Shown here in pieces: positions 1-64,000 of a DNA stretch of 64,000 nt. Source of the DNA: a virus; the IMG/VR virus record IMGVR_UViG_3300023184_000048, positions 52,742-116,741 of that record, one strand, 5' to 3'. Position numbers and translations under genes: made by a program. The number at the start of each line of letters is the position of its first letter. The first letter of the stretch is position 1. Below the pieces are notes generated by a model. That model was given only the letters and a program-made list of their open reading frames with translations, was not told the origin of the DNA and did not search any database.

Positions 1-804
1 GCAACATTTAGGTATGTCGATGTTATGCGATATTTCCTTAAGCTTTATTATGCCAAGGATGGCGAAATTTATGTGAAAGGGTTTATCAGTCATGATGACG
101 AAACTGATAAGTTTAGACTCGACCTACTTTCTAAAATTTATTCCGAGAATGACAAGAATACAATTGAAGCATTTGCTTTGGGTGACTTGACGGATAAGAT
201 TGATACAAATAATCCAAATAATCCTCAATCTGGTCCTCCAGTTGGTGAGTATATCGGCGCAATGAAAAACTTAGGATATTCCACACCATTTTATGGATGG
301 ACTTCTGATTATTTTATTAATAGTCTTGTTTTTGGTTATGATCAGATTCTTGGTGAACATAAGATTCTTAAGATTAAATTTGAAGATATTAAGAAAAAAT
401 GGCAAACAAAATTCGTAGATGTGTTTAAGAGTATTTCGGGAGCACCAAAACCATTTGCTATCAAGAATAATTCTACTGATGAAAAGTTCAAAAGATATAA
501 ATTTCCTTATCCGGTGGAGGATGGTGTGAAAATGGTCGAGGCTGATATTCATAATGCTTTGACATTCTACAACTTGCAAGCATCCTTCTCAAATATTGGA
601 AGCACTTTGAGAAGATCTGGAAAATTTGTGGACATTTTCTCGACAAGAGGTGAACAACACCTTAAAAGTGATGAGAAGATCCTTGGGAGGTGGTATGTCA
701 CCGAAGTTCGACACATTTTCTTTGCTGATCTTTACACCAACCAATTATTCTGTTGTAAGACTTACGTAGGCCCAAATAATCTTTTGAATCATGAGGTCGA
801 TTGA
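1..804 (+). CDS. Probable tail/baseplate structural protein (5' truncated)
   Basis: The frame is open from the first base of the window (translation begins ATFRYVDVMRYF), so the gene very likely starts upstream and the ATG at 25 is internal. At least 267 residues are visible. The C-terminal part has alternating hydrophobic strands with the pattern GRWYVTEVRHIFF, which recalls the C-terminal beta domains of myophage baseplate-hub or tail proteins. That is a weak, remembered resemblance. No promoter module lies inside it, and the next module starts 5 nt after its stop. Confidence 0.6.
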   Translation, partial: ATFRYVDVMRYFLKLYYAKDGEIYVKGFISHDDETDKFRLDLLSKIYSENDKNTIEAFALGDLTDKIDTNNPNNPQSGPPVGEYIGAMKNLGYSTPFYGWTSDYFINSLVFGYDQILGEHKILKIKFEDIKKKWQTKFVDVFKSISGAPKPFAIKNNSTDEKFKRYKFPYPVEDGVKMVEADIHNALTFYNLQASFSNIGSTLRRSGKFVDIFSTRGEQHLKSDEKILGRWYVTEVRHIFFADLYTNQLFCCKTYVGPNNLLNHEVD

Positions 805-808
805 CTTT

Positions 809-828
809 ATTAAAAACTAGAATATCAT
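809..828 (+). promoter_or_regulatory. Promoter module, -10 TATCAT
   Basis: Preceded by TTGACT with a 16-nt spacer to the -10, so this copy keeps a sigma70-like -35. Start codon of the 835 gene at +7. Confidence 0.7.
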
Positions 829-834
829 CAGGGC

Positions 835-1191
835 ATGGGTAAAATTAAATTCAGAGCTTGGACTGGTGAGAGATTCGTGGATGAAGATTATTTCTATATA
901 AGATATGGAAAGGTTTACACGATTACAGAATTTGATGGACTGGTCGATAAAAAATGGATTCCTCAACAATACACTGGATTAAAAGATCTTAATAAAAAGG
1001 AGATTTATGAGGGTGATGTTTTCGAAGGGTCTACTTATAAATGGGAAGCTGTAGAATTCAAAGATGGTAGGTTCCAAGTCAACCTCATGGGGGCTAGAGT
1101 ATATTCTTTGGAAGAGTTGTGTTGTGATATGGATCATATGCCACCAACAGTGATTGGGAATATTTTCGAAAATCCTGAGCTTCTTAAATAA
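835..1191 (+). CDS. YopX-family protein
   Basis: 118 residues with the YopX signature: N-terminal IKFRAWTGERF, central QQYTGLKDLNKKEIYEGDV, C-terminal VIGNIFENPELLK. YopX proteins are common small beta-barrel proteins of phages and prophages with no established function. The start is fixed by the promoter module 7 nt upstream. A second family member lies at 10077-10553 and ends in the same NIFENPELLK. Confidence 0.9.
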   Translation: MGKIKFRAWTGERFVDEDYFYIRYGKVYTITEFDGLVDKKWIPQQYTGLKDLNKKEIYEGDVFEGSTYKWEAVEFKDGRFQVNLMGARVYSLEELCCDMDHMPPTVIGNIFENPELLK

Positions 1192-1196
1192 TATAA

Positions 1197-1661
1197 GTGC
1201 TTCCTTTTAACAAAACATTCAATGATCTGATTTTGGAATATGCTCCAACCATGACATTGACAACTGATCAATATTACTCAGAATTGAGTAATTATCTTGG
1301 ACAGTTTGGAATGCATCTTGGTGAGAATAAATTCAATCCTGATTTAGATTATGTGAATCGTAAACAGATGGGAATTTATAAAGGTAAAGATCAAATCGGT
1401 AAAATTGAATTAAGAGTCATCAAAAATGTTTTAGTCCTTGATCATATTAAAAGTTATGGAAATTATTATAAAGAAAAGTTTGGACTGGTTGGAAAGATCT
1501 ACCCATTCCATTATCAGATGGCTCTACTTCACAATCTTACAGTTAAATCGAATGCTGTGAATGATATTACTTATAATGCTTTCCTAAAAACATTTAAAGA
1601 TTTCCAGATTAATAAAAAAGGCGCAAAATTAACAGCAATTCCGATAAACGATGAAATATAA
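1197..1661 (+). CDS. Hypothetical protein
   Basis: 154 residues read from a GTG at 1197, 5 nt after the YopX stop; there is no ATG at an equivalent place. Basic and mixed alpha/beta in appearance, with no motif I recognise. It probably shares a transcript with the YopX gene. Confidence 0.65.
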   Translation: MLPFNKTFNDLILEYAPTMTLTTDQYYSELSNYLGQFGMHLGENKFNPDLDYVNRKQMGIYKGKDQIGKIELRVIKNVLVLDHIKSYGNYYKEKFGLVGKIYPFHYQMALLHNLTVKSNAVNDITYNAFLKTFKDFQINKKGAKLTAIPINDEI

Positions 1662-1663
1662 AA

Positions 1664-1915
1664 ATGAATGATAAACAAAGAGAGAAGAGACATAAAAAGA
1701 ATCAAAAGTCCAAACTCAAAAAGAAACTATTGAAGGAGATTAGACTTGATAAGTTTATTTTATGTTGTAGGCATAATTTGGTGGAATGGGGTTGCGACTG
1801 CTTCGCTGGGTGTGATTCCTGTGATTATGATAAACAATGTTCAAAGTGTCAAAGTCTTTACAGCCCATCAGATCGGGTAAACTTCTTAAATATTCTTTGT
1901 GATAAACACCATTGA
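1664..1915 (+). CDS. Small Cys-rich, Lys-rich protein (likely zinc-binding)
   Basis: 83 residues. The first 30 are extremely basic (KRHKKNQKSKLKKKLLKEI). They are followed by eight cysteines in CC, CDC, CDSC and CSKC spacings, with a terminal CDKHH. This suggests a zinc-stabilised nucleic-acid-binding protein. Its last 17 nt overlap the next gene. Confidence 0.7.
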   Translation: MNDKQREKRHKKNQKSKLKKKLLKEIRLDKFILCCRHNLVEWGCDCFAGCDSCDYDKQCSKCQSLYSPSDRVNFLNILCDKHH

Positions 1916-2819
1916 AATCCTCAGATCTATCCTTTTTACCAAGGAGGATTTAGCTGATATCACAAATCTTGGTGATACTTTTTCCGATAAAGATATCGAG
2001 TTCATGATCGAGTTCAAAAAGATTTATGAACTTGGTTTGGGGCAACTCAAAAAATTTTTAACAAAGCTTGATGAGGAGGGAAAAGACCTTGATACATATT
2101 CGATTCTTTATTATGTAGATATTCTGAATAATGGCCCTCTTGGATCATATGTAAGAGAATACACCAAAGATAAAAAGTATTTCAATAATACACCAGATAC
2201 TTTGGGGATAAACGGTAACAATAACTATTCTCCAATGAACATAGCAATGATTGGTGATCAATCTTATTCATTAGGATGTCATAATGATACCTATAATAAA
2301 TTGCCTAAATTTATCCAAGATGGGTTGAAAACAGCAGTATCAAAGACTGAAGATTTATTTAGAAGTTGTGTGAAGAGTTCCACAGTGGTAGATAACACTT
2401 TACCACTCGTTGACAAAGATGCACAATCAAGATCTGACCTAGAATCTAAAGGAGAATGGGTGAAAAAATCAATAGGTTCTTATTGTGTAAAAGATTCTTT
2501 TTATTATTTGGCGATTAAGAAGATCAATCAACAGATCTATGATAAGGTCAAAGAAGAATTGGGTGAAGAAGATTTCAGAGTGTTCTCAGATAAGAAAAAA
2601 TACGATCCATTCTCCTCTGAACAAAATGAATCAACATCAACCAATACGAAAATTGAAAAGAATTTTATTGATGGTGAAGACACTCAAAAGATTACTTTAG
2701 ATCTTCTTGGTGATGTATTTGATTCTGAGGAGAAACGTAAGGCAAGTTTGAAAATTTCAAATGTTTCTAAAGACAAGTATTATAAATTGAACTCAAATGA
2801 GGGTGTTCTCGGAGTTTGA
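1899..2819 (+). CDS. Hypothetical phage protein
   Basis: 306 residues from a GTG overlapping the previous stop; the next in-frame ATG is more than 100 nt downstream. The N-terminus is helical and acidic (TKEDLADITNLGDTF) and there is a low-complexity Ser/Asn/Glu stretch near residues 240-260. No recognisable domain. The position next to a probable structural gene makes a virion role possible but unproven. Confidence 0.7.
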   Translation: MINTIEILRSILFTKEDLADITNLGDTFSDKDIEFMIEFKKIYELGLGQLKKFLTKLDEEGKDLDTYSILYYVDILNNGPLGSYVREYTKDKKYFNNTPDTLGINGNNNYSPMNIAMIGDQSYSLGCHNDTYNKLPKFIQDGLKTAVSKTEDLFRSCVKSSTVVDNTLPLVDKDAQSRSDLESKGEWVKKSIGSYCVKDSFYYLAIKKINQQIYDKVKEELGEEDFRVFSDKKKYDPFSSEQNESTSTNTKIEKNFIDGEDTQKITLDLLGDVFDSEEKRKASLKISNVSKDKYYKLNSNEGVLGV

Positions 2820-2831
2820 GTTCTTGACATT

Positions 2832-2851
2832 ATTAAAAACTAGTTTATAAT
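2832..2851 (+). promoter_or_regulatory. Promoter module, -10 TATAAT
   Basis: Keeps TTGACA 16 nt upstream of the -10, the best -35 in the window. The ATG of the 2876 gene is unusually far (+25), giving an approximately 18-nt leader. Confidence 0.75.
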
Positions 2852-2875
2852 TTGTCTTCTTGATAAAATAATACT

Positions 2876-3523
2876 ATGCCATATCTAAATCATAACATTC
2901 CAACAATCACTTGTTTGATGAGAAACCAATTTCTTTTCAATCATGAAAGTGGGTTCGGTGAATATACGCCATGCGATGTTCATAGTGTCGCATCAATCGA
3001 AAAAAGAGTTCCATTATTCGAAGCTTTTTTAACCAATGGGGTCAATTGGACAAGACGACCAATCACAGCATTTTGTTGGAAAGAGTGTGATCCCGTGCCG
3101 TTACATCGTGCCATGTATTGGGATTGCTTTAGTCCATATATCGATGTCCAGATAAGAACAAGATTAAAAGGTCTTAGAGCCAAACTGATTACACCAGATG
3201 GAGATAAAGAATGGGGTGAATATATGTTTACTCTTGATTGGGGTTGGGAGAATAAATCCATTCTTGATACAAATTTTTCTGAAACACCAGAACATAAATG
3301 CGCCCATTTATTTAAAATGGATAATGGAAATTTTTATGCTTATCCCAATAATAGAATTATCTGGCATGATAAAGCGTGGACCGACATCTTACTTGATAAA
3401 AATCCGGGTTACAGAATTGATATGAATGTGTATAGTGTAGAAAACAATTGTTTGCAAAATACCGATTATAGTTATATGACTGAGTTCACCTCTCCAAAAA
3501 ATTTAGAACTTAAACGTCAATAG
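2876..3523 (+). CDS. Hypothetical phage protein
   Basis: 215 residues, rich in Trp, Cys and aromatic residues (WKECDPVP, LDWGWENK). No domain recognised. Its last 14 nt overlap the convergent gene at 3510-4010, so the two 3' ends form an antisense overlap. Confidence 0.7.
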   Translation: MPYLNHNIPTITCLMRNQFLFNHESGFGEYTPCDVHSVASIEKRVPLFEAFLTNGVNWTRRPITAFCWKECDPVPLHRAMYWDCFSPYIDVQIRTRLKGLRAKLITPDGDKEWGEYMFTLDWGWENKSILDTNFSETPEHKCAHLFKMDNGNFYAYPNNRIIWHDKAWTDILLDKNPGYRIDMNVYSVENNCLQNTDYSYMTEFTSPKNLELKRQ

Positions 3524-4010
3524 CCGAAATCTTCTCAACTTCTTTTTCATCAACTTTACTTCTCTTAAACATCTCCTTGAGAAGATCTTCTCTGGAAATG
3601 AATAATCCTGACTTATTACCAAGTAATTCATTTTCATTATCAGAAACTTTAGCTTCGATTCTCATTTGCTCGATTTCCTTCTTGGTTTTATTTGAATTAT
3701 CAGCAAGTTGAATCTTGGATAAAGTGTTGACAGCATTGACTAAAGCATTTACGAGAGTTGCAGTTGATTCAACCATTTTAGAATCTCCTCCAGCTTCTAC
3801 ATCAAGTTTCAAAGATTGAACCATATCCACACAATCATGAATAATCGTTGAAGTTTTTTGAATAACGAAATCTTCCAGTTCTTCTCTTTTGAGTTCGGGA
3901 TGATCTTTTTTGACACGATTCAAAGAATTTGATTGATTTTTGATCTGGTTGATGATACTATCAACATCACGGTCGAGTTCATCATCAAAGTCATCTTCAG
4001 CATTATTCAT
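3510..4010 (-). CDS. Possible small terminase-like (gp16-type) protein
   Basis: 166 residues, acidic and almost wholly helical. The start is acidic (NNAEDDFDDELDRDVDSI). The middle segment, residues about 50-115 (VIQKTSTIIHDCVDMV, then ESTATLVNALVNAVNTL and a KTKKEIEQM tail), has the layout of myophage gp16-type small terminase subunits. No decisive motif, so this is inference. It is one of few reverse-strand genes and carries the TAAATA late-type signal 5 nt before its ATG, as expected for a packaging gene. Confidence 0.45.
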   Translation of the reverse strand: MNNAEDDFDDELDRDVDSIINQIKNQSNSLNRVKKDHPELKREELEDFVIQKTSTIIHDCVDMVQSLKLDVEAGGDSKMVESTATLVNALVNAVNTLSKIQLADNSNKTKKEIEQMRIEAKVSDNENELLGNKSGLFISREDLLKEMFKRSKVDEKEVEKISAIDV

Positions 4011-4015
4011 AAAAA

Positions 4016-4021
4016 TATTTA
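4016..4021 (-). promoter_or_regulatory. TAAATA late-type -10, reverse strand
   Basis: TAAATA (TATTTA on the + strand) 5 nt before the ATG of the 3510-4010 gene. Forms a divergent pair with TAAATA at 4025-4030. Confidence 0.5.
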
Positions 4022-4024
4022 ATC

Positions 4025-4030
4025 TAAATA
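4025..4030 (+). promoter_or_regulatory. TAAATA late-type -10, forward strand
   Basis: Divergent partner of the 4016-4021 element; the secreted FN3 gene starts 21 nt further on, giving a short leader. Confidence 0.35.
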
Positions 4031-4051
4031 TCCTTATATATCAACCCCTAT

Positions 4052-5113
4052 ATGAAAAAACTACTTTTATCACTTTTGTTAATTTCACAAATCTACGCTG
4101 ATGTCACAACATCTGGTATGAAGATTCTACCTAGACAAGATGCTCCGACTGATGGAACTATCAAGACTTATGAAGTTTTGAAATCTCCCGATGGAACTAA
4201 CTGGACTTCGGTTACAAACGGAACTCTTGTGAATGATAAAATCGAGAAAACTATAACCTTTCCACAAACAACTTCCAGATTCTTTAAATTAAAGGCTTTA
4301 TCAGAAGCTAATGGAAGTAAAAACTGTGCTATTTCTGAAATCAACCTAGTATTCAATAATACTAATTTGGATAGATCAAAATGGGTTGTATCAGCAGATT
4401 CAAGCACAGCACAAACTGGTAATAATTGGGGTGTTCCTAATTACGCCATTGATGGAAATGTTAATACTTTTTGGATGACTAAGTGGGAGACAGGCGGGAC
4501 ACTTTATCCACATGAATTTATTATTGATACAGGAACTTCCACTGTCACACCACCAGTCATTACGAACCCTAATGAATCTGGTCCGATTGTTACATTGACA
4601 TGGAATCCAAATCCCGAGACAAATATAACAACATATATCGTATCTTGGGGAGAATCTACCAAGAATTATACAAAGTCTTTGAATTCCTCAACAACCACTA
4701 TAACAATTCCCGGATTTGTTGTTGATAAGACTTATTATTTTGTAATTAGAGCAAAGAATGATAGAGGATTGGAGAGTTTAAATTCTGATGAATTGGCTGT
4801 TAAGATTATCGATAAGAATTTCCCAACAGCACCAATGCCTCCAGAAATTGCAAAGCCTGAAAGGTTTATTGAAGTCTCTATGACGATCAATAAATTGAAT
4901 CCTATTTCATTGGGGAAAATTCCTTATCCAGAAATTACAGGACAAAAATATAAAACATTGATCATCACAGAGAACGATCCAAAGTTCCCATCAACCACAA
5001 GATTTGTAAATGTTTTGATGATACTTCCGGGTGAAATTGAATACAAATCTATTGGAAAAATTCCATATCCAGTAGTGAAAGGACAGTCCTACACCTCCAA
5101 AATCACTAAATAA
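4052..5113 (+). CDS. Secreted protein with signal peptide, discoidin-like and FN3 domains
   Basis: 353 residues. Residues 1-16 form a classic Sec signal peptide (KK, a Leu-rich core, ending QIYA|DV). Residues about 65-168 resemble a galactose-binding/F5-8C fold (YAIDGNVNTFWM). Residues about 172-262 are a fibronectin type III domain (VTLTWNPNPETNITTYIVSW, YYFVIRAKNDRG). The C-terminus has two copies of a short repeat (LGKIPYPEITGQKY and IGKIPYPVVKGQSY). A signal peptide on a phage protein next to structural genes is unusual. It may be exported to the host envelope, or the leader may be inherited from a captured bacterial gene. Confidence 0.75.
   Translation: MKKLLLSLLLISQIYADVTTSGMKILPRQDAPTDGTIKTYEVLKSPDGTNWTSVTNGTLVNDKIEKTITFPQTTSRFFKLKALSEANGSKNCAISEINLVFNNTNLDRSKWVVSADSSTAQTGNNWGVPNYAIDGNVNTFWMTKWETGGTLYPHEFIIDTGTSTVTPPVITNPNESGPIVTLTWNPNPETNITTYIVSWGESTKNYTKSLNSSTTTITIPGFVVDKTYYFVIRAKNDRGLESLNSDELAVKIIDKNFPTAPMPPEIAKPERFIEVSMTINKLNPISLGKIPYPEITGQKYKTLIITENDPKFPSTTRFVNVLMILPGEIEYKSIGKIPYPVVKGQSYTSKITK
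5107..5112 (+). promoter_or_regulatory. TAAATA element before the 5121 gene
   Basis: Overlaps the stop of the FN3 gene; the ATG follows after 8 nt, slightly longer than at the other TAAATA sites. Confidence 0.3.
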
Positions 5114-5120
5114 TTTTATA

Positions 5121-5336
5121 ATGAATTTTAAAGTAAAATATGTCATCAAACCTAATCATGTGGAGAAATCCTATGATATTTTTGAGAAAGATTGGAGGGG
5201 AGGGTTGACTTTCCACTCCCATCGTGATACTTATGAAGAAGCTCAGGAGGTTGTGGATGATTTAAATACCAAACCTTCCAAGATCGAAACTCTAAAATTC
5301 CTCAAGGATTTGACGAGTAATCTAAAACAAAAATAA
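5121..5336 (+). CDS. Small hypothetical protein
   Basis: 71 residues, basic, no motif recognised (ends KFLKDLTSNLKQK). Two nt separate it from the downstream HTH-phosphoesterase gene, so they are probably co-transcribed. Confidence 0.65.
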   Translation: MNFKVKYVIKPNHVEKSYDIFEKDWRGGLTFHSHRDTYEEAQEVVDDLNTKPSKIETLKFLKDLTSNLKQK

Positions 5337-5338
5337 TT

Positions 5339-6415
5339 ATGGATATCAAAAATCAGGTAATAGCCGCAAGACACAATGGAATGACTTATTCTCAAATTTA
5401 TGATGAATTTGGAATTGCCAAAAGCACAGCCCGAGATTGGTATTCTCGATACATTGAAGATTCTTATCAAGAAATTATCAATGACTCAGACACACCTGTT
5501 GGTTATGTCAACGACAATTTGCAAAGAGATAAACCTTCCAGATTCAAAAAGACTGAGGATGAAGTTCTTGAATTTTTGGCACAATTAGCTCCAATCAAGG
5601 TTACGCCAAAATATGAAAATCAATCGACAATTACTTTGAGTGATTATGCTGTTGTTGGGTCAGATTTCCACTTCGGTTGTCATGATCCAAAAGCGATTGA
5701 TATTTTCTTGGAAACCATTTTTCAAATTAAACCCAAGACTATTATTCTTAATGGTGATACCATGGATTTCTTAGCTATTTCAAAATATCCAAAGGATCTG
5801 AAACATAATTGGTCACTTCAAAAAGAGCGTGAAGAGTATCATGCATTCTTGGATGAATTGATTGGTGTATCTGGTGGTGCTGATATATATGAAACCGTCT
5901 CAAATCACTCAGGACAGTCCGTAGGTGGAAGATGGAGGCGTTACCTATCTGATAGAATTGGAGAGCTTGCTTGCCTACCAGAGATCACAGAAACACTAAG
6001 TTATGAGAATGTCTTCATGGGTGATTATAAGAACCGTATTAAGCATGTCGATTATGTTGATCTAAATGGTCTAATTGTTACTCATGGTGAAACAGTTAGA
6101 AGTGCTGGTGGTGCTTCATGTCTAGCAGAAGTTAATAAATGGGGTGCTAGTATCTTACATGGTCATACTCACAGGTTGGGAATGTCGGTAAAAAGAATTC
6201 CAGCTATTGGTAATAGAAGTGAACAACAATTATACGGATTTGAATCGGGGTGTCTTTGTTCATTAGATGCCGCATATGGTAGCGGAATGAACTGGAATCA
6301 AGGTTTTAGTATAGTAAGTCTTGATCAGGATGGTCATACTTTTGGGGTCGAGCAAGTTTCAATTATCGGTGGAGTTTCAAATATTTCAACTTTGGGAAAA
6401 ACTATCAGAGTCTGA
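5339..6415 (+). CDS. HTH-metallophosphoesterase fusion
   Basis: 358 residues. Residues 1-35 read as a Hin/terminase-type helix-turn-helix (YSQIYDEFGIAKSTARDWYSRY). From about residue 105 there is a calcineurin-like metallophosphoesterase core: GSDFHFG (D109, H111), LNGDTMD (D140), SNHSGQ in place of GNHD, and HGHTHR. A fold with metal ligands in this order hydrolyses phosphomono- or diesters. The HTH suggests a DNA-directed nuclease or a packaging/replication accessory. The 3' end overlaps the convergent GIY-YIG gene by 30 nt. Confidence 0.85.
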   Translation: MDIKNQVIAARHNGMTYSQIYDEFGIAKSTARDWYSRYIEDSYQEIINDSDTPVGYVNDNLQRDKPSRFKKTEDEVLEFLAQLAPIKVTPKYENQSTITLSDYAVVGSDFHFGCHDPKAIDIFLETIFQIKPKTIILNGDTMDFLAISKYPKDLKHNWSLQKEREEYHAFLDELIGVSGGADIYETVSNHSGQSVGGRWRRYLSDRIGELACLPEITETLSYENVFMGDYKNRIKHVDYVDLNGLIVTHGETVRSAGGASCLAEVNKWGASILHGHTHRLGMSVKRIPAIGNRSEQQLYGFESGCLCSLDAAYGSGMNWNQGFSIVSLDQDGHTFGVEQVSIIGGVSNISTLGKTIRV

Positions 6416-7054
6416 ATAAATCCATTTAAACCCTTTGTGGGTTTTCTTTCTTCCCCGACAGCAATGAACAATCATACTATGCATTGTCCCTAATTCATTA
6501 CAGCATTCTTGAATAGAATTCCATTCTTTGATGAAAGAATTATCCAGTGTGAGTTGATGAATTTTTCTAGTTTTTGGTATTATATGATTCATACCTCTTC
6601 TCTTTAGAAATATTAGTTGACTCAATGATAAAGTCTTACCTTTATGGCTAATTGACATTTTATTTTTGGTTTCCGTGGAGTGTTTTTTGCCTATCATCTT
6701 TATTCGTTGATCTTCTGGCATTTTTCCTTTTATATAGTCGGCACCCACACCACCATCAGAAAAATTCACCAGAGTCCCCTCATTTGTATTCCTCTTTCCA
6801 TATAGTTTAATAAAGTCTGTTTCTTTTGAAGAGATTTCGTCTTTTGAAAGATTTATACACATGATTTCAACTTCATAAGCAGTTTTTGAGGTTATACTGT
6901 TCCAGAAAGCACTCCTACCTCTTGTTTCAAACGCTCTTTTAAATCTTTTATTTTCATTTTTAGCACTAACACCAACATAAAAAACTTCATTGGTGTCTAA
7001 TCTAATGTGACGATACAAATATCCAGTATTTTGATTATCCCTTTTCAATTTCAT
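6386..7054 (-). CDS. GIY-YIG homing endonuclease with NUMOD repeats
   Basis: 222 residues. GIY-YIG core: GYLYRHI then EVFYVGVS. A NUMOD3-like motif follows (KKHSTETKNKMSISHKGK), with a C-terminal NUMOD1-like DNA-binding segment (ECCNELGTMHSMIVHCCRG, HKGFKWIY). This is the architecture of T4 Seg-type free-standing homing enzymes. It overlaps the end of the phosphoesterase gene. Its ATG overlaps the stop of the HTH gene at 7051-7266 (ATGA), so the two are co-translated. Confidence 0.9.
   Translation of the reverse strand: MKLKRDNQNTGYLYRHIRLDTNEVFYVGVSAKNENKRFKRAFETRGRSAFWNSITSKTAYEVEIMCINLSKDEISSKETDFIKLYGKRNTNEGTLVNFSDGGVGADYIKGKMPEDQRIKMIGKKHSTETKNKMSISHKGKTLSLSQLIFLKRRGMNHIIPKTRKIHQLTLDNSFIKEWNSIQECCNELGTMHSMIVHCCRGRKKTHKGFKWIYSDSDSFSQS
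6428..6450 (+). terminator. Possible rho-independent terminator
   Basis: AAACCC-TTTGT-GGGTTT stem-loop followed by TTCTTTC, 13 nt after the phosphoesterase stop. It lies within the antisense endonuclease coding sequence, so the hairpin may be coincidental. Confidence 0.4.
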
Positions 7055-7266
7055 TGTTCATCATCCTTTCTAATGATATAACCTTTACTTTTAAGAATAT
7101 CACTTATATTAATCCAAATATCCTCATCTTCTTTAAAATTATTACTAATATAAATAGTTCCATTCTCTAGCTGAGATGCTTCAGGTATCAACCCTTGTTT
7201 GAAATGATTGTAAGCTGTTCTATAAGTTATTCCCTTCTCCTTCGCGTAATCCGATAATTTCATCAT
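7051..7266 (-). CDS. MerR-type HTH protein resembling the IS607 TnpA N-terminus
   Basis: 71 residues. The sequence KLSDYAKEKGITYRTAYNHF, then ASQLENGTIYI, closely follows the excisionase/MerR-like HTH that begins IS607-family serine recombinases, but there is no catalytic domain. It is encoded just before a homing endonuclease on the same strand and overlaps it. It may regulate that gene or act as a separate DNA-recognition subunit. Tandem 10-bp repeats at 7284-7303 lie just upstream and could be its operator. Confidence 0.75.
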   Translation of the reverse strand: MMKLSDYAKEKGITYRTAYNHFKQGLIPEASQLENGTIYISNNFKEDEDIWINISDILKSKGYIIRKDDEQ

Positions 7267-7271
7267 ATAAT

Positions 7272-7277
7272 TATTTA
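7272..7277 (-). promoter_or_regulatory. TAAATA late-type -10
   Basis: Reverse-strand TAAATA exactly 5 nt before the ATG of the HTH gene that heads the HTH-endonuclease pair. Confidence 0.5.
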
Positions 7278-7283
7278 GTATAT

Positions 7284-7303
7284 TTTACATATTTTTACAT
7301 ATT
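7284..7303 (-). repeat. Tandem direct repeat, possible operator
   Basis: TTTTACATAT occurs twice head to tail on the + strand (ATATGTAAAA twice on the coding strand), just upstream of the TAAATA element of the HTH gene. Confidence 0.35.
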
Positions 7304-7315
7304 TTTCTTGAATTA

Positions 7316-7335
7316 ATTAAAAACTAGAATACAAT
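7316..7335 (+). promoter_or_regulatory. Promoter module, -10 TACAAT
   Basis: +7 to the 7342 gene; TTGAAT lies at the -35 distance. Confidence 0.75.
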
Positions 7336-7341
7336 ACGGCT

Positions 7342-7803
7342 ATGTTAAATCAATTTCATAAAAATAATTTGAAAGAGCAATGGGAAATCGATTTGGCTAA
7401 TGATTTTCCCGAATTTTTCCTAGAACCTTCAGAAGAGGTTTTGAAAATATGGGAGGAATATCATGAGACTGGTGATATGCCTAGAAATAAAGAAGACCTA
7501 TGCAACCTTAGATATGGTATGGAATTCAGGTCAGGTTGGTCAGGAATTGCTAGAGATCATTTTGAATCTATCAGAAAACTTATCCAAAAGGCTAAGGATA
7601 ATGGACATGATCTGGGTTATAAAGGTTTCATCATCAAACAAAAATGGCACACCTTGAGGGATCAGAGTGATCTTATTGGAGAAGATCGAAAGTTGTATTA
7701 TAAGGAATATTCTAATTTGGTGGAAGATCTTTATGATAAATCAACCAAGGTTGATGAAAAAACAGGAGAACCAATTAATCAAGCTTTTGAACGATTATTT
7801 TAA
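7342..7803 (+). CDS. Hypothetical phage protein
   Basis: 153 residues, acidic N-terminus, Trp-containing middle (FRSGWSGIARDHFESI) reminiscent of small phage proteins with no assigned role. First gene of a transcript starting at the 7316 module. Confidence 0.75.
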   Translation: MLNQFHKNNLKEQWEIDLANDFPEFFLEPSEEVLKIWEEYHETGDMPRNKEDLCNLRYGMEFRSGWSGIARDHFESIRKLIQKAKDNGHDLGYKGFIIKQKWHTLRDQSDLIGEDRKLYYKEYSNLVEDLYDKSTKVDEKTGEPINQAFERLF

Positions 7804-7805
7804 TT

Positions 7806-8051
7806 ATGAAAAAGACTTATAGAGGATGTGAAATCTATTCCAACCGCGAAAAGTGCTTAGGTGGATGGTCGCAAGTTTATTGGGGTGCTTTCGATCTAAA
7901 GGATGGGTATCAAATTTCGTGTGATCACACTGAAGGACCAGTGAAAGACGGCGTGTTATATGCTAAGACATCAGTAGATGAATATCTAGATGAATATAAG
8001 TCTGATCAAGATAAACATTCTGATCGTTGGTCATCTCTTTATAAATATTAA
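7806..8051 (+). CDS. Small hypothetical protein
   Basis: 81 residues with an aromatic/Gly-rich core (GGWSQVYWGAFDLKDGY). Follows the previous stop by 2 nt without a Shine-Dalgarno. Function unknown. Confidence 0.7.
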   Translation: MKKTYRGCEIYSNREKCLGGWSQVYWGAFDLKDGYQISCDHTEGPVKDGVLYAKTSVDEYLDEYKSDQDKHSDRWSSLYKY

Positions 8052-8052
8052 C

Positions 8053-8802
8053 ATGAATTTTAAAATGTTTTTTGAGAAAAATATTTCTAATCCTCTGAGG
8101 AAACAGCAGATCAAAGATGAAGGTGGTTACGAATTTCCAACTTCAGAAAATAAAAGAACCAAGATTGATGGAAAGTATCGTAAGATATATGAACACCAAG
8201 GAATTCAAGTTTTCTTAGACAGAACAATTACTTCTGATTTCTCACAAAGTTCATATAATATGAGAATGGTGAGATATTCAGTAAATGCTCTTTTAAGAGA
8301 ATTGAGAGGCATCATTCCTAATAAAAAAGGCAGGATAGTAATTACTGATGTGAGTCAAAACCCACTTGTTGGAAATAACATGACTACTGGTAAATCTGGT
8401 GGATTTTATCGTGATCGTATTGTTTATATTGATGAGTTTAGTGTGGATGATCCCAACATTTGGAAACATGAATATGCTCATTATGTTGCTGATTTGATCC
8501 CGAAACAAACTGAGCCGATGTTGTATAAGGCTTATCAAGAATTACTAGATTCTTATTGGAAAAAGGCTAAGAAGAAGAGAAGACCCAATTTAGAACCAGA
8601 AGACCCAAGTTTTGTGGTCAGTGTGATGAAGGCGGAAAATATGAGAAGGAATATTTCTAAGAAATTGGGATTTCCAAGTTACGGATTAATGAACGAACAT
8701 GAATTTTTTGCAGTCCTTATAGAAAACTGGAGTTCTCTTAGAAATGATCGAAACACGTATAAGTTTAAATCATTAGTGAAAGTTGTTCTTGGTAGATTGT
8801 GA
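8053..8802 (+). CDS. Probable zinc metallopeptidase (HExxH)
   Basis: 249 residues from the ATG 1 nt after the previous stop; an upstream extension would overlap that gene. H139-E140-Y-A-H143 is an HExxH zincin motif, and NEHEFFA further on could supply the third ligand. The N-terminus is basic and polar. A phage-encoded zincin could be a virion, lysis or host-targeting protease. The motif is clear, but the substrate is not deducible. Confidence 0.7.
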   Translation: MNFKMFFEKNISNPLRKQQIKDEGGYEFPTSENKRTKIDGKYRKIYEHQGIQVFLDRTITSDFSQSSYNMRMVRYSVNALLRELRGIIPNKKGRIVITDVSQNPLVGNNMTTGKSGGFYRDRIVYIDEFSVDDPNIWKHEYAHYVADLIPKQTEPMLYKAYQELLDSYWKKAKKKRRPNLEPEDPSFVVSVMKAENMRRNISKKLGFPSYGLMNEHEFFAVLIENWSSLRNDRNTYKFKSLVKVVLGRL

Positions 8803-8804
8803 TT

Positions 8805-8830
8805 GACATTTTCAAAATTCGAATTAAATA
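8805..8830 (+). promoter_or_regulatory. Sigma70-like promoter lacking the module
   Basis: TTGACA, about 16 nt, then TAAATA, in the gap before the 8857 gene. Unlike the common module it lacks AAAAACTA and would give a leader of roughly 20 nt. Confidence 0.35.
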
Positions 8831-8856
8831 CATTTGAATCATAATTAATATGAGCA

Positions 8857-9051
8857 ATGAATAACGAAAAATACGAGGCAGTGGTTGGGGCATATACTTT
8901 TATGCTTGTGGACGATAATACGATTGAAATCTGGTCTGATGTATCAGCAGCCTATGCTGATTCTTTCATTTATCTAAAGAATGGGGAAATAAAGAATAGA
9001 AAAGATTTTGACATGGAAATTATGTCTTGGTATTCGAGAAACAGTAATTGA
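8857..9051 (+). CDS. Small hypothetical protein
   Basis: 64 residues, acidic (EAVVGAYTFMLVDDNTIEIW). The alternative ATG at 8850 stops after four codons, so 8857 is chosen. No domain recognised. Confidence 0.65.
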   Translation: MNNEKYEAVVGAYTFMLVDDNTIEIWSDVSAAYADSFIYLKNGEIKNRKDFDMEIMSWYSRNSN

Positions 9052-9055
9052 CTTC

Positions 9056-9075
9056 ATTAAAAACTAGGATATAAT
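9056..9075 (+). promoter_or_regulatory. Promoter module, -10 TATAAT
   Basis: TTGACT lies 16 nt upstream of the -10. The +7 rule picks the ATG at 9082 over the GTG at 9076. Confidence 0.75.
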
Positions 9076-9081
9076 GTGGGA

Positions 9082-9282
9082 ATGAAAGACATTAAATTTT
9101 CACTTTTTATTGCGCTCACCTTTTGGTCTGCGATCATATCCAATGGCTGTTGGATTTTATTCACACAAACTCCAAAGTTAAATCAGTCAGTCTTCATTCT
9201 AATATTTTTGGTTACGCTTGGACTATCATTTGCATATGTTATTGTTTTAATTAATAAATTTGTAGATGATCTTGGCGAATGA
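9082..9282 (+). CDS. Small membrane protein, two TM segments
   Basis: 66 residues; two hydrophobic helices (FSLFIALTFWSAIISNG and SVFILIFLVTLGLSFAYVIV). The start was chosen by spacing to the module. Its stop overlaps the next ATG (ATGA). Function unknown; likely inner-membrane. Confidence 0.75.
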   Translation: MKDIKFSLFIALTFWSAIISNGCWILFTQTPKLNQSVFILIFLVTLGLSFAYVIVLINKFVDDLGE

Positions 9283-9455
9283 AAATTATCAGAATCATAA
9301 TAGCAATATTTCGTCTTAACAAGAGAATTGTATGCGAAGAATCCGCAGGCCGTTCGCTTGTAGATTTCCACGACTATCCAGATACTGAACATAAAACACC
9401 ATGGCATTTCACGACGCATATCTGCGAAAGATGCCATAAGAAATTCATTATATGA
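9279..9455 (+). CDS. Small Cys/His protein with hydrophobic N-terminus
   Basis: 58 residues, ATGA-overlapped at both ends, which supports it as a real gene. The N-terminus is hydrophobic and basic (MKIIRIIIAIFRLNKR). C-terminal HICERCHKKF is a zinc-knuckle-like CxxC. Confidence 0.65.
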   Translation: MKIIRIIIAIFRLNKRIVCEESAGRSLVDFHDYPDTEHKTPWHFTTHICERCHKKFII

Positions 9456-9664
9456 AACTTGAAATAGGAAAAACATATATTACACTTTCGGATTTAGATT
9501 ACTATCAGTCTTTACAGCCGAAAGGAACCATTGTAAAATACATAGGAACCAAACAAGGGTCTGAATATAGACCGATATTTTATGTTTTTGAATTTCCAGA
9601 TGGCAGTAAACGATATATCGGAGATACTGAAGATGATATGAGTCAAGAAGTTCAAGAGTATTAA
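9452..9664 (+). CDS. Small hypothetical protein
   Basis: 70 residues, beta-rich small barrel look (KLEIGKTYITLSDLD, KGTIVKYIG, YVFEFPDGSKRYIG). Start overlaps the previous stop by 4 nt. Function unknown. Confidence 0.7.
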   Translation: MKLEIGKTYITLSDLDYYQSLQPKGTIVKYIGTKQGSEYRPIFYVFEFPDGSKRYIGDTEDDMSQEVQEY

Positions 9665-9669
9665 TTATT

Positions 9670-9999
9670 ATGAAACCTGAAGAACAACAAATTGTGATTG
9701 CCGAGGCTTGCGGGTGGACTGAATTCTGGGAGACGGAACGCCAAGGTTGGCGTTCCCAAAACCCCGATGGTAGCGGGGACAACTTCCTCCCCGATTATCT
9801 GAGCGATCTCAACGCGATGCATGAAGCTGTAAAAACTTTACCGCAAAATATTAAACCGCGCTACTTTGCATGTCTTTGTTCTGTTGTCTCTGGCGCAATT
9901 TCTTTATATGGATATTCAGAAGCAACAGAAGCCACTGCCGCAAAACGCGCAGAAGCATTCCTCAAGGCCTTAGAACTTTGGGATGAGGCGCATCATTAA
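9670..9999 (+). CDS. Phage ABA-sandwich-like protein
   Basis: 109 residues. The pattern IAEACGWTEFW, then LPDYLSDLNAMHEAV, with a C-terminal KRAEAFLKALELW, matches my memory of the phage ABA-sandwich family of small prophage proteins (function unknown). The codons are clearly more GC-rich than neighbours (CCGCGC, GAGACGGAACGCC), suggesting recent acquisition. Confidence 0.75.
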   Translation: MKPEEQQIVIAEACGWTEFWETERQGWRSQNPDGSGDNFLPDYLSDLNAMHEAVKTLPQNIKPRYFACLCSVVSGAISLYGYSEATEATAAKRAEAFLKALELWDEAHH

Positions 10000-10090
10000 G
10001 ATAATCTTCGGTTGCATAATCTTATTCGGATGGGTAATCATGGAGGTGATCGAACTACTATACAAAACAATTAAGCATGAGAGAAATTAA
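9983..10090 (+). CDS. Single-TM micropeptide
   Basis: 35 residues, a basic start and one hydrophobic helix (IIFGCIILFGWVIMEVIELL). It overlaps the previous gene by 17 nt and the next by 14 nt. Small and without independent support beyond reading-frame packing. Confidence 0.45.
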   Translation: MRRIIKIIFGCIILFGWVIMEVIELLYKTIKHERN

Positions 10091-10553
10091 ATTTAGAGTC
10101 TGGCACAAAAAATATAAGAAGTGGTTGACTGATAACGATTATGGAACTCATGCTTCAAGTAATTGGATGATGGATGTGTTTACTGGCAAAATCATTGATT
10201 TTGTCGATGATAATAATTCATATTCACCTACATTTTATCCGAATTATTATATGGATGCGCATTGTATCATTGATGAATCCCCATTTGGTGTTCAACAATA
10301 CACTGGGTTGAAGGATGCAAATGGTGTTGACATTTATGAAGGTGATATCGTAAAAATAATATACGATAAAGCAATAGGAGAAGTTTATTTTGATTCTAAT
10401 TTAGGTGCTTTTAGATTAAAAGATAAAAGCGGTAAATCCTACCCGATTACAACATATAGATTTGATGAGACAAATAAACCTATCGGATTGATTAATGTTG
10501 CAGATGAAGTAGTTGGAAATATCTTCGAAAACCCTGAACTTTTAAAACAATGA
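10077..10553 (+). CDS. YopX-family protein (second copy)
   Basis: 158 residues. EIKFRVWHKKYKKW at the start, FGVQQYTGLKDANGVDIYEGD in the middle and VVGNIFENPELLKQ at the end are the YopX hallmarks. It is longer than the 835 copy because of an insertion around residues 15-60. Ends in ATGA overlap with the next gene. Confidence 0.9.
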   Translation: MREIKFRVWHKKYKKWLTDNDYGTHASSNWMMDVFTGKIIDFVDDNNSYSPTFYPNYYMDAHCIIDESPFGVQQYTGLKDANGVDIYEGDIVKIIYDKAIGEVYFDSNLGAFRLKDKSGKSYPITTYRFDETNKPIGLINVADEVVGNIFENPELLKQ

Positions 10554-10966
10554 ATACACAAGTTAAACTAATTATTGCAAACACGCAAACAGATACAGTC
10601 TATTTCAATTATGGTGATGATTATTCAGATATTACACGGATAATGATTGAAGATCATTCTCTATGGGAGGAAGTTGAGGACATTTATGAATTACAAGATT
10701 TTGTTGAAGATTATAATCGAAATAACAAGAAGACAGGCAGTTTCGCATTTTTGATAATTAAAGATGAACAAATTACAGCACAATCAGCAATTGAAAGCAT
10801 TCGAAAGAAACGAAAAGATATTATTGAAAAAGCTGAAGCCAAAGAAGAAAAGCGTAAAGAATTGGCGGAAAAGAAAAAAGAAGAAGCTCGTCTTAAAAAA
10901 TTAGCTAAAACACAAGAGCAAAAAAGGCTTCTTTTCGAACAACTCAAAAAAGAACTCAATGAATGA
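10550..10966 (+). CDS. Coiled-coil protein, Lys/Glu-rich C-terminus
   Basis: 138 residues. The N-terminal half is acidic. The C-terminal 50 are a charged single helix (KKRKDIIEKAEAKEEKRKEL and repeats of EKKKEEA). ATGA overlap at both ends. Possibly a scaffold or linker; function unknown. Confidence 0.75.
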   Translation: MNTQVKLIIANTQTDTVYFNYGDDYSDITRIMIEDHSLWEEVEDIYELQDFVEDYNRNNKKTGSFAFLIIKDEQITAQSAIESIRKKRKDIIEKAEAKEEKRKELAEKKKEEARLKKLAKTQEQKRLLFEQLKKELNE

Positions 10967-11619
10967 ATACCCTAGTTATTAGTGATATACATCTTGGAAG
11001 CGCAGTTAGTCAAAAAGAAGCAGTCTTGCGCGTTCTCAATCTGGACTTTCAAAAACTCGTTATTAACGGCGATTTATTCGACAGTTATTCATTCAAGCGA
11101 TTTGATAAGAAGGATTGGGCGATTCTTTCTAAGATTCGAAAACTCAGCAAATCTCATGAAGTCATTCTTGTGCATGGCAATCACGATTCGGACGCACAAT
11201 TTCTGAGTGCCATCACTGGCATGGACTTTGTTGAGAATTACTTAACCGTGATTAACGGCAAAAGAATATTCTTTGAACACGGTGACAAGTATGATCATTG
11301 GATCAAACACAAGCCATTTATAACTTGGTTCTTTACGGGTGCTTACTACTGGATTCAAAAGTATGATAAGAATCATAGCGCATCCAGAATACTTAAACGC
11401 ATGAGCAAATCATGGATCAAGGCTAAAGACATCGTATGTAAAAAGTTTGTCGAGAAGCACGGTTCAAAGAATGATATACTTGTAGCTGGTCATACACATT
11501 ATCCAGAAGTAAAATATTTTGAACATTGCGTCTATATAAACACAGGATCTTTCTGTGATGATAAGTGTTCATATTTGGAAATTTACGATGATGGATCGTT
11601 CGACTTAAAATTTATATAA
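10963..11619 (+). CDS. LpxH-like metallophosphoesterase
   Basis: 218 residues. Calcineurin-like motifs in order: LVISDIHLGS, VINGDLFDSY, LVHGNHDSDAQF, FFEHGDKYD, VAGHTHYPE, INTGSFCDD. The layout is that of UDP-2,3-diacylglucosamine pyrophosphatase (LpxH) and its relatives, including a WFFTGAYYWIQ hydrophobic cap. The phage version could modify lipid A precursors or be a general phosphatase; the substrate is not certain. Confidence 0.85.
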   Translation: MNTLVISDIHLGSAVSQKEAVLRVLNLDFQKLVINGDLFDSYSFKRFDKKDWAILSKIRKLSKSHEVILVHGNHDSDAQFLSAITGMDFVENYLTVINGKRIFFEHGDKYDHWIKHKPFITWFFTGAYYWIQKYDKNHSASRILKRMSKSWIKAKDIVCKKFVEKHGSKNDILVAGHTHYPEVKYFEHCVYINTGSFCDDKCSYLEIYDDGSFDLKFI

Positions 11620-11620
11620 T

Positions 11621-11845
11621 ATGAATCCAATATTAATACATAAAGATATCCTAGATTCTGGTTGGAGTTGGAGTTCGGATAAAACGCCGAGTGATATTCG
11701 AGTATACACTAGAAATTCTGTTGAGGATTCTGTTTGGTATTCTATTATAAATTCTACTTATAGACCTGTTCGGAATTCTGTTGTGGATTCTGTTCGGAGT
11801 TCTGTTAATTCTAAAATCAATGAATACACATTTGACAATCAATAA
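11621..11845 (+). CDS. Protein with short tandem NSVxDSV repeats
   Basis: 74 residues. From residue 31 the protein repeats a four-residue periodicity (RNSVEDSVWYSI, VRNSVVDSVRSSVNS). At DNA level the words gattctgtt and aattctgtt recur. Similar SVxxSV repeat proteins occur in phages; a solenoid-like fold is possible. The repeat DNA makes length changes likely. Confidence 0.65.
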   Translation: MNPILIHKDILDSGWSWSSDKTPSDIRVYTRNSVEDSVWYSIINSTYRPVRNSVVDSVRSSVNSKINEYTFDNQ

Positions 11846-11859
11846 AACTACGATACAAT
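11832..11859 (+). promoter_or_regulatory. Divergent promoter module with -35
   Basis: TTGACA (11832-11837), 16 nt, TACAAT (11854-11859). The spacer AATAAAACTACGA is a diverged version of the common module, and the ATG at 11866 keeps the +7 spacing. Confidence 0.65.
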
Positions 11860-11865
11860 CATAAT

Positions 11866-12201
11866 ATGAGCATATTTGACGACAGACAATACCTACACGG
11901 TTTACCTAAACCCGGCCAAAAAGTAAAATACATGAATCCTACGAAGTTTGCGTTTCACACCAACGTCATTGAGGATGAGAAGAATCTCCTTGAACTTGGT
12001 AAGGAATACACTGTTCGTAAGGTGAACCTTAATAGCAGCAGCACCTATGTATTCCTTGAAGAGTTTTGGGTTGAAGGACTCGATGAATATCGCAATAATC
12101 AAAAGTGTTTTAGTATGCATGCATTCGAATGGGAGATGCCTGAAATCAATCTTGAAGAATTAATTGGTAAGAATCCAAGTGATGTAATGAATAAAATTTA
12201 A
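11866..12201 (+). CDS. Hypothetical phage protein
   Basis: 111 residues. LPKPGQKVKYMNPTKFAF, then LELGKEYTVRKVNL, VFLEEFWVEGL, resembles a small beta-barrel phage family of unknown role. First gene after the 11832 promoter. Confidence 0.75.
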   Translation: MSIFDDRQYLHGLPKPGQKVKYMNPTKFAFHTNVIEDEKNLLELGKEYTVRKVNLNSSSTYVFLEEFWVEGLDEYRNNQKCFSMHAFEWEMPEINLEELIGKNPSDVMNKI

Positions 12202-12204
12202 ACT

Positions 12205-12483
12205 ATGAAAAATAAATTAACCGGAGCAGACGAAGACTTAATCTTCAAAAATAAAAAGTTTATTGAAGAATTATCAAATGTTCAAAATCTTTATTTTGAA
12301 ACATTATGCGAAGACCTTGAATTGAATGAAATTGGAAATGATTATATGTTTGATTATATTTTCAATGATCATGGTGGTATTGGATTTGATGAATATATTG
12401 AAAAATATGGATTCAAAGGTAAAGATATTTTTGAAGATAATGATCATGATTCGTGTGAATCAATTTTAGATAACTGTCATTGA
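12205..12483 (+). CDS. Small acidic hypothetical protein
   Basis: 92 residues, strongly acidic (FEDNDHDSCESILDNCH at the end). No motif recognised; 3 nt after the previous stop, no Shine-Dalgarno. Confidence 0.7.
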   Translation: MKNKLTGADEDLIFKNKKFIEELSNVQNLYFETLCEDLELNEIGNDYMFDYIFNDHGGIGFDEYIEKYGFKGKDIFEDNDHDSCESILDNCH

Positions 12484-12484
12484 T

Positions 12485-12991
12485 ATGAATAAAGACATTA
12501 CACTACCATACGAATTAGCAACAAAGGATTTATCTCTCCAAGAAATTGGAACTATATTCACCATGTTCGCAACTCAAAGAATGTCACCGGAAGAAGTCAC
12601 CAAATGGGCCAAAGATGATGAGTATCTTGAATCTGTTGAGTATTTACTGGAACGAGAATATGTAAAAATCAGATATGATGAATATGATAATGCTATTATG
12701 GATATTGATCTAACTGATAAAGAACCAGAACCATTTTGGGAACTGTGTGATTATGATGATGAGAGTAATCCAATCTATCAACATCCATCTCATTTTGGTG
12801 ATGATGAATATGGAACTTATTTTTTCAAAATATATCCAAAATTAGTTGACTTAAAGATTATTTGGGTTGATATGTCAGATTCAGAGCTACTTGATAGTAA
12901 TCAATATTTTGAAAGCTTGGAGGAAGCGGAGGAGTTTTATAAAAAGCTTCTAAAAGATCAATTAGAATATATTTATGAGCAAGGGAGATAA
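12485..12991 (+). CDS. Acidic hypothetical protein, HTH-like N-terminus
   Basis: 168 residues. Residues 1-60 (ATKDLSLQEIGTIFTMFATQ, then VEYLLEREYVKIRYD) look like a phage replication-type winged helix. The rest is very acidic. Function unknown. Overlaps the next gene by 17 nt. Confidence 0.7.
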   Translation: MNKDITLPYELATKDLSLQEIGTIFTMFATQRMSPEEVTKWAKDDEYLESVEYLLEREYVKIRYDEYDNAIMDIDLTDKEPEPFWELCDYDDESNPIYQHPSHFGDDEYGTYFFKIYPKLVDLKIIWVDMSDSELLDSNQYFESLEEAEEFYKKLLKDQLEYIYEQGR

Positions 12992-13160
12992 AGATAGAAC
13001 AAAAAATTTGGAATCTTACCGATCAAGTCCTCTTTGGGATAAGATTGGTAAAGATAAGAAGAAGTATGAAACATATACAGAATTTTCAAATAATTTCTTC
13101 AAAGAACATCCAGAATTATATGATAAATTAGAAGATATTAAGGGAGAAAATCTTGATTAA
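12975..13160 (+). CDS. Small charged hypothetical protein
   Basis: 61 residues, Lys/Asp/Glu-rich. Its stop TAA is the TTAA of the promoter module at 13156. Confidence 0.65.
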   Translation: MSKGDKDRTKNLESYRSSPLWDKIGKDKKKYETYTEFSNNFFKEHPELYDKLEDIKGENLD

Positions 13161-13175
13161 AAACTAGAATATAAT
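13156..13175 (+). promoter_or_regulatory. Promoter module, consensus
   Basis: Perfect consensus, -10 TATAAT, +7 to the 13182 gene. Its TAA ends the 12975 gene. Confidence 0.85.
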
Positions 13176-13181
13176 ACGCTT

Positions 13182-13907
13182 ATGACTTATAATTTTAGAA
13201 GCGATTGCGTCATACTTTTAGGGGATACTCATTCACACCATACTCTATACGAAATGGTTATCAGGATTCCTAAAGATTCTGATTTGATTTCTCTTGGTGA
13301 TAATGGTTTTGCGTTTGGTGAAGATCGGGCAAAAGCAATTTATTACACTGATAATATGCTTAAACTAATTAATGATTTTTGTAAATGTGAAAATATTAAT
13401 CTGTATATTTTAATTGGTAATCATGATGCACCATACCCAGAAATTTGGGATAAAAAATGGTCCAATATTTTTCTGACGAAATCTGGAGATTATGGAATAT
13501 TTCCAAATGGTAAAAAGGCTTTGCTTGTTGGGGGTGGTATTAGTGTTGATCGCTGCTCCCGTAAACAGAATATTGATTATTGGTCAGAAGAAATAACCCC
13601 ATATATTACCGACATAGATAAATGTGATTATCTCCTCAGTCATGATTGTCCAGAGGAATTTAATCATCAAACCAATTCTTTATATAAAAGATTTCAATGG
13701 GCTTTAGATAAAGACCCAACACTTCTCGAAGATTGTAAAAAACAAAGAAATAATATGACAAGAATTTTAAAGGAGTGCGGGGCAGAAGAACTCTACCATG
13801 CACACATGCATAATAATATAACACAAACAATTGATGGTGTGTATGGCAGGTGTGTAGACATTAATGAATTATACTTTTTAGACACGAATCATGAGAGAAC
13901 AAATTAA
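13182..13907 (+). CDS. Metallophosphoesterase
   Basis: 241 residues. ILLGDTHSHH (D-x-H), LISLGDNGFAFGED, ILIGNHDAPY, LLSHDCPEEFN and ELYHAHMHNN give the full calcineurin-like ligand set. The context, immediately followed by a HAD-like phosphatase and then RNA ligase genes, fits end-processing of nucleic acids, but the substrate is inferred only. Confidence 0.85.
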   Translation: MTYNFRSDCVILLGDTHSHHTLYEMVIRIPKDSDLISLGDNGFAFGEDRAKAIYYTDNMLKLINDFCKCENINLYILIGNHDAPYPEIWDKKWSNIFLTKSGDYGIFPNGKKALLVGGGISVDRCSRKQNIDYWSEEITPYITDIDKCDYLLSHDCPEEFNHQTNSLYKRFQWALDKDPTLLEDCKKQRNNMTRILKECGAEELYHAHMHNNITQTIDGVYGRCVDINELYFLDTNHERTN

Positions 13908-14481
13908 ACGTCTATTTCTGGACTGCGATGAATGTAAAATTTCGAGTCTATATGCTAATAATGTCCACCACGCAGATCAATTAATTGAAACGTATGGACA
14001 GTATTGGGAAGGTTATAAGTATTCCTTAAATGAGGGGACTGGATGGGATTCAAACATTGGGTGGTATGTCACCTTTATTAGACCTTGGGCTAAAGAATTT
14101 TTAAAATGGTCACAAGATACTTATGGTAGGGACAATGTCTATTTCCTTACCATGGGAACTGCTGATTACATTTTTAAAATGAATTCTTTATTAAAATTTG
14201 ACATCGAAAATGATCATATCTTGACAAGAGAAGATATTCACTACCCCAGATATAATTTTGATGATTCTAATAATGTCTTGGTAGATAATGAAAACTATCA
14301 ATATCACTCTTTTGGAAATGGTTTGAATAAGGTGAATTTCTTAAGTGGGTTGCCGCCCCAGAAGCTGGTCCAAGTTAAGCATTTTGATGTAAGGTATTTT
14401 AAACCTAAAAATGATAATGGTTATGTTGAACATGTCAAAAAAGAAATAATTAAAGCATTTGAATGGAAATATGAAAGTTAA
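13891..14481 (+). CDS. HAD-superfamily phosphatase-like protein
   Basis: 196 residues. LFLDCDEC is a DxD motif I, VYFLTMGT fits motif II, and NNVLVDNENY fits the acidic motif IV. RPWAKEFLKWSQ is the FCP1/SCP1-style segment after motif I. Such domains dephosphorylate proteins or 3'-phosphate ends (as in T4 Pnkp). It overlaps the phosphoesterase by 17 nt. Confidence 0.7.
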   Translation: MREQIKRLFLDCDECKISSLYANNVHHADQLIETYGQYWEGYKYSLNEGTGWDSNIGWYVTFIRPWAKEFLKWSQDTYGRDNVYFLTMGTADYIFKMNSLLKFDIENDHILTREDIHYPRYNFDDSNNVLVDNENYQYHSFGNGLNKVNFLSGLPPQKLVQVKHFDVRYFKPKNDNGYVEHVKKEIIKAFEWKYES

Positions 14482-14683
14482 AGAAATATACCCAGAAAAA
14501 ATTGTGATCACTTACGATATGGTGGTTGTTGAAAATGGGGAGGAGCAATGCTATACCAGACATAACGCAAATACTTGGAGCTTCTTCGTATCATATGGTA
14601 TTTATGGAGAGGATTATGATGTTGATGATGAAAAAGCTAAACAATTAGAAGCATTATTTCAGGAATACAAGGAATTGGTATAA
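14471..14683 (+). CDS. Small hypothetical protein
   Basis: 70 residues; acidic C-terminus. The ATG at 14471 is chosen because the upstream extension uses TTG only. Overlaps the HAD gene by 11 nt. Confidence 0.65.
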   Translation: MKVKEIYPEKIVITYDMVVVENGEEQCYTRHNANTWSFFVSYGIYGEDYDVDDEKAKQLEALFQEYKELV

Positions 14684-14703
14684 ATTAAAAACTAGAATAT
14701 AAT
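14684..14703 (+). promoter_or_regulatory. Promoter module, consensus
   Basis: -10 TATAAT, +7 to the 14710 gene. Confidence 0.85.
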
Positions 14704-14709
14704 AAACAC

Positions 14710-14904
14710 ATGATAAAAAAATTACTTAGAGAATTGCAGGAAACATTTAACTACACCGAAGAAGAACTGAACGAGATTCAAGAAGCCATGGAAGAATTTG
14801 GAAATTCTTGTTACGATCTTGGATTCAAGGATGGGTGCAAACAATTCGACATCGAACAGGAATACTATCAGGGATTCTCTTATGGTAAGAAGGAGGATCA
14901 ATAA
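14710..14904 (+). CDS. Small acidic helical protein
   Basis: 64 residues, mostly helical and acidic (LRELQETFNYTEEELNEIQE). Function unknown. Confidence 0.7.
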   Translation: MIKKLLRELQETFNYTEEELNEIQEAMEEFGNSCYDLGFKDGCKQFDIEQEYYQGFSYGKKEDQ

Positions 14905-14906
14905 TT

Positions 14907-15107
14907 ATGGCAGCTAAGAAAAAAATTAAAGTGGATTATATAACCATTGAGAAGGAGGATACTATTTTAATTGCTCTTCTCGAACGATATTGGAAATTAG
15001 TCAAGATTGAAGATATTGGAAAAACGTTAGCAATTACAAAAGCGGTTGATAAATTAGAAGAATTCATTAATAAGCGTAAACAAGAAATCAAAGATGAAAA
15101 CGCCTAA
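14907..15107 (+). CDS. Small hypothetical protein
   Basis: 66 residues, basic N-terminus (AAKKKIKVDY). One of few genes with an AGGAGG-like stretch (about 10 nt before the ATG), but it lies inside the upstream KKEDQ codons and may be chance. Confidence 0.7.
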   Translation: MAAKKKIKVDYITIEKEDTILIALLERYWKLVKIEDIGKTLAITKAVDKLEEFINKRKQEIKDENA

Positions 15108-15474
15108 ATATACCGGAGTCGAAGTAAGAAAATTTGACCTTTTTGGATGGTTGATGTGTATCCTTGGGTTGTGGTGTATTTGGACATTCACGACAACCAG
15201 AGAGTGGACACTTGTATTTTTATCCTTTTTATGTTTTTGGGATTATGTTATCAGGGTATCATTTGGTAGGGTTTACAAACATGTCTATTATGATACAATC
15301 CTCTATCCAATGTATGAATTGGAAGTTGATATGGCAGATGAAACATATTTTGTATGTGCTGAAAATCAGGATGAATTAGATCTATATATGGAACAACATT
15401 ATCCTAATATGAAGTATAAGATTCTAAGAGAGACACATGTCGAGAGTTATATAAAAACTGAAGAATTTCAATAA
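15094..15474 (+). CDS. Small membrane protein
   Basis: 126 residues. Two adjacent TM segments near residues 13-50 (FGWLMCILGLWCIWTFT, TLVFLSFLCFWDYVI), then a soluble acidic tail of about 70 residues. Overlaps the previous gene by 14 nt. Function unknown. Confidence 0.75.
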   Translation: MKTPKYTGVEVRKFDLFGWLMCILGLWCIWTFTTTREWTLVFLSFLCFWDYVIRVSFGRVYKHVYYDTILYPMYELEVDMADETYFVCAENQDELDLYMEQHYPNMKYKILRETHVESYIKTEEFQ

Positions 15475-15493
15475 TTAAAAACTAAAATATAAT
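15474..15493 (+). promoter_or_regulatory. Promoter module, -10 TATAAT
   Basis: ACTAAAA variant; +7 to the macro-domain gene. Confidence 0.85.
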
Positions 15494-15499
15494 ACGATT

Positions 15500-16153
15500 A
15501 TGATTACCTATAAAAGAGGGGATTTATTGGACTATTTTAGGAATGACGAGTGTTCTGTGGTGTTACATAGCTGTAATACTTTAGGGGTGATGGGGGGCTT
15601 TGCTGGTCAGGTCAGACAACAATATTCAAAAGCTTTCCAAGATTATATAGAAGTTTATGAAAGTATTGGTTTATATTTGGGTTCTGTTATCACATCTGAA
15701 GTTGAGGATGGTAAGTATATTTTCAATATGGTCAATCAGGATAGTATCGGAAGAGGATCTAGAAAGGTTGACTATGAGGCACTATATAAGACTTTAGAAA
15801 CCTCTAGATATTGGGTTGATAAACTTCAAATTGAAGGCAATATTGGGATACCTTCAAAACTCTCGTCGGACCTTGGGGGTGGATCGTGGAGAGTTGTAAA
15901 AGCAATGATCGATGAAGTTTTCAAGGATCATGAAGTCCTTATTGTTGAATATGATACATCTGAGAAATCAAAATATGGATACATGTGTGATGAACAAGAT
16001 GTTGAAGATTGGGTTGATCGTATTGTTGGTGAATTGTATGGAACATCTTCTTGGATCGCTTTGAGTGCCATTGAAAAGTGGATGAAATCACCTGATTGTG
16101 ATAAAGGAGATTTGAGAAGAATTAAGGATATTGTTGACAAATACGTTGATTAA
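15500..16153 (+). CDS. Macro-domain protein (ADP-ribose binding)
   Basis: 217 residues. Macro-fold signatures: MITYKRGDLLD, VVLHSCNTLGVMGGFAGQVR (binding loop with the N and the GG), IFNMVNQDSIG, GIPSKLSSDLGGGSW. The domain binds or removes ADP-ribose or its derivatives, and the C-terminal ~60 residues are extra. In phages, macro domains can counter NAD/ADP-ribose-based defence or recycle the Appr-1''-p made during tRNA splicing or repair. The nearby RNA ligases make both readings possible. Confidence 0.85.
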   Translation: MITYKRGDLLDYFRNDECSVVLHSCNTLGVMGGFAGQVRQQYSKAFQDYIEVYESIGLYLGSVITSEVEDGKYIFNMVNQDSIGRGSRKVDYEALYKTLETSRYWVDKLQIEGNIGIPSKLSSDLGGGSWRVVKAMIDEVFKDHEVLIVEYDTSEKSKYGYMCDEQDVEDWVDRIVGELYGTSSWIALSAIEKWMKSPDCDKGDLRRIKDIVDKYVD

Positions 16154-16168
16154 AAACTAGAGCATAAT
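16149..16168 (+). promoter_or_regulatory. Promoter module, -10 CATAAT
   Basis: +7 to the 16175 gene; its TAA ends the macro-domain gene. Confidence 0.75.
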
Positions 16169-16174
16169 ACACAT

Positions 16175-16633
16175 ATGAATATTATCAGAACAGTAGCAGA
16201 ACCTCTAAAAAAACCAAGTAAACTTAAATGTTTTTGGTGGAAGCTTGAAAGAAAATGGCAAAATATTTGTGATTTCTTCAATCCTAAGAATGAATGGTTT
16301 TATGAAGATATTCCAAATCATTATGTTGAAAATAATGATTTGATTAAAATTGTTCTATACAAGACTCTTGTAAGTTATGTTGAAGTCGAAAAAGGACTTC
16401 AACATTCTGATTGGTCTGAAGGTGATGCTCCAAGCTATAAAGAATTGATAGAAGCTTGTTATGAGGGAATTACAGTAACACTCCCAGAACTTCAGAAAAT
16501 CATGGACTCTGTTCATTATCCTTGGACAGAAGATGAATGGAGATTGTATTCTGATACATCTGATGAATTTGATAAGACTGAACAATTGATTTGTGAAACA
16601 ATTGTAAAAATTAGAGGAGTTCTTTGGACATGA
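16175..16633 (+). CDS. Hypothetical protein
   Basis: 152 residues. Basic Trp-rich N-terminus (KCFWWKLERKWQNICDFF), acidic remainder. No family recognised. ATGA overlap with the next gene. Confidence 0.7.
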   Translation: MNIIRTVAEPLKKPSKLKCFWWKLERKWQNICDFFNPKNEWFYEDIPNHYVENNDLIKIVLYKTLVSYVEVEKGLQHSDWSEGDAPSYKELIEACYEGITVTLPELQKIMDSVHYPWTEDEWRLYSDTSDEFDKTEQLICETIVKIRGVLWT

Positions 16634-17040
16634 ATGAACAAGAATCTCTGAAATTTGTCCAGAGTGTAGCATCTGAAAATGGTATGCTCAATGTCGAAAA
16701 GGCAACACTAGGACAAATTTATTCATTTCTGGATTCTTTGAGTTGTAGTAGATCAATCCCTAAAAAGATTAAAACTGATAAGGTCTTGACGAAAAAGGAA
16801 AAAACGAAACTTAAAAATAATCAAAAAATTCACTTTAAACGTAGATTTCAGGAAAGAGTTGGTTATGTCTTGACAGATGAGAAGTATGATGTATTATGTG
16901 ATCTTATCCGAAAAGATGGTCATTTCTTATCAAAACATGAAGGTTCAAACCAATCAATCTTTTCGGTAAATTATGAAAGAATAAATTTGAAAGTGGTTTA
17001 TAATGCTTATGATAATATTTTGATTACTGTCTTGCCATAA
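16630..17040 (+). CDS. Hypothetical protein, basic core
   Basis: 136 residues. The C-terminal half (HFKRRFQERVGYVLTDEKYD, ending INLKVVYNAYDNILITVLP) is a compact alpha/beta fold that recalls small RelE/HigB-like phage proteins, without a catalytic signature I can confirm. Confidence 0.65.
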   Translation: MNEQESLKFVQSVASENGMLNVEKATLGQIYSFLDSLSCSRSIPKKIKTDKVLTKKEKTKLKNNQKIHFKRRFQERVGYVLTDEKYDVLCDLIRKDGHFLSKHEGSNQSIFSVNYERINLKVVYNAYDNILITVLP

Positions 17041-17041
17041 A

Positions 17042-17326
17042 ATGAAATATAAAATTAAAACATCTTTTGGATGCACTTCCAATTGTATAGAAATTAATGA
17101 TAAGCTGTATTATTGTGAAGATCCTCGTTATGGTTTAACTGATGAAGAACGAAACAAATTTCATGATGACTTATTCAAACAAATCAGAACATTATTTGAT
17201 GATAGTAGAATTGGTGTGATCAATCTTATTGAAATGCTTGATGTTGAAGATGTTGAATATTCTGAGACATGTGAACAATGTTTTGATAGCGTGACCACCA
17301 CAACTTATGAAGAATTTGGAGATTGA
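17042..17326 (+). CDS. Small Cys-containing hypothetical protein
   Basis: 94 residues with SETCEQCFD and a Thr-rich end. A CxxC may bind metal. Function unknown. Confidence 0.65.
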   Translation: MKYKIKTSFGCTSNCIEINDKLYYCEDPRYGLTDEERNKFHDDLFKQIRTLFDDSRIGVINLIEMLDVEDVEYSETCEQCFDSVTTTTYEEFGD

Positions 17327-17330
17327 CTTA

Positions 17331-17350
17331 ATTAAAAACTGGAATATGAT
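17331..17350 (+). promoter_or_regulatory. Promoter module, -10 TATGAT
   Basis: ACTGGAA variant with TTGACT at the -35 distance; +7 to the RNA ligase gene. Confidence 0.75.
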
Positions 17351-17356
17351 ACACTC

Positions 17357-18391
17357 ATGAAAAAGCATTACTCATTCCCAAAAATTGGGCAATATCATCA
17401 AACTATTCGACACTTGAAACTTCAACACTCTTATCAGGGTAAGGATGAAAATGGTGATCCAATTTATAAAGAACCTGATGTGTGGCCAGTGGTTAAATTC
17501 AAGGGAACCGTAAAATTGCATGGTAGCAACGGAGCAGTTGTATTCTCTCCTCATGGTTCTTTCTATTGCCAATCCAGAGAAAATGTGATTGATGAAATTA
17601 AGGATAATGCTGGATTCGCTCATTGGGTGAATAAGGAAGGTCATAAAATTTGGGAAGATGTATGGCATAAAGTTGATCTGAATATTGATAAACATGATTC
17701 GCTCATTAAACTTATTGTGGTGTTCGGAGAATGGTGTTGTGGTTCGATTCAGAAAGGCGTAGCATTAAATGAACTCTCCAAGAGATTTGTAATTTTTGGA
17801 TTAAAGATTATATTTGAAGATGAGACTACTCGATGGATGGATTCTTCTGGAATTATAAACTCAGAAATTAGTGTTTATAATATTGAAGATGCGCCAACTT
17901 ATGAAATTGAAGTTGACTTAAATCGTCCAGACAAAGCCATTGAACAGATGAACACTTGGGTTGATGAAATTGATGCTGAATGCCCATTCGCTAAGATGTT
18001 TAATGTTTCTGGGCATGGTGAAGGAATTGTGTGGCGAGAAGCTGGAAAATTTGGATATGATACTTCATTCAAAACTAAAGGAGAATCCCACAGCAAGTCC
18101 AAAATCAAAAAGCTTCCTACTGTTGATGTTCAAAAGATGGACAATATTCAACAAGCGATTGATACTCATTGTCATGAAGATAGAATGCTTCAAATTTATG
18201 ATAAAGTTGTAGTGACTGAAGCTGATAAGACTCCAAAAAACATTGGATTATACTTGCAGAAATTGATCGAAGATTGCTGGACTGAAGAGGGTGATTCTAT
18301 GAGAGCTTCTGATATTTCTCGTAAGGATTTTGGTGCTGCTGTTTCTAAAAAGGCTGCTAAGTGGTTTCAAAACAAATTACAAGAATTTTAA
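17357..18391 (+). CDS. Rnl2-type RNA ligase
   Basis: 344 residues, close to T4 Rnl2 (334). Motif I K53-L-H-G-S-N in the context VVKFKGTVKLHGSNG, with Lys53 as the AMP acceptor. Motif Ia/III-like YCQSRENV and VVFGEWCCGSIQKGVA, motif IV EGIVWRE, motif V FKTKGE. It seals 3'-OH/5'-phosphate nicks in duplex RNA. Together with the kinase, phosphatase and Rnl1-like genes downstream it makes a phage RNA-repair set. TAATG overlap with the next gene. Confidence 0.92.
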   Translation: MKKHYSFPKIGQYHQTIRHLKLQHSYQGKDENGDPIYKEPDVWPVVKFKGTVKLHGSNGAVVFSPHGSFYCQSRENVIDEIKDNAGFAHWVNKEGHKIWEDVWHKVDLNIDKHDSLIKLIVVFGEWCCGSIQKGVALNELSKRFVIFGLKIIFEDETTRWMDSSGIINSEISVYNIEDAPTYEIEVDLNRPDKAIEQMNTWVDEIDAECPFAKMFNVSGHGEGIVWREAGKFGYDTSFKTKGESHSKSKIKKLPTVDVQKMDNIQQAIDTHCHEDRMLQIYDKVVVTEADKTPKNIGLYLQKLIEDCWTEEGDSMRASDISRKDFGAAVSKKAAKWFQNKLQEF

Positions 18392-18594
18392 TGAAGACTA
18401 ATTGGGAAAAGATTGCTGATGATTTGTATAAATCATTGAAGAGAACTCCATATCATGAGTGTGGGGAGCTTGATCATGGTGGTGATAAATCTCATTATCA
18501 TAAATGTGACGAATCTTGTCCTGTGATAAAAAAGATCGAGAAATCCATAGAAAATTATCAGAAGTTGAAAGAATTAAAAACTAAAATACAATAA
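18391..18594 (+). CDS. Small zinc-binding-like protein
   Basis: 67 residues; HECGELDHGGDKSHYHKCDE plus SCPVI gives a Cys/His cluster. Start at the ATG overlapping the ligase stop. Its C-terminus (KTKIQ*) is encoded by the promoter module itself. Confidence 0.7.
   Translation: MKTNWEKIADDLYKSLKRTPYHECGELDHGGDKSHYHKCDESCPVIKKIEKSIENYQKLKELKTKIQ
18573..18592 (+). promoter_or_regulatory. Promoter module, -10 TACAAT
   Basis: +7 to the 18599 gene; the third-frame stop TAA at 18592-18594 ends the 18391 gene. Confidence 0.8.
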
Positions 18595-18598
18595 GCTC

Positions 18599-18913
18599 AT
18601 GACAAGACGATATAGACTTACCAAAATCAAGGAGTGTGAAAATCCCGTAGTTAAAGCAGCACAAACACCAGCAGAATACAGAGCATCATTACACACTAAT
18701 GATGAACTATCACCTTCTGTTGATTATTATGTAGAGGGTTATCCTCTGGACACTCCAAAAGTAAGAGAGAATTTTAACTTTTTTCGAGATAATCGAAATG
18801 GTGTAAAGATTGATGGAATTATGTCAACATCTACTGTTAGGCAAATTCATGATTTCGGTGATTACATGGAAATAACTACAAGTAATAGTGTTTACGTTTT
18901 GACAAAATTATGA
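18599..18913 (+). CDS. Hypothetical protein
   Basis: 104 residues, basic N-terminus (TRRYRLTKIKE). The C-terminal half suggests a small beta domain (YMEITTSNSVYVLTKL). Function unknown. Confidence 0.7.
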   Translation: MTRRYRLTKIKECENPVVKAAQTPAEYRASLHTNDELSPSVDYYVEGYPLDTPKVRENFNFFRDNRNGVKIDGIMSTSTVRQIHDFGDYMEITTSNSVYVLTKL

Positions 18914-19206
18914 AAGCATACCCAGCATACTTCTCGAAAGATCTTTTAAATCAATTTGCCACAGATGAGACACGTAATGATATTTGGAAATGGTTGAATT
19001 ATAATGCCCATGATAAAGGTTATGTGATGGTCTGCGAAGTTGATCAATATAGTTTGGAATGTGAACCTTATGATTTTCAAACACAACCAGATCCAATTGT
19101 GGTCAAATTTTTGAATGATGTGCTGAAAGAATATGGTGAATGTCGTGACCATGATTCGACGTTACCTAGCGGTGGATGGAAACAAATTGATATTATTGTG
19201 TTATGA
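18910..19206 (+). CDS. Hypothetical protein
   Basis: 98 residues, no recognised motif. ATGA overlaps at both ends place it in an operon with the nucleotidyltransferase that follows. Confidence 0.7.
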   Translation: MKAYPAYFSKDLLNQFATDETRNDIWKWLNYNAHDKGYVMVCEVDQYSLECEPYDFQTQPDPIVVKFLNDVLKEYGECRDHDSTLPSGGWKQIDIIVL

Positions 19207-19979
19207 CAATCAAAGAACACGAAGCTTTTAAAAATTGTAAAGGAGAATTATTATTTTCCATAATCGGAGGATCGCGTCTCTACGGAATCGAATTGCCAGA
19301 TAGTGATTACGATGAAAGAGGAATTTTTCTAGCGACTGATAAGAAGTATACCACTGGATTTGACACAATTGAAAGCATTGTTCAGACTGGTGATGTGGAT
19401 TCTACTTATTATGAACTTGCTAGATATTTAAAATTACTCAGAAAGAGTAATACGCAAGTTATGGAGATTTTATTCGCTCCCGAATTGTCGATTGTTCACA
19501 ATACTGAAATTTTTAAATATCTCAGAGAGAATAGATATTCATTGATTGACACACATGCTCTTAAAGCTTCTTTAAAGGGTTATGTGTATAGTGAGATAAA
19601 ATTGGCGACGGGTGAGCGCAGTGGTCAACTTGGAGGTAAAAGAAAGGCTGCTGTTGAGAAATATGGATTCTCATTTAAAAACTTTGTCCAAATATTTCGA
19701 TTGATTAAAGTTGGAAAATTATTCTTTACAAGTGGAGAGTATATGGTAAAAGTTAGAGAGTTTGATGAAGATTATCATAATTTCTTAATGGAAATTAAGA
19801 CAGCCCCTGAAAATTTCACTTGTGAACAATTGAGTAAAATAGTTGATAAAGAATTTGAAAAACTGGTGAAGGTTATGGATGAATCAAAAATTAATTTCAA
19901 ATTTGATGTGGAACTAGCTGCGGATATTGTTGAAAGTGCAAGATATCATTATTGTGGAACAGATCCTTCTTGGGGTTGA
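19203..19979 (+). CDS. RlaP-like predicted nucleotidyltransferase
   Basis: 258 residues. SIIGGSRLYGIELPDSDYDERG is the pol-beta/MNT motif G-S...D-x-D (Ser24, Asp33, Asp35/37). Downstream helices (TYYELARYLKLLRKSNTQVMEIL) match the RNA-repair-associated nucleotidyltransferases found next to RNA ligases (RlaP type). Likely adds or transfers a nucleotide during RNA end repair. Placement between two RNA ligases supports this. Confidence 0.85.
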   Translation: MTIKEHEAFKNCKGELLFSIIGGSRLYGIELPDSDYDERGIFLATDKKYTTGFDTIESIVQTGDVDSTYYELARYLKLLRKSNTQVMEILFAPELSIVHNTEIFKYLRENRYSLIDTHALKASLKGYVYSEIKLATGERSGQLGGKRKAAVEKYGFSFKNFVQIFRLIKVGKLFFTSGEYMVKVREFDEDYHNFLMEIKTAPENFTCEQLSKIVDKEFEKLVKVMDESKINFKFDVELAADIVESARYHYCGTDPSWG

Positions 19980-19998
19980 TTAAAAACTAGAATATAAT
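19979..19998 (+). promoter_or_regulatory. Promoter module, consensus
   Basis: -10 TATAAT, +7 to the 20005 gene. Confidence 0.85.
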
Positions 19999-20004
19999 AA
20001 ACAT

Positions 20005-20613
20005 ATGCCAACAGGATATACAGCAAGCGTAGGTGATGGTGAGGTAACAGAATTTAGAGATTTTGCACTTACATGTGCAAGAAATTTTGGTGCATGTTTT
20101 CATCAAAGAGATGATAATCAAAAAGATCTACCAAAATTACAAGAGGTCAGTGATTATCATCTTACTGCAAAGAATGAATATGTTCTTTATCTGAAGAATC
20201 TTAAGAGATTATCTGATAAAAGTTATATTGAACGCTACAAGGTTAAATTCTTTAATGATCAATTACATGTTAGGGAAAACATTCAAGATAAAATTAATAC
20301 CAAGCTAAATTATGAAAAGATGCTGGAAGCTGTAAAAAATTGGACCCCACCAACACCAGACCATGACAATATGAAGAATTTCATGATCTCACAATTGACA
20401 GAATCTATTGACTGGGATTGTGATTTAGATTATTATAATCGAGAGCTTGAAAGGCAACCTCTTTCAGATGAAGATATTTTAATTGCTAAAGCTGAAGAGA
20501 TTGAACGACTTGAGAGGGATATTGAATATCACACTAACAAATATAAAGAAGAAGTTGAACGTATTAATAAGAGTAATGAATGGATTCTTGAACTATATAA
20601 ATCACTAGAATGA
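20005..20613 (+). CDS. Conserved phage protein, coiled-coil C-terminus
   Basis: 202 residues. The N-terminus PTGYTASVGDGEVTEFRDFA and FGACFHQRDD follow a pattern common in phage proteins of unknown function. Residues about 150-200 form a coiled coil (EEIERLERDIEYHTNKYKEE). ATGA overlap with the phosphatase gene. Confidence 0.8.
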   Translation: MPTGYTASVGDGEVTEFRDFALTCARNFGACFHQRDDNQKDLPKLQEVSDYHLTAKNEYVLYLKNLKRLSDKSYIERYKVKFFNDQLHVRENIQDKINTKLNYEKMLEAVKNWTPPTPDHDNMKNFMISQLTESIDWDCDLDYYNRELERQPLSDEDILIAKAEEIERLERDIEYHTNKYKEEVERINKSNEWILELYKSLE

Positions 20614-21230
20614 ATTACTTTTTTGTTAGACACCAAAAATCTAAGGGTAACTTGGACCCCTCATTGTATCATATAATGAACGATCATGAGATTGATCTAT
20701 GTCATGAACATGATCATCAATCAGAAAATGCTGCTGATAAAATTGTAGACTTGGCAGATCTTCACGGTGTGAGGGATAGATTATTTCATCTTTACCATTC
20801 TCCATTTCTGAGAACTAGAAAGACCAAGAATCTAATTCTAAAAGAATTAGCATATGATTACATTTTTCCAACAGTAAACGAAAATCCACTTTTGGGGGAG
20901 CGTAGGTGGGGAGATTTGAGGAATATAATCGAAAGAGAGGATAATACTGATAAGTATTTTGATTTTTATTATCAACCTTTAGATGGAGAGTCATTCATGG
21001 ATTGTTATCATAGATGTGTCACTTTTGATAATATGTTAAAACATCAAGTTTCTAACAAAGATAATGTTATTATTATTGGTCATGGTGAACAGATCAGGTG
21101 TTATCTGATGCATTTACTTGGGTGGACATTGGAAGAATTTAATGAACACAAAAATCCAGAAAATTGTGAGGTGATCATGGTGAAAGATGGTGTATTGGAA
21201 ACTTCTTTGAGAAAGAGAATTAAAAACTAG
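20610..21230 (+). CDS. Histidine-phosphatase family protein
   Basis: 206 residues. YFFVRHQKSKGN is the catalytic RHG-type motif (R-H-x-x-S-x-x-N), FLRTRKTKN supplies the phosphate pocket Arg, and IIIGHGEQIRC carries the second catalytic His. It removes phosphate from small molecules or proteins. Its last residues (RIKN*) come from the promoter module. Confidence 0.85.
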   Translation: MNYFFVRHQKSKGNLDPSLYHIMNDHEIDLCHEHDHQSENAADKIVDLADLHGVRDRLFHLYHSPFLRTRKTKNLILKELAYDYIFPTVNENPLLGERRWGDLRNIIEREDNTDKYFDFYYQPLDGESFMDCYHRCVTFDNMLKHQVSNKDNVIIIGHGEQIRCYLMHLLGWTLEEFNEHKNPENCEVIMVKDGVLETSLRKRIKN

Positions 21231-21238
21231 AATATAAT
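21219..21238 (+). promoter_or_regulatory. Promoter module, consensus
   Basis: -10 TATAAT, +7 to the 21245 gene; second-frame TAG ends the phosphatase gene. Confidence 0.85.
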
Positions 21239-21244
21239 ACGAAT

Positions 21245-21622
21245 ATGACATGGATTGAAATTACATTTTGGGTGCTCCTTTTTGGAGTGTTTATAATTGG
21301 GTGTATTGTATCTGATAATGATAGTCCACTATTCATACTACTGCCATTTATGTTTATTATGGTATTCGGAGCATTGCCATATCTGATCATTAGGGAGAAC
21401 ACAGAAGTTGTTATGGTGAAAGAGGAACCAGTAAAAATTTTATCAAATGTAATGGTTGATGGAAAGATGGTTATAATCACTGATACTGCTGAAAAGGTGG
21501 AGTTCACCGAATATAAAGATGTGATAGATATTAATTCTGGTAAGCAATTGATCAAGAGATTTTATAAAAAGGATGTTTATTACGGTCCTGATTCTTCTTG
21601 GGATAAAATTGAAATAAAATGA
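21245..21622 (+). CDS. Membrane protein with small soluble domain
   Basis: 125 residues. Two TM helices (ITFWVLLFGVFIIGCIV, LFILLPFMFIMVFGALPYLI) and then about 70 residues of beta-rich soluble sequence. Function unknown. ATGA overlap with the next gene. Confidence 0.75.
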   Translation: MTWIEITFWVLLFGVFIIGCIVSDNDSPLFILLPFMFIMVFGALPYLIIRENTEVVMVKEEPVKILSNVMVDGKMVIITDTAEKVEFTEYKDVIDINSGKQLIKRFYKKDVYYGPDSSWDKIEIK

Positions 21623-21966
21623 GCACAAATATACATATAAATTCTACAGGTGTTGTCAAAACTCCTAATGGCTCGGATAAAGAAATTTACAAACCATTTA
21701 ATTGCTGGCAAACACCTTCAAAAGATACAACTTGGATTATGGATCAAAAAGATCGCCTTCAAGCTTATAAAGATTGGGTAATGTCGAGAGAATGTATTGA
21801 AATGGAAGATATCCATGATATCTTTACGTGGGATGATGAGACTGACTATTATAAGGTAATAGGACAACAACCATATTCTGCCGCTAAAGAACATATCAAG
21901 GACTTGGAAGAATTTGTAGAAACAGAAGAGTCTTTGGGGTTTAATTTGAATGTAGTATCTTGGTAA
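21619..21966 (+). CDS. Hypothetical protein
   Basis: 115 residues, acidic C-terminal helix (IKDLEEFVETEESLGF). No recognised family. Confidence 0.7.
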   Translation: MSTNIHINSTGVVKTPNGSDKEIYKPFNCWQTPSKDTTWIMDQKDRLQAYKDWVMSRECIEMEDIHDIFTWDDETDYYKVIGQQPYSAAKEHIKDLEEFVETEESLGFNLNVVSW

Positions 21967-21968
21967 TT

Positions 21969-22502
21969 ATGAGTCGTAAATATTTCACAGGGATTGGATC
22001 ACGTTCTTGTCCTAAAAATATTGGTAAAGAGATGACCATTCTTGCTTCTGAATTGGAAGAAATGGGATATTGGTTGCTTTCTGGATGTGCTGATGGAGCG
22101 GATAGTTTTTTCCAAAATGGTGTTAAAAATAATGCTCAAATCCTATTACCTTGGGAAGATTTTAATGTTGAACAACAACGTAAACATCCAACTCATGAAT
22201 ATCTTTTGAATGATAATGATGAAGAGGCTGATAGAATGGTTGAACAATTTCATGCTGCTCCTAAGAATTTAAATGATACTACTAGGAAATTTCATAGAAG
22301 AAATATTAGACAAATCTTGCCTATTGGAGAAAACCCATCAGAGTTTGTAATATATTGGACACCAGAAGGTAATTGGCAAGGTGGAACAAAAACAGCTTTG
22401 GAATGTGCTAAATTTCATGGTATACCAACCTTTAGTATGTATCATTTGACCAGACAAGAAATCCTGAAAGAAATTGAGAAGTTGAATTTTCTCTATAATT
22501 AA
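21969..22502 (+). CDS. SLOG-domain (DprA/YspA-like Rossmann) protein
   Basis: 177 residues from the ATG 2 nt after the previous stop. YFTGIGSRSCPKNIGKEM, then YWLLSGCADGADSFF, are the SLOG nucleotide-binding loops; PEGNWQGGTKTALECA completes the fold. SLOG domains bind nucleotide-derived ligands (ADP-ribose or cyclic derivatives) and appear in defence sensors such as Thoeris. A phage copy beside a macro domain could sequester such signals (inference). Confidence 0.8.
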   Translation: MSRKYFTGIGSRSCPKNIGKEMTILASELEEMGYWLLSGCADGADSFFQNGVKNNAQILLPWEDFNVEQQRKHPTHEYLLNDNDEEADRMVEQFHAAPKNLNDTTRKFHRRNIRQILPIGENPSEFVIYWTPEGNWQGGTKTALECAKFHGIPTFSMYHLTRQEILKEIEKLNFLYN

Positions 22503-22517
22503 AAACTAAAATATAAT
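22498..22517 (+). promoter_or_regulatory. Promoter module, -10 TATAAT
   Basis: ACTAAAA variant; +7 to the kinase gene; TAA ends the SLOG gene. Confidence 0.85.
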
Positions 22518-22523
22518 ACAAAT

Positions 22524-22934
22524 ATGAAAAACATTATAATACTCAGATCGTGTTCGAGTGCTGGTAAAAGTTCCTTCGCTAAACTCCTATGCCAACAAAT
22601 TGGTTGGGTTGAGTGCAATGCTGATTTCTTCTTTGAAGATAAAGAAGGAAATTATAATTTTGATTTCAATAAGATTGGTGATGCTCATGCTCAGTGTCGT
22701 AAAAGTTTCATGGAAGCTTTAAAAGAGTCCACTGTCACTGGAATTGTTGTGAGTAATACCAACGTTGAAGAAAAGCAATGGAAGTTTTATGAAGATGAGG
22801 CTAAGAAGGTTGGAGCAAGAGTTACTTTTTTGGTTATCGAAAAAAGGCATGATGGCGAAAATAATCATAACGTTCCAGAGACTTCTCTTCAGAGTCAGGA
22901 AGACAGAATTAGGAATAGTTTAAAACTGAGGTAA
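22524..22934 (+). CDS. P-loop kinase (polynucleotide-kinase/N4BP2-like)
   Basis: 136 residues. The Walker A is RSCSSAGKSSF (Lys15). ECNADFFFED and KIGDAHAQCRKSFMEAL match the AAA_33-type kinases related to T4 polynucleotide kinase and NEDD4BP2. GIVVSNTNVEEKQW is the NTN motif of that family. It would phosphorylate 5'-OH ends, fitting the two RNA ligases nearby. It is shorter than T4 Pnkp and has no fused phosphatase domain; the HAD protein at 13891 may fill that role. Confidence 0.8.
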   Translation: MKNIIILRSCSSAGKSSFAKLLCQQIGWVECNADFFFEDKEGNYNFDFNKIGDAHAQCRKSFMEALKESTVTGIVVSNTNVEEKQWKFYEDEAKKVGARVTFLVIEKRHDGENNHNVPETSLQSQEDRIRNSLKLR

Positions 22935-22935
22935 T

Positions 22936-23154
22936 ATGAAAAAGCAAATCAGAATCAAAAAGGGTATTCAAACTATTGAAGAATATGGATCTCTTGGATG
23001 TAAAAATAATTTACACGAAGTCTTAGTTCTCTTGAAAGGTTTGGAGTTTACTGAAGAGGATTATAAATTGGTGACTTTTAAACCAGATTTTAGTTCATGT
23101 CATTATGAGGGTGATCGACCAGATGTTAGAATGGAATGGCCAAATATTTATTAA
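22936..23154 (+). CDS. Small hypothetical protein
   Basis: 72 residues, basic start (KKQIRIKKGIQ). Has GAGG 5 nt before the ATG, probably by chance. Function unknown. Confidence 0.65.
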   Translation: MKKQIRIKKGIQTIEEYGSLGCKNNLHEVLVLLKGLEFTEEDYKLVTFKPDFSSCHYEGDRPDVRMEWPNIY

Positions 23155-23169
23155 AAACTAGTCTATAAT
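23150..23169 (+). promoter_or_regulatory. Promoter module, -10 TATAAT
   Basis: AGTC variant before the -10; +7 to the 2H gene; TAA ends the 22936 gene. Confidence 0.8.
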
Positions 23170-23175
23170 ATTCAT

Positions 23176-23616
23176 ATGTTGGATGCAGAAGGAATCATCA
23201 AAGTTGAACACGGTCAAAGAATGGTTGTTGACCTCGATGAAGATTTTACCAAATATTACAGCTATTTTATTCAACAGCGTTATTGGGTCAAGCCTTCATT
23301 GCCTCTTCACGGAAGTCATATCACTTTAACTAACAAAAAGTTTCATAAGGATGTTGATTGGGATCGAGGACTTGATTATCATGGACAAATTCTTAAATTC
23401 CAATATGATCCATATTTGATGGAAGGTGGATTTTTGAAAGGTTTTATCATGTTTTATGTAAAAGTATATTCTGATGAAATTGATCAAATCAAAAAAGACA
23501 TTGGTGTGATTGAGCCTGATAATTTTAGAGGAAGTCATGTTACAATAGCCAGTATCGGTAAGTCTGGTGGTGGAGTAAAATTATATTGGCCAGAATTAAT
23601 AACAATCAAAGGATAA
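23176..23616 (+). CDS. 2H phosphoesterase-like protein (Acb1-like candidate)
   Basis: 146 residues. Two H-x-T motifs 73 residues apart: SHITLT (His48, Thr50) and SHVTIAS (His121, Thr123), the signature of LigT-type 2H phosphoesterases. These open cyclic phosphodiesters. The phage anti-CBASS protein Acb1 belongs to this fold and is of similar size, whereas RNA-repair 2H enzymes hydrolyse 2',3'-cyclic phosphate. Either role suits this neighbourhood. Only the motifs are seen; the specific role is inferred. Confidence 0.7.
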   Translation: MLDAEGIIKVEHGQRMVVDLDEDFTKYYSYFIQQRYWVKPSLPLHGSHITLTNKKFHKDVDWDRGLDYHGQILKFQYDPYLMEGGFLKGFIMFYVKVYSDEIDQIKKDIGVIEPDNFRGSHVTIASIGKSGGGVKLYWPELITIKG

Positions 23617-23620
23617 AATT

Positions 23621-23908
23621 ATGATACATAGAGACGGATACACTGAATATAATAATGAGGAATTGAAGAAGCAAAACACCCGAGAATTATTGGCACACTT
23701 TGACAATATTCGCGCATATAGACAAAATGCTTTTAAGCATGTCGAATATCAACAAGAGCGATTAAAAGAGGCAGAATGGTCATTGAAACTTTATGATAAT
23801 TATTTGGTGGAGTTGAAGGATATCCTTTCAACAAGAGAAAATATTCCAAATAAACAAGAAGCTAAAGCTATCCGACAACAACAAGCAAAAGATAAGAAAA
23901 ATCGGTAA
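23621..23908 (+). CDS. Small coiled-coil protein
   Basis: 95 residues, helical and Gln/Lys-rich (HVEYQQERLKEAEWSLKLY, ending KAIRQQQAKDKKNR). Function unknown. Confidence 0.7.
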   Translation: MIHRDGYTEYNNEELKKQNTRELLAHFDNIRAYRQNAFKHVEYQQERLKEAEWSLKLYDNYLVELKDILSTRENIPNKQEAKAIRQQQAKDKKNR

Positions 23909-23927
23909 TTAAAAACTAGGATATAAT
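23908..23927 (+). promoter_or_regulatory. Promoter module, -10 TATAAT
   Basis: ACTAGGA variant; +7 to the HD hydrolase gene. Confidence 0.85.
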
Positions 23928-23933
23928 ACTCGT

Positions 23934-24380
23934 ATGAATATTAGAGAACAAGCACTTGCCTTTGCCACTAAAGCACATAAAGGACAATTTAGAAAGAACA
24001 GTAAGTTGGAATATATCACACATCCGATTGCTGTTGCTGAAATTGCTGAAAAACTATATGTCGATTATTTGGGAACAGATAAAACAGATGATGTTTATGT
24101 TGCAGCGATTCTTCATGATGTGATTGAAGACACTAAATTCACGTATGAAGATATCGAAAAAGAATTTGATGGTTTTATAGCAAACAGGGTTAAAGGGTTA
24201 ACTAGAGGAGAGGGTGAGTCATATTTCGATATGATTATGAGAATTTCTGAAGGTTACTTCATGGATGCCATCATAAAATTAGCTGATAACATTCACAATT
24301 CATCTGATCTGAAGGAGGGATCTTTAAAAGATAAATATCGCTTTTCGCAACATATATTAAGAAGTAGATTTGAAACATAA
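23934..24380 (+). CDS. MESH1/SpoT-like HD hydrolase (possible ppGpp hydrolase)
   Basis: 148 residues. HD metal ligands in RelA/SpoT order: AHKGQ near residue 15, His30-Pro, His61-Asp62, Glu65-Asp66 (LHDVIEDT), Asp118 in KLADNIHN. The length is that of stand-alone small alarmone hydrolases. It would remove the 3'-pyrophosphate from (p)ppGpp and so blunt the stringent response or an alarmone-based defence. Confidence 0.85.
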   Translation: MNIREQALAFATKAHKGQFRKNSKLEYITHPIAVAEIAEKLYVDYLGTDKTDDVYVAAILHDVIEDTKFTYEDIEKEFDGFIANRVKGLTRGEGESYFDMIMRISEGYFMDAIIKLADNIHNSSDLKEGSLKDKYRFSQHILRSRFET

Positions 24381-24381
24381 T

Positions 24382-24693
24382 ATGCAAGTAATTATTACAA
24401 AAGTCAAAACTGTCGATATTGATTTGGATGCTGAACGTAAGAAAATCAAGAAAGGCTTTAATAAGAAATCCGAAAGAATCTATCGTGATAAGCTTCTTGA
24501 AGTGATTGATATATTTGAACGGGATGGATTTAATATGGCATGTGACGCTTATGATGAACTACCCTATAATGAAGTGGATGAATACCCTCTACAAGAGAGT
24601 ATGGGTATTTGGTGGTGGCAAATTGTCAATGATCAGAGTTTTAATTATCATGATAATGTCAAGCATCAGTATAAGATGGAAATAATTAAATGA
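24382..24693 (+). CDS. Hypothetical protein
   Basis: 103 residues from the ATG 2 nt after the HD stop. Basic helix, then an acidic segment with MGIWWWQIV. Function unknown. ATGA overlap with the next gene. Confidence 0.7.
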   Translation: MQVIITKVKTVDIDLDAERKKIKKGFNKKSERIYRDKLLEVIDIFERDGFNMACDAYDELPYNEVDEYPLQESMGIWWWQIVNDQSFNYHDNVKHQYKMEIIK

Positions 24694-24989
24694 CTAATTT
24701 AGAAATAGCGAAAGATATTCAAAAAGCTTATAAGCTTTTACTGGATAAAACGTCTTGGAAAGCGACCACGGGTAGTCATAAGGCTGCTTGTGATGTTATC
24801 AGCCAAATGACATCATATCATTTAGCTTTGAAAGCTTTTGGTTATATGACTAATGATGAAGGAAAATTGGTGAAATATAAACCAAGAGTCTTATCGGAAT
24901 ATGAACAACTGGTAATGAATACTACCTCTGGGAAAGAATCAGATGCTCAGAAACTGTTAGATTATATCTATACACACGGAATACAATAA
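24690..24989 (+). CDS. Hypothetical protein
   Basis: 99 residues, helical (NLEIAKDIQKAYKLLLDKT). No motif recognised. Confidence 0.7.
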   Translation: MTNLEIAKDIQKAYKLLLDKTSWKATTGSHKAACDVISQMTSYHLALKAFGYMTNDEGKLVKYKPRVLSEYEQLVMNTTSGKESDAQKLLDYIYTHGIQ

Positions 24990-25008
24990 TTAAAAACTAG
25001 AATATAAT
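24989..25008 (+). promoter_or_regulatory. Promoter module, consensus
   Basis: -10 TATAAT, +7 to the Rnl1-like ligase gene. Confidence 0.85.
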
Positions 25009-25014
25009 CACAAC

Positions 25015-26106
25015 ATGAAAATCAAATTTAATGATTACAATTTGGAGGGTTTTAATAAGAAAGAGGTGTTGTTTTGTGGTATCGAAGCAATTTTAATCAC
25101 TCCTGATGATATTAAGTCTAAGTTTACCCAAGATAATAAGATCTTCAGATCATCAATTTGGTCCAGAGACGGTGAATTATTATCAGCTTCGTTTCCTAAG
25201 TTCAAAAATGCAGGTGAAGACCCTGATAATTTTCCAATGCCTAAATCTTTGGATGGTGTTGGTATCGTTACTAAAATCGATGGATCTACTTGTATTGTTG
25301 ATTTTGTCAATGGTGAATTTTCAATGAGAACCAGAGGAGTTTCATCATACTTGACACAGGCTAATTATAAAGATTTTGAGTTCTGTATTGAGAAGTATCC
25401 CAAAATCAAAGCTAGTATAATGAACAATCCTGATTATTCGTTTATCTTTGAAATTGTCACACCAAACCAAAAAATTGTTCTTGATTATGGCCCTGAGCCA
25501 GATGTTATCTTGATCGGTGCTATTGATAAGAATCAGTATTGGATTGTGGAACAACGATATCTTGATAATCTAGCTGAAGCTATTGGTGTCAAACGTCCAG
25601 AATATCATAATTTTGATTCATTTGAAGATATTTACGAATTTTGTAAAATCAATAGAACTATCGAAGGGTTTTGTTTATATTTTAATAATGGTCAATCGAT
25701 TGTGAAGGTGAAGACTGATTTTTACCTAGCATTGCATCGTCTCTTTTCGGGAATGAAGACTATCGGTAATGTGATTGATGTGTTCCTCACAACCCCAAGG
25801 TTTACGAAGTATTCAGATTTTTATGAATTTATCTGTGTAAATATGGACTTTGAGTTAGCTGAACGTTGTAAGGATGATATCCTGAAGGTTGTCGTAGCTT
25901 ATTGTAAGGTTCTGGAAAAAATTGAAATGATTAAAAATGTGATCAATAATGTTCGGGGTGATTCATTCACTCGTAAGGAACAAGCTTTAGACATCATGCA
26001 ACATTATGGTGGGGATATAAGACAAAAAATAGCATTTTTGTTATTGGATGATAAACCAATACCGGATAATATTTTAAAGATGTTTATAGAACATGAGTTA
26101 CAATAG
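25015..26106 (+). CDS. Rnl1-type RNA ligase
   Basis: 363 residues, near T4 Rnl1 (374). SASFPKFKNAGED precedes motif I, K87-I-D-G-S. FSMRTRG follows, FIFEIVTPNQKIVLDY fits motif IIIa, EGFCLYF is motif IV and IVKVKTDFYLALH motif V. The C-terminal helical domain is present. It joins single-stranded RNA, classically repairing cleaved tRNA anticodon loops. The final residues (QKIAFLLLDDKPIPDNIL) are echoed in a broken copy beyond the reverse-strand endonuclease that overlaps its 3' end. Confidence 0.9.
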   Translation: MKIKFNDYNLEGFNKKEVLFCGIEAILITPDDIKSKFTQDNKIFRSSIWSRDGELLSASFPKFKNAGEDPDNFPMPKSLDGVGIVTKIDGSTCIVDFVNGEFSMRTRGVSSYLTQANYKDFEFCIEKYPKIKASIMNNPDYSFIFEIVTPNQKIVLDYGPEPDVILIGAIDKNQYWIVEQRYLDNLAEAIGVKRPEYHNFDSFEDIYEFCKINRTIEGFCLYFNNGQSIVKVKTDFYLALHRLFSGMKTIGNVIDVFLTTPRFTKYSDFYEFICVNMDFELAERCKDDILKVVVAYCKVLEKIEMIKNVINNVRGDSFTRKEQALDIMQHYGGDIRQKIAFLLLDDKPIPDNILKMFIEHELQ

Positions 26107-26910
26107 TTTGAACTTACACTTATCAAAGTGCCACCTAGTTGAATTTTGTGGTGTTAATGATAAATTACAATGTGGGCAGGATACTTTAGATCTATTGTTA
26201 GCTGAATCCCGTATATTTTCAATTTGAGCTTGAGTCCTCTTCAACCCTCTAATTTTAGAGGCTCCCTTTTCCACAGAATCTCTTGATCTTTTTTTACCTT
26301 TATGAGATTTAGAAATTTTATCTCTAGTTTCCTGTGGAATAGTTTTCCCTAAGTTTCTTAATCTATTCTTTTCTATGTCCTCCAGTGATCTCTTCTTACC
26401 TTTTTGTGCTATAGACATTTTAATTTTTGATTCTTCTGTGTGTTTTTGGCCCAATCTATTTGTGTTTCCCATTTTAGATAATGATAATTTTCTTTTTCTT
26501 TCGTCAGATGCTTTGTGACCCAAACAATAGGTGTTTCCTTTATGAAAATTTGATATTTTTCGTTTCGTTTCTTCTGTATGTTTCCTACCCAACCAAACTT
26601 TTGAGTTGGAACCCCTTTCAGATATATTATAACCATGAGGAGCAATTGTATTAAATCTCTTAATTAATTCTTCTTCCAAATTTAAAAGATCATCCTTGGA
26701 AAAATTGGGGAGATACTCAATATACACACTAAAATTATCGATGCCGTATTTTACAAATGCCTTATGAATTACTTGCTCCTTTCTATTTTTATGACTATTC
26801 AATCTTTTATGTATATTAACAGATTCTCCAATATAATGCTTATTGTTTATCGTGTTTGTTATTATATACACACCTCTTTCCTTTTTCAAATCTTTAAAAG
26901 ATATCCCCAT
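26098..26910 (-). CDS. GIY-YIG homing endonuclease with NUMOD3 repeats and zinc finger
   Basis: 270 residues from the ATG preceded by a TAAATA signal. RGVYIITNTINNKHYIG is the GIY-YIG core. HKAFVKYGIDNFS and LEEELIKRF follow. Four to five NUMOD3-type repeats (LGRKHTEETKRKISNFHKG and variants) and a C-terminal CPHC...H...C finger complete it. It overlaps the last 9 nt of the Rnl1-like gene. Confidence 0.92.
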   Translation of the reverse strand: MGISFKDLKKERGVYIITNTINNKHYIGESVNIHKRLNSHKNRKEQVIHKAFVKYGIDNFSVYIEYLPNFSKDDLLNLEEELIKRFNTIAPHGYNISERGSNSKVWLGRKHTEETKRKISNFHKGNTYCLGHKASDERKRKLSLSKMGNTNRLGQKHTEESKIKMSIAQKGKKRSLEDIEKNRLRNLGKTIPQETRDKISKSHKGKKRSRDSVEKGASKIRGLKRTQAQIENIRDSANNRSKVSCPHCNLSLTPQNSTRWHFDKCKFKLL

Positions 26911-26915
26911 ATTAC

Positions 26916-26921
26916 TATTTA
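26916..26921 (-). promoter_or_regulatory. TAAATA late-type -10
   Basis: 5 nt before the endonuclease ATG on the reverse strand. Confidence 0.5.
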
Positions 26922-26951
26922 ACAACTTTATATACTTTTGATATTCAGGTA

Positions 26952-26971
26952 TCTAAAAACTAGATCAAAAT
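26952..26971 (+). promoter_or_regulatory. Decayed promoter module
   Basis: CTAAAAACTAGATCAAAAT lies inside this span and differs from the TAAAAT-type module at two places. No ATG follows at +7. It immediately precedes the ligase 3' remnant and may be non-functional. Confidence 0.4.
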
Positions 26972-26976
26972 CCGGT

Positions 26977-27072
26977 TTCAAAAAGTCGATGGCATTCCTT
27001 TTGCTTGACAATAAGGAGATCCCTGATACTTTGTTGAGGACAGCGATTGAAGAAACGATTGAAAAGATCTAA
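26977..27072 (+). pseudogene. 3' remnant of a second Rnl1-type ligase
   Basis: The frame reads KKSMAFLLLDNKEIPDTLL and onward to a stop, 31 codons aligning with the last ~30 residues of the intact ligase (QKIAFLLLDDKPIPDNIL). The two are similar but diverged. The 5' part is missing, replaced by the reverse-strand homing endonuclease gene. An in-frame ATG at 26989 could express 27 residues, but this looks like a scar. Confidence 0.85.
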
Positions 27073-27092
27073 ATTAAAAACTAAAACATAAT
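27073..27092 (+). promoter_or_regulatory. Promoter module, -10 CATAAT
   Basis: +10 to the ParB-like gene (3-nt leader). Confidence 0.75.
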
Positions 27093-27101
27093 AAACATAC
27101 A

Positions 27102-28004
27102 ATGAACACGACACAGAAAAAACAAAATAGGAACAGTGATTTTTTTGAAGACCTTATCAAAGGATCTACAAAATCGTTCATCCCTAAAAAAGTTAAGACA
27201 AAACAAGCAGAATGGATTACAATTAATCCACTTCAGAGTAAGCATATTCTGAAGTTTTATAATAACGGAAATCGTCGTCCTTCGAAAAATCAAGTTCTCA
27301 AATATTCCAAGGATATGGAGAATGATAACTGGAAGGAGACTGGAGAACCGATTTCATTCGATAAAAATGGAAATGTTATCAATGGTCAACATAGACTTTA
27401 TGGAATGATTCTGGCAGACAAAGAATATGAATTTCTGGTAAACTATGGTCTAGATCGAGAAGTGTTTGATGTTATTGATAATGGTTTGATTCGACCCAAT
27501 TCAACAATCCTAGAGTTGGAAGGTCATTCGGATACTGTCAATCTATCTGCTCTCGTTCGTGCCATCATTGCTTACACCGATAATGGTAATTATGATGCGA
27601 AAGATTTCAAAGGAGTCAATCAAATTACCATTAGTCAAATCAAAGATTATCTGAAGGATAATGAGGATGTGGTAGATTATCTTGATCGATATAAGAAAAG
27701 TGCGGTTGTGTCATGTTCAATTTCGTCTTTTTGTTATTGGTTACTTTCCACTGTTGATAAGACCGAAGCTGAAAATTATTTGGATATGGTTTTTATGGGA
27801 TATGGACTGACCCCAAACACCATCGAGCATTATCTTTTTGATAAACTTCAACGTAACAAGAATGCAACACAAAACAAAATGACCAAGACTGCCATCATCT
27901 GTAATGTTATTCTTGGTTGGAGACGTTATATGGGATGGTCTAAGACTAAAGCTATGCAAATCACTTGGGATGTTCGCAAAGGCTTTCCAAAGCCAACAGA
28001 ATAA
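27102..28004 (+). CDS. ParB/Srx-like nuclease-fold phage protein
   Basis: 300 residues. KYSKDMENDNWKETGEPISF, then NVINGQHRLYGMI, matches the ParB/sulfiredoxin-like domain common in phages (GQHR motif, residues about 103-108). The C-terminal half is helical. Function in phages is unsettled; such proteins bind nucleotides or DNA. TAATG overlap with the next gene. Confidence 0.8.
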   Translation: MNTTQKKQNRNSDFFEDLIKGSTKSFIPKKVKTKQAEWITINPLQSKHILKFYNNGNRRPSKNQVLKYSKDMENDNWKETGEPISFDKNGNVINGQHRLYGMILADKEYEFLVNYGLDREVFDVIDNGLIRPNSTILELEGHSDTVNLSALVRAIIAYTDNGNYDAKDFKGVNQITISQIKDYLKDNEDVVDYLDRYKKSAVVSCSISSFCYWLLSTVDKTEAENYLDMVFMGYGLTPNTIEHYLFDKLQRNKNATQNKMTKTAIICNVILGWRRYMGWSKTKAMQITWDVRKGFPKPTE

Positions 28005-28240
28005 TGAAACTTTTGCCAATTCATAGATATGATTCACAAACTCAATTGTCGAAATTGAAAGAAGTTTGCAATAAGATATATATCGCCAGAAATATCTCTT
28101 TAAGTCAAGAAGGAGTCATCAAACAACTTGAAGTGATCGACACATTATTCCGAAGTGATAATGAAGATTACGATATGTATGATGAAAAACAGGCTAATGA
28201 GAGATATGGTGATTTTGATGTTACAGAATTTCATTATTAA
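28004..28240 (+). CDS. Small hypothetical protein
   Basis: 78 residues from the ATG overlapping the previous stop (KLLPIHRYDSQTQLSKLKE). Stop TAA lies in the next promoter module. Confidence 0.7.
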   Translation: MKLLPIHRYDSQTQLSKLKEVCNKIYIARNISLSQEGVIKQLEVIDTLFRSDNEDYDMYDEKQANERYGDFDVTEFHY

Positions 28241-28255
28241 AAACTAGAATATAAT
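28236..28255 (+). promoter_or_regulatory. Promoter module, consensus
   Basis: +7 to the 28262 gene; TAA ends the 28004 gene. Confidence 0.85.
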
Positions 28256-28261
28256 CAAGAT

Positions 28262-28645
28262 ATGAAGTTTGAAGATTTTAAAAAAGATTTTGATGAAAAA
28301 TTGGCAACTATGTCTGATGATGACCTTGTTGAGTCGTTCGCTGATATGGGAGTTGATGTAACTATTAAGAGAATGAAAACATTGCTATTTCTAAATCCGG
28401 GTTGGGGTGTTGATTTCATGCTGAAAAGAAGAATGATGGCCGAAAACATTGAACATCCATATATTTCTCTGTTTGAGGATTTGGAGAACAAAAAGACAAA
28501 CGATAAACTCTACAAAAAACACGAAATCAAATCAACTCCTGTCTTGATTGTTCTTGACAAAACAGAAGAGGTTGATAGAATAACAGGAGTAGAAGACATT
28601 CTAAAATATTTAAAAGACAACAATGAATCAATTGATAAAATTTAA
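28262..28645 (+). CDS. Hypothetical protein, thioredoxin-like end
   Basis: 127 residues. The C-terminal KKHEIKSTPVLIVLDKTE followed by RITGVEDILKYL resembles the second half of a thioredoxin fold (cis-Pro TP motif), but no CxxC is present. Weak inference. Overlaps the next gene by 23 nt. Confidence 0.65.
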   Translation: MKFEDFKKDFDEKLATMSDDDLVESFADMGVDVTIKRMKTLLFLNPGWGVDFMLKRRMMAENIEHPYISLFEDLENKKTNDKLYKKHEIKSTPVLIVLDKTEEVDRITGVEDILKYLKDNNESIDKI

Positions 28646-29291
28646 GTGGGATGAAAAAGATAATTTGTATTTTTCTTCTGATTTTCACTATAATCATAAA
28701 TGTGAAACTTGGGAAGTGCCTCTTTGGAAAGTAAGGGGTTATGATAGTGTTGAACACGCAAATGAATCACAAATCAACCAGATTAATAAATCTGTTCCAG
28801 AGAATGCTACTCTCTTTTATACAGGAGATACGGCTTTAAATGCTGATGAGGACATTGTGCTGGACCTCTGGAGTAGAATTAATTGCAAAGATATTAGATT
28901 CATTTATGGGAATCATGATTTGATCATGTATCGACTTTATAAACAAGAGCTTAAGAAGCAGTATGGCTTAGAGGGTGTTGAGCTTTATCCGCTCAAGATG
29001 AATAATGTGACTTATCTTGGAAATTATGCGGAGATTCAAGTGGGTAAGAAAAAGATTACCCTATGTCATTACCCTATCAGAAGTTGGAATCAGGCTGGAA
29101 GAGGTTCCATCAATCTTCACGGTCATTCTCACAATAATGATCCAACTAGAAATCCTGACTATCATCTTGGTAAATGCTTAGATCTTAGCTGGGATTGGAA
29201 AAAAGATGTCTGGACATTTGACCAAATCATGGATGTAATGTCAACTAAAGAGATCCATGTCACTGATCACCATGATGTGGGAGTAAGATAA
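28623..29291 (+). CDS. Phage-type metallophosphoesterase
   Basis: 222 residues. YFSSDFHYNHKC (D-x-H), LFYTGDTALNADED, FIYGNHDLIM, TLCHYPIRSW, INLHGHSHNN. The DFHYNH form with Trp residues before GD is typical of small phage and bacterial metallophosphoesterases of unknown substrate. The fourth such enzyme in the window. Confidence 0.88.
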   Translation: MNQLIKFKWDEKDNLYFSSDFHYNHKCETWEVPLWKVRGYDSVEHANESQINQINKSVPENATLFYTGDTALNADEDIVLDLWSRINCKDIRFIYGNHDLIMYRLYKQELKKQYGLEGVELYPLKMNNVTYLGNYAEIQVGKKKITLCHYPIRSWNQAGRGSINLHGHSHNNDPTRNPDYHLGKCLDLSWDWKKDVWTFDQIMDVMSTKEIHVTDHHDVGVR

Positions 29292-29294
29292 TTT

Positions 29295-29546
29295 ATGAAC
29301 GAAACAGAAATTGAAAAATACCAACAACTAATTAAAAAAGCAAATATGGAACTGGACACACTGACGTTTGAGGAGAAGGAAGAACTTTATAATTCATATG
29401 ATGTTCAATTGACTAAGGCGACACAATTGCAAAAGAAATTTAAAAAACTTGCAAAGTCGGTCGATACTGCTATAATTGAATTAGAAATTGAGCGTTTCCT
29501 TGAGACAGGTGAGATTGGTGATGCTCAAGACGTAGAATACAACTAA
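29295..29546 (+). CDS. Small coiled-coil protein
   Basis: 83 residues, helical (YQQLIKKANMELDTLTFEEK, KKFKKLAKSVDTAIIELEIE). Function unknown. Confidence 0.7.
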   Translation: MNETEIEKYQQLIKKANMELDTLTFEEKEELYNSYDVQLTKATQLQKKFKKLAKSVDTAIIELEIERFLETGEIGDAQDVEYN

Positions 29547-29549
29547 TAT

Positions 29550-29810
29550 ATGACAACAACAAAACAAGAAAAAATGAAGACAGTAAACACAAAGCAAACA
29601 CGTAAGAACATGGAATGGTTGATGAATCCAGACCAAATCAAAACCCCAAAGCAGTTCAATGTTACATTTGAACGTGATGAAAATGGAAACTTCAATCTTA
29701 TGAAGGCTCTATATATCAAGAAGGTTAATCAACATGTGGAGGAATTTGTTCCAGTTGATGCTCGGGATATTGCGCGTGTGATGAATCGTTCGACCATCAA
29801 GGCTCGGTAA
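29550..29810 (+). CDS. Small basic hypothetical protein
   Basis: 86 residues, Lys/Thr-rich start, ends DARDIARVMNRSTIKAR. Last gene of its transcript; a terminator follows. Confidence 0.7.
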   Translation: MTTTKQEKMKTVNTKQTRKNMEWLMNPDQIKTPKQFNVTFERDENGNFNLMKALYIKKVNQHVEEFVPVDARDIARVMNRSTIKAR

Positions 29811-29834
29811 TAGATTCATTCGTTGGACATAGAT

Positions 29835-29879
29835 AACCTCTGGGAATTTTAGAAATATTATTCCTAGAGGTTTTCTTTA
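29835..29879 (+). terminator. Rho-independent terminator
   Basis: AACCTCTGGGAAT (29835-29847) pairs with ATTCCTAGAGGTT (29860-29872), 13 bp with one G-T, followed by TTCTTTATT. It sits between the 29550 gene and the next promoter module. Confidence 0.75.
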
Positions 29880-29898
29880 TTAAAAACTAAAATATAAT
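29879..29898 (+). promoter_or_regulatory. Promoter module, -10 TATAAT
   Basis: ACTAAAA variant, starts inside the T-tail of the terminator; +7 to the 29905 gene. Confidence 0.85.
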
Positions 29899-29904
29899 AA
29901 ATTT

Positions 29905-30288
29905 ATGGGAATGTATACAGAGTTAGTTTTGGGCGTTGATCTAAAATCGGATACTCCAAATGAGGTTGTCGATATTTTGACATATATGTTAGCAATTGAT
30001 CAAGAGGATTTAACACCCGTAATTCCATATCATGAATTATTTCAAACTGAAAGATGGGAAGTTATGTTGCGTTGCGGATCTTCTTATTTTGATGGTGGGA
30101 CTCATTCAGAGATGTCATATGACAAATACGGCAGGGTGTGGAGAATTAATATTAGGTGTAATTTGAAGAATTATTCTAATGAGATTGAAAAGTTTATCAA
30201 TTGGATTTCTCCTTACGTTTCTACTAGAGGATTTGCTGGATATTCGAGATATGAAGAAGAAAGAGAACCAACTTTAATTTATTTTTGA
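29905..30288 (+). CDS. Conserved phage protein of the MGMYTEL type
   Basis: 127 residues. GMYTELVLGVDLKS, then RWEVMLRCGSSYFDGG and WRINIRCNLKNYSNEI, follows a widespread phage hypothetical family. Function unknown. Confidence 0.8.
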   Translation: MGMYTELVLGVDLKSDTPNEVVDILTYMLAIDQEDLTPVIPYHELFQTERWEVMLRCGSSYFDGGTHSEMSYDKYGRVWRINIRCNLKNYSNEIEKFINWISPYVSTRGFAGYSRYEEEREPTLIYF

Positions 30289-30290
30289 TT

Positions 30291-30626
30291 ATGAAACACC
30301 TAGAACATTTAAACCTGAAACCTTCCCATTTTAATAATGGTGTTGCATCATTTGATCAAGTATCACACTCCGATATTATCAAAGCAACTTCATCTGGTGC
30401 TGAGTATGATCCGACAGATATTAATAATTTAATTGTTATTGATGTTATTACAAACTATAAAGAACTCATGGCTTTTGGAATTATTGATCAACTGGGAATT
30501 ATGTATTTTCAAGGATTTTCTGGATTTCCCTTTGATTCAAAATGTGTTGATCATGTGGATAATTTGATTCCATATGATGCGAAGAAGAGAAAGATTAATC
30601 ATTGTAATATTTTTGTGGAGCTTTAA
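30291..30626 (+). CDS. Hypothetical protein
   Basis: 111 residues from the ATG 2 nt after the previous stop. Mixed alpha/beta, no motif recognised. Confidence 0.7.
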   Translation: MKHLEHLNLKPSHFNNGVASFDQVSHSDIIKATSSGAEYDPTDINNLIVIDVITNYKELMAFGIIDQLGIMYFQGFSGFPFDSKCVDHVDNLIPYDAKKRKINHCNIFVEL

Positions 30627-30628
30627 TT

Positions 30629-30648
30629 ATTAAAAACTAGAATATAAT
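30629..30648 (+). promoter_or_regulatory. Promoter module, consensus
   Basis: -10 TATAAT, +7 to the 30655 gene. Confidence 0.85.
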
Positions 30649-30654
30649 ACATTT

Positions 30655-30876
30655 ATGAAAAATATAGAATTTGAAAAAAAATTTCTAGATGTCTTTAGTA
30701 TCCATATCTACAGTGAAGATCGTTATTTTAATGAAAAGGAGCATCTCCAACATACACTATACAAAAATTTTGTGACTGTTAAATTACTCAATTTTAGGAT
30801 TTTTCATACGTTTTGGAGAACTGGAAAAACCTGTGTAGGTAATGTCGCCTTTTCTAGTTTCTATATTAAAAACTAG
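30655..30876 (+). CDS. Small hypothetical protein
   Basis: 73 residues, basic and aromatic. Its last codons (YIKN*) lie in the following promoter module. Confidence 0.65.
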   Translation: MKNIEFEKKFLDVFSIHIYSEDRYFNEKEHLQHTLYKNFVTVKLLNFRIFHTFWRTGKTCVGNVAFSSFYIKN

Positions 30877-30884
30877 AATATCAT
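30865..30884 (+). promoter_or_regulatory. Promoter module, -10 TATCAT
   Basis: +7 to the 30891 gene; second-frame TAG ends the 30655 gene. Confidence 0.8.
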
Positions 30885-30890
30885 AAGTTT

Positions 30891-31445
30891 ATGAATATCT
30901 TCCCAATTGCAGATAATTATTGTCCTATTAAATCTGCTCAAGAACTTTGTAATCGTCACAGTTCAAGAATGCCCTTAGAGACAGCGGGTATGTTATCCTT
31001 TGCATTTCCAGAAGGTGATACATCTATCAAAAACGATAGAAAAAATAGACACTATATCCACCCAGCTAGTAAATGGGTAAGAGAATCATTAGAAAATTTT
31101 GAATGGACTGTATTACATGGTTTGGCCCAATGTGAAGAATATACAATTCGATATAAACGTAGACATGCTTCTCAAGATTTTATAGAATGGGCTTCCGATA
31201 ATTATAAGTATCTAACCTTTAACGTTAATGAGTTTACACCATTTGCTAGATGCTTTGGACCATTCAAAGATTTGTTGGATTCGGAAGAATCAAATACATT
31301 ACAAGCATATAGAAAATTTTACCATTTAGATAAAAGAGATTTTGCCAAATGGCCACAGATCAAGAAAATACCTGATTGGTGGGATGATATAACAAATGAT
31401 TATGTGGATAAATCATTTGTTAATGGGGATTATTCAAAAAGATAG
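30891..31445 (+). CDS. Conserved phage protein (CD-H-KM family, intact copy)
   Basis: 184 residues. NIFPIADNYCPIKSAQELCN, RHSSRMPLETAGMLSFAF, IHPASKWVRESLENFEW and EEYTIRYKRRHAS follow a phage family sometimes annotated as pyrimidine-dimer glycosylase-like, in which the Cys/His/Met/Glu pattern recurs. I recognise the family but not a proven function. A truncated relative lies at 32246-32584 on the far side of the HNH gene. Confidence 0.75.
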   Translation: MNIFPIADNYCPIKSAQELCNRHSSRMPLETAGMLSFAFPEGDTSIKNDRKNRHYIHPASKWVRESLENFEWTVLHGLAQCEEYTIRYKRRHASQDFIEWASDNYKYLTFNVNEFTPFARCFGPFKDLLDSEESNTLQAYRKFYHLDKRDFAKWPQIKKIPDWWDDITNDYVDKSFVNGDYSKR

Positions 31446-31474
31446 ACAACAATACAAAACTATTCATTTTAGAC

Positions 31475-31480
31475 TAAATA
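31475..31480 (+). promoter_or_regulatory. TAAATA late-type -10
   Basis: 6 nt before the GTG of the HNH endonuclease gene. Confidence 0.45.
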
Positions 31481-31486
31481 GTTTAT

Positions 31487-32245
31487 GTGAGTGATAAAAT
31501 AAATATACCAGTTGATATCAAATTAAAAATTGTTGAAGATTATAAAAATCTGATAAGAAATGATGAGATATGTTCAAAGTATGATCTAACTGCCCCTAGG
31601 TTGTATAATATTTTAAAGGAATATGATATTCCCAAAAAAGGACCAAGAAAATCAGAAGCTAGATCTGGTGAAGATATAAAATGTTTAAAATGTGGTTGTC
31701 AAAAACATCAATCACAATTTCCGAAAGTGAAGGGGGTTTATAGAACATTGTGTAAAACATGCCATTGTCATAATGAAAAAATCCGAAGAAGTAAAATGTC
31801 ACCAGAAGAGAAAAAACTTATAGGCGAGAGATGTTATAATATTGTCAAAGCAAAAAAACTTAAAGCATCTAGAGGAGAACTTCCACTATCAGATCAAATA
31901 TACATATGGGTGAATAAAATAACTGGGAGAAGAACTGAGGAAAGATTCAAAGAAAGAAAGAAATTATGTAAAAACATTTTAACCAAAAAATGTTATTCAG
32001 CCAGACAAATATTTCCCGATATTATATTCTGTTTTGTGAATAATACAGGTCAAAATAGAGCAATGATAGCATCTTTAGATAGAATTGATCCATCGAAGGG
32101 ATACACAGATGAAAATACCCAAATTATACCATACTGGTTAAACTCGGCCAAGTTGGATTCTTCACAAGAAGAAATAGACAATACAATAATTAATTATATA
32201 TTAAATGATCAGAAATTATTAGATTCCTTAAAATCAAAGATCTAA
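31487..32245 (+). CDS. HNH-type homing endonuclease with N-terminal HTH
   Basis: 252 residues from a GTG (an ATG at 31485 is followed at once by TGA). Residues 1-55 look like a helix-turn-helix (CSKYDLTAPRLYNILKEYDI). Residues about 60-100 have CLKCGCQ and CKTCHCH zinc-type pairs. ASLDRIDPSKGYTDENTQII is the phage HNH signature. It separates an intact gene from its truncated paralogue. Confidence 0.85.
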   Translation: MSDKINIPVDIKLKIVEDYKNLIRNDEICSKYDLTAPRLYNILKEYDIPKKGPRKSEARSGEDIKCLKCGCQKHQSQFPKVKGVYRTLCKTCHCHNEKIRRSKMSPEEKKLIGERCYNIVKAKKLKASRGELPLSDQIYIWVNKITGRRTEERFKERKKLCKNILTKKCYSARQIFPDIIFCFVNNTGQNRAMIASLDRIDPSKGYTDENTQIIPYWLNSAKLDSSQEEIDNTIINYILNDQKLLDSLKSKI

Positions 32246-32584
32246 TCTAATCATCCAAGCAGCATTTGGCTGAGAACAAGTTATGACAATTTTCTTTGGG
32301 GTATTGAACATGCGTATGCTATTGCAAATGAATACACTGAACGTTACAGTAAGAGACATAAATCTGAAGATGTTCTTGATTGGATAGAATCAAATATGTG
32401 GCAGTTGTCATTTGATTCTAACGATTTGACTCCTTATGCCATTGCGATTACAGAGGATGCGGTTTGTAGAACATTGCCCGAATTTAATCAAGTTGACACT
32501 ATCAGTAAATACCGCTTATTTTACAAGTATGATAAAGCCCATCTTCATAAGTGGAAACAAAATAAACCAGATTGGATTGATTAA
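32246..32584 (+). pseudogene. Truncated paralogue of the 30891 gene
   Basis: The open frame begins at the HNH stop and has no proper start. It reads SNHPSSIWLRTSYDNFLWG, then ANEYTERYSKRHKSEDVLDW, then a terminal KPDWID, aligning with residues about 65-170 of the intact protein (HPASKWVRESLENFEWTVL, EEYTIRYKRRHAS). The N-terminal third is missing. Similarity is moderate, so it is an older paralogue or a foreign allele. The stop is in the following module. Confidence 0.88.
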
Positions 32585-32599
32585 AAACTAGAATATAAT
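32580..32599 (+). promoter_or_regulatory. Promoter module, consensus
   Basis: +7 to the 32606 micropeptide gene; TAA ends the pseudogene. Confidence 0.85.
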
Positions 32600-32605
32600 A
32601 AGCTC

Positions 32606-32704
32606 ATGATTGATAAAATATACTATGTCCTATATGGAATTTTCCGCCTTTGTTATATTGCTGTTGAGCATATTTATGAACGTATCGGTGGATTCAGAAA
32701 ATAA
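32606..32704 (+). CDS. 32-residue micropeptide
   Basis: MIDKIYYVLYGIFRLCYIAV followed by EHIYERIGGFRK. Amphipathic to hydrophobic, possibly membrane-associated. Its only strong support is the perfect promoter module at +7. Confidence 0.6.
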   Translation: MIDKIYYVLYGIFRLCYIAVEHIYERIGGFRK

Positions 32705-32710
32705 GAAAAT

Positions 32711-33745
32711 TTAATCTGGAATTTTCCGACCAATAGAATTAAGAATTTCATTTCTTTTCTGAATAGCTTCTTCTAAAGTTTTTGCATTTGGTCTATATAT
32801 CTTCTCCCCAGACTGTATATAGATTCTATAATAACCATTATCAAATCCTATATTAGCATGTTTGATTTTTTTAGCTTTTTGTATGACTGTTTTGGGATGT
32901 GTGTAATTAGTTGATTTATACTGTTCGAGTTTTTCTGGAAAATTTAAATGGTCAAGATTTATATTATTGCACACATTTAAAAAATCAGCCATTTCTGCTG
33001 CTTCATCTTCAAGTGTAAAGGTTCCCAGCCTAGATTCAAAAGTTTTTGTATTGATGTGAATCCTCCAAACATTGAATCTAGGCTCGTAGCACACCCAATT
33101 ATATTTGGAAACTTTTAAATTCCTTTTCAGTGTTCTTTCTGGGGATGCGTGAATTCCTAGAATATAATTATCAAAATTTTCAGGAAAGTTCATCATCAGT
33201 TTAGCTGATTCATGATCAAATAGTTCTAAAAGTTTTACATCTCTAGCGAAAGCTGCATCTTGATCAGTTTTGAAATTTTTCTGAGAAACTTTCTTTCTAT
33301 TAAAAGTTATACAATAATCCCATCTTTCCATATCATTATTAAAATAAACGCCGATATAAATGGTCTTTCCATTATATCTATCTGAAAGCTTTTCTTTTTT
33401 TGACTTCTTGAGTCCCTCAACTAGAGAGATCTTCATAGCATCTGTGAATTCTCCAGATACAGAATTTTCTATAATATTATAACCATTTTTGGTAGTCAGA
33501 GAATTATACAAGTTTATGTAGTGTGTCTCTTTAATAAGAGCTGATCCCAGATCAATTGCAGTATCAATTTTCTCAATCTTGAATTTGTCTTTTCCATACT
33601 TTATCATGGCATTTCTCAACGGGAGATTGGTATTTTTCTTTTTGGAGAAATGGCCATTTAACCTAAGATTAAGTGGTTGTTTTGTTATTCCAATATAAAC
33701 CTTATCATTTACACTATTTGTTATTTTATAAATCTTTCTCTCCAT
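32711..33745 (-). CDS. GIY-YIG endonuclease with AP2-like repeats
   Basis: 344 residues from the ATG after a TAAATA signal (a TTG extension would add 11). RKIYKITNSVNDKVYIGIT is the GIY-YIG core, with NAMIKYGKDKFKIEKI and IKETHYINLYNS. Then two to three AP2/ERF-like modules follow (IYIGVYFNNDMERWDYCITF, WVCYEPRFNVWRIHI, IGFDNGYYRIYIQSG). AP2-bearing homing enzymes are usually HNH type, so the GIY-YIG plus AP2 pairing is notable. Confidence 0.85.
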   Translation of the reverse strand: MERKIYKITNSVNDKVYIGITKQPLNLRLNGHFSKKKNTNLPLRNAMIKYGKDKFKIEKIDTAIDLGSALIKETHYINLYNSLTTKNGYNIIENSVSGEFTDAMKISLVEGLKKSKKEKLSDRYNGKTIYIGVYFNNDMERWDYCITFNRKKVSQKNFKTDQDAAFARDVKLLELFDHESAKLMMNFPENFDNYILGIHASPERTLKRNLKVSKYNWVCYEPRFNVWRIHINTKTFESRLGTFTLEDEAAEMADFLNVCNNINLDHLNFPEKLEQYKSTNYTHPKTVIQKAKKIKHANIGFDNGYYRIYIQSGEKIYRPNAKTLEEAIQKRNEILNSIGRKIPD

Positions 33746-33750
33746 ACATT

Positions 33751-33756
33751 TATTTA
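33751..33756 (-). promoter_or_regulatory. TAAATA late-type -10
   Basis: 5 nt before the ATG of the GIY-YIG/AP2 gene, reverse strand; divergent from the rIIA promoter. Confidence 0.5.
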
Positions 33757-33777
33757 GTCCATAACTACCGAAAATCA

Positions 33778-33797
33778 ATTAAAAACTAGATTACAAT
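33778..33797 (+). promoter_or_regulatory. Promoter module, -10 TACAAT
   Basis: +7 to the rIIA-like gene. Confidence 0.85.
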
Positions 33798-33803
33798 ACA
33801 CAC

Positions 33804-35726
33804 ATGATTATTAAACATACTAGCTCGCCTGTCATAACTTCTGGAGATATGGAAGATTCCAAGATGGAGATTGATCCAAATAATTCAGACTTTGTTGCCC
33901 TTCTACTCAGAAACAACATCTACACCGATAAGATTTTAGCCCCCATTAGGGAGATTACAGTGAATGGCGTAGATGCCAATATTGAATCTGGTTCCAATGA
34001 AACTGTTCAAGTTAAAATTACATATGAATCAGGTTCGTATACTTGGAGTTGCCGAGATAATGGGTTGGGTCTTTCGGAAAATGATGTTAGAAACATTTTT
34101 GGAAAAATTGGGGCATCTAATAAAAGACATTGTAATAAACAAGCAGGTATGTTTGGATTGGGTTCGTTTTCCCCATTTGCTGTTGGGGATACATACCACG
34201 TTACTTCACATCATAATGGGTTGAAATCGATATATTGTGCCACTCTTGTTGCGGGTGATCAGGCCATTAATGTGGGTCGTCTTTATAAAGTGTCAGAAGA
34301 ACCAACCACTGAAACGGGTATTGAAGTATCCTTTGATATCACTAAGGATTATTGGAAATTTCACGATAAGACTAAAACATTTATTAATAATTTTCTACCC
34401 GAAACAAATGTTCAATACGAGGATCACAATGGCGAAGTCCACACACCCCTACAACCAATTCTGACATATGAGAAGAATGGATTCGTGATCAATGCATATG
34501 ATTCAAAGGATTATTATAATACTGAAAAGGTTTGGATTCGTATGGGTGGTGTTGTCTACAATCATAACCATAAACTTGTAAAATATGGAACATTCAAACA
34601 TCAACTTATTGTCGATGTTCCAATTGGAATGCTCACCATTCCACCATCCAGAGAGTCTTTAGATGTTTCGGCTAATAATGATCGAGTTCTCAAGGAGATT
34701 GATGATATTATTCTAGAAATTTATGAGAATGATAAGAAATCCCTTACGGTTCCAAAGTTTGGTGAATTTGTATCTGGTGAAAAATCAGGTAAAACATATG
34801 AAAGTGAATGGTGTAAGTATAATCTTTTTGAATTATTTCCTGATACGGAAAAGCTTAGGAGGATAACGTCATCCAATCACAAGATGTATGGCGATCCAAT
34901 CAAGCCTAATGCCAATGGTAAGTATATCATCTATACTTTTCCTGAAATTAGAACGGTTAAGAGTTGGATCAAACGTCTTGAAGCAGTTCTGACCATTGAT
35001 CCTGATTATTCTGGTTGTCTTGCAGTATTTCAAACTGCGAAAGTGATGGCTGAACTTAGTAAGAATACAGAGACTCTTGATGTTTCTGATTGTATCTTTG
35101 TGGATGTTAAGAGTCTTGGTCTTCCCAAGCTTGTAACTAATCCTAAAGATAAAGATGATGGACCAACCGAATATGTCATCTACAAGAACGGTGATAAGGA
35201 TTATAAGACGATTGATGGACTTGATGAAGATAATGATTCAGAGATTTATAAAGATGCTGAGTGGTATAAGTCTGAGAAGTTGACCCGTGATCAGTTCCTC
35301 AATCGTTGTATTGGTTGGGCTAATACAAATGATGATCGTCATGGTCATGGTAGAGATAATAGATTTTGGACTACTGGTGCTAAGAAAATGTATGATGGTC
35401 TTGTCGAACTTGGGTTTATTGAAATAAATTCTAAGACCTATAAAGACACCATGAGTCTTATTAGTTCCAGAGAACAAAAACAAAATGATATCTCTCAAGC
35501 TCAATCAAGAATCAAAGGTGTGACTTTCAAGATTGATGTTCTTCAACAAGTTGCTACTGCCATTGGTAAAAATCCCAGCAAGCTTGATCGTCTGAAAAAC
35601 ATCAAAGCTAAAATCTTGTTGGAAGATTCTCCACGCAGTCGTATCCTTAAACAAATTGAGGATACCTATAGCTATCGCACCAATTTGACTCGTTCTGATC
35701 TGCGAATGATTCTGAAAATGAAATAA
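33804..35726 (+). CDS. rIIA: rIIA-like GHKL ATPase-fold protein
   Basis: 640 residues. N-terminal GHKL ATP-binding fold: the N-box REITVNGVDAN (Glu50-Asn59), CRDNGLGLSENDVRNIFG (Asp85, the G1 box) and the G2 lid GMFGLGSFSPFA (115-126). The rest is helical and charged. T4 rIIA-like proteins, with rIIB, affect lysis and exclusion by lambda Rex and associate with the membrane. An rIIB partner follows 1.8 kb downstream after four small genes, unlike the adjacent pair in T4. Confidence 0.9.
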   Translation: MIIKHTSSPVITSGDMEDSKMEIDPNNSDFVALLLRNNIYTDKILAPIREITVNGVDANIESGSNETVQVKITYESGSYTWSCRDNGLGLSENDVRNIFGKIGASNKRHCNKQAGMFGLGSFSPFAVGDTYHVTSHHNGLKSIYCATLVAGDQAINVGRLYKVSEEPTTETGIEVSFDITKDYWKFHDKTKTFINNFLPETNVQYEDHNGEVHTPLQPILTYEKNGFVINAYDSKDYYNTEKVWIRMGGVVYNHNHKLVKYGTFKHQLIVDVPIGMLTIPPSRESLDVSANNDRVLKEIDDIILEIYENDKKSLTVPKFGEFVSGEKSGKTYESEWCKYNLFELFPDTEKLRRITSSNHKMYGDPIKPNANGKYIIYTFPEIRTVKSWIKRLEAVLTIDPDYSGCLAVFQTAKVMAELSKNTETLDVSDCIFVDVKSLGLPKLVTNPKDKDDGPTEYVIYKNGDKDYKTIDGLDEDNDSEIYKDAEWYKSEKLTRDQFLNRCIGWANTNDDRHGHGRDNRFWTTGAKKMYDGLVELGFIEINSKTYKDTMSLISSREQKQNDISQAQSRIKGVTFKIDVLQQVATAIGKNPSKLDRLKNIKAKILLEDSPRSRILKQIEDTYSYRTNLTRSDLRMILKMK

Positions 35727-35737
35727 TTTGTATAATT

Positions 35738-35809
35738 TTGAGGTAGATTTTGTAATCTCATTCTGATAGTAAATGATAAGAATGGCTGGTTCGATCCCAG
35801 CACCTCAAA
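35738..35809 (+). ncRNA. tRNA-like element with abnormal anticodon arm
   Basis: TTGAGGT (35738-35744) pairs with ACCTCAA (35802-35808) and the T arm is perfect: GCTGG-TTCGATC-CCAGC. The D region is a small GATT/AATC hairpin. The anticodon region is CATTCT/AGAATG closing a 14-nt loop instead of 7. CCA is not encoded. Either a decayed tRNA or a tRNA mimic. Confidence 0.6.
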
Positions 35810-35817
35810 TCTTTCTG

Positions 35818-35837
35818 ATTAAAAACTAAAATATAAT
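35818..35837 (+). promoter_or_regulatory. Promoter module, -10 TATAAT
   Basis: ACTAAAA variant, +7 to the 35844 gene. Confidence 0.85.
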
Positions 35838-35843
35838 ACTCAT

Positions 35844-36062
35844 ATGAAGAGAGCATTTTGGTTCCACTACAATAAGCCTGAGTCGAGTAAGGTCGGTAAA
35901 CCTCAGATCACTGTTCATTATATGAATGCCTGCCATATCGTGGATAATGTCGTCATCAATTGTATGACTGCTGGAAGGCTTAGAAAGACTCAACCTAGAT
36001 GGGTTGTTGCTGGTAAGGCCAAGGAAATCATCTTTAAGGATGGAGTAGCAATTATTAATTAA
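35844..36062 (+). CDS. Small basic hypothetical protein
   Basis: 72 residues, basic, with CHIVDNVVINCMTAGRLRKT and TQPRWVVAGKAKEIIF. A short DNA/RNA-binding role is possible but not shown. Confidence 0.7.
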   Translation: MKRAFWFHYNKPESSKVGKPQITVHYMNACHIVDNVVINCMTAGRLRKTQPRWVVAGKAKEIIFKDGVAIIN

Positions 36063-36077
36063 AAACTAAAATACAAT
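36058..36077 (+). promoter_or_regulatory. Promoter module, -10 TACAAT
   Basis: +7 to the 36084 gene; TAA ends the 35844 gene. Confidence 0.8.
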
Positions 36078-36083
36078 AAGACC

Positions 36084-36344
36084 ATGACTGAAGAACAAAT
36101 CAAAGAAGAATCACTAAAGATTTACAATCAAAGAATTCAAGAAGAAAAGATTCAAAAGGCTGCGAATGAACTTTATGATGCTGCTAATAAGATGACTATC
36201 ATTAATAATTCTTGCCAATCCTTTTATGATAAATGGCTGGATGTTTCAAACAAATTAGTAAAGCTTAATGATGTTTGGCAAACCTTTCTCAGTGATAGGG
36301 ATTATAAAAAGTTTTGCGAAGAATATACCAAAATTTCAATTTGA
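36084..36344 (+). CDS. Small helical protein
   Basis: 86 residues, charged helix (EEQIKEESLKIYNQRIQEEK). Function unknown. Stop overlaps the next start (TTGA). Confidence 0.7.
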   Translation: MTEEQIKEESLKIYNQRIQEEKIQKAANELYDAANKMTIINNSCQSFYDKWLDVSNKLVKLNDVWQTFLSDRDYKKFCEEYTKISI

Positions 36345-37120
36345 AAAGTAATTTAATCATTGGCAGTCATGCCTTATCCCATTGGTATTCGGATTTCAAA
36401 AGAGTTCCGATTGATTTGGATATCATGGATGAAACTCCAGTAATGAGTAGAAATCTTCAGCATTACTGGTTTGGTGACATTTCAAAACATATACTCGAAA
36501 TCAATAAAGATGAAAAGTATATTGATCCTGATCTACTCTATACTTTGAAGCTAAGTCATCTCGGCTTTGAGATCCATTGGAGTAAAAATATTTATGACGC
36601 TTTATTCCTAAAATCTAAAGGATGTGTGGCTGACGAAAAACTGTATAAAAGGCTTGTAAAATTTTTCACTGGAGTTCATGGTGTTCGTTGGGTTACTTTA
36701 AAGGGGAAAGACTCAACTACATTCTTTGAAGATGCTGTGACTCGCAAGTATGTTCATGATTCGATTCACGAAGCTGTTGCGGTTTATGACAAACCTCTGT
36801 ATGAAACATTGATTGTAAATGGTGTAAATTGTTCCGAAGAAGGATTTGACAAACTCTCATTGGCTGATAAAGTATTGATGACTAAGGAAGAAATTTGGGT
36901 GACTGCTCTTGAGCGTTATCATATTCCTTCAGATTTTAGGTGTGGTCATGCTAAAGCTTATGGTGAAAGTTTGAAGAAACTTGCAACAACAATGACCTCT
37001 GGATGGTTCAAGTTCTTCATTCTTGATAACTTCAATCTTTTGACTGGGTGTAAGGACAAAACTTATATTGAAAAATTTAAACAAGCAGAACAAAACAATA
37101 AACTAAGAAAAACAAACTAA
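36341..37120 (+). CDS. Nucleotidyltransferase-fold-like phage protein
   Basis: 259 residues from a TTG that overlaps the previous stop; a further upstream TTG at 36314 is less likely. NLIIGSHALSHWYSDFKRVP followed by IDLDIM is reminiscent of the pol-beta GS...DxD pattern, and HEAVAVYDKPLYETLIVNG and LMTKEEIWVTALERY follow. The family recurs in large phages. Catalysis is uncertain. Confidence 0.65.
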   Translation: MKSNLIIGSHALSHWYSDFKRVPIDLDIMDETPVMSRNLQHYWFGDISKHILEINKDEKYIDPDLLYTLKLSHLGFEIHWSKNIYDALFLKSKGCVADEKLYKRLVKFFTGVHGVRWVTLKGKDSTTFFEDAVTRKYVHDSIHEAVAVYDKPLYETLIVNGVNCSEEGFDKLSLADKVLMTKEEIWVTALERYHIPSDFRCGHAKAYGESLKKLATTMTSGWFKFFILDNFNLLTGCKDKTYIEKFKQAEQNNKLRKTN

Positions 37121-37121
37121 T

Positions 37122-37502
37122 ATGAAAGACGAAACTAAAACACAATTGGAAAACTTCATTCCGTCAAATAAAAGCATCAATTCTCTTTTTGATATTATGT
37201 CAGATAAGGAGAATATGGGATACTTTAATTTTAAGTATCAAGTTGATCGAAATTATGTTCAAGATTATACACCAATCAAATTTGAAGATTGGACCGTAGA
37301 AACTGAAGCTGATTTTGGTGGTGGTGAAGGTTCTGGATCTGAAAGATATCTGGTATTCAAATTTACTAAGAACAATGAAGAACCGACCTATTGGTATGTT
37401 CCGGGTTATTATGAGTCCTACAATGGTTCAGAATTTGAATTCGGTAATATGTATCAATGTGAACCTTATGAAAAGATGGTTACTGATTACCGAGCAATTT
37501 AA
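37122..37502 (+). CDS. Acidic conserved phage protein
   Basis: 126 residues; FGGGEGSGSERYLVFKFT and YWYVPGYYESYNGSEFE form a beta-rich core seen in other phage small proteins. Function unknown. Confidence 0.75.
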   Translation: MKDETKTQLENFIPSNKSINSLFDIMSDKENMGYFNFKYQVDRNYVQDYTPIKFEDWTVETEADFGGGEGSGSERYLVFKFTKNNEEPTYWYVPGYYESYNGSEFEFGNMYQCEPYEKMVTDYRAI

Positions 37503-37505
37503 TTC

Positions 37506-37525
37506 ATTAAAAACTAGAGTATAAT
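37506..37525 (+). promoter_or_regulatory. Promoter module, -10 TATAAT
   Basis: ACTAGAG variant; ATG of rIIB at +22, so about a 15-nt A-rich leader instead of none. Confidence 0.8.
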
Positions 37526-37546
37526 AACAACGAAGCAAGAAACAAT

Positions 37547-38545
37547 ATGAAATACATTACCAACAATACTAAAATCATCCTATTCATTAATGGGAAGTCA
37601 ATCAGTGTCGAAAAGACTGATAAGCGTTATCCTAAGATCGTCAAGGTATTTGAACTACCTTCAAGCGAACAAGAGGATGCAGTTTTAAAGGTTCTTGAAC
37701 CTGCTGAAGTATCAGTCAAATCTATCCATGGTCAAAATGGCTTTGAAGTGGTTGATGAAGATATCTTCTACAAGGGTGAAAAGCTTCCTAATGCTTTTGC
37801 GACAAAGATCAAGAGCATCATTCGTGATGGTCTTCCTCTGGAACATTTTGAAAAGTTTTGGGAGAATCTCAAGGAGAATCCATCCGCCAACTCTATCAAT
37901 GAGTTGATTGATTTCCTTTCTAATAAGGAACTTCCAATTACTGATGATGGGTTCTTTATTGCTTATAAGGGTGTGGATCATGGTTATTATTCCATCCATG
38001 GGAATCTGGACACTAAGGTTCTGACTGGGAATGTTGATGCATCTGGACGCATTTATAATGCTGTCGGTGAATACATTTCGGTTGCTCGCAATCAAGTTGA
38101 TGATGATCGCAATAAACATTGTTCGTTTGGCTTGCACTGCGGGGCTTTGGGATATTCGCAATCATTTGGTTCTAAGACAGTTGTGGTGAAGGTAAATCCG
38201 AAAGATGTTGTATCAGTTCCAACTGATTGTTCCTTCATGAAATGTAGAGTATGTGCTTATGAAGTTGTTTCGGAATATACCCACGAAATTGAATCATCTG
38301 TAGTTGATTCCAAAGGTCAAGAAACAATTGTGACAAATGATACGAAGGATCGAAACCAATTCATCGAAAAGATTTCAACATATCTGAATCGTCGTGCTGA
38401 TCGTGGTTATGAAGAAGCTACAGTGAGACAAATTCAAAATAGTTTTTCACCTGCTTGGCCAAGTAAGGAAAGTATCCTAGACGCTTTACAACATTTGGGA
38501 TACTTCTGGTCCGAAATTGATGGAGTTCTTGTTGTAGAATTGTAA
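37547..38545 (+). CDS. rIIB: rIIB-like protein
   Basis: 332 residues, close to T4 rIIB (312). LPITDDGFFIAYKGVDHGYY, RNQVDDDRNKHCSFGLHCG, VVVKVNPKDVVSVP and CRVCAYEVVSEYTHE are rIIB hallmarks. The C-terminal ~70 residues (YEEATVRQIQNSF, KESILDALQHLGYFW) form a helical domain. Acts with rIIA in T4, affecting lysis timing and exclusion. Codons and leader differ slightly from the leaderless neighbours. Confidence 0.9.
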   Translation: MKYITNNTKIILFINGKSISVEKTDKRYPKIVKVFELPSSEQEDAVLKVLEPAEVSVKSIHGQNGFEVVDEDIFYKGEKLPNAFATKIKSIIRDGLPLEHFEKFWENLKENPSANSINELIDFLSNKELPITDDGFFIAYKGVDHGYYSIHGNLDTKVLTGNVDASGRIYNAVGEYISVARNQVDDDRNKHCSFGLHCGALGYSQSFGSKTVVVKVNPKDVVSVPTDCSFMKCRVCAYEVVSEYTHEIESSVVDSKGQETIVTNDTKDRNQFIEKISTYLNRRADRGYEEATVRQIQNSFSPAWPSKESILDALQHLGYFWSEIDGVLVVEL

Positions 38546-38561
38546 TAAGATTTGAATAATT

Positions 38562-38639
38562 GGGGGTGGGTTGTAAAATATTGACGAGTGTCAATATCAC
38601 ATCTGTTGTGTTTGTTTTTTCATAAAACAACCCACCCCC
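38562..38639 (+). ncRNA. Structured intergenic RNA, three-way junction
   Basis: Closing stem of 13 bp: GGGGGTGGGTTGT (38562-38574) with ACAACCCACCCCC (38627-38639). Inside are the hairpin ATATTGAC-gagt-GTCAATAT (38578-38597) and CACA-tctgt-TGTG (38598-38610). Could be a terminator for rIIB, but the branched fold is more than a simple terminator needs. Confidence 0.7.
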
Positions 38640-38645
38640 TTATTC

Positions 38646-38665
38646 ATTAAAAACTATAATATAAT
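38646..38665 (+). promoter_or_regulatory. Promoter module, -10 TATAAT
   Basis: ACTATAA variant, +7 to the 38672 gene. Confidence 0.85.
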
Positions 38666-38671
38666 AACCAT

Positions 38672-39016
38672 ATGAAAAACAATACTAAAGAAACTATCCT
38701 CAAAACATATATTCGAGATAATGACAATAACCCTCGCGGTGTTGCTGTTGCTGTCAGGAATGATGATCGTGTCTCTTATGGATTTAGTCTCTTGAATAAC
38801 TACCGGGATAAGTTCAATAAGAAGATCGGAACTGCGATTGCTATCAATCGTGCCTCACAACCTTCATATGAACTTCCAGAAGTCCCTGAAAGGGAAACAT
38901 TGGTTCTTGATGCATTTATTAATCTCGAAAAGCGATCCTTGAAATACTTCAAGGATATCAATCCTGATAATATCGTGTTGAAGGGTCATCTATCCACTTT
39001 GCCTTGGGAAGAGTGA
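38672..39016 (+). CDS. Hypothetical phage protein
   Basis: 114 residues. NPRGVAVAVRNDDRVSYGFS followed by NKKIGTAIAINRA looks like a small beta domain found in phages. Function unknown. Confidence 0.75.
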   Translation: MKNNTKETILKTYIRDNDNNPRGVAVAVRNDDRVSYGFSLLNNYRDKFNKKIGTAIAINRASQPSYELPEVPERETLVLDAFINLEKRSLKYFKDINPDNIVLKGHLSTLPWEE

Positions 39017-39186
39017 AATACGATTGGAATGAATTCCGAGTCTTTATTCCTGATGAGGGATTTAGATTGGTGTCACAATTGACAAATAAGGAAGCTAAGG
39101 ATCACCTATGTTCTATTATTGAATTGGTTGAATCCTTAGCTTCCAAAAATGAAGAATGTCTTAAATTAATAAACTTACAAAAATAA
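39013..39186 (+). CDS. Small hypothetical protein
   Basis: 57 residues from a GTG overlapping the previous stop (GTGA). KYDWNEFRVFIPDEGFRLVS. Function unknown. Confidence 0.6.
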   Translation: MKYDWNEFRVFIPDEGFRLVSQLTNKEAKDHLCSIIELVESLASKNEECLKLINLQK

Positions 39187-39201
39187 TAAACTTATAATAA
39201 T

Positions 39202-39465
39202 ATGAAAATTACAAGAATGTTTGAAGCCAGTGATGGCACAGTGTTTAAGGAAACCGAAAGAGTCAAAGCGGAAGAACATGAGCTTATGATTAAGCTTCGT
39301 GGTCTTATTCAAACTCATGTTCGTGGTGATAGTTTTTCACCCACCGAAATTGCTAAGATCTTCTCACAAAAGAATGAGAGTGTTTATGAAATTATTCTTA
39401 AGCATCGTCGCACAATGGGAAGTATTAAGGCTGCTGAGACTACTAAGAAAAATCAATTTGTATGA
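39202..39465 (+). CDS. Small hypothetical protein
   Basis: 87 residues, helical; SPTEIAKIFSQKNESVYEI may form an HTH. ATGA overlap with the next gene. Confidence 0.7.
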   Translation: MKITRMFEASDGTVFKETERVKAEEHELMIKLRGLIQTHVRGDSFSPTEIAKIFSQKNESVYEIILKHRRTMGSIKAAETTKKNQFV

Positions 39466-39674
39466 AAGCAACTAGAACAGAACCAATTTATACATTAGAG
39501 ATGACGGAATCTGAAGCTTTGCTTCTATTAGCTCTTATAGGTGACTTAACGTGGGTAGATTGGAAAAGACATCTTGATAATTATTCAGGTATGTTTGATC
39601 ATATCACTTCAAAGGATAGTGATGTTTTCTATAAAGCTATTATCTCTACCGGATTGGTCGTTCCCGATATTTAA
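39462..39674 (+). CDS. Small paralogous protein A
   Basis: 70 residues; TLEMTESEALLLLALIGDLT and DSDVFYKAI match the next gene (TLEMSEKEARRLFCVLGSIS, DTNIYYNAL), so the two are tandem paralogues. Stop is in the following module. Confidence 0.75.
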   Translation: MKATRTEPIYTLEMTESEALLLLALIGDLTWVDWKRHLDNYSGMFDHITSKDSDVFYKAIISTGLVVPDI

Positions 39675-39689
39675 AAACTAAAATATAAT
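39670..39689 (+). promoter_or_regulatory. Promoter module, -10 TATAAT
   Basis: First base T, ACTAAAA variant, +7 to the 39696 gene; TAA ends the 39462 gene. Confidence 0.85.
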
Positions 39690-39695
39690 AAACTT

Positions 39696-39953
39696 ATGAA
39701 AGCTACCACACAAATTAAAAAGATTGAAAAAACTGTAACCGTTGATGAGAAAATGATCACTCTTGAAATGAGTGAAAAAGAAGCTCGTAGATTGTTTTGT
39801 GTGTTGGGATCGATCTCACCAGCGGATTTTAAGAACAAATGTTCGGTTGATCTTAATGATGTTTTGATGGTGGGTGATATTCCTTTTGATTGGACTCCCG
39901 TTGATACAAATATCTATTACAACGCATTGTCTGATGTGATTGAAATTGATTAA
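39696..39953 (+). CDS. Small paralogous protein B
   Basis: 85 residues, longer N-terminus than its paralogue at 39462. The core TLEMSEKEARRLFCVLGSIS is shared. Function unknown. Confidence 0.75.
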   Translation: MKATTQIKKIEKTVTVDEKMITLEMSEKEARRLFCVLGSISPADFKNKCSVDLNDVLMVGDIPFDWTPVDTNIYYNALSDVIEID

Positions 39954-39968
39954 AAACTAGAATATAAT
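39949..39968 (+). promoter_or_regulatory. Promoter module, consensus
   Basis: +7 to the 39975 gene; TAA ends the 39696 gene. Confidence 0.85.
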
Positions 39969-39974
39969 ACACTT

Positions 39975-40502
39975 ATGAAAACTAAATTTGATTGGGGTGA
40001 TGATATGATTGACAGTAGAGATTTGATTGCTCGTCATGAAGATCTTCAAGATGAATATGATGGTCTTGTTTCTGATTTAAAAGATGTCAATGAAGCATAT
40101 GTAGAGTATCAAGACAAGTGTGCTGGTGCTGTTGAATTTGATCAAGAAGAATTTGATAATGATGTTGATGACCTTCAAAAGAATATTGATGAAGCTCAAG
40201 AAGCTCTTGATCAATTCAATCAATCCTATGAGAAGGATGAACTTGACACACTTACTGAAGTGATTTCTCAAGGTGAAGATTCTCCTGATTGGAATCATGG
40301 TGAAGGTTTGATTCACGAATCGTATTTTGAAACATACACACAAGACCTTATTGATGATACTTGTGAATTGCCTAAAGAATTAAATTCTGGTCAATGGCCA
40401 TATAGACATTATGAGCTAGATCTTACTGCGGCATCTGAAGAGTTGAAAGCTGATTATATGACTATTGATGCTGGTGGTCACACTTATTACATTCGAGCAT
40501 AA
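39975..40502 (+). CDS. Acidic coiled-coil phage protein
   Basis: 175 residues. Residues 15-90 form an acidic coiled coil (LQDEYDGLVSDLKDVNEAYV, DVDDLQKNIDEAQEALDQF). The C-terminal half (EGLIHESYFETYTQDLIDD and ELDLTAASEELKADYMTI) matches a widespread phage family that ends in a short beta hairpin, DAGGHTYYIRA. An ArdA/antirestriction-like acidic mimic is a possibility only. Confidence 0.8.
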   Translation: MKTKFDWGDDMIDSRDLIARHEDLQDEYDGLVSDLKDVNEAYVEYQDKCAGAVEFDQEEFDNDVDDLQKNIDEAQEALDQFNQSYEKDELDTLTEVISQGEDSPDWNHGEGLIHESYFETYTQDLIDDTCELPKELNSGQWPYRHYELDLTAASEELKADYMTIDAGGHTYYIRA

Positions 40503-40505
40503 CTT

Positions 40506-40670
40506 ATGGAAATTAACCTCTCACAAGAAGAATTACTTCAGATCTTATCTGAAAAATATAATGTAAAATTGGTTGAAATGCAACCTGTTGGTCAAATATC
40601 TTTGGATGGTGATGAAAAATTTCCAGATTTCTATTCCTTCACTGATACAGACTTTTCTAAATATGATTAA
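40506..40670 (+). CDS. Small hypothetical protein
   Basis: 54 residues (MEINLSQEELLQILSEKYNV, ending DTDFSKYD), 3 nt after the previous stop and overlapping the next start. Too short for automatic ORF lists but well packed in frame. Confidence 0.65.
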   Translation: MEINLSQEELLQILSEKYNVKLVEMQPVGQISLDGDEKFPDFYSFTDTDFSKYD

Positions 40671-40974
40671 TTACAAATCACTCACAATCGAGGATCTCAA
40701 GAAAGATTATTCTGATAGATTTGGATTTATCTTTGCGAGTAATGTGAGGAGTTCTGATACAGCTATTGAAAATCTTTGTCAGACTTTAATCACTCATAAT
40801 ATTACTGATACATTACCGGAGTTTGTCAGTAGAGATTCTGGTAATACTATAGTATTTGTTTATCCCGAAGATTGCACATTTAAATCAGGGGAGTTTTATC
40901 ATAAGAGTCAAATGTTGAGACAAATGGGAATTGCTCAAGTTGATACATTGGCTGGATTTCTAAAGGATATTTAA
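40663..40974 (+). CDS. Hypothetical protein
   Basis: 103 residues from the ATG overlapping the previous stop. INYKSLTIEDLKKDYSDRFG; mixed fold, function unknown. Confidence 0.7.
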   Translation: MINYKSLTIEDLKKDYSDRFGFIFASNVRSSDTAIENLCQTLITHNITDTLPEFVSRDSGNTIVFVYPEDCTFKSGEFYHKSQMLRQMGIAQVDTLAGFLKDI

Positions 40975-40989
40975 AAACTAAAATATAAT
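40970..40989 (+). promoter_or_regulatory. Promoter module, -10 TATAAT
   Basis: First base T; +7 to the 40996 gene; TAA ends the 40663 gene. Confidence 0.85.
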
Positions 40990-40995
40990 ACACTT

Positions 40996-41208
40996 ATGAT
41001 TACATTCTCTAAAGTTATCAGAAAATCTGGAAGCTCTATGAAAACTATTGAAGTTTCAAAAGATGAAAAACCTTTTGGATCACTGTGGACTTGGTTTGAA
41101 AAAGGTGAAGAACATCCTTGGCATGTTAAACCATTGACAAGAGAACATAAATTCTTTTACGGTAAAAATGGTCTGAAAATGGCTAAAGAATATATCAAAT
41201 CAGTTTGA
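40996..41208 (+). CDS. Small basic hypothetical protein
   Basis: 70 residues, Lys-rich, with FGSLWTWFEKGEEHPWHVKP. Function unknown. Confidence 0.7.
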   Translation: MITFSKVIRKSGSSMKTIEVSKDEKPFGSLWTWFEKGEEHPWHVKPLTREHKFFYGKNGLKMAKEYIKSV

Positions 41209-41227
41209 TTAAAAACTAGAATATAAT
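41208..41227 (+). promoter_or_regulatory. Promoter module, consensus
   Basis: +8 to the 41235 gene. Confidence 0.85.
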
Positions 41228-41234
41228 AGAACAT

Positions 41235-41432
41235 ATGAAAACTGAATCATTTTTTCACCAATCCCATCCTTGGGTTGGAACTCAGCACTGTTTACGAGAA
41301 AAAGATGGAGAAGAATTTCAATGCATTAATGATCATACTGGATGTATCTGGAATGATGGACATAATACTTGTATGTTTGAAAGACCTTCTAAGAAACAAT
41401 ACGACTCACCTCTCAATCAAAAATTAGTATGA
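41235..41432 (+). CDS. Small Cys/His protein
   Basis: 65 residues; HPWVGTQHCLREKDGEEFQC, then HTGCIWNDGHNTC, gives a Cys/His-rich pattern that may bind zinc. ATGA overlap with the next gene. Confidence 0.7.
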   Translation: MKTESFFHQSHPWVGTQHCLREKDGEEFQCINDHTGCIWNDGHNTCMFERPSKKQYDSPLNQKLV

Positions 41433-41647
41433 AAACACTGTTCACTTGGTTTCTAAAACTAACCACAAAAGATTACGATCAAAAGATCAAATCTGCTAAA
41501 CTAACATCCAAGATGATTATTGATTCTACTAATGGATCTATCAATCATTTCTATAATATGAATGGTGATCAGATTCGTGGTTATCATAAGCATATAAAGT
41601 TTAGTAATATAGACAACCAACATCCACTAACTAAAAAATATCAATAA
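41429..41647 (+). CDS. Small basic hypothetical protein
   Basis: 72 residues, basic (LTTKDYDQKIKSAKLTSKMI). Function unknown. Confidence 0.65.
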   Translation: MKTLFTWFLKLTTKDYDQKIKSAKLTSKMIIDSTNGSINHFYNMNGDQIRGYHKHIKFSNIDNQHPLTKKYQ

Positions 41648-41648
41648 T

Positions 41649-41879
41649 ATGAGACAAGATTTACAAGGTTTTTGCATAGGAGTTCTTACAGGTGCTTTTG
41701 CTTTAGGAATTTATTGTTCTTTTTTCGCACAAAATACTAAAATGTATAGGGATGGTGTTGAAGCTACCTATAAAGAAGCCTTTGCACAAGGTTTGATGGT
41801 TAAAGAAATTACCGAAGATGATAAAGTGATTTATCGTTTTATTGAGACGCACAAAATTGGATATGACGGAGAACAATAA
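41649..41879 (+). CDS. Single-TM hypothetical protein
   Basis: 76 residues; one hydrophobic segment near the N-terminus (FCIGVLTGAFALGIYCSFF) then a soluble tail. Overlaps the next gene by 17 nt. Confidence 0.7.
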   Translation: MRQDLQGFCIGVLTGAFALGIYCSFFAQNTKMYRDGVEATYKEAFAQGLMVKEITEDDKVIYRFIETHKIGYDGEQ

Positions 41880-42285
41880 AAATAAACTAATTCTAGCTGG
41901 AACAGTAATTGCGTCATTCATTTCTGGGTGTGTTATAGGTAAGTATTCAAAAGGTCAATTTACTTTACTGAGATTGCTCTTAGGATCAATTCTATTGGCT
42001 TTTGCAATCGGCCCTGATACATTTGGCTGGTTTGGTATTATCTACTGTCTGAGGTGCTTTCTAGGTATTGCAGGGGCGTGTATTCTTGGTAAGATGACTG
42101 AGTATAATCTTCATAGTCTTGGTATGTTGATTACTGGTATTTTGGTATACTTTATCGCAATGGCACCTGATAGTTTTGATCTTGTTTCTTTCTATACAAC
42201 TATTAATCAAGATATTCTACAAATTGTGTTTCGGTTGATTGGTGCTTTCATGATTGTGGTTGGATTTAAGAAGAATGAAGAATGA
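41863..42285 (+). CDS. Multi-span membrane protein
   Basis: 140 residues from the ATG at 41863 (upstream alternatives are TTG). At least four TM helices (KLILAGTVIASFISGCVIG, LLLGSILLAFAIGPDTFGWF and others). Function unknown. Confidence 0.7.
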   Translation: MTENNKNKLILAGTVIASFISGCVIGKYSKGQFTLLRLLLGSILLAFAIGPDTFGWFGIIYCLRCFLGIAGACILGKMTEYNLHSLGMLITGILVYFIAMAPDSFDLVSFYTTINQDILQIVFRLIGAFMIVVGFKKNEE

Positions 42286-42410
42286 AAAGGATTTTAAAAA
42301 TAATTTTTATGGAAGTTCTATATGGTCTTGTCCCAGTTTTGGTTGGGTTTTACTTGGCAAAATGGGAACAACGAAATAAAAAGGCCAAAAATTCAGTGGT
42401 GAATGTTTGA
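42282..42410 (+). CDS. Single-TM micropeptide
   Basis: 42 residues, ATGA overlap with the previous gene. KRILKIIFMEVLYGLVPVLV and a basic tail. Ends right before the next module. Confidence 0.6.
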   Translation: MKRILKIIFMEVLYGLVPVLVGFYLAKWEQRNKKAKNSVVNV

Positions 42411-42429
42411 TTAAAAACTAAAATATAAT
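42410..42429 (+). promoter_or_regulatory. Promoter module, -10 TATAAT
   Basis: +7 to the 42436 gene. Confidence 0.85.
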
Positions 42430-42435
42430 AATTAC

Positions 42436-42870
42436 ATGAAAAGCAATTACATTTGGCATTTGGTTGGATTTACTCAAGATGCTGTTGAAGGTTATCAATT
42501 CTCAAGAGAGATGAACGACTTGTATAAGTCTTTGAATGATACTCAAAGAGCTACAATGTTTCGTGAGTATAAAGAGAATTATATGTATGCTAAAGTTATT
42601 GGTCATTATCGACTCGGAACTTTTTCATCATTAGAAAAAGCTAAGGATATGATCAATTCTGGTTGTAGCGATCTTCATCGTTACCCAACTCTTCTCATTG
42701 AGAAGCATATGATTGACCATATTGATGCACAATGTTTTTGCGAAGATGAATGGGAGACTTGGTATGGTATCACCGAAGAAGGTTGGATCAACGATGGTTG
42801 GATCGAATCATGGGAATTTTTTGAGATTGATCGTCCTGATTATGTTATGGGAACCTGTGGGTGGGCTTGA
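42436..42870 (+). CDS. Conserved phage protein
   Basis: 144 residues. YIWHLVGFTQDAVEGYQFSR, then GTFSSLEKAKDMI and DEWETWYGITEEGWIND, resembles small phage proteins built around a single alpha/beta unit. Function unknown. Confidence 0.75.
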   Translation: MKSNYIWHLVGFTQDAVEGYQFSREMNDLYKSLNDTQRATMFREYKENYMYAKVIGHYRLGTFSSLEKAKDMINSGCSDLHRYPTLLIEKHMIDHIDAQCFCEDEWETWYGITEEGWINDGWIESWEFFEIDRPDYVMGTCGWA

Positions 42871-42889
42871 TTAAAAACTAAACTATAAT
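42870..42889 (+). promoter_or_regulatory. Promoter module, -10 TATAAT
   Basis: First of the ACTAAAC variants that dominate 49-52 kb; +7 to the 42896 gene. Confidence 0.85.
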
Positions 42890-42895
42890 CATCAT

Positions 42896-43150
42896 ATGCC
42901 TAAGTTTAATAAACTACTCCCAGAGACTCACCAAATCTATCATGAAGATGATGGTTTTATCGGAGATATGGATTACTTTGAATTCAAAGATTTTAGAATT
43001 CAAATCATGAATGAACAAGCTTCTGGTTATTATGTCTTGTTCAATGGTTGTAATCTCTATATCGATAAGGATGGAAGAGTTGATAATTGGCCTAATGATA
43101 TGTATGGTTTGATTGATGAACAACTTAGAAAACTTTGCAAGTGGGATTGA
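42896..43150 (+). CDS. Small hypothetical protein
   Basis: 84 residues, acidic and beta-rich (FEFKDFRIQIMNEQASGYYV). Function unknown. Confidence 0.7.
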   Translation: MPKFNKLLPETHQIYHEDDGFIGDMDYFEFKDFRIQIMNEQASGYYVLFNGCNLYIDKDGRVDNWPNDMYGLIDEQLRKLCKWD

Positions 43151-43152
43151 TT

Positions 43153-43335
43153 ATGGAACTTGACCAATTTATCGAAAAACTCAAGGAGAAGTTTTATAAC
43201 AAAAACACTTGGTTTAAATCTGGATCTGCTCTTCAAGATTCTGTGTGTGATACTATCAAATCATTCATCTTGAAGAAGAATCTGATCATCATTTCTAAAG
43301 CGGAATATGATCAATTAAAAACTAAAATACAATAA
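43153..43335 (+). CDS. Small helical hypothetical protein
   Basis: 60 residues from the ATG 2 nt after the previous stop. C-terminus KTKIQ* is encoded by the next promoter module. Confidence 0.65.
   Translation: MELDQFIEKLKEKFYNKNTWFKSGSALQDSVCDTIKSFILKKNLIIISKAEYDQLKTKIQ
43314..43333 (+). promoter_or_regulatory. Promoter module, -10 TACAAT
   Basis: +7 to the 43340 gene; third-frame TAA ends the 43153 gene. Confidence 0.8.
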
Positions 43336-43339
43336 ATCC

Positions 43340-43501
43340 ATGGAAGAAGAAATTAGACATTGGTTTAGATGTTTTGGTCAAGATTTTGATAATTATACGG
43401 TGGCTGCTGAATATTGCGCTGATGAATTAGGACATGATGAATGGTTGGATGATTCTGATCATGTCCTCTGGGATGTTGCAGTTGACTATTATGAAAACTA
43501 A
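43340..43501 (+). CDS. Small acidic hypothetical protein
   Basis: 53 residues (MEEEIRHWFRCFGQDFDNYT, ending VAVDYYEN). Located by the module's +7 rule; its end overlaps the next ATG by 11 nt. Confidence 0.65.
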   Translation: MEEEIRHWFRCFGQDFDNYTVAAEYCADELGHDEWLDDSDHVLWDVAVDYYEN

Positions 43502-43766
43502 TAAATTTATCATTTATGTAAAGTATGATTGGTCTTCTGGTGGGGATCTTCCAGAGCTTCTTGAAAATTTAGAAAATGTTTTCTTGGATTATAATTGGGG
43601 TGGTGGTTTCAAAACAGAAAACTTCAGATATGATCAAAAATATTTCTATTGTGATATGATTTCCGACATCTTCAAAGAAGATGATTATGTGTATGATAAC
43701 ACAAAGCCTTATATTCAAGGAATGATTTCGGGTTATTTATTGGCAAAGGGAATTGAAATTATTTAA
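43491..43766 (+). CDS. Hypothetical protein
   Basis: 91 residues from the ATG at 43491 (KTNKFIIYVKYDWSSGGDLP); the longer frame upstream is out of register with the promoter. Stop is in the next module. Confidence 0.7.
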   Translation: MKTNKFIIYVKYDWSSGGDLPELLENLENVFLDYNWGGGFKTENFRYDQKYFYCDMISDIFKEDDYVYDNTKPYIQGMISGYLLAKGIEII

Positions 43767-43781
43767 AAACTAAAGTATAAT
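43762..43781 (+). promoter_or_regulatory. Promoter module, -10 TATAAT
   Basis: ACTAAAG variant, first base T; +7 to the 43788 gene; TAA ends the 43491 gene. Confidence 0.8.
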
Positions 43782-43787
43782 ACAATT

Positions 43788-44036
43788 ATGATTACAAGAG
43801 AACAAGTCAAAAAGATTTATGAAAACAATGGTGAATTTTCCTTTGAGATGGCTGTATATTGGGAAGATTGTAATGTAAATTATATGAATGAACTTCTTGA
43901 TGAACAGGTTGAAGACGGTCATCTTCTAGAGGGAATTGACTATGATCCCATTGGTGTTGATAATGGTGAAATTAAATTTTTGGTGACTGTTGAAGATATG
44001 ACTGGATATTTTGAAGAAGAATCAGAAGAAGATTGA
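43788..44036 (+). CDS. Small acidic protein
   Basis: 82 residues, highly acidic end (TGYFEEESEED). Function unknown. Confidence 0.7.
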   Translation: MITREQVKKIYENNGEFSFEMAVYWEDCNVNYMNELLDEQVEDGHLLEGIDYDPIGVDNGEIKFLVTVEDMTGYFEEESEED

Positions 44037-44055
44037 TTAAAAACTAAAATATAAT
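44036..44055 (+). promoter_or_regulatory. Promoter module, -10 TATAAT
   Basis: ACTAAAA variant; +7 to the Gp88-like gene. Confidence 0.85.
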
Positions 44056-44061
44056 AGTCAC

Positions 44062-44736
44062 ATGCCTCTACTATCCGTAAATACAAAATTAAATAAAGGT
44101 TTAGCTCTTGGGATTAAAACCATGGGACTCCATTTTGCCCCCCATAAATTATCAGGTAAGAATGTATGCCCTAATGCTTCCAAGGGATGTAGTTTTTCGT
44201 GTCTCAACAAATCGGGAATGGGATTCTATCAGTCTGTTCAAGACGCAAGAATCAAGAAGACTCAATACTTTCTCAATGATCGTAATAAGTTTATGTTTGA
44301 GTTGAAGAAAGAAATTGAAACTCAAATTCGTAGAGCTAAGAAGAATGATATGATTCCTTCTTTTCGTTTGAATCTTACTTCTGATCTTGCTTGGGAAAGT
44401 ATCAAGCTTTCTGGTAAGAATTTGATGGATCATTTTCCAGAGATTCAATTTTATGATTACACAAAATCACCAAAGAGGATGCTTGACTTCCTTCTTGGTA
44501 AATTTCCTAAGAATTATCATCTTACTTTCTCTAGGTCTGAGAGCAATGATGAACATTGTCAAATCATTTCTAAACTTGGTGGCAGTATTGCAGTTGTTTT
44601 TAGAGGCAAACTTCCTGAAACTTATATGGGAATGCCTACTATCTCAGGCGACGAATCAGATGCAAGATTTCTTGATCCTAAAGGTGTTATTGTTGGTCTT
44701 GTTGAGAAGGGTCTTGCTAAGAAAGATAAGAGTTGA
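44062..44736 (+). CDS. Gp88-like phage protein
   Basis: 224 residues. LLSVNTKLNKGLALGIKTMG, then CPNASKGCSFSCLNKSGMG (three Cys in a cluster-like spacing), DARIKKTQYFLND, FRLNLTSDLAWE and FYDYTKSPKRM match the mycobacteriophage gene product 88 family as I remember it. Function unsettled; the Cys cluster may hold metal or Fe-S. Confidence 0.8.
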   Translation: MPLLSVNTKLNKGLALGIKTMGLHFAPHKLSGKNVCPNASKGCSFSCLNKSGMGFYQSVQDARIKKTQYFLNDRNKFMFELKKEIETQIRRAKKNDMIPSFRLNLTSDLAWESIKLSGKNLMDHFPEIQFYDYTKSPKRMLDFLLGKFPKNYHLTFSRSESNDEHCQIISKLGGSIAVVFRGKLPETYMGMPTISGDESDARFLDPKGVIVGLVEKGLAKKDKS

Positions 44737-44758
44737 TTTGTAGTAGAACCAGTTTAAT

Positions 44759-44965
44759 ATGAAATTACTAGCATTTATAGTGTTCATCTTATGCGTCTTT
44801 ATATCTGGTCCCCTATGGCTTATCAAAGCTGTATTGTCTGATAATTATAAAAAGAATTTGAAACTTTGGCATGGTGAATTGAAATCAGACATACTTACAC
44901 TACCATTATTTTGGAGTATGGTTGTTATGTTTTGTAATGGTGATGAATCAAAGATGGGGTATTAA
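44759..44965 (+). CDS. Small membrane protein
   Basis: 68 residues. The N-terminal helix LLAFIVFILCVFISGPLWLI could be a signal anchor, and a second hydrophobic stretch lies near the C-terminus. Function unknown. Confidence 0.7.
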   Translation: MKLLAFIVFILCVFISGPLWLIKAVLSDNYKKNLKLWHGELKSDILTLPLFWSMVVMFCNGDESKMGY

Positions 44966-44968
44966 ATT

Positions 44969-45415
44969 ATGAAAAAGAAACATCTCATTGAAGCTCTTCA
45001 AAAGTTTAACGATGATGATCATATCATCTTTGAAGACTTTTCATCCTCTTATGTTCCAAAGATGGAAGCTGTTTGTGGTAGAAGTGAGGCTTATACGGCT
45101 CATTTTTGTGTATTAAAACCTAATCATGAAGGTGATTGCTGGTGTTCATCCAAGGATGTTAATTTTACACCTGATCCGAGAAATATGAAAGAGGTTATTG
45201 AGGATTTATACACCCAACTCAGAGAGTATTCTATTGATGATGATTTATGTGTATGTCTTCCTAATGGTAAATTTCTTGATATTGTTTGGAATATTCCTGA
45301 TAATAAATGGGTGTTAAAATATGAGAATCTCTCAACTGAGTTTGATTCTAAGTTGGATACAATCAAGTGGTTGGAGGAATATGGTGAGGAGTTTGTTGGG
45401 ATCATTAAAAACTAG
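44969..45415 (+). CDS. Hypothetical protein with Cys/His motif
   Basis: 148 residues. VCGRSEAYTAHFCVLKPNH, then DCWCSS, suggests a zinc site around residues 35-60. C-terminal IIKN* comes from the module. Confidence 0.7.
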   Translation: MKKKHLIEALQKFNDDDHIIFEDFSSSYVPKMEAVCGRSEAYTAHFCVLKPNHEGDCWCSSKDVNFTPDPRNMKEVIEDLYTQLREYSIDDDLCVCLPNGKFLDIVWNIPDNKWVLKYENLSTEFDSKLDTIKWLEEYGEEFVGIIKN

Positions 45416-45423
45416 ACTATAAT
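45404..45423 (+). promoter_or_regulatory. Promoter module, -10 TATAAT
   Basis: ACTAGAC variant; +7 to the 45430 gene; TAG ends the 44969 gene. Confidence 0.85.
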
Positions 45424-45429
45424 ACTCGT

Positions 45430-45765
45430 ATGGCTGGAACTTACGTTACTATTCTTGAATCTGAGTTTGATAATATCTTTAAGTCTGAAAAAGGCTGGAG
45501 TAAAGAGTTATCTGGACAAGCTCAAGAGATTGTTTATACTAAGAATCTCAAGACTAAACCAAACCTTCAAGTAAGAGTTTATTCAACAATTCATAAAGAT
45601 TCTGGTCTATCGAGAACTGTCGGAAGCGACTCAATAAAAATATGCGCCATCAATACAGTTCTCAATCGTGGAGTTATCAAGACAAAAAGAATTCATAGAA
45701 CTTCTGGTTGGGATCAAAGAGTTACAGATAGGGTTATTGATGTATGGAATCAACTATTGTCATAG
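45430..45765 (+). CDS. Conserved phage protein
   Basis: 111 residues. GQAQEIVYTKNLKTKPNLQV, then RVYSTIHKDSGLSR and TVGSDSIKICAINT, follow a recurrent phage/bacterial family with unknown function. Overlaps the next gene by 22 nt. Confidence 0.75.
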   Translation: MAGTYVTILESEFDNIFKSEKGWSKELSGQAQEIVYTKNLKTKPNLQVRVYSTIHKDSGLSRTVGSDSIKICAINTVLNRGVIKTKRIHRTSGWDQRVTDRVIDVWNQLLS

Positions 45766-45914
45766 GAAGATTTAAGTTCCATCACTCATTTGTAAACACT
45801 TATAGAAATCTGCACATCGTAGAGACTAGAAGAAGACTGAAAGTTTGGTATACAAAATCTGAACAGAATCAAATTATTCATTATCTGAAGGAAAACAAAA
45901 TCATTAAAAACTAA
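45744..45914 (+). CDS. Small basic hypothetical protein
   Basis: 56 residues (MESTIVIGRFKFHHSFVNTY, ending KENKIIKN). Overlaps the previous gene and ends in the module, which supports translation. Confidence 0.6.
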   Translation: MESTIVIGRFKFHHSFVNTYRNLHIVETRRRLKVWYTKSEQNQIIHYLKENKIIKN

Positions 45915-45922
45915 AATATAAT
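45903..45922 (+). promoter_or_regulatory. Promoter module, -10 TATAAT
   Basis: ACTAAAA variant; +7 to the 45929 gene; TAA ends the 45744 gene. Confidence 0.85.
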
Positions 45923-45928
45923 AAGAAC

Positions 45929-46654
45929 ATGACAAAAGATCAAATTAGAGCCTTTCAAGCCTACGCAAAAATGGATGAGAAACATGCCGACTATCTTTCT
46001 GTTGGTTATGGTGTCAAAGAAAAATTGACAAATATTCTAAGTGTTGATTACGAAGATCTATACCAATATGATAATCTTTTTTTTAAAAGAGGTTGGAATG
46101 GTAATGATGAGAGTTGTTTATACTATCTCACTTCTAAAAAATGGGATTCTATTTTCGGGATAAAAGAATCAACAAAATCATCCATGGAAGAAAAGCTCAA
46201 TTATGCCAAGAGTTTAATCGGGAAGCTTATCAAATCCCGAGAAAATGGCAATCAAGGAAAGGTGGAAGAAGTTCAAGTTCTTCTTGATTTCAGTAAATTA
46301 ACTAGTCCTTCATTTGAATTGAAGGCTCTATTAGACATTGAATTATCCAAGCATGGATATGTAATCGTTTTGTCTGGTTATTGGCTTAACGGAAATAAAA
46401 TGATTTATCCTATTACTGATTTTGATGTTGAGATCTTCACCAATAGTGTTAAGATCAATGGGTATGATTCTGTCGATAAAGGTGATTACTTTGAATTTGG
46501 TTGTGCTAAGATTACCAAAAAACAATTGAGAGCAGCACTAAACTTTATCACTGAAACAAATAGTGAATCAAAAGATTCCAACCGTGTGATTGAATCTGTT
46601 AAGATTGGTGCTGGTGAGTTTACTCTGAAAGATATCAAGACACTACTGAGTTAA
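45929..46654 (+). CDS. Hypothetical phage protein
   Basis: 241 residues. Helical N-terminal two thirds; the C-terminal part (TDFDVEIFTNSVKINGYD, AKITKKQLRAALNFIT) looks like a compact domain. No family recognised. Confidence 0.75.
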   Translation: MTKDQIRAFQAYAKMDEKHADYLSVGYGVKEKLTNILSVDYEDLYQYDNLFFKRGWNGNDESCLYYLTSKKWDSIFGIKESTKSSMEEKLNYAKSLIGKLIKSRENGNQGKVEEVQVLLDFSKLTSPSFELKALLDIELSKHGYVIVLSGYWLNGNKMIYPITDFDVEIFTNSVKINGYDSVDKGDYFEFGCAKITKKQLRAALNFITETNSESKDSNRVIESVKIGAGEFTLKDIKTLLS

Positions 46655-46655
46655 T

Positions 46656-46877
46656 ATGAAAGAATTAGATCCAATCATTCGTAAGCTTTCAGAGTATTAT
46701 GATTTTGATATCAGATATGATGAAGAAATTGACATTTGGATAATCCAAAACAAATTCAAGAATAATAGAGATCAATTCAATTTCTATTGGACGATGGCGG
46801 ATTCTCCAGCTTGTGTTGATAGTTTTCTGGATGATCTTCGACAATACTTTTATGACGAAGGTAATCGTAGTTACTGA
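46656..46877 (+). CDS. Small hypothetical protein
   Basis: 73 residues, acidic (ELDPIIRKLSEYYDFDIRYD). Function unknown. Confidence 0.65.
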   Translation: MKELDPIIRKLSEYYDFDIRYDEEIDIWIIQNKFKNNRDQFNFYWTMADSPACVDSFLDDLRQYFYDEGNRSY

Positions 46878-46879
46878 TC

Positions 46880-47284
46880 ATGGCTATTAATTTCTCTCGT
46901 CTGGAAGATATTTCAAAAGCTTTGATACCTTTGAATGAATCAGGTAGATCGTTTCATACCACTTTTGTTTATCGTGGTAATAAGCTTCTGACGATTGGTA
47001 TTAATAACTATCAGAAGAGTCACAAGAGGCATATCTATGGTGAATACAAGTCCACTAGAAATCAAGGTAATTATGAAGCTGGTTGTCATGGAGAATTGGC
47101 AGCAATTATTAGGCTAGGTCTTGATGATTGTTCTGGGTTGAAGTTTATCAATGTTAGAATTAATAGGAATGGTCAACCAGCGATATCAAAACCTTGCGTT
47201 AATTGTGAGCGTATAATGAAGCAATTATTATTAAAAGAGATTTGGTATTTTGATGGTGAGAAATACGTCAAAGAGAAGTATTAA
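46880..47284 (+). CDS. Cytidine-deaminase-fold protein
   Basis: 134 residues. Zinc-deaminase motifs: CHGELAAI (His70-Gly-Glu72) and KPCVNCERI (Pro105-Cys106-x-x-Cys109). The spacing of 33 residues is normal for the fold. Substrate unknown: a nucleotide deaminase feeding pools or a base-modifying enzyme. Stop in the module. Confidence 0.82.
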   Translation: MAINFSRLEDISKALIPLNESGRSFHTTFVYRGNKLLTIGINNYQKSHKRHIYGEYKSTRNQGNYEAGCHGELAAIIRLGLDDCSGLKFINVRINRNGQPAISKPCVNCERIMKQLLLKEIWYFDGEKYVKEKY

Positions 47285-47299
47285 AAACTAGAATAAAAT
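47280..47299 (+). promoter_or_regulatory. Promoter module, -10 TAAAAT
   Basis: First TAAAAT copy; +8 to the 47307 gene; TAA ends the deaminase gene. Confidence 0.8.
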
Positions 47300-47306
47300 A
47301 GATTAA

Positions 47307-47564
47307 ATGGAACAAGAATTATACGCATTTTGGAAATACGATCAATATCCTTACACCCTTTATGGTAAGATTGAAGAGTTTAAAGGTGATAGGGTTTATA
47401 TTAAATCATATCAGAGTTGGTTTAAACCTTTTAAGGTTGTCGAAGGGAAAGATGCTTTGAGACTTATTTCTGATTTAGACTCAATCACCTATCGTAGAAC
47501 TTGTGAAATTAATGATATCAATTTGAAGTATAAAAAAGAGTTGGATTCACTTATTAAAAACTAG
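47307..47564 (+). CDS. Small hypothetical protein
   Basis: 85 residues, aromatic-rich start (EQELYAFWKYDQYPYTLYG). C-terminal LIKN* is module-encoded. Confidence 0.7.
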   Translation: MEQELYAFWKYDQYPYTLYGKIEEFKGDRVYIKSYQSWFKPFKVVEGKDALRLISDLDSITYRRTCEINDINLKYKKELDSLIKN

Positions 47565-47572
47565 AGTATACT
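47553..47572 (+). promoter_or_regulatory. Promoter module, -10 TATACT
   Basis: +7 to the 47579 gene; TAG ends the 47307 gene. Confidence 0.75.
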
Positions 47573-47578
47573 ATAACT

Positions 47579-47950
47579 ATGACTAATCTAAAACAAACAT
47601 TGTTTGAACTGTTTGGTGATTATCTTTTAGTTCCTTGCGAATTTAATACCGAACCAACTTATTATTATACATATAATACTGATGAACTTCGTGTTGATAT
47701 TGCAGATAATTATGGTTACTATCTAGTATCGGTTGATTTAAAATCTTGTTTTAACAAAGTTAGCCAATCACCTATTCATTTTACCTTCTCTGAATATGGT
47801 AAGCTTTCAAAGCGAAAGAAGAATAGAATCAACCAAGCTGTAAGATTTCTAATGGCTAATGAAAAAGATGCTGGAACATTCTTAGGAGAGATGAAAGCAT
47901 TTGATGATCTTGGTTGGTTGACCAGAAAAGAATATTACGCAACAATTTAA
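47579..47950 (+). CDS. Hypothetical protein
   Basis: 123 residues; N-terminus NLKQTLFELFGDYLLVPCEF, basic helical C-terminus (KRKKNRINQAVRFLMANEKD). Function unknown. Confidence 0.7.
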   Translation: MTNLKQTLFELFGDYLLVPCEFNTEPTYYYTYNTDELRVDIADNYGYYLVSVDLKSCFNKVSQSPIHFTFSEYGKLSKRKKNRINQAVRFLMANEKDAGTFLGEMKAFDDLGWLTRKEYYATI

Positions 47951-47951
47951 T

Positions 47952-48425
47952 ATGCACGCAAATTACATCAAAGAATGTTTCAATCGTAAAGATCAAGATC
48001 AAACGATTAGAGATATTAAAACTCTGATCACCAAACATAAACTCCAATTTGATGGGTTTATCGTTACTGGTATCTCTGGAATTGTTATGGGTTCAATTCT
48101 TTGCAGAATCCTTAGAAAAGATTTAGTGATTGTTCGTAAAGATGGTGATGGAAGTCATTCTTCTTATTCTGTCGAAAACTATAAACCAAATAAGAAATAT
48201 ATTTTTCTTGATGATTTGGTTTGTAGTGGTAAAACATTCAGGAATGTTGAGGAGAAAATGAATGTGGCATTTTCCGATTTGAAATACAGTTATCTTTATC
48301 CATTTGATAAAAAGTTCGACAAGAAATCTAAGATCATTGGTAAGCTTCTTTATTCGGGGGGACCAACTTACGATCCAATACGAAAATCAATCACCAAAGT
48401 ATATCAATTAAAAACTAAAATATAA
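47952..48425 (+). CDS. Phosphoribosyltransferase-fold protein
   Basis: 157 residues. YIFLDDLVCSGKTFRNVEEK is the PRPP-binding loop (Asp87-Asp88, Ser92-Gly-Lys-Thr95). IVTGISGIVMGSILCRIL is the N-terminal loop of the fold. Catalyses PRPP-dependent base exchange or is a fold homologue. Lies near the deaminase, hinting at nucleotide metabolism. C-terminal QLKTKI* is read from the module. Confidence 0.82.
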   Translation: MHANYIKECFNRKDQDQTIRDIKTLITKHKLQFDGFIVTGISGIVMGSILCRILRKDLVIVRKDGDGSHSSYSVENYKPNKKYIFLDDLVCSGKTFRNVEEKMNVAFSDLKYSYLYPFDKKFDKKSKIIGKLLYSGGPTYDPIRKSITKVYQLKTKI

Positions 48426-48426
48426 T
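48407..48426 (+). promoter_or_regulatory. Promoter module, -10 TATAAT
   Basis: +7 to the 48433 gene; third-frame TAA (48423-48425) ends the PRTase gene. Confidence 0.85.
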
Positions 48427-48432
48427 AAACGT

Positions 48433-48639
48433 ATGAGAGAATATACAATCATTTGGGTTGATAGTTGGATGTCTGGTAGTCATCGTCAAAGCATAACAAA
48501 AAAGAAATTTATTAGAGCTAATTCTGTTGAAGATGTTATGAATTCTGTTTATGGTGATGCCATCATTTATCTCTTTGAAGGGTTTATTCCTACTCTCGGA
48601 GAAGAGATTACAGAAGATTCAATCGAAACAATTAATTAA
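48433..48639 (+). CDS. Small hypothetical protein
   Basis: 68 residues; REYTIIWVDSWMSGSHRQSI resembles a short phage family. Stop in the module. Confidence 0.7.
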   Translation: MREYTIIWVDSWMSGSHRQSITKKKFIRANSVEDVMNSVYGDAIIYLFEGFIPTLGEEITEDSIETIN

Positions 48640-48654
48640 AAACTAAAATATAAT
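48635..48654 (+). promoter_or_regulatory. Promoter module, -10 TATAAT
   Basis: +7 to the 48661 gene; TAA ends the 48433 gene. Confidence 0.85.
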
Positions 48655-48660
48655 AAACGT

Positions 48661-49173
48661 ATGAGCACTACAAACATGTCACTATCTGCTAACGATATCT
48701 TTAACAAAATCCTCGACTCTCGCGGACGTTTCGTTAAGGTTCGTTATAAGAGTAATCCTTCTACCAAGGCTGAATTTAAGGGTGTTAATCTTGAGAAGGT
48801 TACTACTACTATCATTCAAGCTGGTGTGGCTTATGAGAACCTTAAAACTGTTAAGGAAGCTATTGCATCTGGTGAACGTGATGAAGTTGGTGAACTTCCA
48901 TGGGGAGAATGGCTCGTTGTGGATGATAAGAGTTTCTATCCATACCTCATTACTCATAAAGATACTTTGTATCTTCGTATGACTCCTTCACAAACTGGTA
49001 ATCATAAGGGTGAAACTCATTACTTTGTTGATGGTGTGGAAGTTGATAAGGATAAGTTTGCTGGCTATCTCACTAACTCAGAAGCCAAGAAACTTCTTGA
49101 GAAGTCTGAAGGTCCAGTGGTTTATAACATCAAGTTGGATAATCTTCTTGATCTTCCAATTGCAGTTGATTAA
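48661..49173 (+). CDS. Hypothetical protein, probably highly expressed
   Basis: 170 residues. Codon use is noticeably biased (CGT for Arg, GGT for Gly, AAG/CTT), as in strongly expressed phage genes. GEWLVVDDKSFYPYLITHKD and TLYLRMTPS; YFVDGVEVDKDKFAGYL near residue 125. No function recognised. Confidence 0.75.
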   Translation: MSTTNMSLSANDIFNKILDSRGRFVKVRYKSNPSTKAEFKGVNLEKVTTTIIQAGVAYENLKTVKEAIASGERDEVGELPWGEWLVVDDKSFYPYLITHKDTLYLRMTPSQTGNHKGETHYFVDGVEVDKDKFAGYLTNSEAKKLLEKSEGPVVYNIKLDNLLDLPIAVD

Positions 49174-49177
49174 TATT

Positions 49178-49363
49178 ATGAAATTCGATAAAAATATATA
49201 TGCTTATGAATTAGGTTATGGTCATGCTGATGGGTTCCATTATCCTCATGATGGAAAGAATCATAATCCTTATGAAAAGAATTCAAAACAATTTGATCAA
49301 TACGAAGATGGGTATAATGAATGGCTTGACAGGAATTTACACTATTCAAAATGCGCTGATTAA
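49178..49363 (+). CDS. Small hypothetical protein
   Basis: 61 residues (KFDKNIYAYELGYGHADGFH, ending HYSKCAD). GYGHADG and YEDGYNEW resemble a small phage family. Stop in the module. Confidence 0.7.
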   Translation: MKFDKNIYAYELGYGHADGFHYPHDGKNHNPYEKNSKQFDQYEDGYNEWLDRNLHYSKCAD

Positions 49364-49378
49364 AAACTAAACTATAAT
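49359..49378 (+). promoter_or_regulatory. Promoter module, -10 TATAAT
   Basis: ACTAAAC variant; +7 to the 49385 gene; TAA ends the 49178 gene. Confidence 0.85.
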
Positions 49379-49384
49379 ACTCAT

Positions 49385-49816
49385 ATGAAGATTACCAATC
49401 AACTATCGGAAAACGAATTTGTTATTGATCTTGGAGATACTCCAGTAGATAATAAGAATACTCATGTTTTAGTTGCTCATGATTATGTGATGTTTAAGAA
49501 ATTGGGAGTTATCTCAACCGATGATTCAAAGTATGAGAAAGACATCTATGGTAAGCATGGATTTTTGTCAAATGGTGTAAAGATTCCTGTGTTGTGCCAA
49601 GTTGGTATCAATCAAATGGGAAGTGTTATTGTTCCTATGCTTAATGAAAGAAAGGAAATGAAGACCGAACATTATAGTCGCTATACTTATAATGATACCA
49701 CTGTGACATTCTTCAATGAAGCTGGGGAGAAGATGATTGCTATTCCTGATGGAAATGGTGGGTTTGAAACTATCAGTGTTGCTCTTTATCAAAAGATTAA
49801 GAGCCTCAAGGATTAA
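49385..49816 (+). CDS. Hypothetical protein
   Basis: 143 residues, beta-rich (FVIDLGDTPVDNKNTHVLVA; TVTFFNEAGEKMIAIPDGNG). Function unknown. Confidence 0.7.
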   Translation: MKITNQLSENEFVIDLGDTPVDNKNTHVLVAHDYVMFKKLGVISTDDSKYEKDIYGKHGFLSNGVKIPVLCQVGINQMGSVIVPMLNERKEMKTEHYSRYTYNDTTVTFFNEAGEKMIAIPDGNGGFETISVALYQKIKSLKD

Positions 49817-49831
49817 AAACTAAACTATAAT
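49812..49831 (+). promoter_or_regulatory. Promoter module, -10 TATAAT
   Basis: ACTAAAC variant; +7 to the 49838 gene; TAA ends the 49385 gene. Confidence 0.85.
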
Positions 49832-49837
49832 ACTCAT

Positions 49838-50122
49838 ATGAATAACGAAGATAAGATTGATTTATTATTAGAAATTGTATGGTATGGTATCCATTGGGCT
49901 GAAGATAATATCAGTGAGAATCCTCATGATGGTAGTATGACGACAATAGCACATCAAATTGCTTGTTGTATCTGTCAATGGTATAATATTGATGGAGTTC
50001 CAACTAGTGAGACATATGATTCTTTGAATTTTGATAATCTCACAACCAAAGAAAAGTTAAAACATGATTTGGTTAATTGGATCTCCCTCTTACAAGAGGA
50101 TCATTATGCTGCTACTCATTGA
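49838..50122 (+). CDS. Hypothetical protein
   Basis: 94 residues, helical, acidic; AHQIACCICQWYNIDGVPTS. Function unknown. Confidence 0.7.
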   Translation: MNNEDKIDLLLEIVWYGIHWAEDNISENPHDGSMTTIAHQIACCICQWYNIDGVPTSETYDSLNFDNLTTKEKLKHDLVNWISLLQEDHYAATH

Positions 50123-50127
50123 TTGAT

Positions 50128-50322
50128 ATGTCTCCTAAATTCTATAACAATCTTCTCTATTATTGTTCAACAATTAGAGATACTTCCGAAAGTGCTGAAA
50201 CATTAGCACAAGAATTCTTAATAAAATTCAGTAATTTATCAAAATGGAATCAGGTTAATATTTCACTTATTATTGATAATGAAGGATTTGAAAAAGCATT
50301 TGAAGAAATAGAAAATTTATAA
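50128..50322 (+). CDS. Small helical protein
   Basis: 64 residues from the ATG 5 nt after the previous stop (SPKFYNNLLYYCSTIRDTSE). Function unknown. Confidence 0.65.
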   Translation: MSPKFYNNLLYYCSTIRDTSESAETLAQEFLIKFSNLSKWNQVNISLIIDNEGFEKAFEEIENL

Positions 50323-50518
50323 AGCCGTTCAACCTAATCAGTTGATAGTCAGAGGTGAAAACTAGATGATGAGAAATGGTGTGATAACCATAAAACACTG
50401 TGGCAATGCTCGTAATGATGGAAGCGTTAGTTGTGATATAATGGAGTTCAAAAGACTTTGAAGTTGTATCAAGTCTTCGGATAAGCAACCCATCTTTAAA
50501 TTTCAAATAAAATCATTC
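50323..50518 (+). ncRNA. 196-nt intergenic segment, probably structured RNA
   Basis: No coding frame of note. Hairpins ATGGT-gtgata-ACCAT (50376-50391) and AAGACTT (50452-50458) pairing with AAGTCTT (50471-50477) are visible. TGAAAACTAGATG (about 50356-50368) is a fragment like the promoter module without a -10. It sits before a module, like the other intergenic RNAs. Confidence 0.45.
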
Positions 50519-50538
50519 ATTAAAAACTAAACTATAAT
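50519..50538 (+). promoter_or_regulatory. Promoter module, -10 TATAAT
   Basis: ACTAAAC variant; +7 to the 50545 gene. Confidence 0.85.
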
Positions 50539-50544
50539 ACTGAT

Positions 50545-50838
50545 ATGAGAAAGATCACAAAACAAACTGTCGAAGCATTTGAAAATAATAAGAATTTTAA
50601 ATCTGGTAATATGGAAGTTTCTTCTGATCAATTTACTAATCGGATGTGGCTTCATGGAAATCTTATTGCATTGAAAGATCATGTGAATAATGTTTTCAAA
50701 GTATCTTTGGCTGGATGGAATACTCCTACCACAAGAGATCGTCTTAATGGTATTACTGGTGTATCCATTCATACTAAGAATGGACAAGCTTACCTTAATG
50801 GTAATAAGATGGATAATAATTATTGGTATATCATCTAA
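50545..50838 (+). CDS. Small hypothetical protein
   Basis: 97 residues. KSGNMEVSSDQFTNRMWLHG, then GVSIHTKNGQAYLNGN, is a compact beta pattern found in phages. TAATG overlap with the next gene. Confidence 0.75.
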   Translation: MRKITKQTVEAFENNKNFKSGNMEVSSDQFTNRMWLHGNLIALKDHVNNVFKVSLAGWNTPTTRDRLNGITGVSIHTKNGQAYLNGNKMDNNYWYII

Positions 50839-51014
50839 TGAATCCTAAACTTAAAAAAGCTTTATTTGATGCTGAAAGTGTGGCTCACTTACAAGGTTAT
50901 GAATGGTATATCTTACCATTATCAGACACAGCAAGACTTATGTATCAACTTCTTATTGATAATGGTGTTGATGTGGATAAGGCAATTGATGAATCAGATA
51001 TTAGATTTAGTTAG
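50838..51014 (+). CDS. Small hypothetical protein
   Basis: 58 residues, acidic helix (NPKLKKALFDAESVAHLQGY). Function unknown. Confidence 0.65.
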   Translation: MNPKLKKALFDAESVAHLQGYEWYILPLSDTARLMYQLLIDNGVDVDKAIDESDIRFS

Positions 51015-51052
51015 ATTAAAAATAAACAACAAATAAAATAGAAGCAAAAAAT
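51015..51052 (+). promoter_or_regulatory. Variant A-rich promoter-like element
   Basis: ATTAAAAATAAACAACAAAT with TAAAAT nearby and an A-rich leader before the 51053 ATG. The same ATTAAAAATAAACAA word precedes the 57498 gene, suggesting a second module type. Confidence 0.5.
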
Positions 51053-51502
51053 ATGGCACAACCCGTAAAGAAAATAGTAAGAAAGAAAGTAGTTGCTAAA
51101 ACACAAGAGCAAAAATATACAGAACTTCAAAATTTGATGGTTGAGTTTTTTGGTCTTGAAGTTGGTGATAGTGTTCAAGTTATCAGTGAAGTTGAAGAGA
51201 ATGAAAGTGGTTCTTGTAGCGACCAATCCAATAATATTGGAGAGATTTTGGCAATTGAAGACATTTCTATTGATGGTATATTTCTTTCAGATGAAAATTG
51301 GTATCCAGTATATGCTCTTAAGAAAGATTTAAATAGTTTCAAAATCAATGATGATTATACCGCACAAATTGATGATGATGGTTCTGTAATTATTGGTTGC
51401 ACTACTGTTGGCTTTGATCTTCTTACTAAGATTTATACTGCTGCATTGGCCAAGCATGAAGAGTATATTGATATTTTTGACGATGAAAACTATAACTCTT
51501 GA
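51053..51502 (+). CDS. Hypothetical protein with basic N-terminus
   Basis: 149 residues. The first 20 are Lys-rich (AQPVKKIVRKKVVAKTQEQK). Then an acidic beta domain (VGDSVQVISEVEENESGSCS) that may be an SH3-like fold. Overlaps the next gene by 20 nt. Confidence 0.7.
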   Translation: MAQPVKKIVRKKVVAKTQEQKYTELQNLMVEFFGLEVGDSVQVISEVEENESGSCSDQSNNIGEILAIEDISIDGIFLSDENWYPVYALKKDLNSFKINDDYTAQIDDDGSVIIGCTTVGFDLLTKIYTAALAKHEEYIDIFDDENYNS

Positions 51503-51755
51503 TCAATTCAGAGAACTAATCAAATCTGCTTATACTCTTGAAGTTGATGGATTAATTGTTCAATCATATTGTATCTTTGATAATCCAGAAAATGAATTCT
51601 TCCTATGGATTTCTTTAGATAATAACTTATTCATTAAGTTCTATTCAGATGATAATCAAGAAATTAGACATGATGAAAAGGGTCTGTATCTGATGGATGA
51701 ATTGGGAATCATTTTTGCGGTGATGCCAATTATGAAGGAAATTTTAAATGATTAA
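51483..51755 (+). CDS. Hypothetical protein
   Basis: 90 residues from the ATG inside the end of the previous gene (KTITLDQFRELIKSAYTLEV). Stop in the module. Confidence 0.7.
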   Translation: MKTITLDQFRELIKSAYTLEVDGLIVQSYCIFDNPENEFFLWISLDNNLFIKFYSDDNQEIRHDEKGLYLMDELGIIFAVMPIMKEILND

Positions 51756-51770
51756 AAACTAAACTATAAT
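51751..51770 (+). promoter_or_regulatory. Promoter module, -10 TATAAT
   Basis: ACTAAAC variant; +9 to the 51779 gene; TAA ends the 51483 gene. Confidence 0.85.
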
Positions 51771-51778
51771 ACACTTAT

Positions 51779-51964
51779 ATGAAAACACAATTCGTCGCAC
51801 CACAAAAGAGTCTTATCAGTTCGTGGAAGCATGAAGCTTTCACTAAGCCTAAGAAAACTGTGGAAATGATTAAGAAGTCTCTTGGCAATAAGCCTCAAAG
51901 TTTGATTTATATCAGGGGAAGTGTTGCCAAGGCTGGTAATGCCGAACATAGCAATCTTTATTAA
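51779..51964 (+). CDS. Small basic hypothetical protein
   Basis: 61 residues (KTQFVAPQKSLISSWKHEAF), codon use of a well expressed gene. Function unknown. Confidence 0.7.
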   Translation: MKTQFVAPQKSLISSWKHEAFTKPKKTVEMIKKSLGNKPQSLIYIRGSVAKAGNAEHSNLY

Positions 51965-51975
51965 TCTTAAAATAC

Positions 51976-52185
51976 ATGTCAAATAATAAACAAGGAAGTT
52001 TAGGTAATATACTTGCAGCGATTTGTAGCTTTTTTATTCCCGGATTAGGTCAATTATTTCAGGGAAGATTGATGATTGCAATTGTTCAATTTGTATTGAC
52101 AATTATGCTTTGGTGTATATTGTTGGGTTGGATTATTCATATCTGGTCAATTATTGATGCTGCAAAGTTTAATCCCGCAGATTAA
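51976..52185 (+). CDS. Small two-TM membrane protein
   Basis: 69 residues. ILAAICSFFIPGLGQLFQGR, then a long second helix FVLTIMLWCILLGWIIHIW, and DAAKFNPAD at the end. The PGLGQ...G motif is typical of small bacterial membrane proteins (TM2/YccF-like), so host origin is likely. Confidence 0.8.
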   Translation: MSNNKQGSLGNILAAICSFFIPGLGQLFQGRLMIAIVQFVLTIMLWCILLGWIIHIWSIIDAAKFNPAD

Positions 52186-52200
52186 AAACTAAACTATAAT
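52181..52200 (+). promoter_or_regulatory. Promoter module, -10 TATAAT
   Basis: ACTAAAC variant; +7 to the 52207 gene; TAA ends the membrane-protein gene. Confidence 0.85.
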
Positions 52201-52206
52201 ACTCAT

Positions 52207-52647
52207 ATGAACAAAATCAAATTTGAGCAGGAATTGGTTCTTTCTAATTCATATAGTTCCAAGAATATTGGTAAACATATCAATGAAATGGAGCTTCGTA
52301 TTCATCCTCATGGCAAGTCTGGTTGTATCATTTGGAATTATTGGCCAGAGAATGATGAAGATAACATGGATGAAACTGTTATTGGTCTTTGGTTCAATGG
52401 TAATGAAGAAGTCGAAGATTATGATGGTGTCTTTGAACTTCCTACCGAAGCTTTAAAACTTATTCGTGATAATGGATATGGGTTTAATGAAGATATGAGG
52501 GAAAGTTATCCTGATCCCACACCAGAATTTACCAAAGAATATGTCAAAGGTATTCTGGGAAATCTTCTCAATGAAACAAAGTCTGATAACTGGGATTGGA
52601 ATGGTAAAAAGACTTTGATGATTCTTGCTGAAAGATTGGGTGTTTGA
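52207..52647 (+). CDS. Hypothetical protein
   Basis: 146 residues; beta-sandwich-like first half (ELRIHPHGKSGCIIWNYWPE), helical end. Function unknown. Confidence 0.7.
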   Translation: MNKIKFEQELVLSNSYSSKNIGKHINEMELRIHPHGKSGCIIWNYWPENDEDNMDETVIGLWFNGNEEVEDYDGVFELPTEALKLIRDNGYGFNEDMRESYPDPTPEFTKEYVKGILGNLLNETKSDNWDWNGKKTLMILAERLGV

Positions 52648-52658
52648 GTAAATGATCT

Positions 52659-52766
52659 TATCACCAAGGGATTTGAATATCTCATAATAGCTTAATTAAA
52701 GCCTTCGTATAGTAACGATGAGTTCTGGTAATAATCCAGTTATGAGTAAAAAATCCCTTGGTGATA
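52659..52766 (+). ncRNA. Structured RNA with 16-bp closing stem and cloverleaf-like core
   Basis: TATCACCAAGGGATTT (52659-52674) pairs perfectly with AAATCCCTTGGTGATA (52751-52766). Inside, CTCATAA (52681-52687) pairs with TTATGAG (52740-52746) and encloses three hairpins: GCTT/AAGC (52690-52702), TCGT/ACGA (52705-52718) and CTGG-taataat-CCAG (52725-52739). The inner 66 nt has a tRNA-like shape but lacks the TTCGANN T-loop. Confidence 0.7.
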
Positions 52767-52769
52767 TTC

Positions 52770-52789
52770 TTTAAAAACTAAACTACAAA
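52770..52789 (+). promoter_or_regulatory. Promoter module, -10 TACAAA
   Basis: Weak -10, but +7 to the 52796 gene is kept. Confidence 0.7.
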
Positions 52790-52795
52790 AAGAGT

Positions 52796-52978
52796 ATGAG
52801 TCGTTCAAAGAAGAAAGATTATCCTAATATATTTGATTCTCGTAGATTTGATTGGAGTTGTAGGAATCATGGTTCATGTTGCTATTGCCAACATAATAGA
52901 ATATTCTTTGATGAGAAAGCTAGAGCTAAAGCTGATTTAAAAGAACAAGAAAAAGATTATCAATACTTAGAAGATTGA
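52796..52978 (+). CDS. Small Cys-rich basic protein
   Basis: 60 residues. SRSKKKDYPNIFDSRRFDWS, then CRNHGSCCYCQHNRIF with four Cys and two His suggests zinc binding. Similar small proteins occur in other phages. Confidence 0.75.
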   Translation: MSRSKKKDYPNIFDSRRFDWSCRNHGSCCYCQHNRIFFDEKARAKADLKEQEKDYQYLED

Positions 52979-52997
52979 TTAAAAACTAGGTTAAAAT
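52978..52997 (+). promoter_or_regulatory. Promoter module, -10 TAAAAT
   Basis: ACTAGGT variant; ATG of the helicase at +29, giving a 22-nt leader, rare here. Confidence 0.75.
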
Positions 52998-53025
52998 AGT
53001 AACGTAAGCGAAACCACTACTTATT

Positions 53026-54552
53026 ATGCAAGATACACTTCAACAAATCGCTATTTATGATTGGGTTAAGAATCCTAATCCTGCTAAAAAGAATCTTATT
53101 GTTAAGGCTAGGGCGGGTTCTGGTAAGTCTAGTTCTGCTTGTAAGGCTATGCAGTATATTACTGGTAGTGGTCTTATGTTGGCCTTTAATGCTATGGCTG
53201 CTAATGAGCTTAAAACTAAGCTTATGAATATGGCTTTGCCTAATGTCACAGCTTCGACTTTTCATGCTGCTGGTAAAGGGATGCTCTATAAGGCTTTTGG
53301 TTATCATAAGGTCAATGCATCTAAGGTATATTTCATTACTGAGAATTATTGTCAAAGTGAAACACTAACTTATGCTCGTAATTTTATTGCGAAGTTGGTT
53401 GGGTTTGCTAAACAAAATGCCTTTGGAGTTAAAGGTGAAACTCTTATTAGTGATACACAAGCATGGATGGACATTATTGCTCATCATGATATTACTCTTG
53501 AGGCTGATGTTGATTTCCTCACTGTAATTGAGATTGCCAAGGATGTATTGATTGAGTCTAATAAAGATTTGAAGTGTATCGACTTTGATGATATGTTATA
53601 TCTTCCATTGATTTATGATGTGAAGTGTGATCAATACGATTGGCTTGTTGTTGATGAAGCTCAGGACACCAACCTTTGCAGGAAGATTCTTGCTCGTAAA
53701 CTTCTTAAAATTAGTGGTCGTGGTATTTTTATTGGAGACGATTTTCAAGCAATCTATCAATTCTGTGGAGCTGAGAGTAATTCTTTAGATCTTATTGCTG
53801 AGATGTTTGATTGTGAAGAATTACCACTGTCAGTCTCATTCCGTTGTGGTAAAAAGATTATCGAATCTGCTCAATTTTATTGCCCTGATATTCAGGCATT
53901 CGATAGTAATTCTGAAGGATCTATTACATACACAAAATATCAGGAGTTTGTTGATAATGCTCTCAACATTAAACTTGACAGAAGTGTGGGGATTCTTTGT
54001 AGGAATAATGCTCCTAATGTTGCACTTGCATTCGCCTTAATAAAGCAAGGAATAGGATGCAGGATCGAGGGAAGAGATATTGGTAATGATCTCAAGAAGC
54101 TTGTTAAGAAATGGAAGCGTGTCACTGATCTTGATCAATTCACTATTAAGCTTACTGAATTCTTCACCAAAGAATTTGAAAAGGCTAACTATGCTAAGAT
54201 GCAACTTCTTGAGGATAAGTTAGATGTTATGATCGTGCTCATTGAACGTGTGCAAAGTCTCGGTAAGAATGATATGTATTCTTTGGAGAAATTGATCACG
54301 GATATGTTTACCGACTCCACCGATGATAATGTTCCCAACGTGGTGACACTTAGTTCTATTCATAAGGCCAAAGGATTGGAGTGGGATACTTGTTACATGC
54401 TTGATATGCAACAATTTATCCCTTCTCGTTATGCAAAGCAACAATGGGAATTAGATTCCGAAAATTGCCTAGCTTATGTTGGTATTACTCGCGCAAGACA
54501 CGAATTGATTCACCTCACGGATGCACCTAAAAGAAGGAATAAAGAAGATTAA
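53026..54552 (+). CDS. UvrD/Rep-type SF1 DNA helicase
   Basis: 508 residues. Walker A KARAGSGKSS (28-36), motif Ia-like STFHAAGKG, Walker B VVDEAQD (208-214), motif III GDDFQAIYQF (238-247), motif IV LSVSFRCG, motif V LSSIHKAKGLEWD and motif VI AYVGITRARHE. Unwinds DNA 3' to 5', probably in phage replication or recombination. Codon use is of the well expressed type. A Hint-domain gene follows 36 nt after its stop. Confidence 0.92.
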   Translation: MQDTLQQIAIYDWVKNPNPAKKNLIVKARAGSGKSSSACKAMQYITGSGLMLAFNAMAANELKTKLMNMALPNVTASTFHAAGKGMLYKAFGYHKVNASKVYFITENYCQSETLTYARNFIAKLVGFAKQNAFGVKGETLISDTQAWMDIIAHHDITLEADVDFLTVIEIAKDVLIESNKDLKCIDFDDMLYLPLIYDVKCDQYDWLVVDEAQDTNLCRKILARKLLKISGRGIFIGDDFQAIYQFCGAESNSLDLIAEMFDCEELPLSVSFRCGKKIIESAQFYCPDIQAFDSNSEGSITYTKYQEFVDNALNIKLDRSVGILCRNNAPNVALAFALIKQGIGCRIEGRDIGNDLKKLVKKWKRVTDLDQFTIKLTEFFTKEFEKANYAKMQLLEDKLDVMIVLIERVQSLGKNDMYSLEKLITDMFTDSTDDNVPNVVTLSSIHKAKGLEWDTCYMLDMQQFIPSRYAKQQWELDSENCLAYVGITRARHELIHLTDAPKRRNKED

Positions 54553-54576
54553 ATGTTGCATCTGTAATCTGCCGTG

Positions 54577-54582
54577 TAAATA
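54577..54582 (+). promoter_or_regulatory. TAAATA late-type -10
   Basis: 5 nt before the Hint-domain gene ATG, exactly as for the homing endonuclease genes. Confidence 0.5.
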
Positions 54583-54587
54583 TATAC

Positions 54588-55403
54588 ATGACAGATAATA
54601 TAAACAATGTCGAGACAGCAATCAAGAATGGTAAGTTCAAAGTAATCTCCAGACCAATAATTCCCATAGAAGATTTAAAGGTTGGAGATTATCTTTCATC
54701 TTATCATTTTGCAGATTCCGCTGTATATGCTAGGATATTGAAATCTATTGATAAGGTTTCCTACTCTGGGAAAGTATTGGTTGTGAGTGTTGATAATAAT
54801 ATTGTCAGACTAACTCCAGATAATGATTGTTTGGTTAGATATAGATGTAGAGAGAATGATCATTGCGTTTATGTAATGAAAAAGGGGAAAGCTTTCAGAG
54901 TTGGTATGAGTAAGATATGGCATGAGGATAATGGATGTGGTCCTTATAAAAGATTGGTTGAAGAGTCTGGTGATGAGTCTTGGATTTTAGGTATATTTCC
55001 ATCAAGAAGACATGCCCTTTTAGAAGAAGCGAAAGTATCAATAAGATTTAGATTACCCCAAACTATGTTTTCCTATAAAGAAGGTCGAGGATCATGGACA
55101 CAAGAAGAATTTGATGATGTTTGGGGTGAAGTTGATAATTATGAAGACGCTAAGAAAGCCTTAGAGTATTACAATAGAGATATTAACTATCCCTATTTTG
55201 ATAGATCTAAATTACACACTTCTATAAAAAGACCTCATGTTGTAAAGGCTTGTAATATTTTAAAAAATTCCGAAATGTTTATCCGCAACAAAAAGTGGAT
55301 GAACATTGATATCTCGGAGGATACTTATGAAGGTGATATCTATAAACTAATTGTTGATAAAGATAACAACTATTTTCTGAACAATATCTTAATTAAAAAC
55401 TAA
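54588..55403 (+). CDS. Free-standing Hint (intein-like) protein with GIY-YIG-like core
   Basis: 271 residues. N-terminal Hint-like: RPIIPIEDLKVGDYLSSYH, then VSYSGKVLVVSVDNNIVRLT and PDNDCLV (block B, TPxx). The middle, residues about 90-180, is GIY-YIG-like: HCVYVMKKGKAFRVGMSK, RLVEESGDESWILGIF, RHALLEEAKVSIRFRLPQTM. C-terminus: YKLIVDKDNNYFLNNILIKN, matching intein blocks F/G, which end in Asn. There are no exteins and no N-terminal Cys, so no self-splicing is expected. The final IKN* is encoded by the promoter module. Confidence 0.75.
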   Translation: MTDNINNVETAIKNGKFKVISRPIIPIEDLKVGDYLSSYHFADSAVYARILKSIDKVSYSGKVLVVSVDNNIVRLTPDNDCLVRYRCRENDHCVYVMKKGKAFRVGMSKIWHEDNGCGPYKRLVEESGDESWILGIFPSRRHALLEEAKVSIRFRLPQTMFSYKEGRGSWTQEEFDDVWGEVDNYEDAKKALEYYNRDINYPYFDRSKLHTSIKRPHVVKACNILKNSEMFIRNKKWMNIDISEDTYEGDIYKLIVDKDNNYFLNNILIKN

Positions 55404-55411
55404 CCTAAAAT
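55392..55411 (+). promoter_or_regulatory. Promoter module, -10 TAAAAT
   Basis: ACTAACC variant; +10 to the 55421 gene; TAA ends the Hint gene. Confidence 0.75.
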
Positions 55412-55420
55412 ACTAATATC

Positions 55421-55711
55421 ATGAACTTCATTCGATATGACAAGTATAAACTAGGTAGGTGGAATCATGATCCTAGATATCAAATGAGTATCATCGGAGA
55501 GATTGATGATATGTATATCGTCTGGGATCATGACTTCTGTATCTTTACCACTTGGATGAAGAGGAATGTCACTATCATAGATAACTCTGATGATGTGAAC
55601 TTTCAGAATGCTTATTGCATTTATATCAAAGGTGTTTATCATAGTATTAGAAAATTTGAAGACAAACTAAAAGATGCTGTTGAGAGGGAATTATCATTCA
55701 TTAAAAACTGA
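55421..55711 (+). CDS. Hypothetical protein
   Basis: 96 residues, beta-rich (KLGRWNHDPRYQMSIIGEID); C-terminal FIKN* from the module. Function unknown. Confidence 0.7.
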   Translation: MNFIRYDKYKLGRWNHDPRYQMSIIGEIDDMYIVWDHDFCIFTTWMKRNVTIIDNSDDVNFQNAYCIYIKGVYHSIRKFEDKLKDAVERELSFIKN

Positions 55712-55719
55712 AGTAAAAT
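55700..55719 (+). promoter_or_regulatory. Promoter module, -10 TAAAAT
   Basis: ACTGAAG variant; +7 to the 55726 gene; TGA ends the 55421 gene. Confidence 0.75.
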
Positions 55720-55725
55720 ACTTAC

Positions 55726-55905
55726 ATGAAGCGTCAACAAATGATTTCTTATCTTGAAGGTATTATTTATACCGCAAATCTTCTTAAAGAGGATGTCAAT
55801 CTAAAACTTCCTGATAATTATGAGGATGAATTATTATCAGAGTTGGAAAGGATTGAGAATGACTTGGATTCAATTCAGGATTATATCAAAGATCCAATTC
55901 CTTAA
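55726..55905 (+). CDS. Small acidic helical protein
   Basis: 59 residues (MKRQQMISYLEGIIYTANLL, ending YIKDPIP). Supported by the promoter at +7. Function unknown. Confidence 0.65.
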   Translation: MKRQQMISYLEGIIYTANLLKEDVNLKLPDNYEDELLSELERIENDLDSIQDYIKDPIP

Positions 55906-55918
55906 CAATCAATAACTT

Positions 55919-56068
55919 ATGTCTAAAATCTGTATCAATAATGAAGGTCTTGAAAAGTATTTGACAATCGGTAAGTCTTATACTATCCTAATGAAGTCTG
56001 AGACTCTTTATGAGATCTTAAATGATTTAGGTGTGAGAATGTTCATCGGAACTGAAAGATTTCAATAA
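55919..56068 (+). CDS. Small hypothetical protein
   Basis: 49 residues (MSKICINNEGLEKYLTIGKS, ending GTERFQ). Its stop abuts the next module. Function unknown. Confidence 0.6.
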   Translation: MSKICINNEGLEKYLTIGKSYTILMKSETLYEILNDLGVRMFIGTERFQ

Positions 56069-56087
56069 TTAAAAACTAGAATAAAAT
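56068..56087 (+). promoter_or_regulatory. Promoter module, -10 TAAAAT
   Basis: +7 to the 56094 gene. Confidence 0.8.
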
Positions 56088-56093
56088 AACAAC

Positions 56094-56693
56094 ATGCAAA
56101 CCGTTAATATCGAAGATCTAAAAAGTAAAATCAATAAAGTTAAACAAACTATTGATGATGTAAAGAATTTTAAGAACATTAAGATTGGTTCTCGTCTAAT
56201 TTGGAAAGATAGTTGGAGTAATTGTGGTGTGGGTGAATATATTTTCACTTTTGTCGGAACCGGATATGTATTGGTAAACCTTGGAGAACATGGGGGTTAT
56301 TGGAGCTTTCCAATTGAGAATCGTGATGATGCCATCACTGGAATTATCAATCTAGAGTATGATGGAACCTTTAGACTTGTTGGTGATCCTCTTATTTCTG
56401 ACCTTGAAAAAGAATTGAAAGATCTTAAGGATCAACTTGAAGAAGCTCTCAATCCTAAAGATCTTAAATGTTCTGATGCTCCTGATGGTTGGTATGTTAT
56501 CAGTGGAAAAACATTTGATGGACTTTGGGCAAATAAGTCGATTCAAAAGGGTGATGTTGTCTTTATCAAAAATGGTATTGTCTTTATGAAAGATCACGGA
56601 AAGTTTTCTGATTCTCATGATCAGAATGAATATTGTATTGAGGGTCTTAGGAAAAGTGCATGGTATGGATATCTCGTTGAGAAACTCCCATGA
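56094..56693 (+). CDS. Hypothetical phage protein
   Basis: 199 residues. Two similar beta units (KIGSRLIWKDSWSNCGVGEY; SDAPDGWYVISGKTFDGLWA) flank a helical linker (LEKELKDLKDQLEEAL), suggesting an internal duplication. ATGA overlap with the next gene. Confidence 0.75.
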   Translation: MQTVNIEDLKSKINKVKQTIDDVKNFKNIKIGSRLIWKDSWSNCGVGEYIFTFVGTGYVLVNLGEHGGYWSFPIENRDDAITGIINLEYDGTFRLVGDPLISDLEKELKDLKDQLEEALNPKDLKCSDAPDGWYVISGKTFDGLWANKSIQKGDVVFIKNGIVFMKDHGKFSDSHDQNEYCIEGLRKSAWYGYLVEKLP

Positions 56694-56863
56694 ATGTCAC
56701 TGAGTTTCAATCACTTAAAGATCTAAGCAATCTTATTCCTTGTAGGAAAGTTGCTTATGATAATTCTGAAGAGTTGAAGGTTTCATTATATGGTGAAAAG
56801 TTTAATGATCTATTAGCTTTCTATAAAGACCAATGGCACTACATCTCAACTATTAAAAACTAA
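56690..56863 (+). CDS. Small hypothetical protein
   Basis: 57 residues (MNVTEFQSLKDLSNLIPCRK); the ATG overlaps the previous stop, and the end TIKN* lies in the module. Confidence 0.65.
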   Translation: MNVTEFQSLKDLSNLIPCRKVAYDNSEELKVSLYGEKFNDLLAFYKDQWHYISTIKN

Positions 56864-56871
56864 ACTAAAAT
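56852..56871 (+). promoter_or_regulatory. Promoter module, -10 TAAAAT
   Basis: ACTAAAC variant; +7 to the 56878 gene; TAA ends the 56690 gene. Confidence 0.8.
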
Positions 56872-56877
56872 ATTGAT

Positions 56878-57069
56878 ATGGAAACTCTTGAAGAAAAGTA
56901 TGAGGATTATACGGATGAAGAACTTTGTAAAGAATGGAATCGTCTGGAAACTTTGAAGTTATCCGATTGGGTCGAAACAAAGATGGATTATGTTGAATCA
57001 TTACTTAAGAGTAGAGGTGTGATTGCTTGGAATTATAAGGGTGAAATCACCCAAAGAGACAGAGATTAA
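56878..57069 (+). CDS. Small acidic protein
   Basis: 63 residues (ETLEEKYEDYTDEELCKEWN). Stop in the module. Function unknown. Confidence 0.7.
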   Translation: METLEEKYEDYTDEELCKEWNRLETLKLSDWVETKMDYVESLLKSRGVIAWNYKGEITQRDRD

Positions 57070-57084
57070 AAACTAGAATATAAT
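57065..57084 (+). promoter_or_regulatory. Promoter module, -10 TATAAT
   Basis: Consensus module but +10 to the 57094 gene; TAA ends the 56878 gene. Confidence 0.8.
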
Positions 57085-57093
57085 ACTACTATC

Positions 57094-57291
57094 ATGAAAC
57101 CATTTAATAAAAACGAACTTGAATCTTGTAAGACTATGGGTGATGCGTTTGATTTCTTTCGAAATATCGAAACTTCTGGTATTCAAAACTTTATCAAAGC
57201 CTTGGAAAATGCCAAAGAATATGTTGATATTACAATGAGGGATGAAAGTTTCCTTGGTTATGCTAAAGCTGAACTTCGTTATCGTTTATGA
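57094..57291 (+). CDS. Small helical protein
   Basis: 65 residues (NKNELESCKTMGDAFDFFRN). ATGA overlap with the next gene. Confidence 0.7.
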   Translation: MKPFNKNELESCKTMGDAFDFFRNIETSGIQNFIKALENAKEYVDITMRDESFLGYAKAELRYRL

Positions 57292-57473
57292 AATGTTTTA
57301 TCATTGTAATTTCTCCAACTGTTGATGGTTTGGATGTTCAAGAGTATCATGAACTTGCTACTCGTAAACAATTCAAATCTTATAAAGAAGCTTGGGATTA
57401 TACTTCTTTCTATGCTGAAAGTGTGAGGGATCGGGTGATTATTGTTGAGTGTCACCTTGGTCTTACCTATTAA
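57288..57473 (+). CDS. Small hypothetical protein
   Basis: 61 residues, alternating hydrophobic (KCFIIVISPTVDGLDVQEYH; VRDRVIIVECHLGLTY). Function unknown. Confidence 0.7.
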   Translation: MKCFIIVISPTVDGLDVQEYHELATRKQFKSYKEAWDYTSFYAESVRDRVIIVECHLGLTY

Positions 57474-57474
57474 A

Positions 57475-57497
57475 TTAAAAATAAACAAAACAAAAAT
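57475..57497 (+). promoter_or_regulatory. Variant A-rich promoter-like element
   Basis: ATTAAAAATAAACAAAACAA directly before the 57498 gene; same word as at 51015 and no clear -10. Confidence 0.45.
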
Positions 57498-57809
57498 ATG
57501 AAAACTGTTGTAAAAACTCTAGTGCCTTCCGATCAAACTCTTGTTGAAGATGTCAACGAGCGTAAATATTATGGATTTATGCTTGCTCATAGTTCTCCCG
57601 GACTGATTATTAAAGATAATTATCATGGCGAGGCGAAATATATGAGTATGTTTTTCTTTGATATCACAAGAGGTAATAAGTGGGGCAGGTCTTCGACTCT
57701 GAAAGAATGTATCAATCATCTTCTTTCTCATGATAATAAACATAATCCACCACAAGTATTTGAATTTAATACTTATAAAGAATTATTCAAATGGGCTTCA
57801 GAGCAATGA
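57498..57809 (+). CDS. Hypothetical protein
   Basis: 103 residues, beta-rich (YYGFMLAHSSPGLIIKDNYH; KYMSMFFFDITRGNKWG). Function unknown. Confidence 0.7.
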   Translation: MKTVVKTLVPSDQTLVEDVNERKYYGFMLAHSSPGLIIKDNYHGEAKYMSMFFFDITRGNKWGRSSTLKECINHLLSHDNKHNPPQVFEFNTYKELFKWASEQ

Positions 57810-57828
57810 TTAAAAACTAGGTTACAAT
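57809..57828 (+). promoter_or_regulatory. Promoter module, -10 TACAAT
   Basis: ACTAGGT variant; +7 to the SprT-like gene. Confidence 0.8.
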
Positions 57829-57834
57829 AATGAC

Positions 57835-58389
57835 ATGATGAAAGAAAAGATCCTTGCTAAAGTCGAAGAAAGTTTTCTTAAAGCCGAAGCTTATTATGGT
57901 CGCACTTTTCCAAGACCTAATGTTATCTTTAAAAGGAATGGAACTTGTGCTGGTTATGCTACAAGAGATTGTAAGACTCTGATGTTTCAACTGGATCTTG
58001 CGGAACATCATGAAGAGGATTTTATCCTTAACACTGTCCCGCATGAAGTTGCTCACAATATCCAATTTCATCTTTATCCTCGGAGTAAGGGTCATGGATA
58101 TGAATGGAAAAGTATCATGACAAGGGTTATGCGTATTCCTGCGGATCGTTGCCATTCTTATGATACAAGTGTTACTAAGACTAAAAAGCAAGGGACTCAT
58201 ACTTATACTTGTGGATGCAATACCATCTTTAATCTGTCAACCACTCTTCATAATAAGATTCTCAAGGGTCAAAATCGTCGGTGTCTGAAGTGTCATAGTC
58301 GTATCTTTCTCAAGTCTGATACTGCTGAAAGTCTCTTGAAACAAATGGAAGAGATTCAAAACAAACTTAACAATAAAAAAGTATCATGA
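57835..58389 (+). CDS. SprT-like zinc metalloprotease
   Basis: 184 residues. PHEVAHNIQFH (His70-Glu71-x-x-His74) and GHGYEWKSIM (His87, third ligand) define the SprT/Spartan fold. C-terminal CGC and CLKC (residues about 125-160) form its zinc ribbon. Phage SprT proteins may remove DNA-protein crosslinks. Overlaps the next gene (ATGA). Confidence 0.88.
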   Translation: MMKEKILAKVEESFLKAEAYYGRTFPRPNVIFKRNGTCAGYATRDCKTLMFQLDLAEHHEEDFILNTVPHEVAHNIQFHLYPRSKGHGYEWKSIMTRVMRIPADRCHSYDTSVTKTKKQGTHTYTCGCNTIFNLSTTLHNKILKGQNRRCLKCHSRIFLKSDTAESLLKQMEEIQNKLNNKKVS

Positions 58390-58547
58390 AAACTTGGGTA
58401 AAGGCTGGTAAACATGGTTGGATTGATGTTGATGATACTAAATTCATTGATATTAGCGAAGATATGTATGGGAGGGATGAATATACCTTCGAATACAAAG
58501 GTGAAGAATATACCTCAAATGTTGTGAGTGGCTCTCGACCGGGATAA
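58386..58547 (+). CDS. Small acidic hypothetical protein
   Basis: 53 residues (MKTWVKAGKHGWIDVDDTKF, ending SGSRPG), ATGA overlap with the SprT gene. Function unknown. Confidence 0.65.
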   Translation: MKTWVKAGKHGWIDVDDTKFIDISEDMYGRDEYTFEYKGEEYTSNVVSGSRPG

Positions 58548-58551
58548 ATTC

Positions 58552-58571
58552 ATTAAAAACTAAAGTAATAT
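58552..58571 (+). promoter_or_regulatory. Promoter module, -10 TAATAT
   Basis: ACTAAAG variant; +7 to the 58578 gene. Confidence 0.75.
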
Positions 58572-58577
58572 ACTCAT

Positions 58578-58985
58578 ATGTTCAAAGCCACACAAAATAA
58601 AGGATTCTGTATTAAATTTGAAAATGGTATAGAAGTATCAATCCAATTTGGAAATGGTAATTATTGCGAAAATCGTTCCAAGGAGAATAATAATGTTATT
58701 ACTTCTTGTGTGAATGCCGAAGTAATGGCTTATGATGAAGATCATAATGTTATTCTTGAACCTCAAGGATGGAAAACTCCTGAAGAAGTATTAGAATTGT
58801 TGAATGATCTTTCATCCCGTATGAGTAAGAAGGAAAAATACCTTAATGAAATTTGGCATAAGGGTTATGATCAAGGTGAGAATGCCAATGATTATAAAGA
58901 TATTATAAATCCTTATAATGAAGAGGATGAAGAACATGGTTCCTTTGCATCTGGTGTATATTCTGGATGGAAGGATAACAATTAA
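58578..58985 (+). CDS. Conserved phage protein
   Basis: 135 residues. GFCIKFENGIEVSIQFGNGN, YCENR and VITSCVNAEVMAYDE belong to a small phage beta family; the C-terminal helix carries an acidic patch. Function unknown. Confidence 0.75.
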   Translation: MFKATQNKGFCIKFENGIEVSIQFGNGNYCENRSKENNNVITSCVNAEVMAYDEDHNVILEPQGWKTPEEVLELLNDLSSRMSKKEKYLNEIWHKGYDQGENANDYKDIINPYNEEDEEHGSFASGVYSGWKDNN

Positions 58986-59000
58986 AAACTAAAGTAAAAT
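58981..59000 (+). promoter_or_regulatory. Promoter module, -10 TAAAAT
   Basis: ACTAAAG variant; +7 to the 59007 gene; TAA ends the 58578 gene. Confidence 0.8.
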
Positions 59001-59006
59001 AAACGT

Positions 59007-59333
59007 ATGACAAGTCCTGAAGTTCTGGTAAAGATTAAACTTTCAATCGATGGTATTATTGAAAAAAGATTTAATACTTGTGAAGAGGCATGGGCATGGG
59101 AAAGAGAAATTAAACGTTATCATACTCACAGGAGAAGTATTAAGGATAGACAATTTGTATGGTGGTCATTTTATGTTGGATGCACTTGTCGTGGCAATAC
59201 TTATGGTGGTTATCTTAGAGGAAGTGAATATTCTCGCGGTGCTGAAAGTCTTGAAATGTCCAAAGTATCTGAAAGATACATTGCTAGTAAAAGAAGTAAT
59301 TGGACCTACCCAAGTGAATTGATTAAAAACTAA
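59007..59333 (+). CDS. Hypothetical protein
   Basis: 108 residues, basic and aromatic (EAWAWEREIKRYHTHRRSIK). C-terminal LIKN* from the module. Function unknown. Confidence 0.7.
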   Translation: MTSPEVLVKIKLSIDGIIEKRFNTCEEAWAWEREIKRYHTHRRSIKDRQFVWWSFYVGCTCRGNTYGGYLRGSEYSRGAESLEMSKVSERYIASKRSNWTYPSELIKN

Positions 59334-59341
59334 AGTAAAAT
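59322..59341 (+). promoter_or_regulatory. Promoter module, -10 TAAAAT
   Basis: ACTAAAG variant; +7 to the 59348 gene; TAA ends the 59007 gene. Confidence 0.8.
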
Positions 59342-59347
59342 AATCTT

Positions 59348-59605
59348 ATGAAAACCACTGAAATGATTCTTCCTACTTGGATGGCTTCAAGTCTTATTAA
59401 TGGAGATATGTCTGGAACCAATGATGAAGAAGCTGATAAAATTGATGATCTTCTTCTTTATGTGAATGAACATAATCTTGGTGAATGTGTGGATGTTTCG
59501 GATGATTCTAGTTTCTATAATCGTCCTCCTATTGATAGTATTTTAGCCTATGGCGAAACATTGGGTGGTGATTATTCGACTTATACTTTTCTCAGCAATG
59601 GTTGA
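59348..59605 (+). CDS. Small acidic protein
   Basis: 85 residues; ILPTWMASSLINGDMSGTND and acidic middle. The pattern recurs in phage proteins with a C-terminal YTFLSNG-like end. Function unknown. Confidence 0.7.
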   Translation: MKTTEMILPTWMASSLINGDMSGTNDEEADKIDDLLLYVNEHNLGECVDVSDDSSFYNRPPIDSILAYGETLGGDYSTYTFLSNG

Positions 59606-59622
59606 GTTGAATGATTGAATTG

Positions 59623-59642
59623 ATTAAAAACTAAAGTAAAAT
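59623..59642 (+). promoter_or_regulatory. Promoter module, -10 TAAAAT
   Basis: ACTAAAG variant; +7 to the 59649 gene. Confidence 0.8.
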
Positions 59643-59648
59643 AAACGT

Positions 59649-59954
59649 ATGACAAAGGATCAACAAAACGCTATCAACTTTAAGAATGAGTGCAATCAAC
59701 TCGGATGGAACTATAATGTTCATGGTTCCATCGTGACTATCACTAAAAGTTTTACTCCCGGTGATAAGAATGGTTTTTGCGACTGTGATGGTGAATACTA
59801 TTCAATTCTTTCTCTTGCACCTTTAAAGGGTGGAAGTATCTGGGGAACTGATGGTGGTGGTATTGGTGGAATGTCTGCACTTAATTCTGGATTCTTTAAG
59901 ATGAATAAGTCCGGTAGTGGTAAAAGATTCCTTAATGAGTTGGCCAAACTCTGA
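59649..59954 (+). CDS. Conserved small phage protein
   Basis: 101 residues. NECNQLGWNYNVHGSIVTIT, FCDCDGEYYSIL, WGTDGGGIGGMSALNSG and FFKMNKSGSGKRFL form a recurrent phage family, Gly-rich. Function unknown. Confidence 0.78.
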   Translation: MTKDQQNAINFKNECNQLGWNYNVHGSIVTITKSFTPGDKNGFCDCDGEYYSILSLAPLKGGSIWGTDGGGIGGMSALNSGFFKMNKSGSGKRFLNELAKL

Positions 59955-59957
59955 TTG

Positions 59958-59977
59958 ATTAAAAACTAAAATATAAT
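59958..59977 (+). promoter_or_regulatory. Promoter module, -10 TATAAT
   Basis: ACTAAAA variant with the older -10, isolated among TAAAAT copies; +7 to the 59984 gene. Confidence 0.8.
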
Positions 59978-59983
59978 AAACGT

Positions 59984-60223
59984 ATGAGCAACAAGAACAT
60001 CGCTAAACTCTGGATCAATCAAACTAAACCCTTTGCCAAAGGTTCAAACTTTTTCTTCGAGGGAACTAAGATTTATTCTTATGGTTATCATTTTCTAATC
60101 GCTGAAATCGTTGGTGATAAAGTTATCTTTAATACTGAAAAGTATTCACAATCAACTTCCAAACATCAAAGTATTGTAAAAATGGCAATCTCTGGAAGTG
60201 GATTGACCTTGGAATATAAGTAA
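59984..60223 (+). CDS. Small hypothetical protein
   Basis: 79 residues, beta-rich (GTKIYSYGYHFLIAEIVGDK). Function unknown. Confidence 0.7.
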   Translation: MSNKNIAKLWINQTKPFAKGSNFFFEGTKIYSYGYHFLIAEIVGDKVIFNTEKYSQSTSKHQSIVKMAISGSGLTLEYK

Positions 60224-60251
60224 TAAACCTCAAAAACAAGAGGGAATATTC

Positions 60252-60271
60252 ATTAAAAACTAGGTTAAAAT
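60252..60271 (+). promoter_or_regulatory. Promoter module, -10 TAAAAT
   Basis: ACTAGGT variant; +14 to the 60285 gene, giving a short leader. Confidence 0.75.
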
Positions 60272-60284
60272 ATAAACGTAACCA

Positions 60285-60515
60285 ATGACAAGTAACCTTT
60301 CAAATAAAATCGCCAAAAGTATTAGTAATCTCTCTCCAATGGAAAGGGATAAAATCATCCAAAGCATTCAAAGAATGAATGGAAAGATTACCTATTCCAA
60401 TCAGGATTTTGACAATGAACAATATCTGTCACAAGATTTGTATAAAGCTTGCAAAGACGATCAACCTTTAATGTATGAGGATACCGAACAAAGTATCTAT
60501 GGATTTGCAAAGTAA
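60285..60515 (+). CDS. Small hypothetical protein
   Basis: 76 residues, helical start (SNLSNKIAKSISNLSPMERD). Function unknown. Confidence 0.65.
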   Translation: MTSNLSNKIAKSISNLSPMERDKIIQSIQRMNGKITYSNQDFDNEQYLSQDLYKACKDDQPLMYEDTEQSIYGFAK

Positions 60516-60520
60516 TCTCC

Positions 60521-60540
60521 ATTAAAAACTAAAGTAAAAT
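60521..60540 (+). promoter_or_regulatory. Promoter module, -10 TAAAAT
   Basis: ACTAAAG variant; +7 to the 60547 gene. Confidence 0.8.
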
Positions 60541-60546
60541 ACTTAC

Positions 60547-60696
60547 ATGAACATCTTCGAAACCTATCTAAAGTTTACTGATCGTAATGGTAATGAGACT
60601 TTTGTTTCAATCTATCAGTATACTCAAGAGCATCAAGATACCTATCAAGATGATATGTCTGAGGTTCTTTTTAACTCTGAATTTGAGCCAATTTGA
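60547..60696 (+). CDS. Small hypothetical protein
   Basis: 49 residues (MNIFETYLKFTDRNGNETFV, ending NSEFEPI), found through the +7 promoter. Its stop TGA is inside the first of two tandem hairpins. Confidence 0.65.
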   Translation: MNIFETYLKFTDRNGNETFVSIYQYTQEHQDTYQDDMSEVLFNSEFEPI

Positions 60697-60752
60697 GCAA
60701 TAATCTGCTCAAAATACATAATAATGACCTAAAGTGAGCAACTTTCTGCTCA
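60693..60752 (+). repeat. Two tandem near-identical hairpins
   Basis: TTGAGCA-ataatc-TGCTCAA (60693-60712) and TGAGCA-actttc-TGCTCA (60735-60752), same stem with different loops, each followed by AAATA. Possible RNA-processing or protein-binding sites, or tandem weak terminators. Confidence 0.65.
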
Positions 60753-60779
60753 AAATAATAATGTGTAAAGTTCATGAAA

Positions 60780-60817
60780 CCCTTATAAAACAAGGAAAGT
60801 AATGATAGAGATAAGGG
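60780..60817 (+). other. Inverted repeat in noncoding gap
   Basis: CCCTTAT (60780-60786) pairs with ATAAGGG (60811-60817). Together with the tandem hairpins it fills the 167-nt gap before the 60864 gene; no coding frame seen. Confidence 0.4.
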
Positions 60818-60834
60818 AATAGCAAGAAAGATAC

Positions 60835-60854
60835 ATTAAAAACTAGATTAGAAT
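60835..60854 (+). promoter_or_regulatory. Promoter module, -10 TAGAAT
   Basis: First ACTAGATTAGAAT copy; +10 to the 60864 gene. Confidence 0.75.
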
Positions 60855-60863
60855 ATACTTACG

Positions 60864-61406
60864 ATGAAACCAATTACAAATTTGTTGAATGAAGTTGAAT
60901 TTAATAAACTTACACGTAATCAAAAACGTGTAAAGATTGCAGAAGATGTGATTTTTCGTATCTTTGCTGAAAATCTTATCGAAAGTAATGGTAGTATTCT
61001 TGGAGGTAATATTAAAGAAATTGTCGAGGAAGTTCCTCTGAAAGAAGCTATTAATAATACTTCATGTGAAGTATGTGCAAGAGGTGCAATTATGTGTTCT
61101 TGGATTGGTAATTTTAATAAAGTTACTTGGAATGATATTGATCCTTTATATCGTAGAATGATTGATTATAGTTCCAAAGGTTTCCCCCCACAATTACTCG
61201 AAGTATTTGATCAGGAAATGCTTGACAATATTGAAGCAGCATTTGAGCATTCTACTTTCGAATGGCATTATGATCACAATGAAACACAAAAGTATGTGGA
61301 TGCTTTTGAAAGATATGATGATGAAGAGGATGAATACATTGGAACTCCCATTGTTTTACTCATGGAATGGATCATCAAGAACAATGGTGATTTTCCCCTC
61401 CCATAA
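60864..61406 (+). CDS. Conserved phage protein with CxxC
   Basis: 180 residues. LTRNQKRVKIAEDVIFRI, then SCEVCARGAIMCSWIGNFN (Cys pairs) and EWHYDHNETQKY. This layout is common in large phages. Function unknown. Confidence 0.78.
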   Translation: MKPITNLLNEVEFNKLTRNQKRVKIAEDVIFRIFAENLIESNGSILGGNIKEIVEEVPLKEAINNTSCEVCARGAIMCSWIGNFNKVTWNDIDPLYRRMIDYSSKGFPPQLLEVFDQEMLDNIEAAFEHSTFEWHYDHNETQKYVDAFERYDDEEDEYIGTPIVLLMEWIIKNNGDFPLP

Positions 61407-61411
61407 CAATC

Positions 61412-61431
61412 ATTAAAAACTAGGTTAAAAT
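61412..61431 (+). promoter_or_regulatory. Promoter module, -10 TAAAAT
   Basis: ACTAGGT variant; +10 to the pilin-like gene. Confidence 0.75.
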
Positions 61432-61440
61432 ATTACTATC

Positions 61441-61572
61441 ATGAAAACAAACGGATTCACACTATTGGAATTGATTCTTGGAATCTTTATTGGTTTGGTC
61501 GGAATTACAGTTATCTTGTATGTCATTACATGGATCATAGTTCTTTATCACTTCATTACCAAATTCTGGTGA
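61441..61572 (+). CDS. Type IV pilin-like micropeptide
   Basis: 43 residues. The start MKTNGFTLLELILGIFIGLV is a textbook prepilin leader: short basic lead, Gly before Phe (cleavage G|FTLLE), Glu5 of the mature protein, then a long hydrophobic helix to the end. No globular pilin domain follows. It could be processed by host prepilin peptidase and enter or poison the host pilus/secretion machinery. Chance resemblance is possible because the protein is so short. Confidence 0.7.
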   Translation: MKTNGFTLLELILGIFIGLVGITVILYVITWIIVLYHFITKFW

Positions 61573-61574
61573 TC

Positions 61575-61594
61575 ATTAAAAACTAGGTTAAAAT
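61575..61594 (+). promoter_or_regulatory. Promoter module, -10 TAAAAT
   Basis: ACTAGGT variant; +10 to the 61604 gene. Confidence 0.75.
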
Positions 61595-61603
61595 ACTACT
61601 ATC

Positions 61604-61810
61604 ATGAAGCTCAAACAATACATCGGTAATACAATCTACATCGTCAATGATAACTATTTTGCTGATGGATTCTTTGGAAAACTTGATATCATTCAAAGTA
61701 GATCGGGAGAGTTCTATAATTATCTTGTCAATGGTGTTCAATTCTTTGATAGTGATATTATCAATATTGACAACGAATGTGTTGGTGATATACTTGTGAC
61801 TCTGAAGTAA
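61604..61810 (+). CDS. Small hypothetical protein
   Basis: 68 residues, beta-rich (KLKQYIGNTIYIVNDNYFAD). Function unknown. Confidence 0.7.
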   Translation: MKLKQYIGNTIYIVNDNYFADGFFGKLDIIQSRSGEFYNYLVNGVQFFDSDIINIDNECVGDILVTLK

Positions 61811-61820
61811 TACTTATAAA

Positions 61821-61897
61821 GGACATGTAGCTCAGTCGGATAGAGCAAAAATTTTCTAAATTTTAGGTCATTGGTTCGATCCCAATCATGTCCACCA
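61821..61897 (+). tRNA. tRNA-Arg (anticodon UCU)
   Basis: Complete cloverleaf: acceptor GGACATG/CATGTCC, D arm GCTC/GAGC, anticodon stem AAAAT/ATTTT with loop TTTCTAA (UCU), T arm ATTGG-TTCGATC-CCAAT, CCA encoded. Reads AGA, a codon heavily used here. Confidence 0.95.
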
Positions 61898-61908
61898 ATT
61901 TTCAAATC

Positions 61909-61928
61909 ATTAAAAACTAGATTAAAAT
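61909..61928 (+). promoter_or_regulatory. Promoter module, -10 TAAAAT
   Basis: ACTAGAT variant; +10 to the Cys-repeat gene. Confidence 0.75.
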
Positions 61929-61937
61929 ACTACTATC

Positions 61938-62558
61938 ATGAATATCGAAACTAATAACTCTTGTAACTCTTGTAACTCTTGTAACTCTTGTAACTATTGT
62001 GACTATTGTGACTCTTGTGACTCTTGTAACTATTGTGACTATTGTGACTCTTGTTACTATTGTTACTCTTGTGACTCTTGTGACTCTTGTAACTCTTGTA
62101 ACTCTTGTAACTCTTGTAACTCTTGTGACTCTTGTAACTATTGTGACTCTTGTGACTCTTGTGACTCTTGTTACCCTTGTTACTATTCAAAAAATCTTAA
62201 AATGACTGAATACAACACATTTTGTTGGTCTGAACAATACAATGATGATAAGTCATTCCAACAAAAACGTTATCGTATCTTTAATAAAGAGTATTCAAAA
62301 TCTGCATACGTAAAAATTACATCAAAGATTGAATCCATTATTCCTAATCCCAATAAACTGAAGTTATCAGAGTTTTGGAAAAAGATCACTCAGGATCAAA
62401 TCAAATCTATCATGAATATTGAAGATCTTGAATTTGATGTGGAAGGTTTTGAATATATCACTGGAATCAAGGTTCAAAAAGAACTTAGTGAAGTTGAAAA
62501 AGCTATTCAACTTTTGACCGAAAAAGGATTACTGAAGGATGGAAAGGTTCTCTTATAA
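61938..62558 (+). CDS. Protein with CxxC triplet-repeat domain
   Basis: 206 residues. Residues about 9-83 are an almost perfect array of three-residue units (S/Y-C-N/D), a Cys at every third position, about 25 units. A normal domain follows (KMTEYNTFCWSEQYNDDKSF; FNKEYSKSAYVKITSKIESI; EVEKAIQLLTEKGLLKDG). The Cys-rich array could bind metals or form a beta-solenoid. Repeat number is likely to change by slippage. Confidence 0.85.
   Translation: MNIETNNSCNSCNSCNSCNYCDYCDSCDSCNYCDYCDSCYYCYSCDSCDSCNSCNSCNSCNSCDSCNYCDSCDSCDSCYPCYYSKNLKMTEYNTFCWSEQYNDDKSFQQKRYRIFNKEYSKSAYVKITSKIESIIPNPNKLKLSEFWKKITQDQIKSIMNIEDLEFDVEGFEYITGIKVQKELSEVEKAIQLLTEKGLLKDGKVLL
61964..62187 (+). repeat. 9-bp minisatellite encoding the Cys triplets
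   Basis: Units of aactcttgt with gac, tac and tat/ctc variants, about 25 copies. The array is open in more than one frame on both strands. Confidence 0.9.
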
Positions 62559-62571
62559 ATTATAATACTCC

Positions 62572-62671
62572 CATTCTCAATAAGGATTAATTATTGATTG
62601 TTAACCCTAGAGCAAAACAACTTTATTTGTTGTAGGTATAAGGAATGATATAAATGTCCTTATTGAGAATG
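62572..62671 (+). ncRNA. Structured RNA with 15-bp closing stem
   Basis: CATTCTCAATAAGGA (62572-62586) pairs perfectly with TCCTTATTGAGAATG (62657-62671). Inside is ACAAC-tttattt-GTTGT (62617-62633), extended by ACC/GGT. Confidence 0.7.
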
Positions 62672-62675
62672 ATTG

Positions 62676-62695
62676 ATTAAAAACTAGATTAAAAT
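62676..62695 (+). promoter_or_regulatory. Promoter module, -10 TAAAAT
   Basis: ACTAGAT variant; +10 to the 62705 gene. Confidence 0.75.
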
Positions 62696-62704
62696 ACTCA
62701 TATC

Positions 62705-62872
62705 ATGAACGGTTACAAAGCATTTTACAAAGGAAAGTCAATCGAAATTTATGCCAATACTTCTTATGGGGCGCAACAATTAGCAGCAAAACAATTCAAG
62801 GCTAAAAAGTCTTACGATGTGACAGTCGTTCTTTGTGAGAAAGGAGAAGAGCAAGTGTTTCATACTGCCTGA
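62705..62872 (+). CDS. Conserved small phage protein
   Basis: 55 residues (MNGYKAFYKGKSIEIYANTS, YGAQQLAAKQFKAKKSYDVT). This pattern is common in T4-like and other phages as an uncharacterised short protein. Well supported by the promoter. Confidence 0.75.
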   Translation: MNGYKAFYKGKSIEIYANTSYGAQQLAAKQFKAKKSYDVTVVLCEKGEEQVFHTA

Positions 62873-62883
62873 TTGAATAACTT

Positions 62884-62951
62884 TCAGATTAAGGACATTT
62901 CATCTTGACATTACCACTGAGATATGTTAATATTGAATGTCCTTAATCTGA
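62884..62951 (+). ncRNA. Structured RNA with 16-bp closing stem
   Basis: TCAGATTAAGGACATT (62884-62899) pairs with AATGTCCTTAATCTGA (62936-62951). An inner helix pairs TTGACAT with ATGTTAA. The AATGTCCTTA strand is shared with the element at 62572-62671. Confidence 0.7.
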
Positions 62952-63017
62952 CTAATCGGGGAGAAGGATAATGATATTTATTTAATCAATCAGTTATGAT
63001 TTAAAACATAAACTAAT

Positions 63018-63092
63018 TGTCCCGTAGCTGAGAGGTTTTAGCACTTTCTTTATAAGGGAGAGACGTGGTTTCGATTACCACCGGGACTACCA
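63018..63092 (+). tRNA. tRNA-Ile (anticodon UAU)
   Basis: Acceptor GTCCCG/CGGGAC with a weak first pair, D stem GCT/AGC, anticodon stem CTTTC/GGGAG with loop TTTATAA (UAU), T arm GTGGT-TTCGATT-ACCAC, CCA encoded. Reads AUA. The +1 position could be 63019. Confidence 0.88.
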
Positions 63093-63100
63093 TTTTATTC

Positions 63101-63120
63101 ATTAAAAACTAGATTAGAAT
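63101..63120 (+). promoter_or_regulatory. Promoter module, -10 TAGAAT
   Basis: +10 to the 63130 gene. Confidence 0.75.
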
Positions 63121-63129
63121 ACACTTACA

Positions 63130-63300
63130 ATGAACTACAAAATTACAAATATTGATTGGGATACTGATGGAAACGTGGAAGATTTCAATTCACTTCCACA
63201 AGAAGTTATTGTAAGTGTTGCTGATGAGGATGATATTGCTGATGCACTTTCTGATGCTTATGGATGGTGTGTCAAGTCTTTTGAATCCACCCCAGCCTAA
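63130..63300 (+). CDS. Small acidic phage protein
   Basis: 56 residues (MNYKITNIDWDTDGNVEDFN; ADALSDAYGWCVKSFESTPA). Resembles short phage proteins with a DALSD-YGWCV end. Function unknown. Confidence 0.72.
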   Translation: MNYKITNIDWDTDGNVEDFNSLPQEVIVSVADEDDIADALSDAYGWCVKSFESTPA

Positions 63301-63319
63301 TTAAAAACTAGATTAGAAT
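63300..63319 (+). promoter_or_regulatory. Promoter module, -10 TAGAAT
   Basis: +7 to the 63326 gene. Confidence 0.78.
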
Positions 63320-63325
63320 AAGCGT

Positions 63326-63532
63326 ATGAAAGATCCTATTGAAGCTATTCGATTCGCTGGTTTTAGTCTTAAATTTGCTGAAGAAGTATTGATCAAAGCT
63401 CAAAATAAGGCCAATGAATCAGGCGAGAATGTTTACATCTGTCTTGATTACAGGAGTATCTATTATGTTTATCATTCCTTTCTCACAATGTCTGATGATG
63501 TAATCACCCACGTTGAACCAATTAAAAACTAG
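63326..63532 (+). CDS. Small hypothetical protein
   Basis: 68 residues; KDPIEAIRFAGFSLKFAEEV, helical start, C-terminal PIKN* from the module. Function unknown. Confidence 0.7.
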   Translation: MKDPIEAIRFAGFSLKFAEEVLIKAQNKANESGENVYICLDYRSIYYVYHSFLTMSDDVITHVEPIKN

Positions 63533-63540
63533 ATTAGAAT
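63521..63540 (+). promoter_or_regulatory. Promoter module without a gene, -10 TAGAAT
   Basis: No usable start codon follows; the predicted start site (63547) is the first base of an RNA stem. TAG ends the 63326 gene. Confidence 0.75.
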
Positions 63541-63546
63541 ACTTTC

Positions 63547-63635
63547 GAGATTACCACTCCCCCGAAAGGAGAAGGAAAGAACATGTCACTGCAATAATAC
63601 TGCAAACCCTCACACCTGAATTGACAGGAAATCTC
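63547..63635 (+). ncRNA. Promoter-driven small RNA candidate
   Basis: GAGATT (63547-63552, the predicted 5' end) pairs with AATCTC (63630-63635). Inner hairpin CCTG-aattga-CAGG (63615-63628). The only ATG opens a four-codon frame. Pyrimidine- and purine-rich tracts (ACTCCCCC, AAAGGAGAAGG) could pair with targets. Confidence 0.6.
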
Positions 63636-63645
63636 AATCATCTTC

Positions 63646-63665
63646 ATTAAAAACTAACTTAGAAT
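63646..63665 (+). promoter_or_regulatory. Promoter module, -10 TAGAAT
   Basis: ACTAACTTAGAAT variant; +10 to the last gene. Confidence 0.75.
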
Positions 63666-63674
63666 ACTACTATC

Positions 63675-64000
63675 ATGGAACGTAAAACCAAACAACAAAT
63701 CATCGAAGAGACTTTCAATTACTACAATGAAGATCCTTCCCGTCGTGCCAAGACTAATGGAAAGTGTCAATACTTGGATGTTAATGGCAATATGTGTGCT
63801 TTTGGTAGGTGTGAAATCAATCCTCCTTTGTCTAAAGGTATCAGTGATAGTGTGACTGATAGGTTTGATGCACAAGAAGAGATGGATCAAGCTTTAAAAG
63901 AAGAATATCGTGGACATTCATTTGATTTCTGGTCTGATCTTCAAGCCTTTCACGACAATGAATATTATTGGGATCTTGAAGCTGGAAAGGTTGATGAAGA
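63675..64000 (+). CDS. Conserved phage protein (3' truncated by window)
   Basis: At least 108 residues, open to the window end. ERKTKQQIIEETFNYYNEDP, then GKCQYLDVNGNMCAFGRCEI: a CxY...CAxGRC pattern seen in phage hypotheticals, possibly metal-binding. Function unknown. Confidence 0.75.
   Translation, partial: MERKTKQQIIEETFNYYNEDPSRRAKTNGKCQYLDVNGNMCAFGRCEINPPLSKGISDSVTDRFDAQEEMDQALKEEYRGHSFDFWSDLQAFHDNEYYWDLEAGKVDE

Follow-up and report, generated by a model that had tools for sequence, protein, structure and literature searches.

A putative RNA end-healing and sealing locus in the genome of an uncultivated T4-like phage

Introduction

Cutting or modifying tRNAs is a frequent means by which bacterial defences stop phages, and phage T4 answers one such defence, PrrC, with Pnkp/Rnl1 repair. 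Earlier work has already set out, for jumbo phages, repertoires of RNA repair and counter-nucleotide functions (Iyer et al. 2021, PMC7824862; Iyer et al. 2022, PMC9503650). Phage small alarmone hydrolases can also remove the pyrophosphate that toxSAS toxins add to tRNA, as PaSpo of Salmonella phage SSU5 does in reversing the tRNA modification by FaRel2 (PMC11559606).

The stretch of DNA analysed here, hereafter the window, comprises 64,000 nt (positions 52,742 to 116,741) of IMG/VR record IMGVR_UViG_3300023184_000048. Its positions 13182-26106, within a 116.7-kb contig of an uncultivated T4-like phage, encode a metallophosphoesterase, a HAD protein, a macro protein, an Rnl2-type ligase, RlaP, a histidine phosphatase (HisP), a DprA-like SLOG protein, a kinase, a 2H phosphoesterase, an HD hydrolase and Rnl1. 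The best reading of this stretch is as an early-type tRNA end-healing and sealing locus. We consider it probable that the locus is resident in a clade of T4-like myoviruses and heals and seals RNA ends, which would rebuild host-damaged tRNAs, and possibly other RNAs, during infection; as we infer from its enzymes, it most likely undoes tRNA-cutting bacterial defences.

Results

All eleven domains that an earlier note had named from the DNA letters were found on the + strand where it had placed them, by profile searches and motifs. Only the HAD and 2H proteins were weak by profile; the other nine domains had strong profile matches. Both of the RNA ligases that the note had proposed are present. 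The first (17357..18391, +) is an Rnl2-type ATP-dependent RNA ligase (PF09414 6.5e-14, phrog_548 8e-41) with a KLHG nucleotidyl motif, EGIVWR and KTKG, which matches Leptolyngbya phage Lbo-JY46 at 38%. The second (25015..26106, +) is a full-length T4 Rnl1-like RNA ligase (phrog_562 3e-33 over residues 43-359, TIGR02308 4.7e-15), with an intact KIDG nucleotidyl motif and a 37% match to its homologue in the nearest relative, contig G001 (211 kb). Searches of the PDB by phmmer with both ligases gave nothing usable. T4 Rnl1 doubles as gp63, which catalyses tail-fibre attachment, and phrog_562 is annotated as 'RNA ligase and tail fiber protein attachment catalyst'. This annotation, together with the large tRNA set of G001, favours an alternative in which the enzymes act on the phage's own RNAs or virions (tail-fibre attachment by a gp63-like Rnl1, tRNA maturation or mRNA end processing) and not against defence. 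Here, however, Rnl1 adjoins end-healing genes rather than tail genes, and neither RlaP nor 2H is known to take part in tail assembly; we judge this alternative very unlikely.

RlaP, the RNA-ligase-associated Pol-beta nucleotidyltransferase (19203..19979, +; PF10127 4.6e-19, phrog_388 2e-28), has an intact GGS..DSDYD motif, and its gene lies 0.8 kb from that of the Rnl2-type ligase. The stand-alone P-loop kinase of 136 aa (22524..22934, +; phrog_2071 6e-30, polynucleotide kinase phrog_505 1.4e-9) carries SCSSAGKS and a PNK-like lid, and is likely to be a 5'-OH polynucleotide kinase. It has no fused 3'-phosphatase, the HAD protein being encoded by a separate gene 8 kb off; a stand-alone kinase in place of the fused T4 Pnkp is a new element.

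The calcineurin-like metallophosphoesterase (13182..13907, +; PF00149 2.9e-5, phrog_1649 4e-12) retains GDTH, GNHD and HxH, and a homologue of 48% identity occupies the same place in G001. Its gene shares 17 nt with that of a divergent HAD-fold phosphatase (13891..14481, +; weak matches to NIF at 0.006 and FCP1 at 1.7e-4). The latter keeps the DxD motif and other HAD residues, motif I reading DCDEC here and DFDNT or DYDET in relatives; its family is conserved in 14 fetched loci, and it is a candidate RNA 3'/2'-phosphatase. HisP (20610..21230, +; His_Phos_1, PF00300 1.3e-16) belongs to a family in which the catalytic RH, R, E and final H are conserved in an alignment of nine relatives, the window copy having RHQ as against RHG. 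Its recurrence in the locus, beside 2H, is a new element. The metallophosphoesterase, HAD, SLOG and HisP proteins could alternatively serve DNA or nucleotide metabolism.

The macro protein (15500..16153, +; DarG/Appr-1''-p type, phrog_335 1.8e-32) consists of the macro domain only, with PDB matches to macro/Appr-1''-p phosphatases and a PADLOC match to DarG (2.4e-14); this match and one of the kinase to CARF-AAA were all that PADLOC reported over the region. The DarG antitoxin equivalog was rejected, the NCBIfam score being 40 bits, far under the cut-off of 250, and the protein is possibly an ADP-ribose or ADPr-1''-phosphate hydrolase. The DprA-like SLOG protein (21960..22502, +; phrog_768 9.8e-48) sits between HisP and 2H in several relatives. 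The 148-aa RelA/SpoT-type HD hydrolase (23934..24380, +; spoT_relA 2.2e-19, PF13328 6.6e-13) resembles small alarmone hydrolases: it retains THP, HDVIED and LADNIHN, lacks a synthetase domain and matches hydrolase domains, a (p)ppApp hydrolase and MESH1 in the PDB.

The 2H phosphoesterase (23176..23616, +) was recognised from its HxT motifs and from AF2 and Foldseek, the Pfam 2H-SAK profile reaching only 0.06. Its motifs are H48-x-T50 and H121-x-T123, with both HxT kept in nearly all of 28 relatives, and the best Foldseek matches of the AF2 model (pLDDT 78) are 2H enzymes; it is likely to be a 2',3'-cyclic phosphodiesterase. Membership of the E. coli LigT/ThpR family was not supported by sequence (hhalign probability 1%). 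With Acb1 (T4 57B) it shares the 2H fold with paired HxT motifs, a similar length and a similar spacing, H48..H121 against H44..H113 in Acb1 (PMC9117128); Acb1 structures stand among the top Foldseek matches, and viral Acb1 models are listed too. These resemblances favour a signal-degradation island, in which 2H, macro, SLOG, metallophosphoesterase and HD would serve mainly to bind or erase the messengers of CBASS, Thoeris or Pycsar, or alarmones, with the RNA ligases next to them only incidentally. The catalytic residues of macro and HD look usable, and such roles have been predicted for phage macro, SLOG, 2H and HD proteins (Iyer et al. 2021, PMC7824862; Iyer et al. 2022, PMC9503650). However, no Foldseek match of 2H to a solved structure reaches significance (E above 0.1), and these matches include AKAP18, LigT and CPDase alongside Acb1. 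No tie between 2H and Acb1 emerges from sequence profiles: homology is not detectable, the hhalign probability is 3%, and the two fall in different families (PHROG 12204 for the window 2H, PHROG 755 for Acb1), so the assignment to the Acb1 family was dropped. The gene neighbours also differ from those of Acb1, 2H lying consistently near kinase and ligase genes, and the SLOG protein is of the DprA type. We regard a signal-degradation island as unlikely.

Among the conserved genes without an assigned function, 15094..15474 (+) encodes a small putative membrane protein, which occurs in 17 loci and adjoins the macro gene in the relatives shown, and 24370..24693 (+) a 107-aa protein, which occurs in 20 loci and lies between 2H and kinase in relatives; neither has a Pfam or PHROG family. 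A third gene (20005..20613, +) encodes a conserved phrog_8905 protein (5.6e-33) with homologues in contigs L067, L143 and L148, and shares 4 nt with the histidine phosphatase gene. Start codons are abutted by 69 identical promoter-like elements of the form AACTAGAATATAATA-N5-ATG, and the same element is found across the whole 7-63 kb region of the + strand.

The run HisP-(SLOG)-2H-kinase-Rnl1 is kept in 10 other IMG/VR contigs, and HisP then 2H, at least, in 13; conserved neighbourhood proteins have median pairwise identities of 47-53%, with minima of 34-38%. Within 10 kb of 2H seeds, Rnl1 was found in 18, HisP in 17 and the kinase in 12 of 25 clusters, and of 41 kinase-seeded clusters, 25 had Rnl1 within that distance; none of 19 terminase-locus controls held block families. 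Kinase, Rnl1, 2H, RlaP and other RNA ligases co-occur across divergent phages: in a distant group (L102, L106, L165 and L166), with 2H only 20-24% identical, 2H, kinase and RNA ligases are still coupled, and in the isolated Aeromonas phage 2L372X the genes for a phosphoesterase, Rnl1 and a kinase form an overlapping trio. At the same locus, relatives also carry cRec, PTH2, PARP and additional RNA ligases, a repertoire largely assigned to phage RNA repair (Iyer et al. 2021, PMC7824862). The identities of the genes, their intact catalytic motifs and their conserved linkage are direct observations; since the toolkit recurs in similar order in other phage genomes, we take it to be a real functional unit. 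The linkage is not universal, as neither a ligase nor a kinase is annotated near the 2H homologue of RaK2, although CCA-adding enzyme, Nudix and macro-like genes lie within about 5 kb of it. In Acinetobacter phage ME3 a histidine phosphatase is encoded close to a metallophosphoesterase, with no RNA ligase annotated nearby. HisP lies 2-4 kb from RlaP in three distant jumbo contigs (L195, L196 and L202; two confirmed by Pfam), too few to add to the linkage, and these were set aside.

Part of the synteny is shared descent within one clade. Dense early transcription units and vertical inheritance could by themselves have brought together mixed early-region genes of nucleic-acid metabolism without a common pathway, a reading that suits the shared promoter-like element, the many small unknown genes interspersed and the gene content that differs between relatives. 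Yet kinase, Rnl1 and 2H are coupled in distant phages, kinase and Rnl1 in isolates of other groups, and order is kept at 34-53% protein identity, which leaves that reading decidedly unlikely. The earlier note had proposed both reversal of tRNA cleavage and erasure of defence signals. Repair of tRNA or other RNA is supported by the linkage of kinase, Rnl1, 2H, RlaP and ligases and by the 2L372X trio; erasure of CBASS or Thoeris signals is not specifically supported, given the missing Acb1 match, the DprA-like SLOG and the low DarG score.

The note's word 'island' is likewise doubtful: the GC content of the locus (0.32-0.33) equals that of its surroundings and the locus is colinear with G001, so that it shows neither foreign composition nor insertion relative to G001. 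When 15 block families were sought in five relative contigs (G001 and G006-G009), matches fell only in the homologous stretch of G001, the locus being missing from the more distant G006-G009 in the stretches read. Together with the empty terminase-locus controls, this places the clustering beyond chance. Homologues of Rnl2, RlaP and HD were not found in G001 by tblastn, and the gene set is therefore variable. Colinearity and unchanged GC suggest a resident locus of variable content, not an acquired one. At blastn sensitivity, 50,697 phage records gave no nucleotide match. No Rfam family matched the region, a GTDB genome scan with HisP yielded no relative, and neither Rnl2 nor Rnl1, used singly against viral contigs, retrieved any relatives. 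Relatives were obtained only via terminase and two-sequence alignments; within them single-protein searches gave no match, and local tblastn and HMMs were used instead.

Discussion

The substrates, the sequence of reactions and the advantage over host defence are, as we infer them, the following. A host anticodon nuclease would leave a 2',3'-cyclic phosphate and a 5'-OH. The cyclic phosphate would be opened by 2H, and the remaining phosphate taken off by a monoesterase, most plausibly HisP or the HAD/metallophosphoesterase pair; a separate monoesterase is invoked because the kinase lacks the phosphatase domain of T4 Pnkp. RlaP would refill lost nucleotides and the stand-alone kinase phosphorylate the 5' end, after which Rnl1 would seal anticodon-loop breaks and Rnl2 nicks in duplex RNA. 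The HD protein may strip off the pyrophosphate with which toxSAS toxins damage tRNA 3' ends, or it may break down alarmones; removal of ADP-ribose or processing of ADPr-1''-phosphate may fall to the macro protein.

A bolder proposal, possible if somewhat doubtful, is that HisP and 2H form a previously unrecognised RNA end-healing module, in which 2H would open the 2',3'-cyclic phosphate and HisP remove the 2'- or 3'-phosphate, replacing the Pnkp HAD domain and the Tpt1/KptA route, with the stand-alone kinase and Rnl1 finishing tRNA repair. With enzymes for nearly every repair step in one compact locus, the whole pathway could be reconstituted from one phage, which would reveal the phosphatase that partners 2H when no Pnkp phosphatase exists. 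The locus context also suggests testable roles for the conserved genes 24370-24693, 15094-15474 and 20005-20613.

Like T4 Pnkp/Rnl1 repair against PrrC, the locus combines an Rnl1-like ligase with a 5' kinase and faces the same predicted damage. Unlike it, the window kinase stands alone, without a HAD phosphatase domain, and is accompanied by separate HAD, histidine phosphatase, metallophosphoesterase, 2H and RlaP genes and by a second, Rnl2-type ligase. In UBASH3/TULA proteins, too, a 2H 2',3'-cyclic phosphodiesterase is paired with a histidine phosphatase (PMC10218301), but within one eukaryotic polypeptide and with an HP domain directed at phosphotyrosine proteins, and the likeness is one of analogy only. 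PaSpo is a phage-encoded small alarmone hydrolase, as the window HD is predicted to be; the window HD is embedded in a repair locus. RlaP, Rnl1, Rnl2, kinase, HAD, 2H, macro, SLOG, alarmone HD, cRec and PTH2 are all listed for phages by Iyer et al. (2021, PMC7824862; 2022, PMC9503650), and only some parts of the locus are unexpected, such as the recurring histidine phosphatase, a term absent from both papers. In contrast to those repertoires, the genes here form one compact syntenic locus in a T4-like clade, in which a histidine phosphatase is recurrent.

Domain content and catalytic motifs

The 116,741-base IMG/VR virus record whose bases 52742-116741 form the window is a T4-like myovirus fragment, as it carries a T4-type terminase (best matches in T4-like cyanophages, 35%) together with contractile tail sheath, baseplate wedge, RIIA and RIIB genes. 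All the domains that the earlier note had named in the block at 13182-26106 (+ strand) were recovered in place by profile searches. Ligase motifs are intact in both the Rnl2-type enzyme (KLHG) and Rnl1 (KIDG, 25015-26106), as are those of the nucleotidyltransferase RlaP (19203-19979), the metallophosphoesterase, the HD hydrolase (THP, HDVIED, LADNIHN) and the 2H phosphoesterase (HIT, HVT; 23176-23616). Three enzymes are off-consensus: the kinase P-loop reads SCSSAGKS, the HAD motif I reads DCDEC (DFDNT or DYDET in relatives), and the histidine phosphatase HisP (20610-21230) has RHQ in place of RHG, its remaining catalytic residues being intact in an alignment of relatives. The HAD and 2H proteins were the least secure profile assignments, and family alignments strengthen both.

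Gene order in related phages

The window aligns colinearly with its nearest relative, G001 (IMGVR_UViG_3300017780_003104, 211,724 bases; terminase 69%), whose 113.8-133.5 kb stretch shares with the block the metallophosphoesterase, HAD, macro, HisP, SLOG, 2H, kinase and Rnl1 genes and two small genes, 15094-15474 and 24370-24693. By tblastn, this stretch gave no homologues of the Rnl2-type ligase gene 17357, RlaP or HD; it additionally encodes a cRec domain, a protein resembling ATP-dependent DNA ligases, a further HD, two more RNA ligases, PTH2 and a WGR-PARP protein.

Further relatives were gathered by scanning viral contigs with kinase, 2H and HisP alignments, and iterated HMMs over 203 sequences gave the recurring order cRec-metallophosphoesterase-HAD-15094-macro-ligases-RlaP-PTH2-HisP-SLOG-2H-24370-kinase-Rnl1-HD-PARP, of which the subset present differs from contig to contig. 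The run HisP-(SLOG)-2H-kinase-Rnl1 is kept in 10 contigs other than the window, and in three more it stops after 2H; the window itself has kinase and 2H exchanged. Pairwise identities in the conserved locus have medians of 47-53% and minima of 34-38%. Terminase-seeded control loci contained no block families, a comparison limited to structural-gene loci. The families were also absent from the stretches read of more distant T4-like relatives (terminase 47-49%), and the locus is therefore accessory at that depth.

Linkage extends beyond the clade. In four loci (L102, L106, L165 and L166) 2H is just 20-24% identical, yet kinase, 2H and RNA ligases are clustered, and Aeromonas phage 2L372X has overlapping phosphoesterase, Rnl1 and kinase genes; the RaK2 2H is a counter-example to kinase/ligase linkage. 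In three large phage contigs (L195, L196 and L202), distant HisP genes lie 2-4 kb from RlaP genes, too few cases to count as linkage.

Phage RlaP, Rnl1/Rnl2, kinase, HAD, 2H, cRec, macro, SLOG, alarmone HD and PTH2 proteins have been catalogued, with RNA repair and counter-nucleotide roles proposed (Iyer et al. 2021, PMC7824862, sections 3.4.8-3.4.9; 2022, PMC9503650). What is new is the compact syntenic locus, found in T4-like phages of one uncultivated clade, with HisP as a recurrent member and conserved partners without known function. A nucleotide search of the block against 50,697 isolated phage records gave no match, and HisP matched three records among these isolates.

Several neighbouring features were also observed. 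The recurrent proteins 15094-15474 (putative membrane protein, beside the macro gene) and 24370-24693 (107 aa, between 2H and kinase in relatives) matched no known family. Directly upstream of the G001 metallophosphoesterase lies the cRec gene (L030 18764-19306); window 12975-13160 holds only a short ORF that by eye resembles the N-terminal part of its product, and the sequence suggests that the cRec domain was lost here. At the locus end in several relatives is a phage-encoded protein with WGR and PARP catalytic domains (L031 18268-19497; G001 132268-133500). A minus-strand GIY-YIG/NUMOD3 homing endonuclease gene (26098-26925) directly follows Rnl1, and both it and a second minus-strand ORF (32711-33778) match one G001 region. 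A phosphoesterase gene (phrog_547, 28623-29291), 2.5 kb past Rnl1, is kept in G001 at 134.9 kb, and the locus may extend this far. G001 has 22 predicted tRNA genes at about 159-200 kb (L033-L035), one called tRNA-Pyl with a CTA anticodon, possibly an amber suppressor; this cluster probably lies past the end of the window contig.

A repeated start-codon element

A 15-nt element, AACTAGAATATAATA, with ATTAAA upstream of it, directly precedes start codons. The + strand of the window carries 69 copies of TTAAAAACTA (815-63527, for example 13162, 15480, 23156 and 24995; ATTAAAAACTA[GA]AATATAATA-type sequence) and the - strand none; the preceding 54 kb contain two, one copy being shared with the window. 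Most copies lie 25 nt upstream of ATG, with a gap of 5 nt, in some 8 nt, between element and ATG; Shine-Dalgarno matches occur in few genes. In G001 the element takes the form TAATTAAAACCGAAnTAtAATa (52 copies at -24), and clade-specific AAACACTA forms stand in almost the same register in other relatives. The element is a candidate leaderless early promoter: were TATAAT the -10 box, transcripts would begin at the ATG itself and be leaderless. It is carried by 12 block genes, suggesting that the block is regulated in the same way as the phage's 7-63 kb region and did not arrive as a foreign insert.

Possible signal erasure and proposed RNA repair

The earlier note had envisaged erasure or binding of defence signals such as cyclic nucleotides. 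The 2H protein falls outside the PHROG of Acb1, the anti-CBASS 2H enzyme T4 57B (hhalign 3%), nor is it LigT-like by sequence. Foldseek ranked Acb1, AKAP18, LigT and CPDase structures together, with E above 0.1, and the viral models matched included both Acb1 and cyclic phosphodiesterases; this mixture defines a 2H fold without choosing a substrate. The SLOG protein of the block is DprA-like, and for such proteins DNA binding was suggested by Iyer et al.

Together, the block enzymes cover RNA end-healing chemistry, if their predicted substrates are correct. 2H would supply the cyclic phosphodiesterase step, HisP, HAD or the metallophosphoesterase the monoesterase step, the kinase 5′ phosphorylation, RlaP nucleotide addition, and Rnl1 and Rnl2 sealing. 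In T4, kinase and phosphatase are joined in Pnkp, whereas the block kinase stands alone, so that another phosphatase would be needed; HisP is the phosphatase that most consistently flanks 2H. The HD hydrolase fits a tRNA theme, since PaSpo of SSU5, a phage small alarmone hydrolase, reverses FaRel2 tRNA modification (PMC11559606), and alarmone hydrolysis is equally possible. As an analogy and not a sign of homology, the pairing of HisP with 2H resembles that of eukaryotic UBASH3/TULA proteins, in which a 2H 2′,3′-cyclic phosphodiesterase is joined to a histidine phosphatase (PMC10218301).
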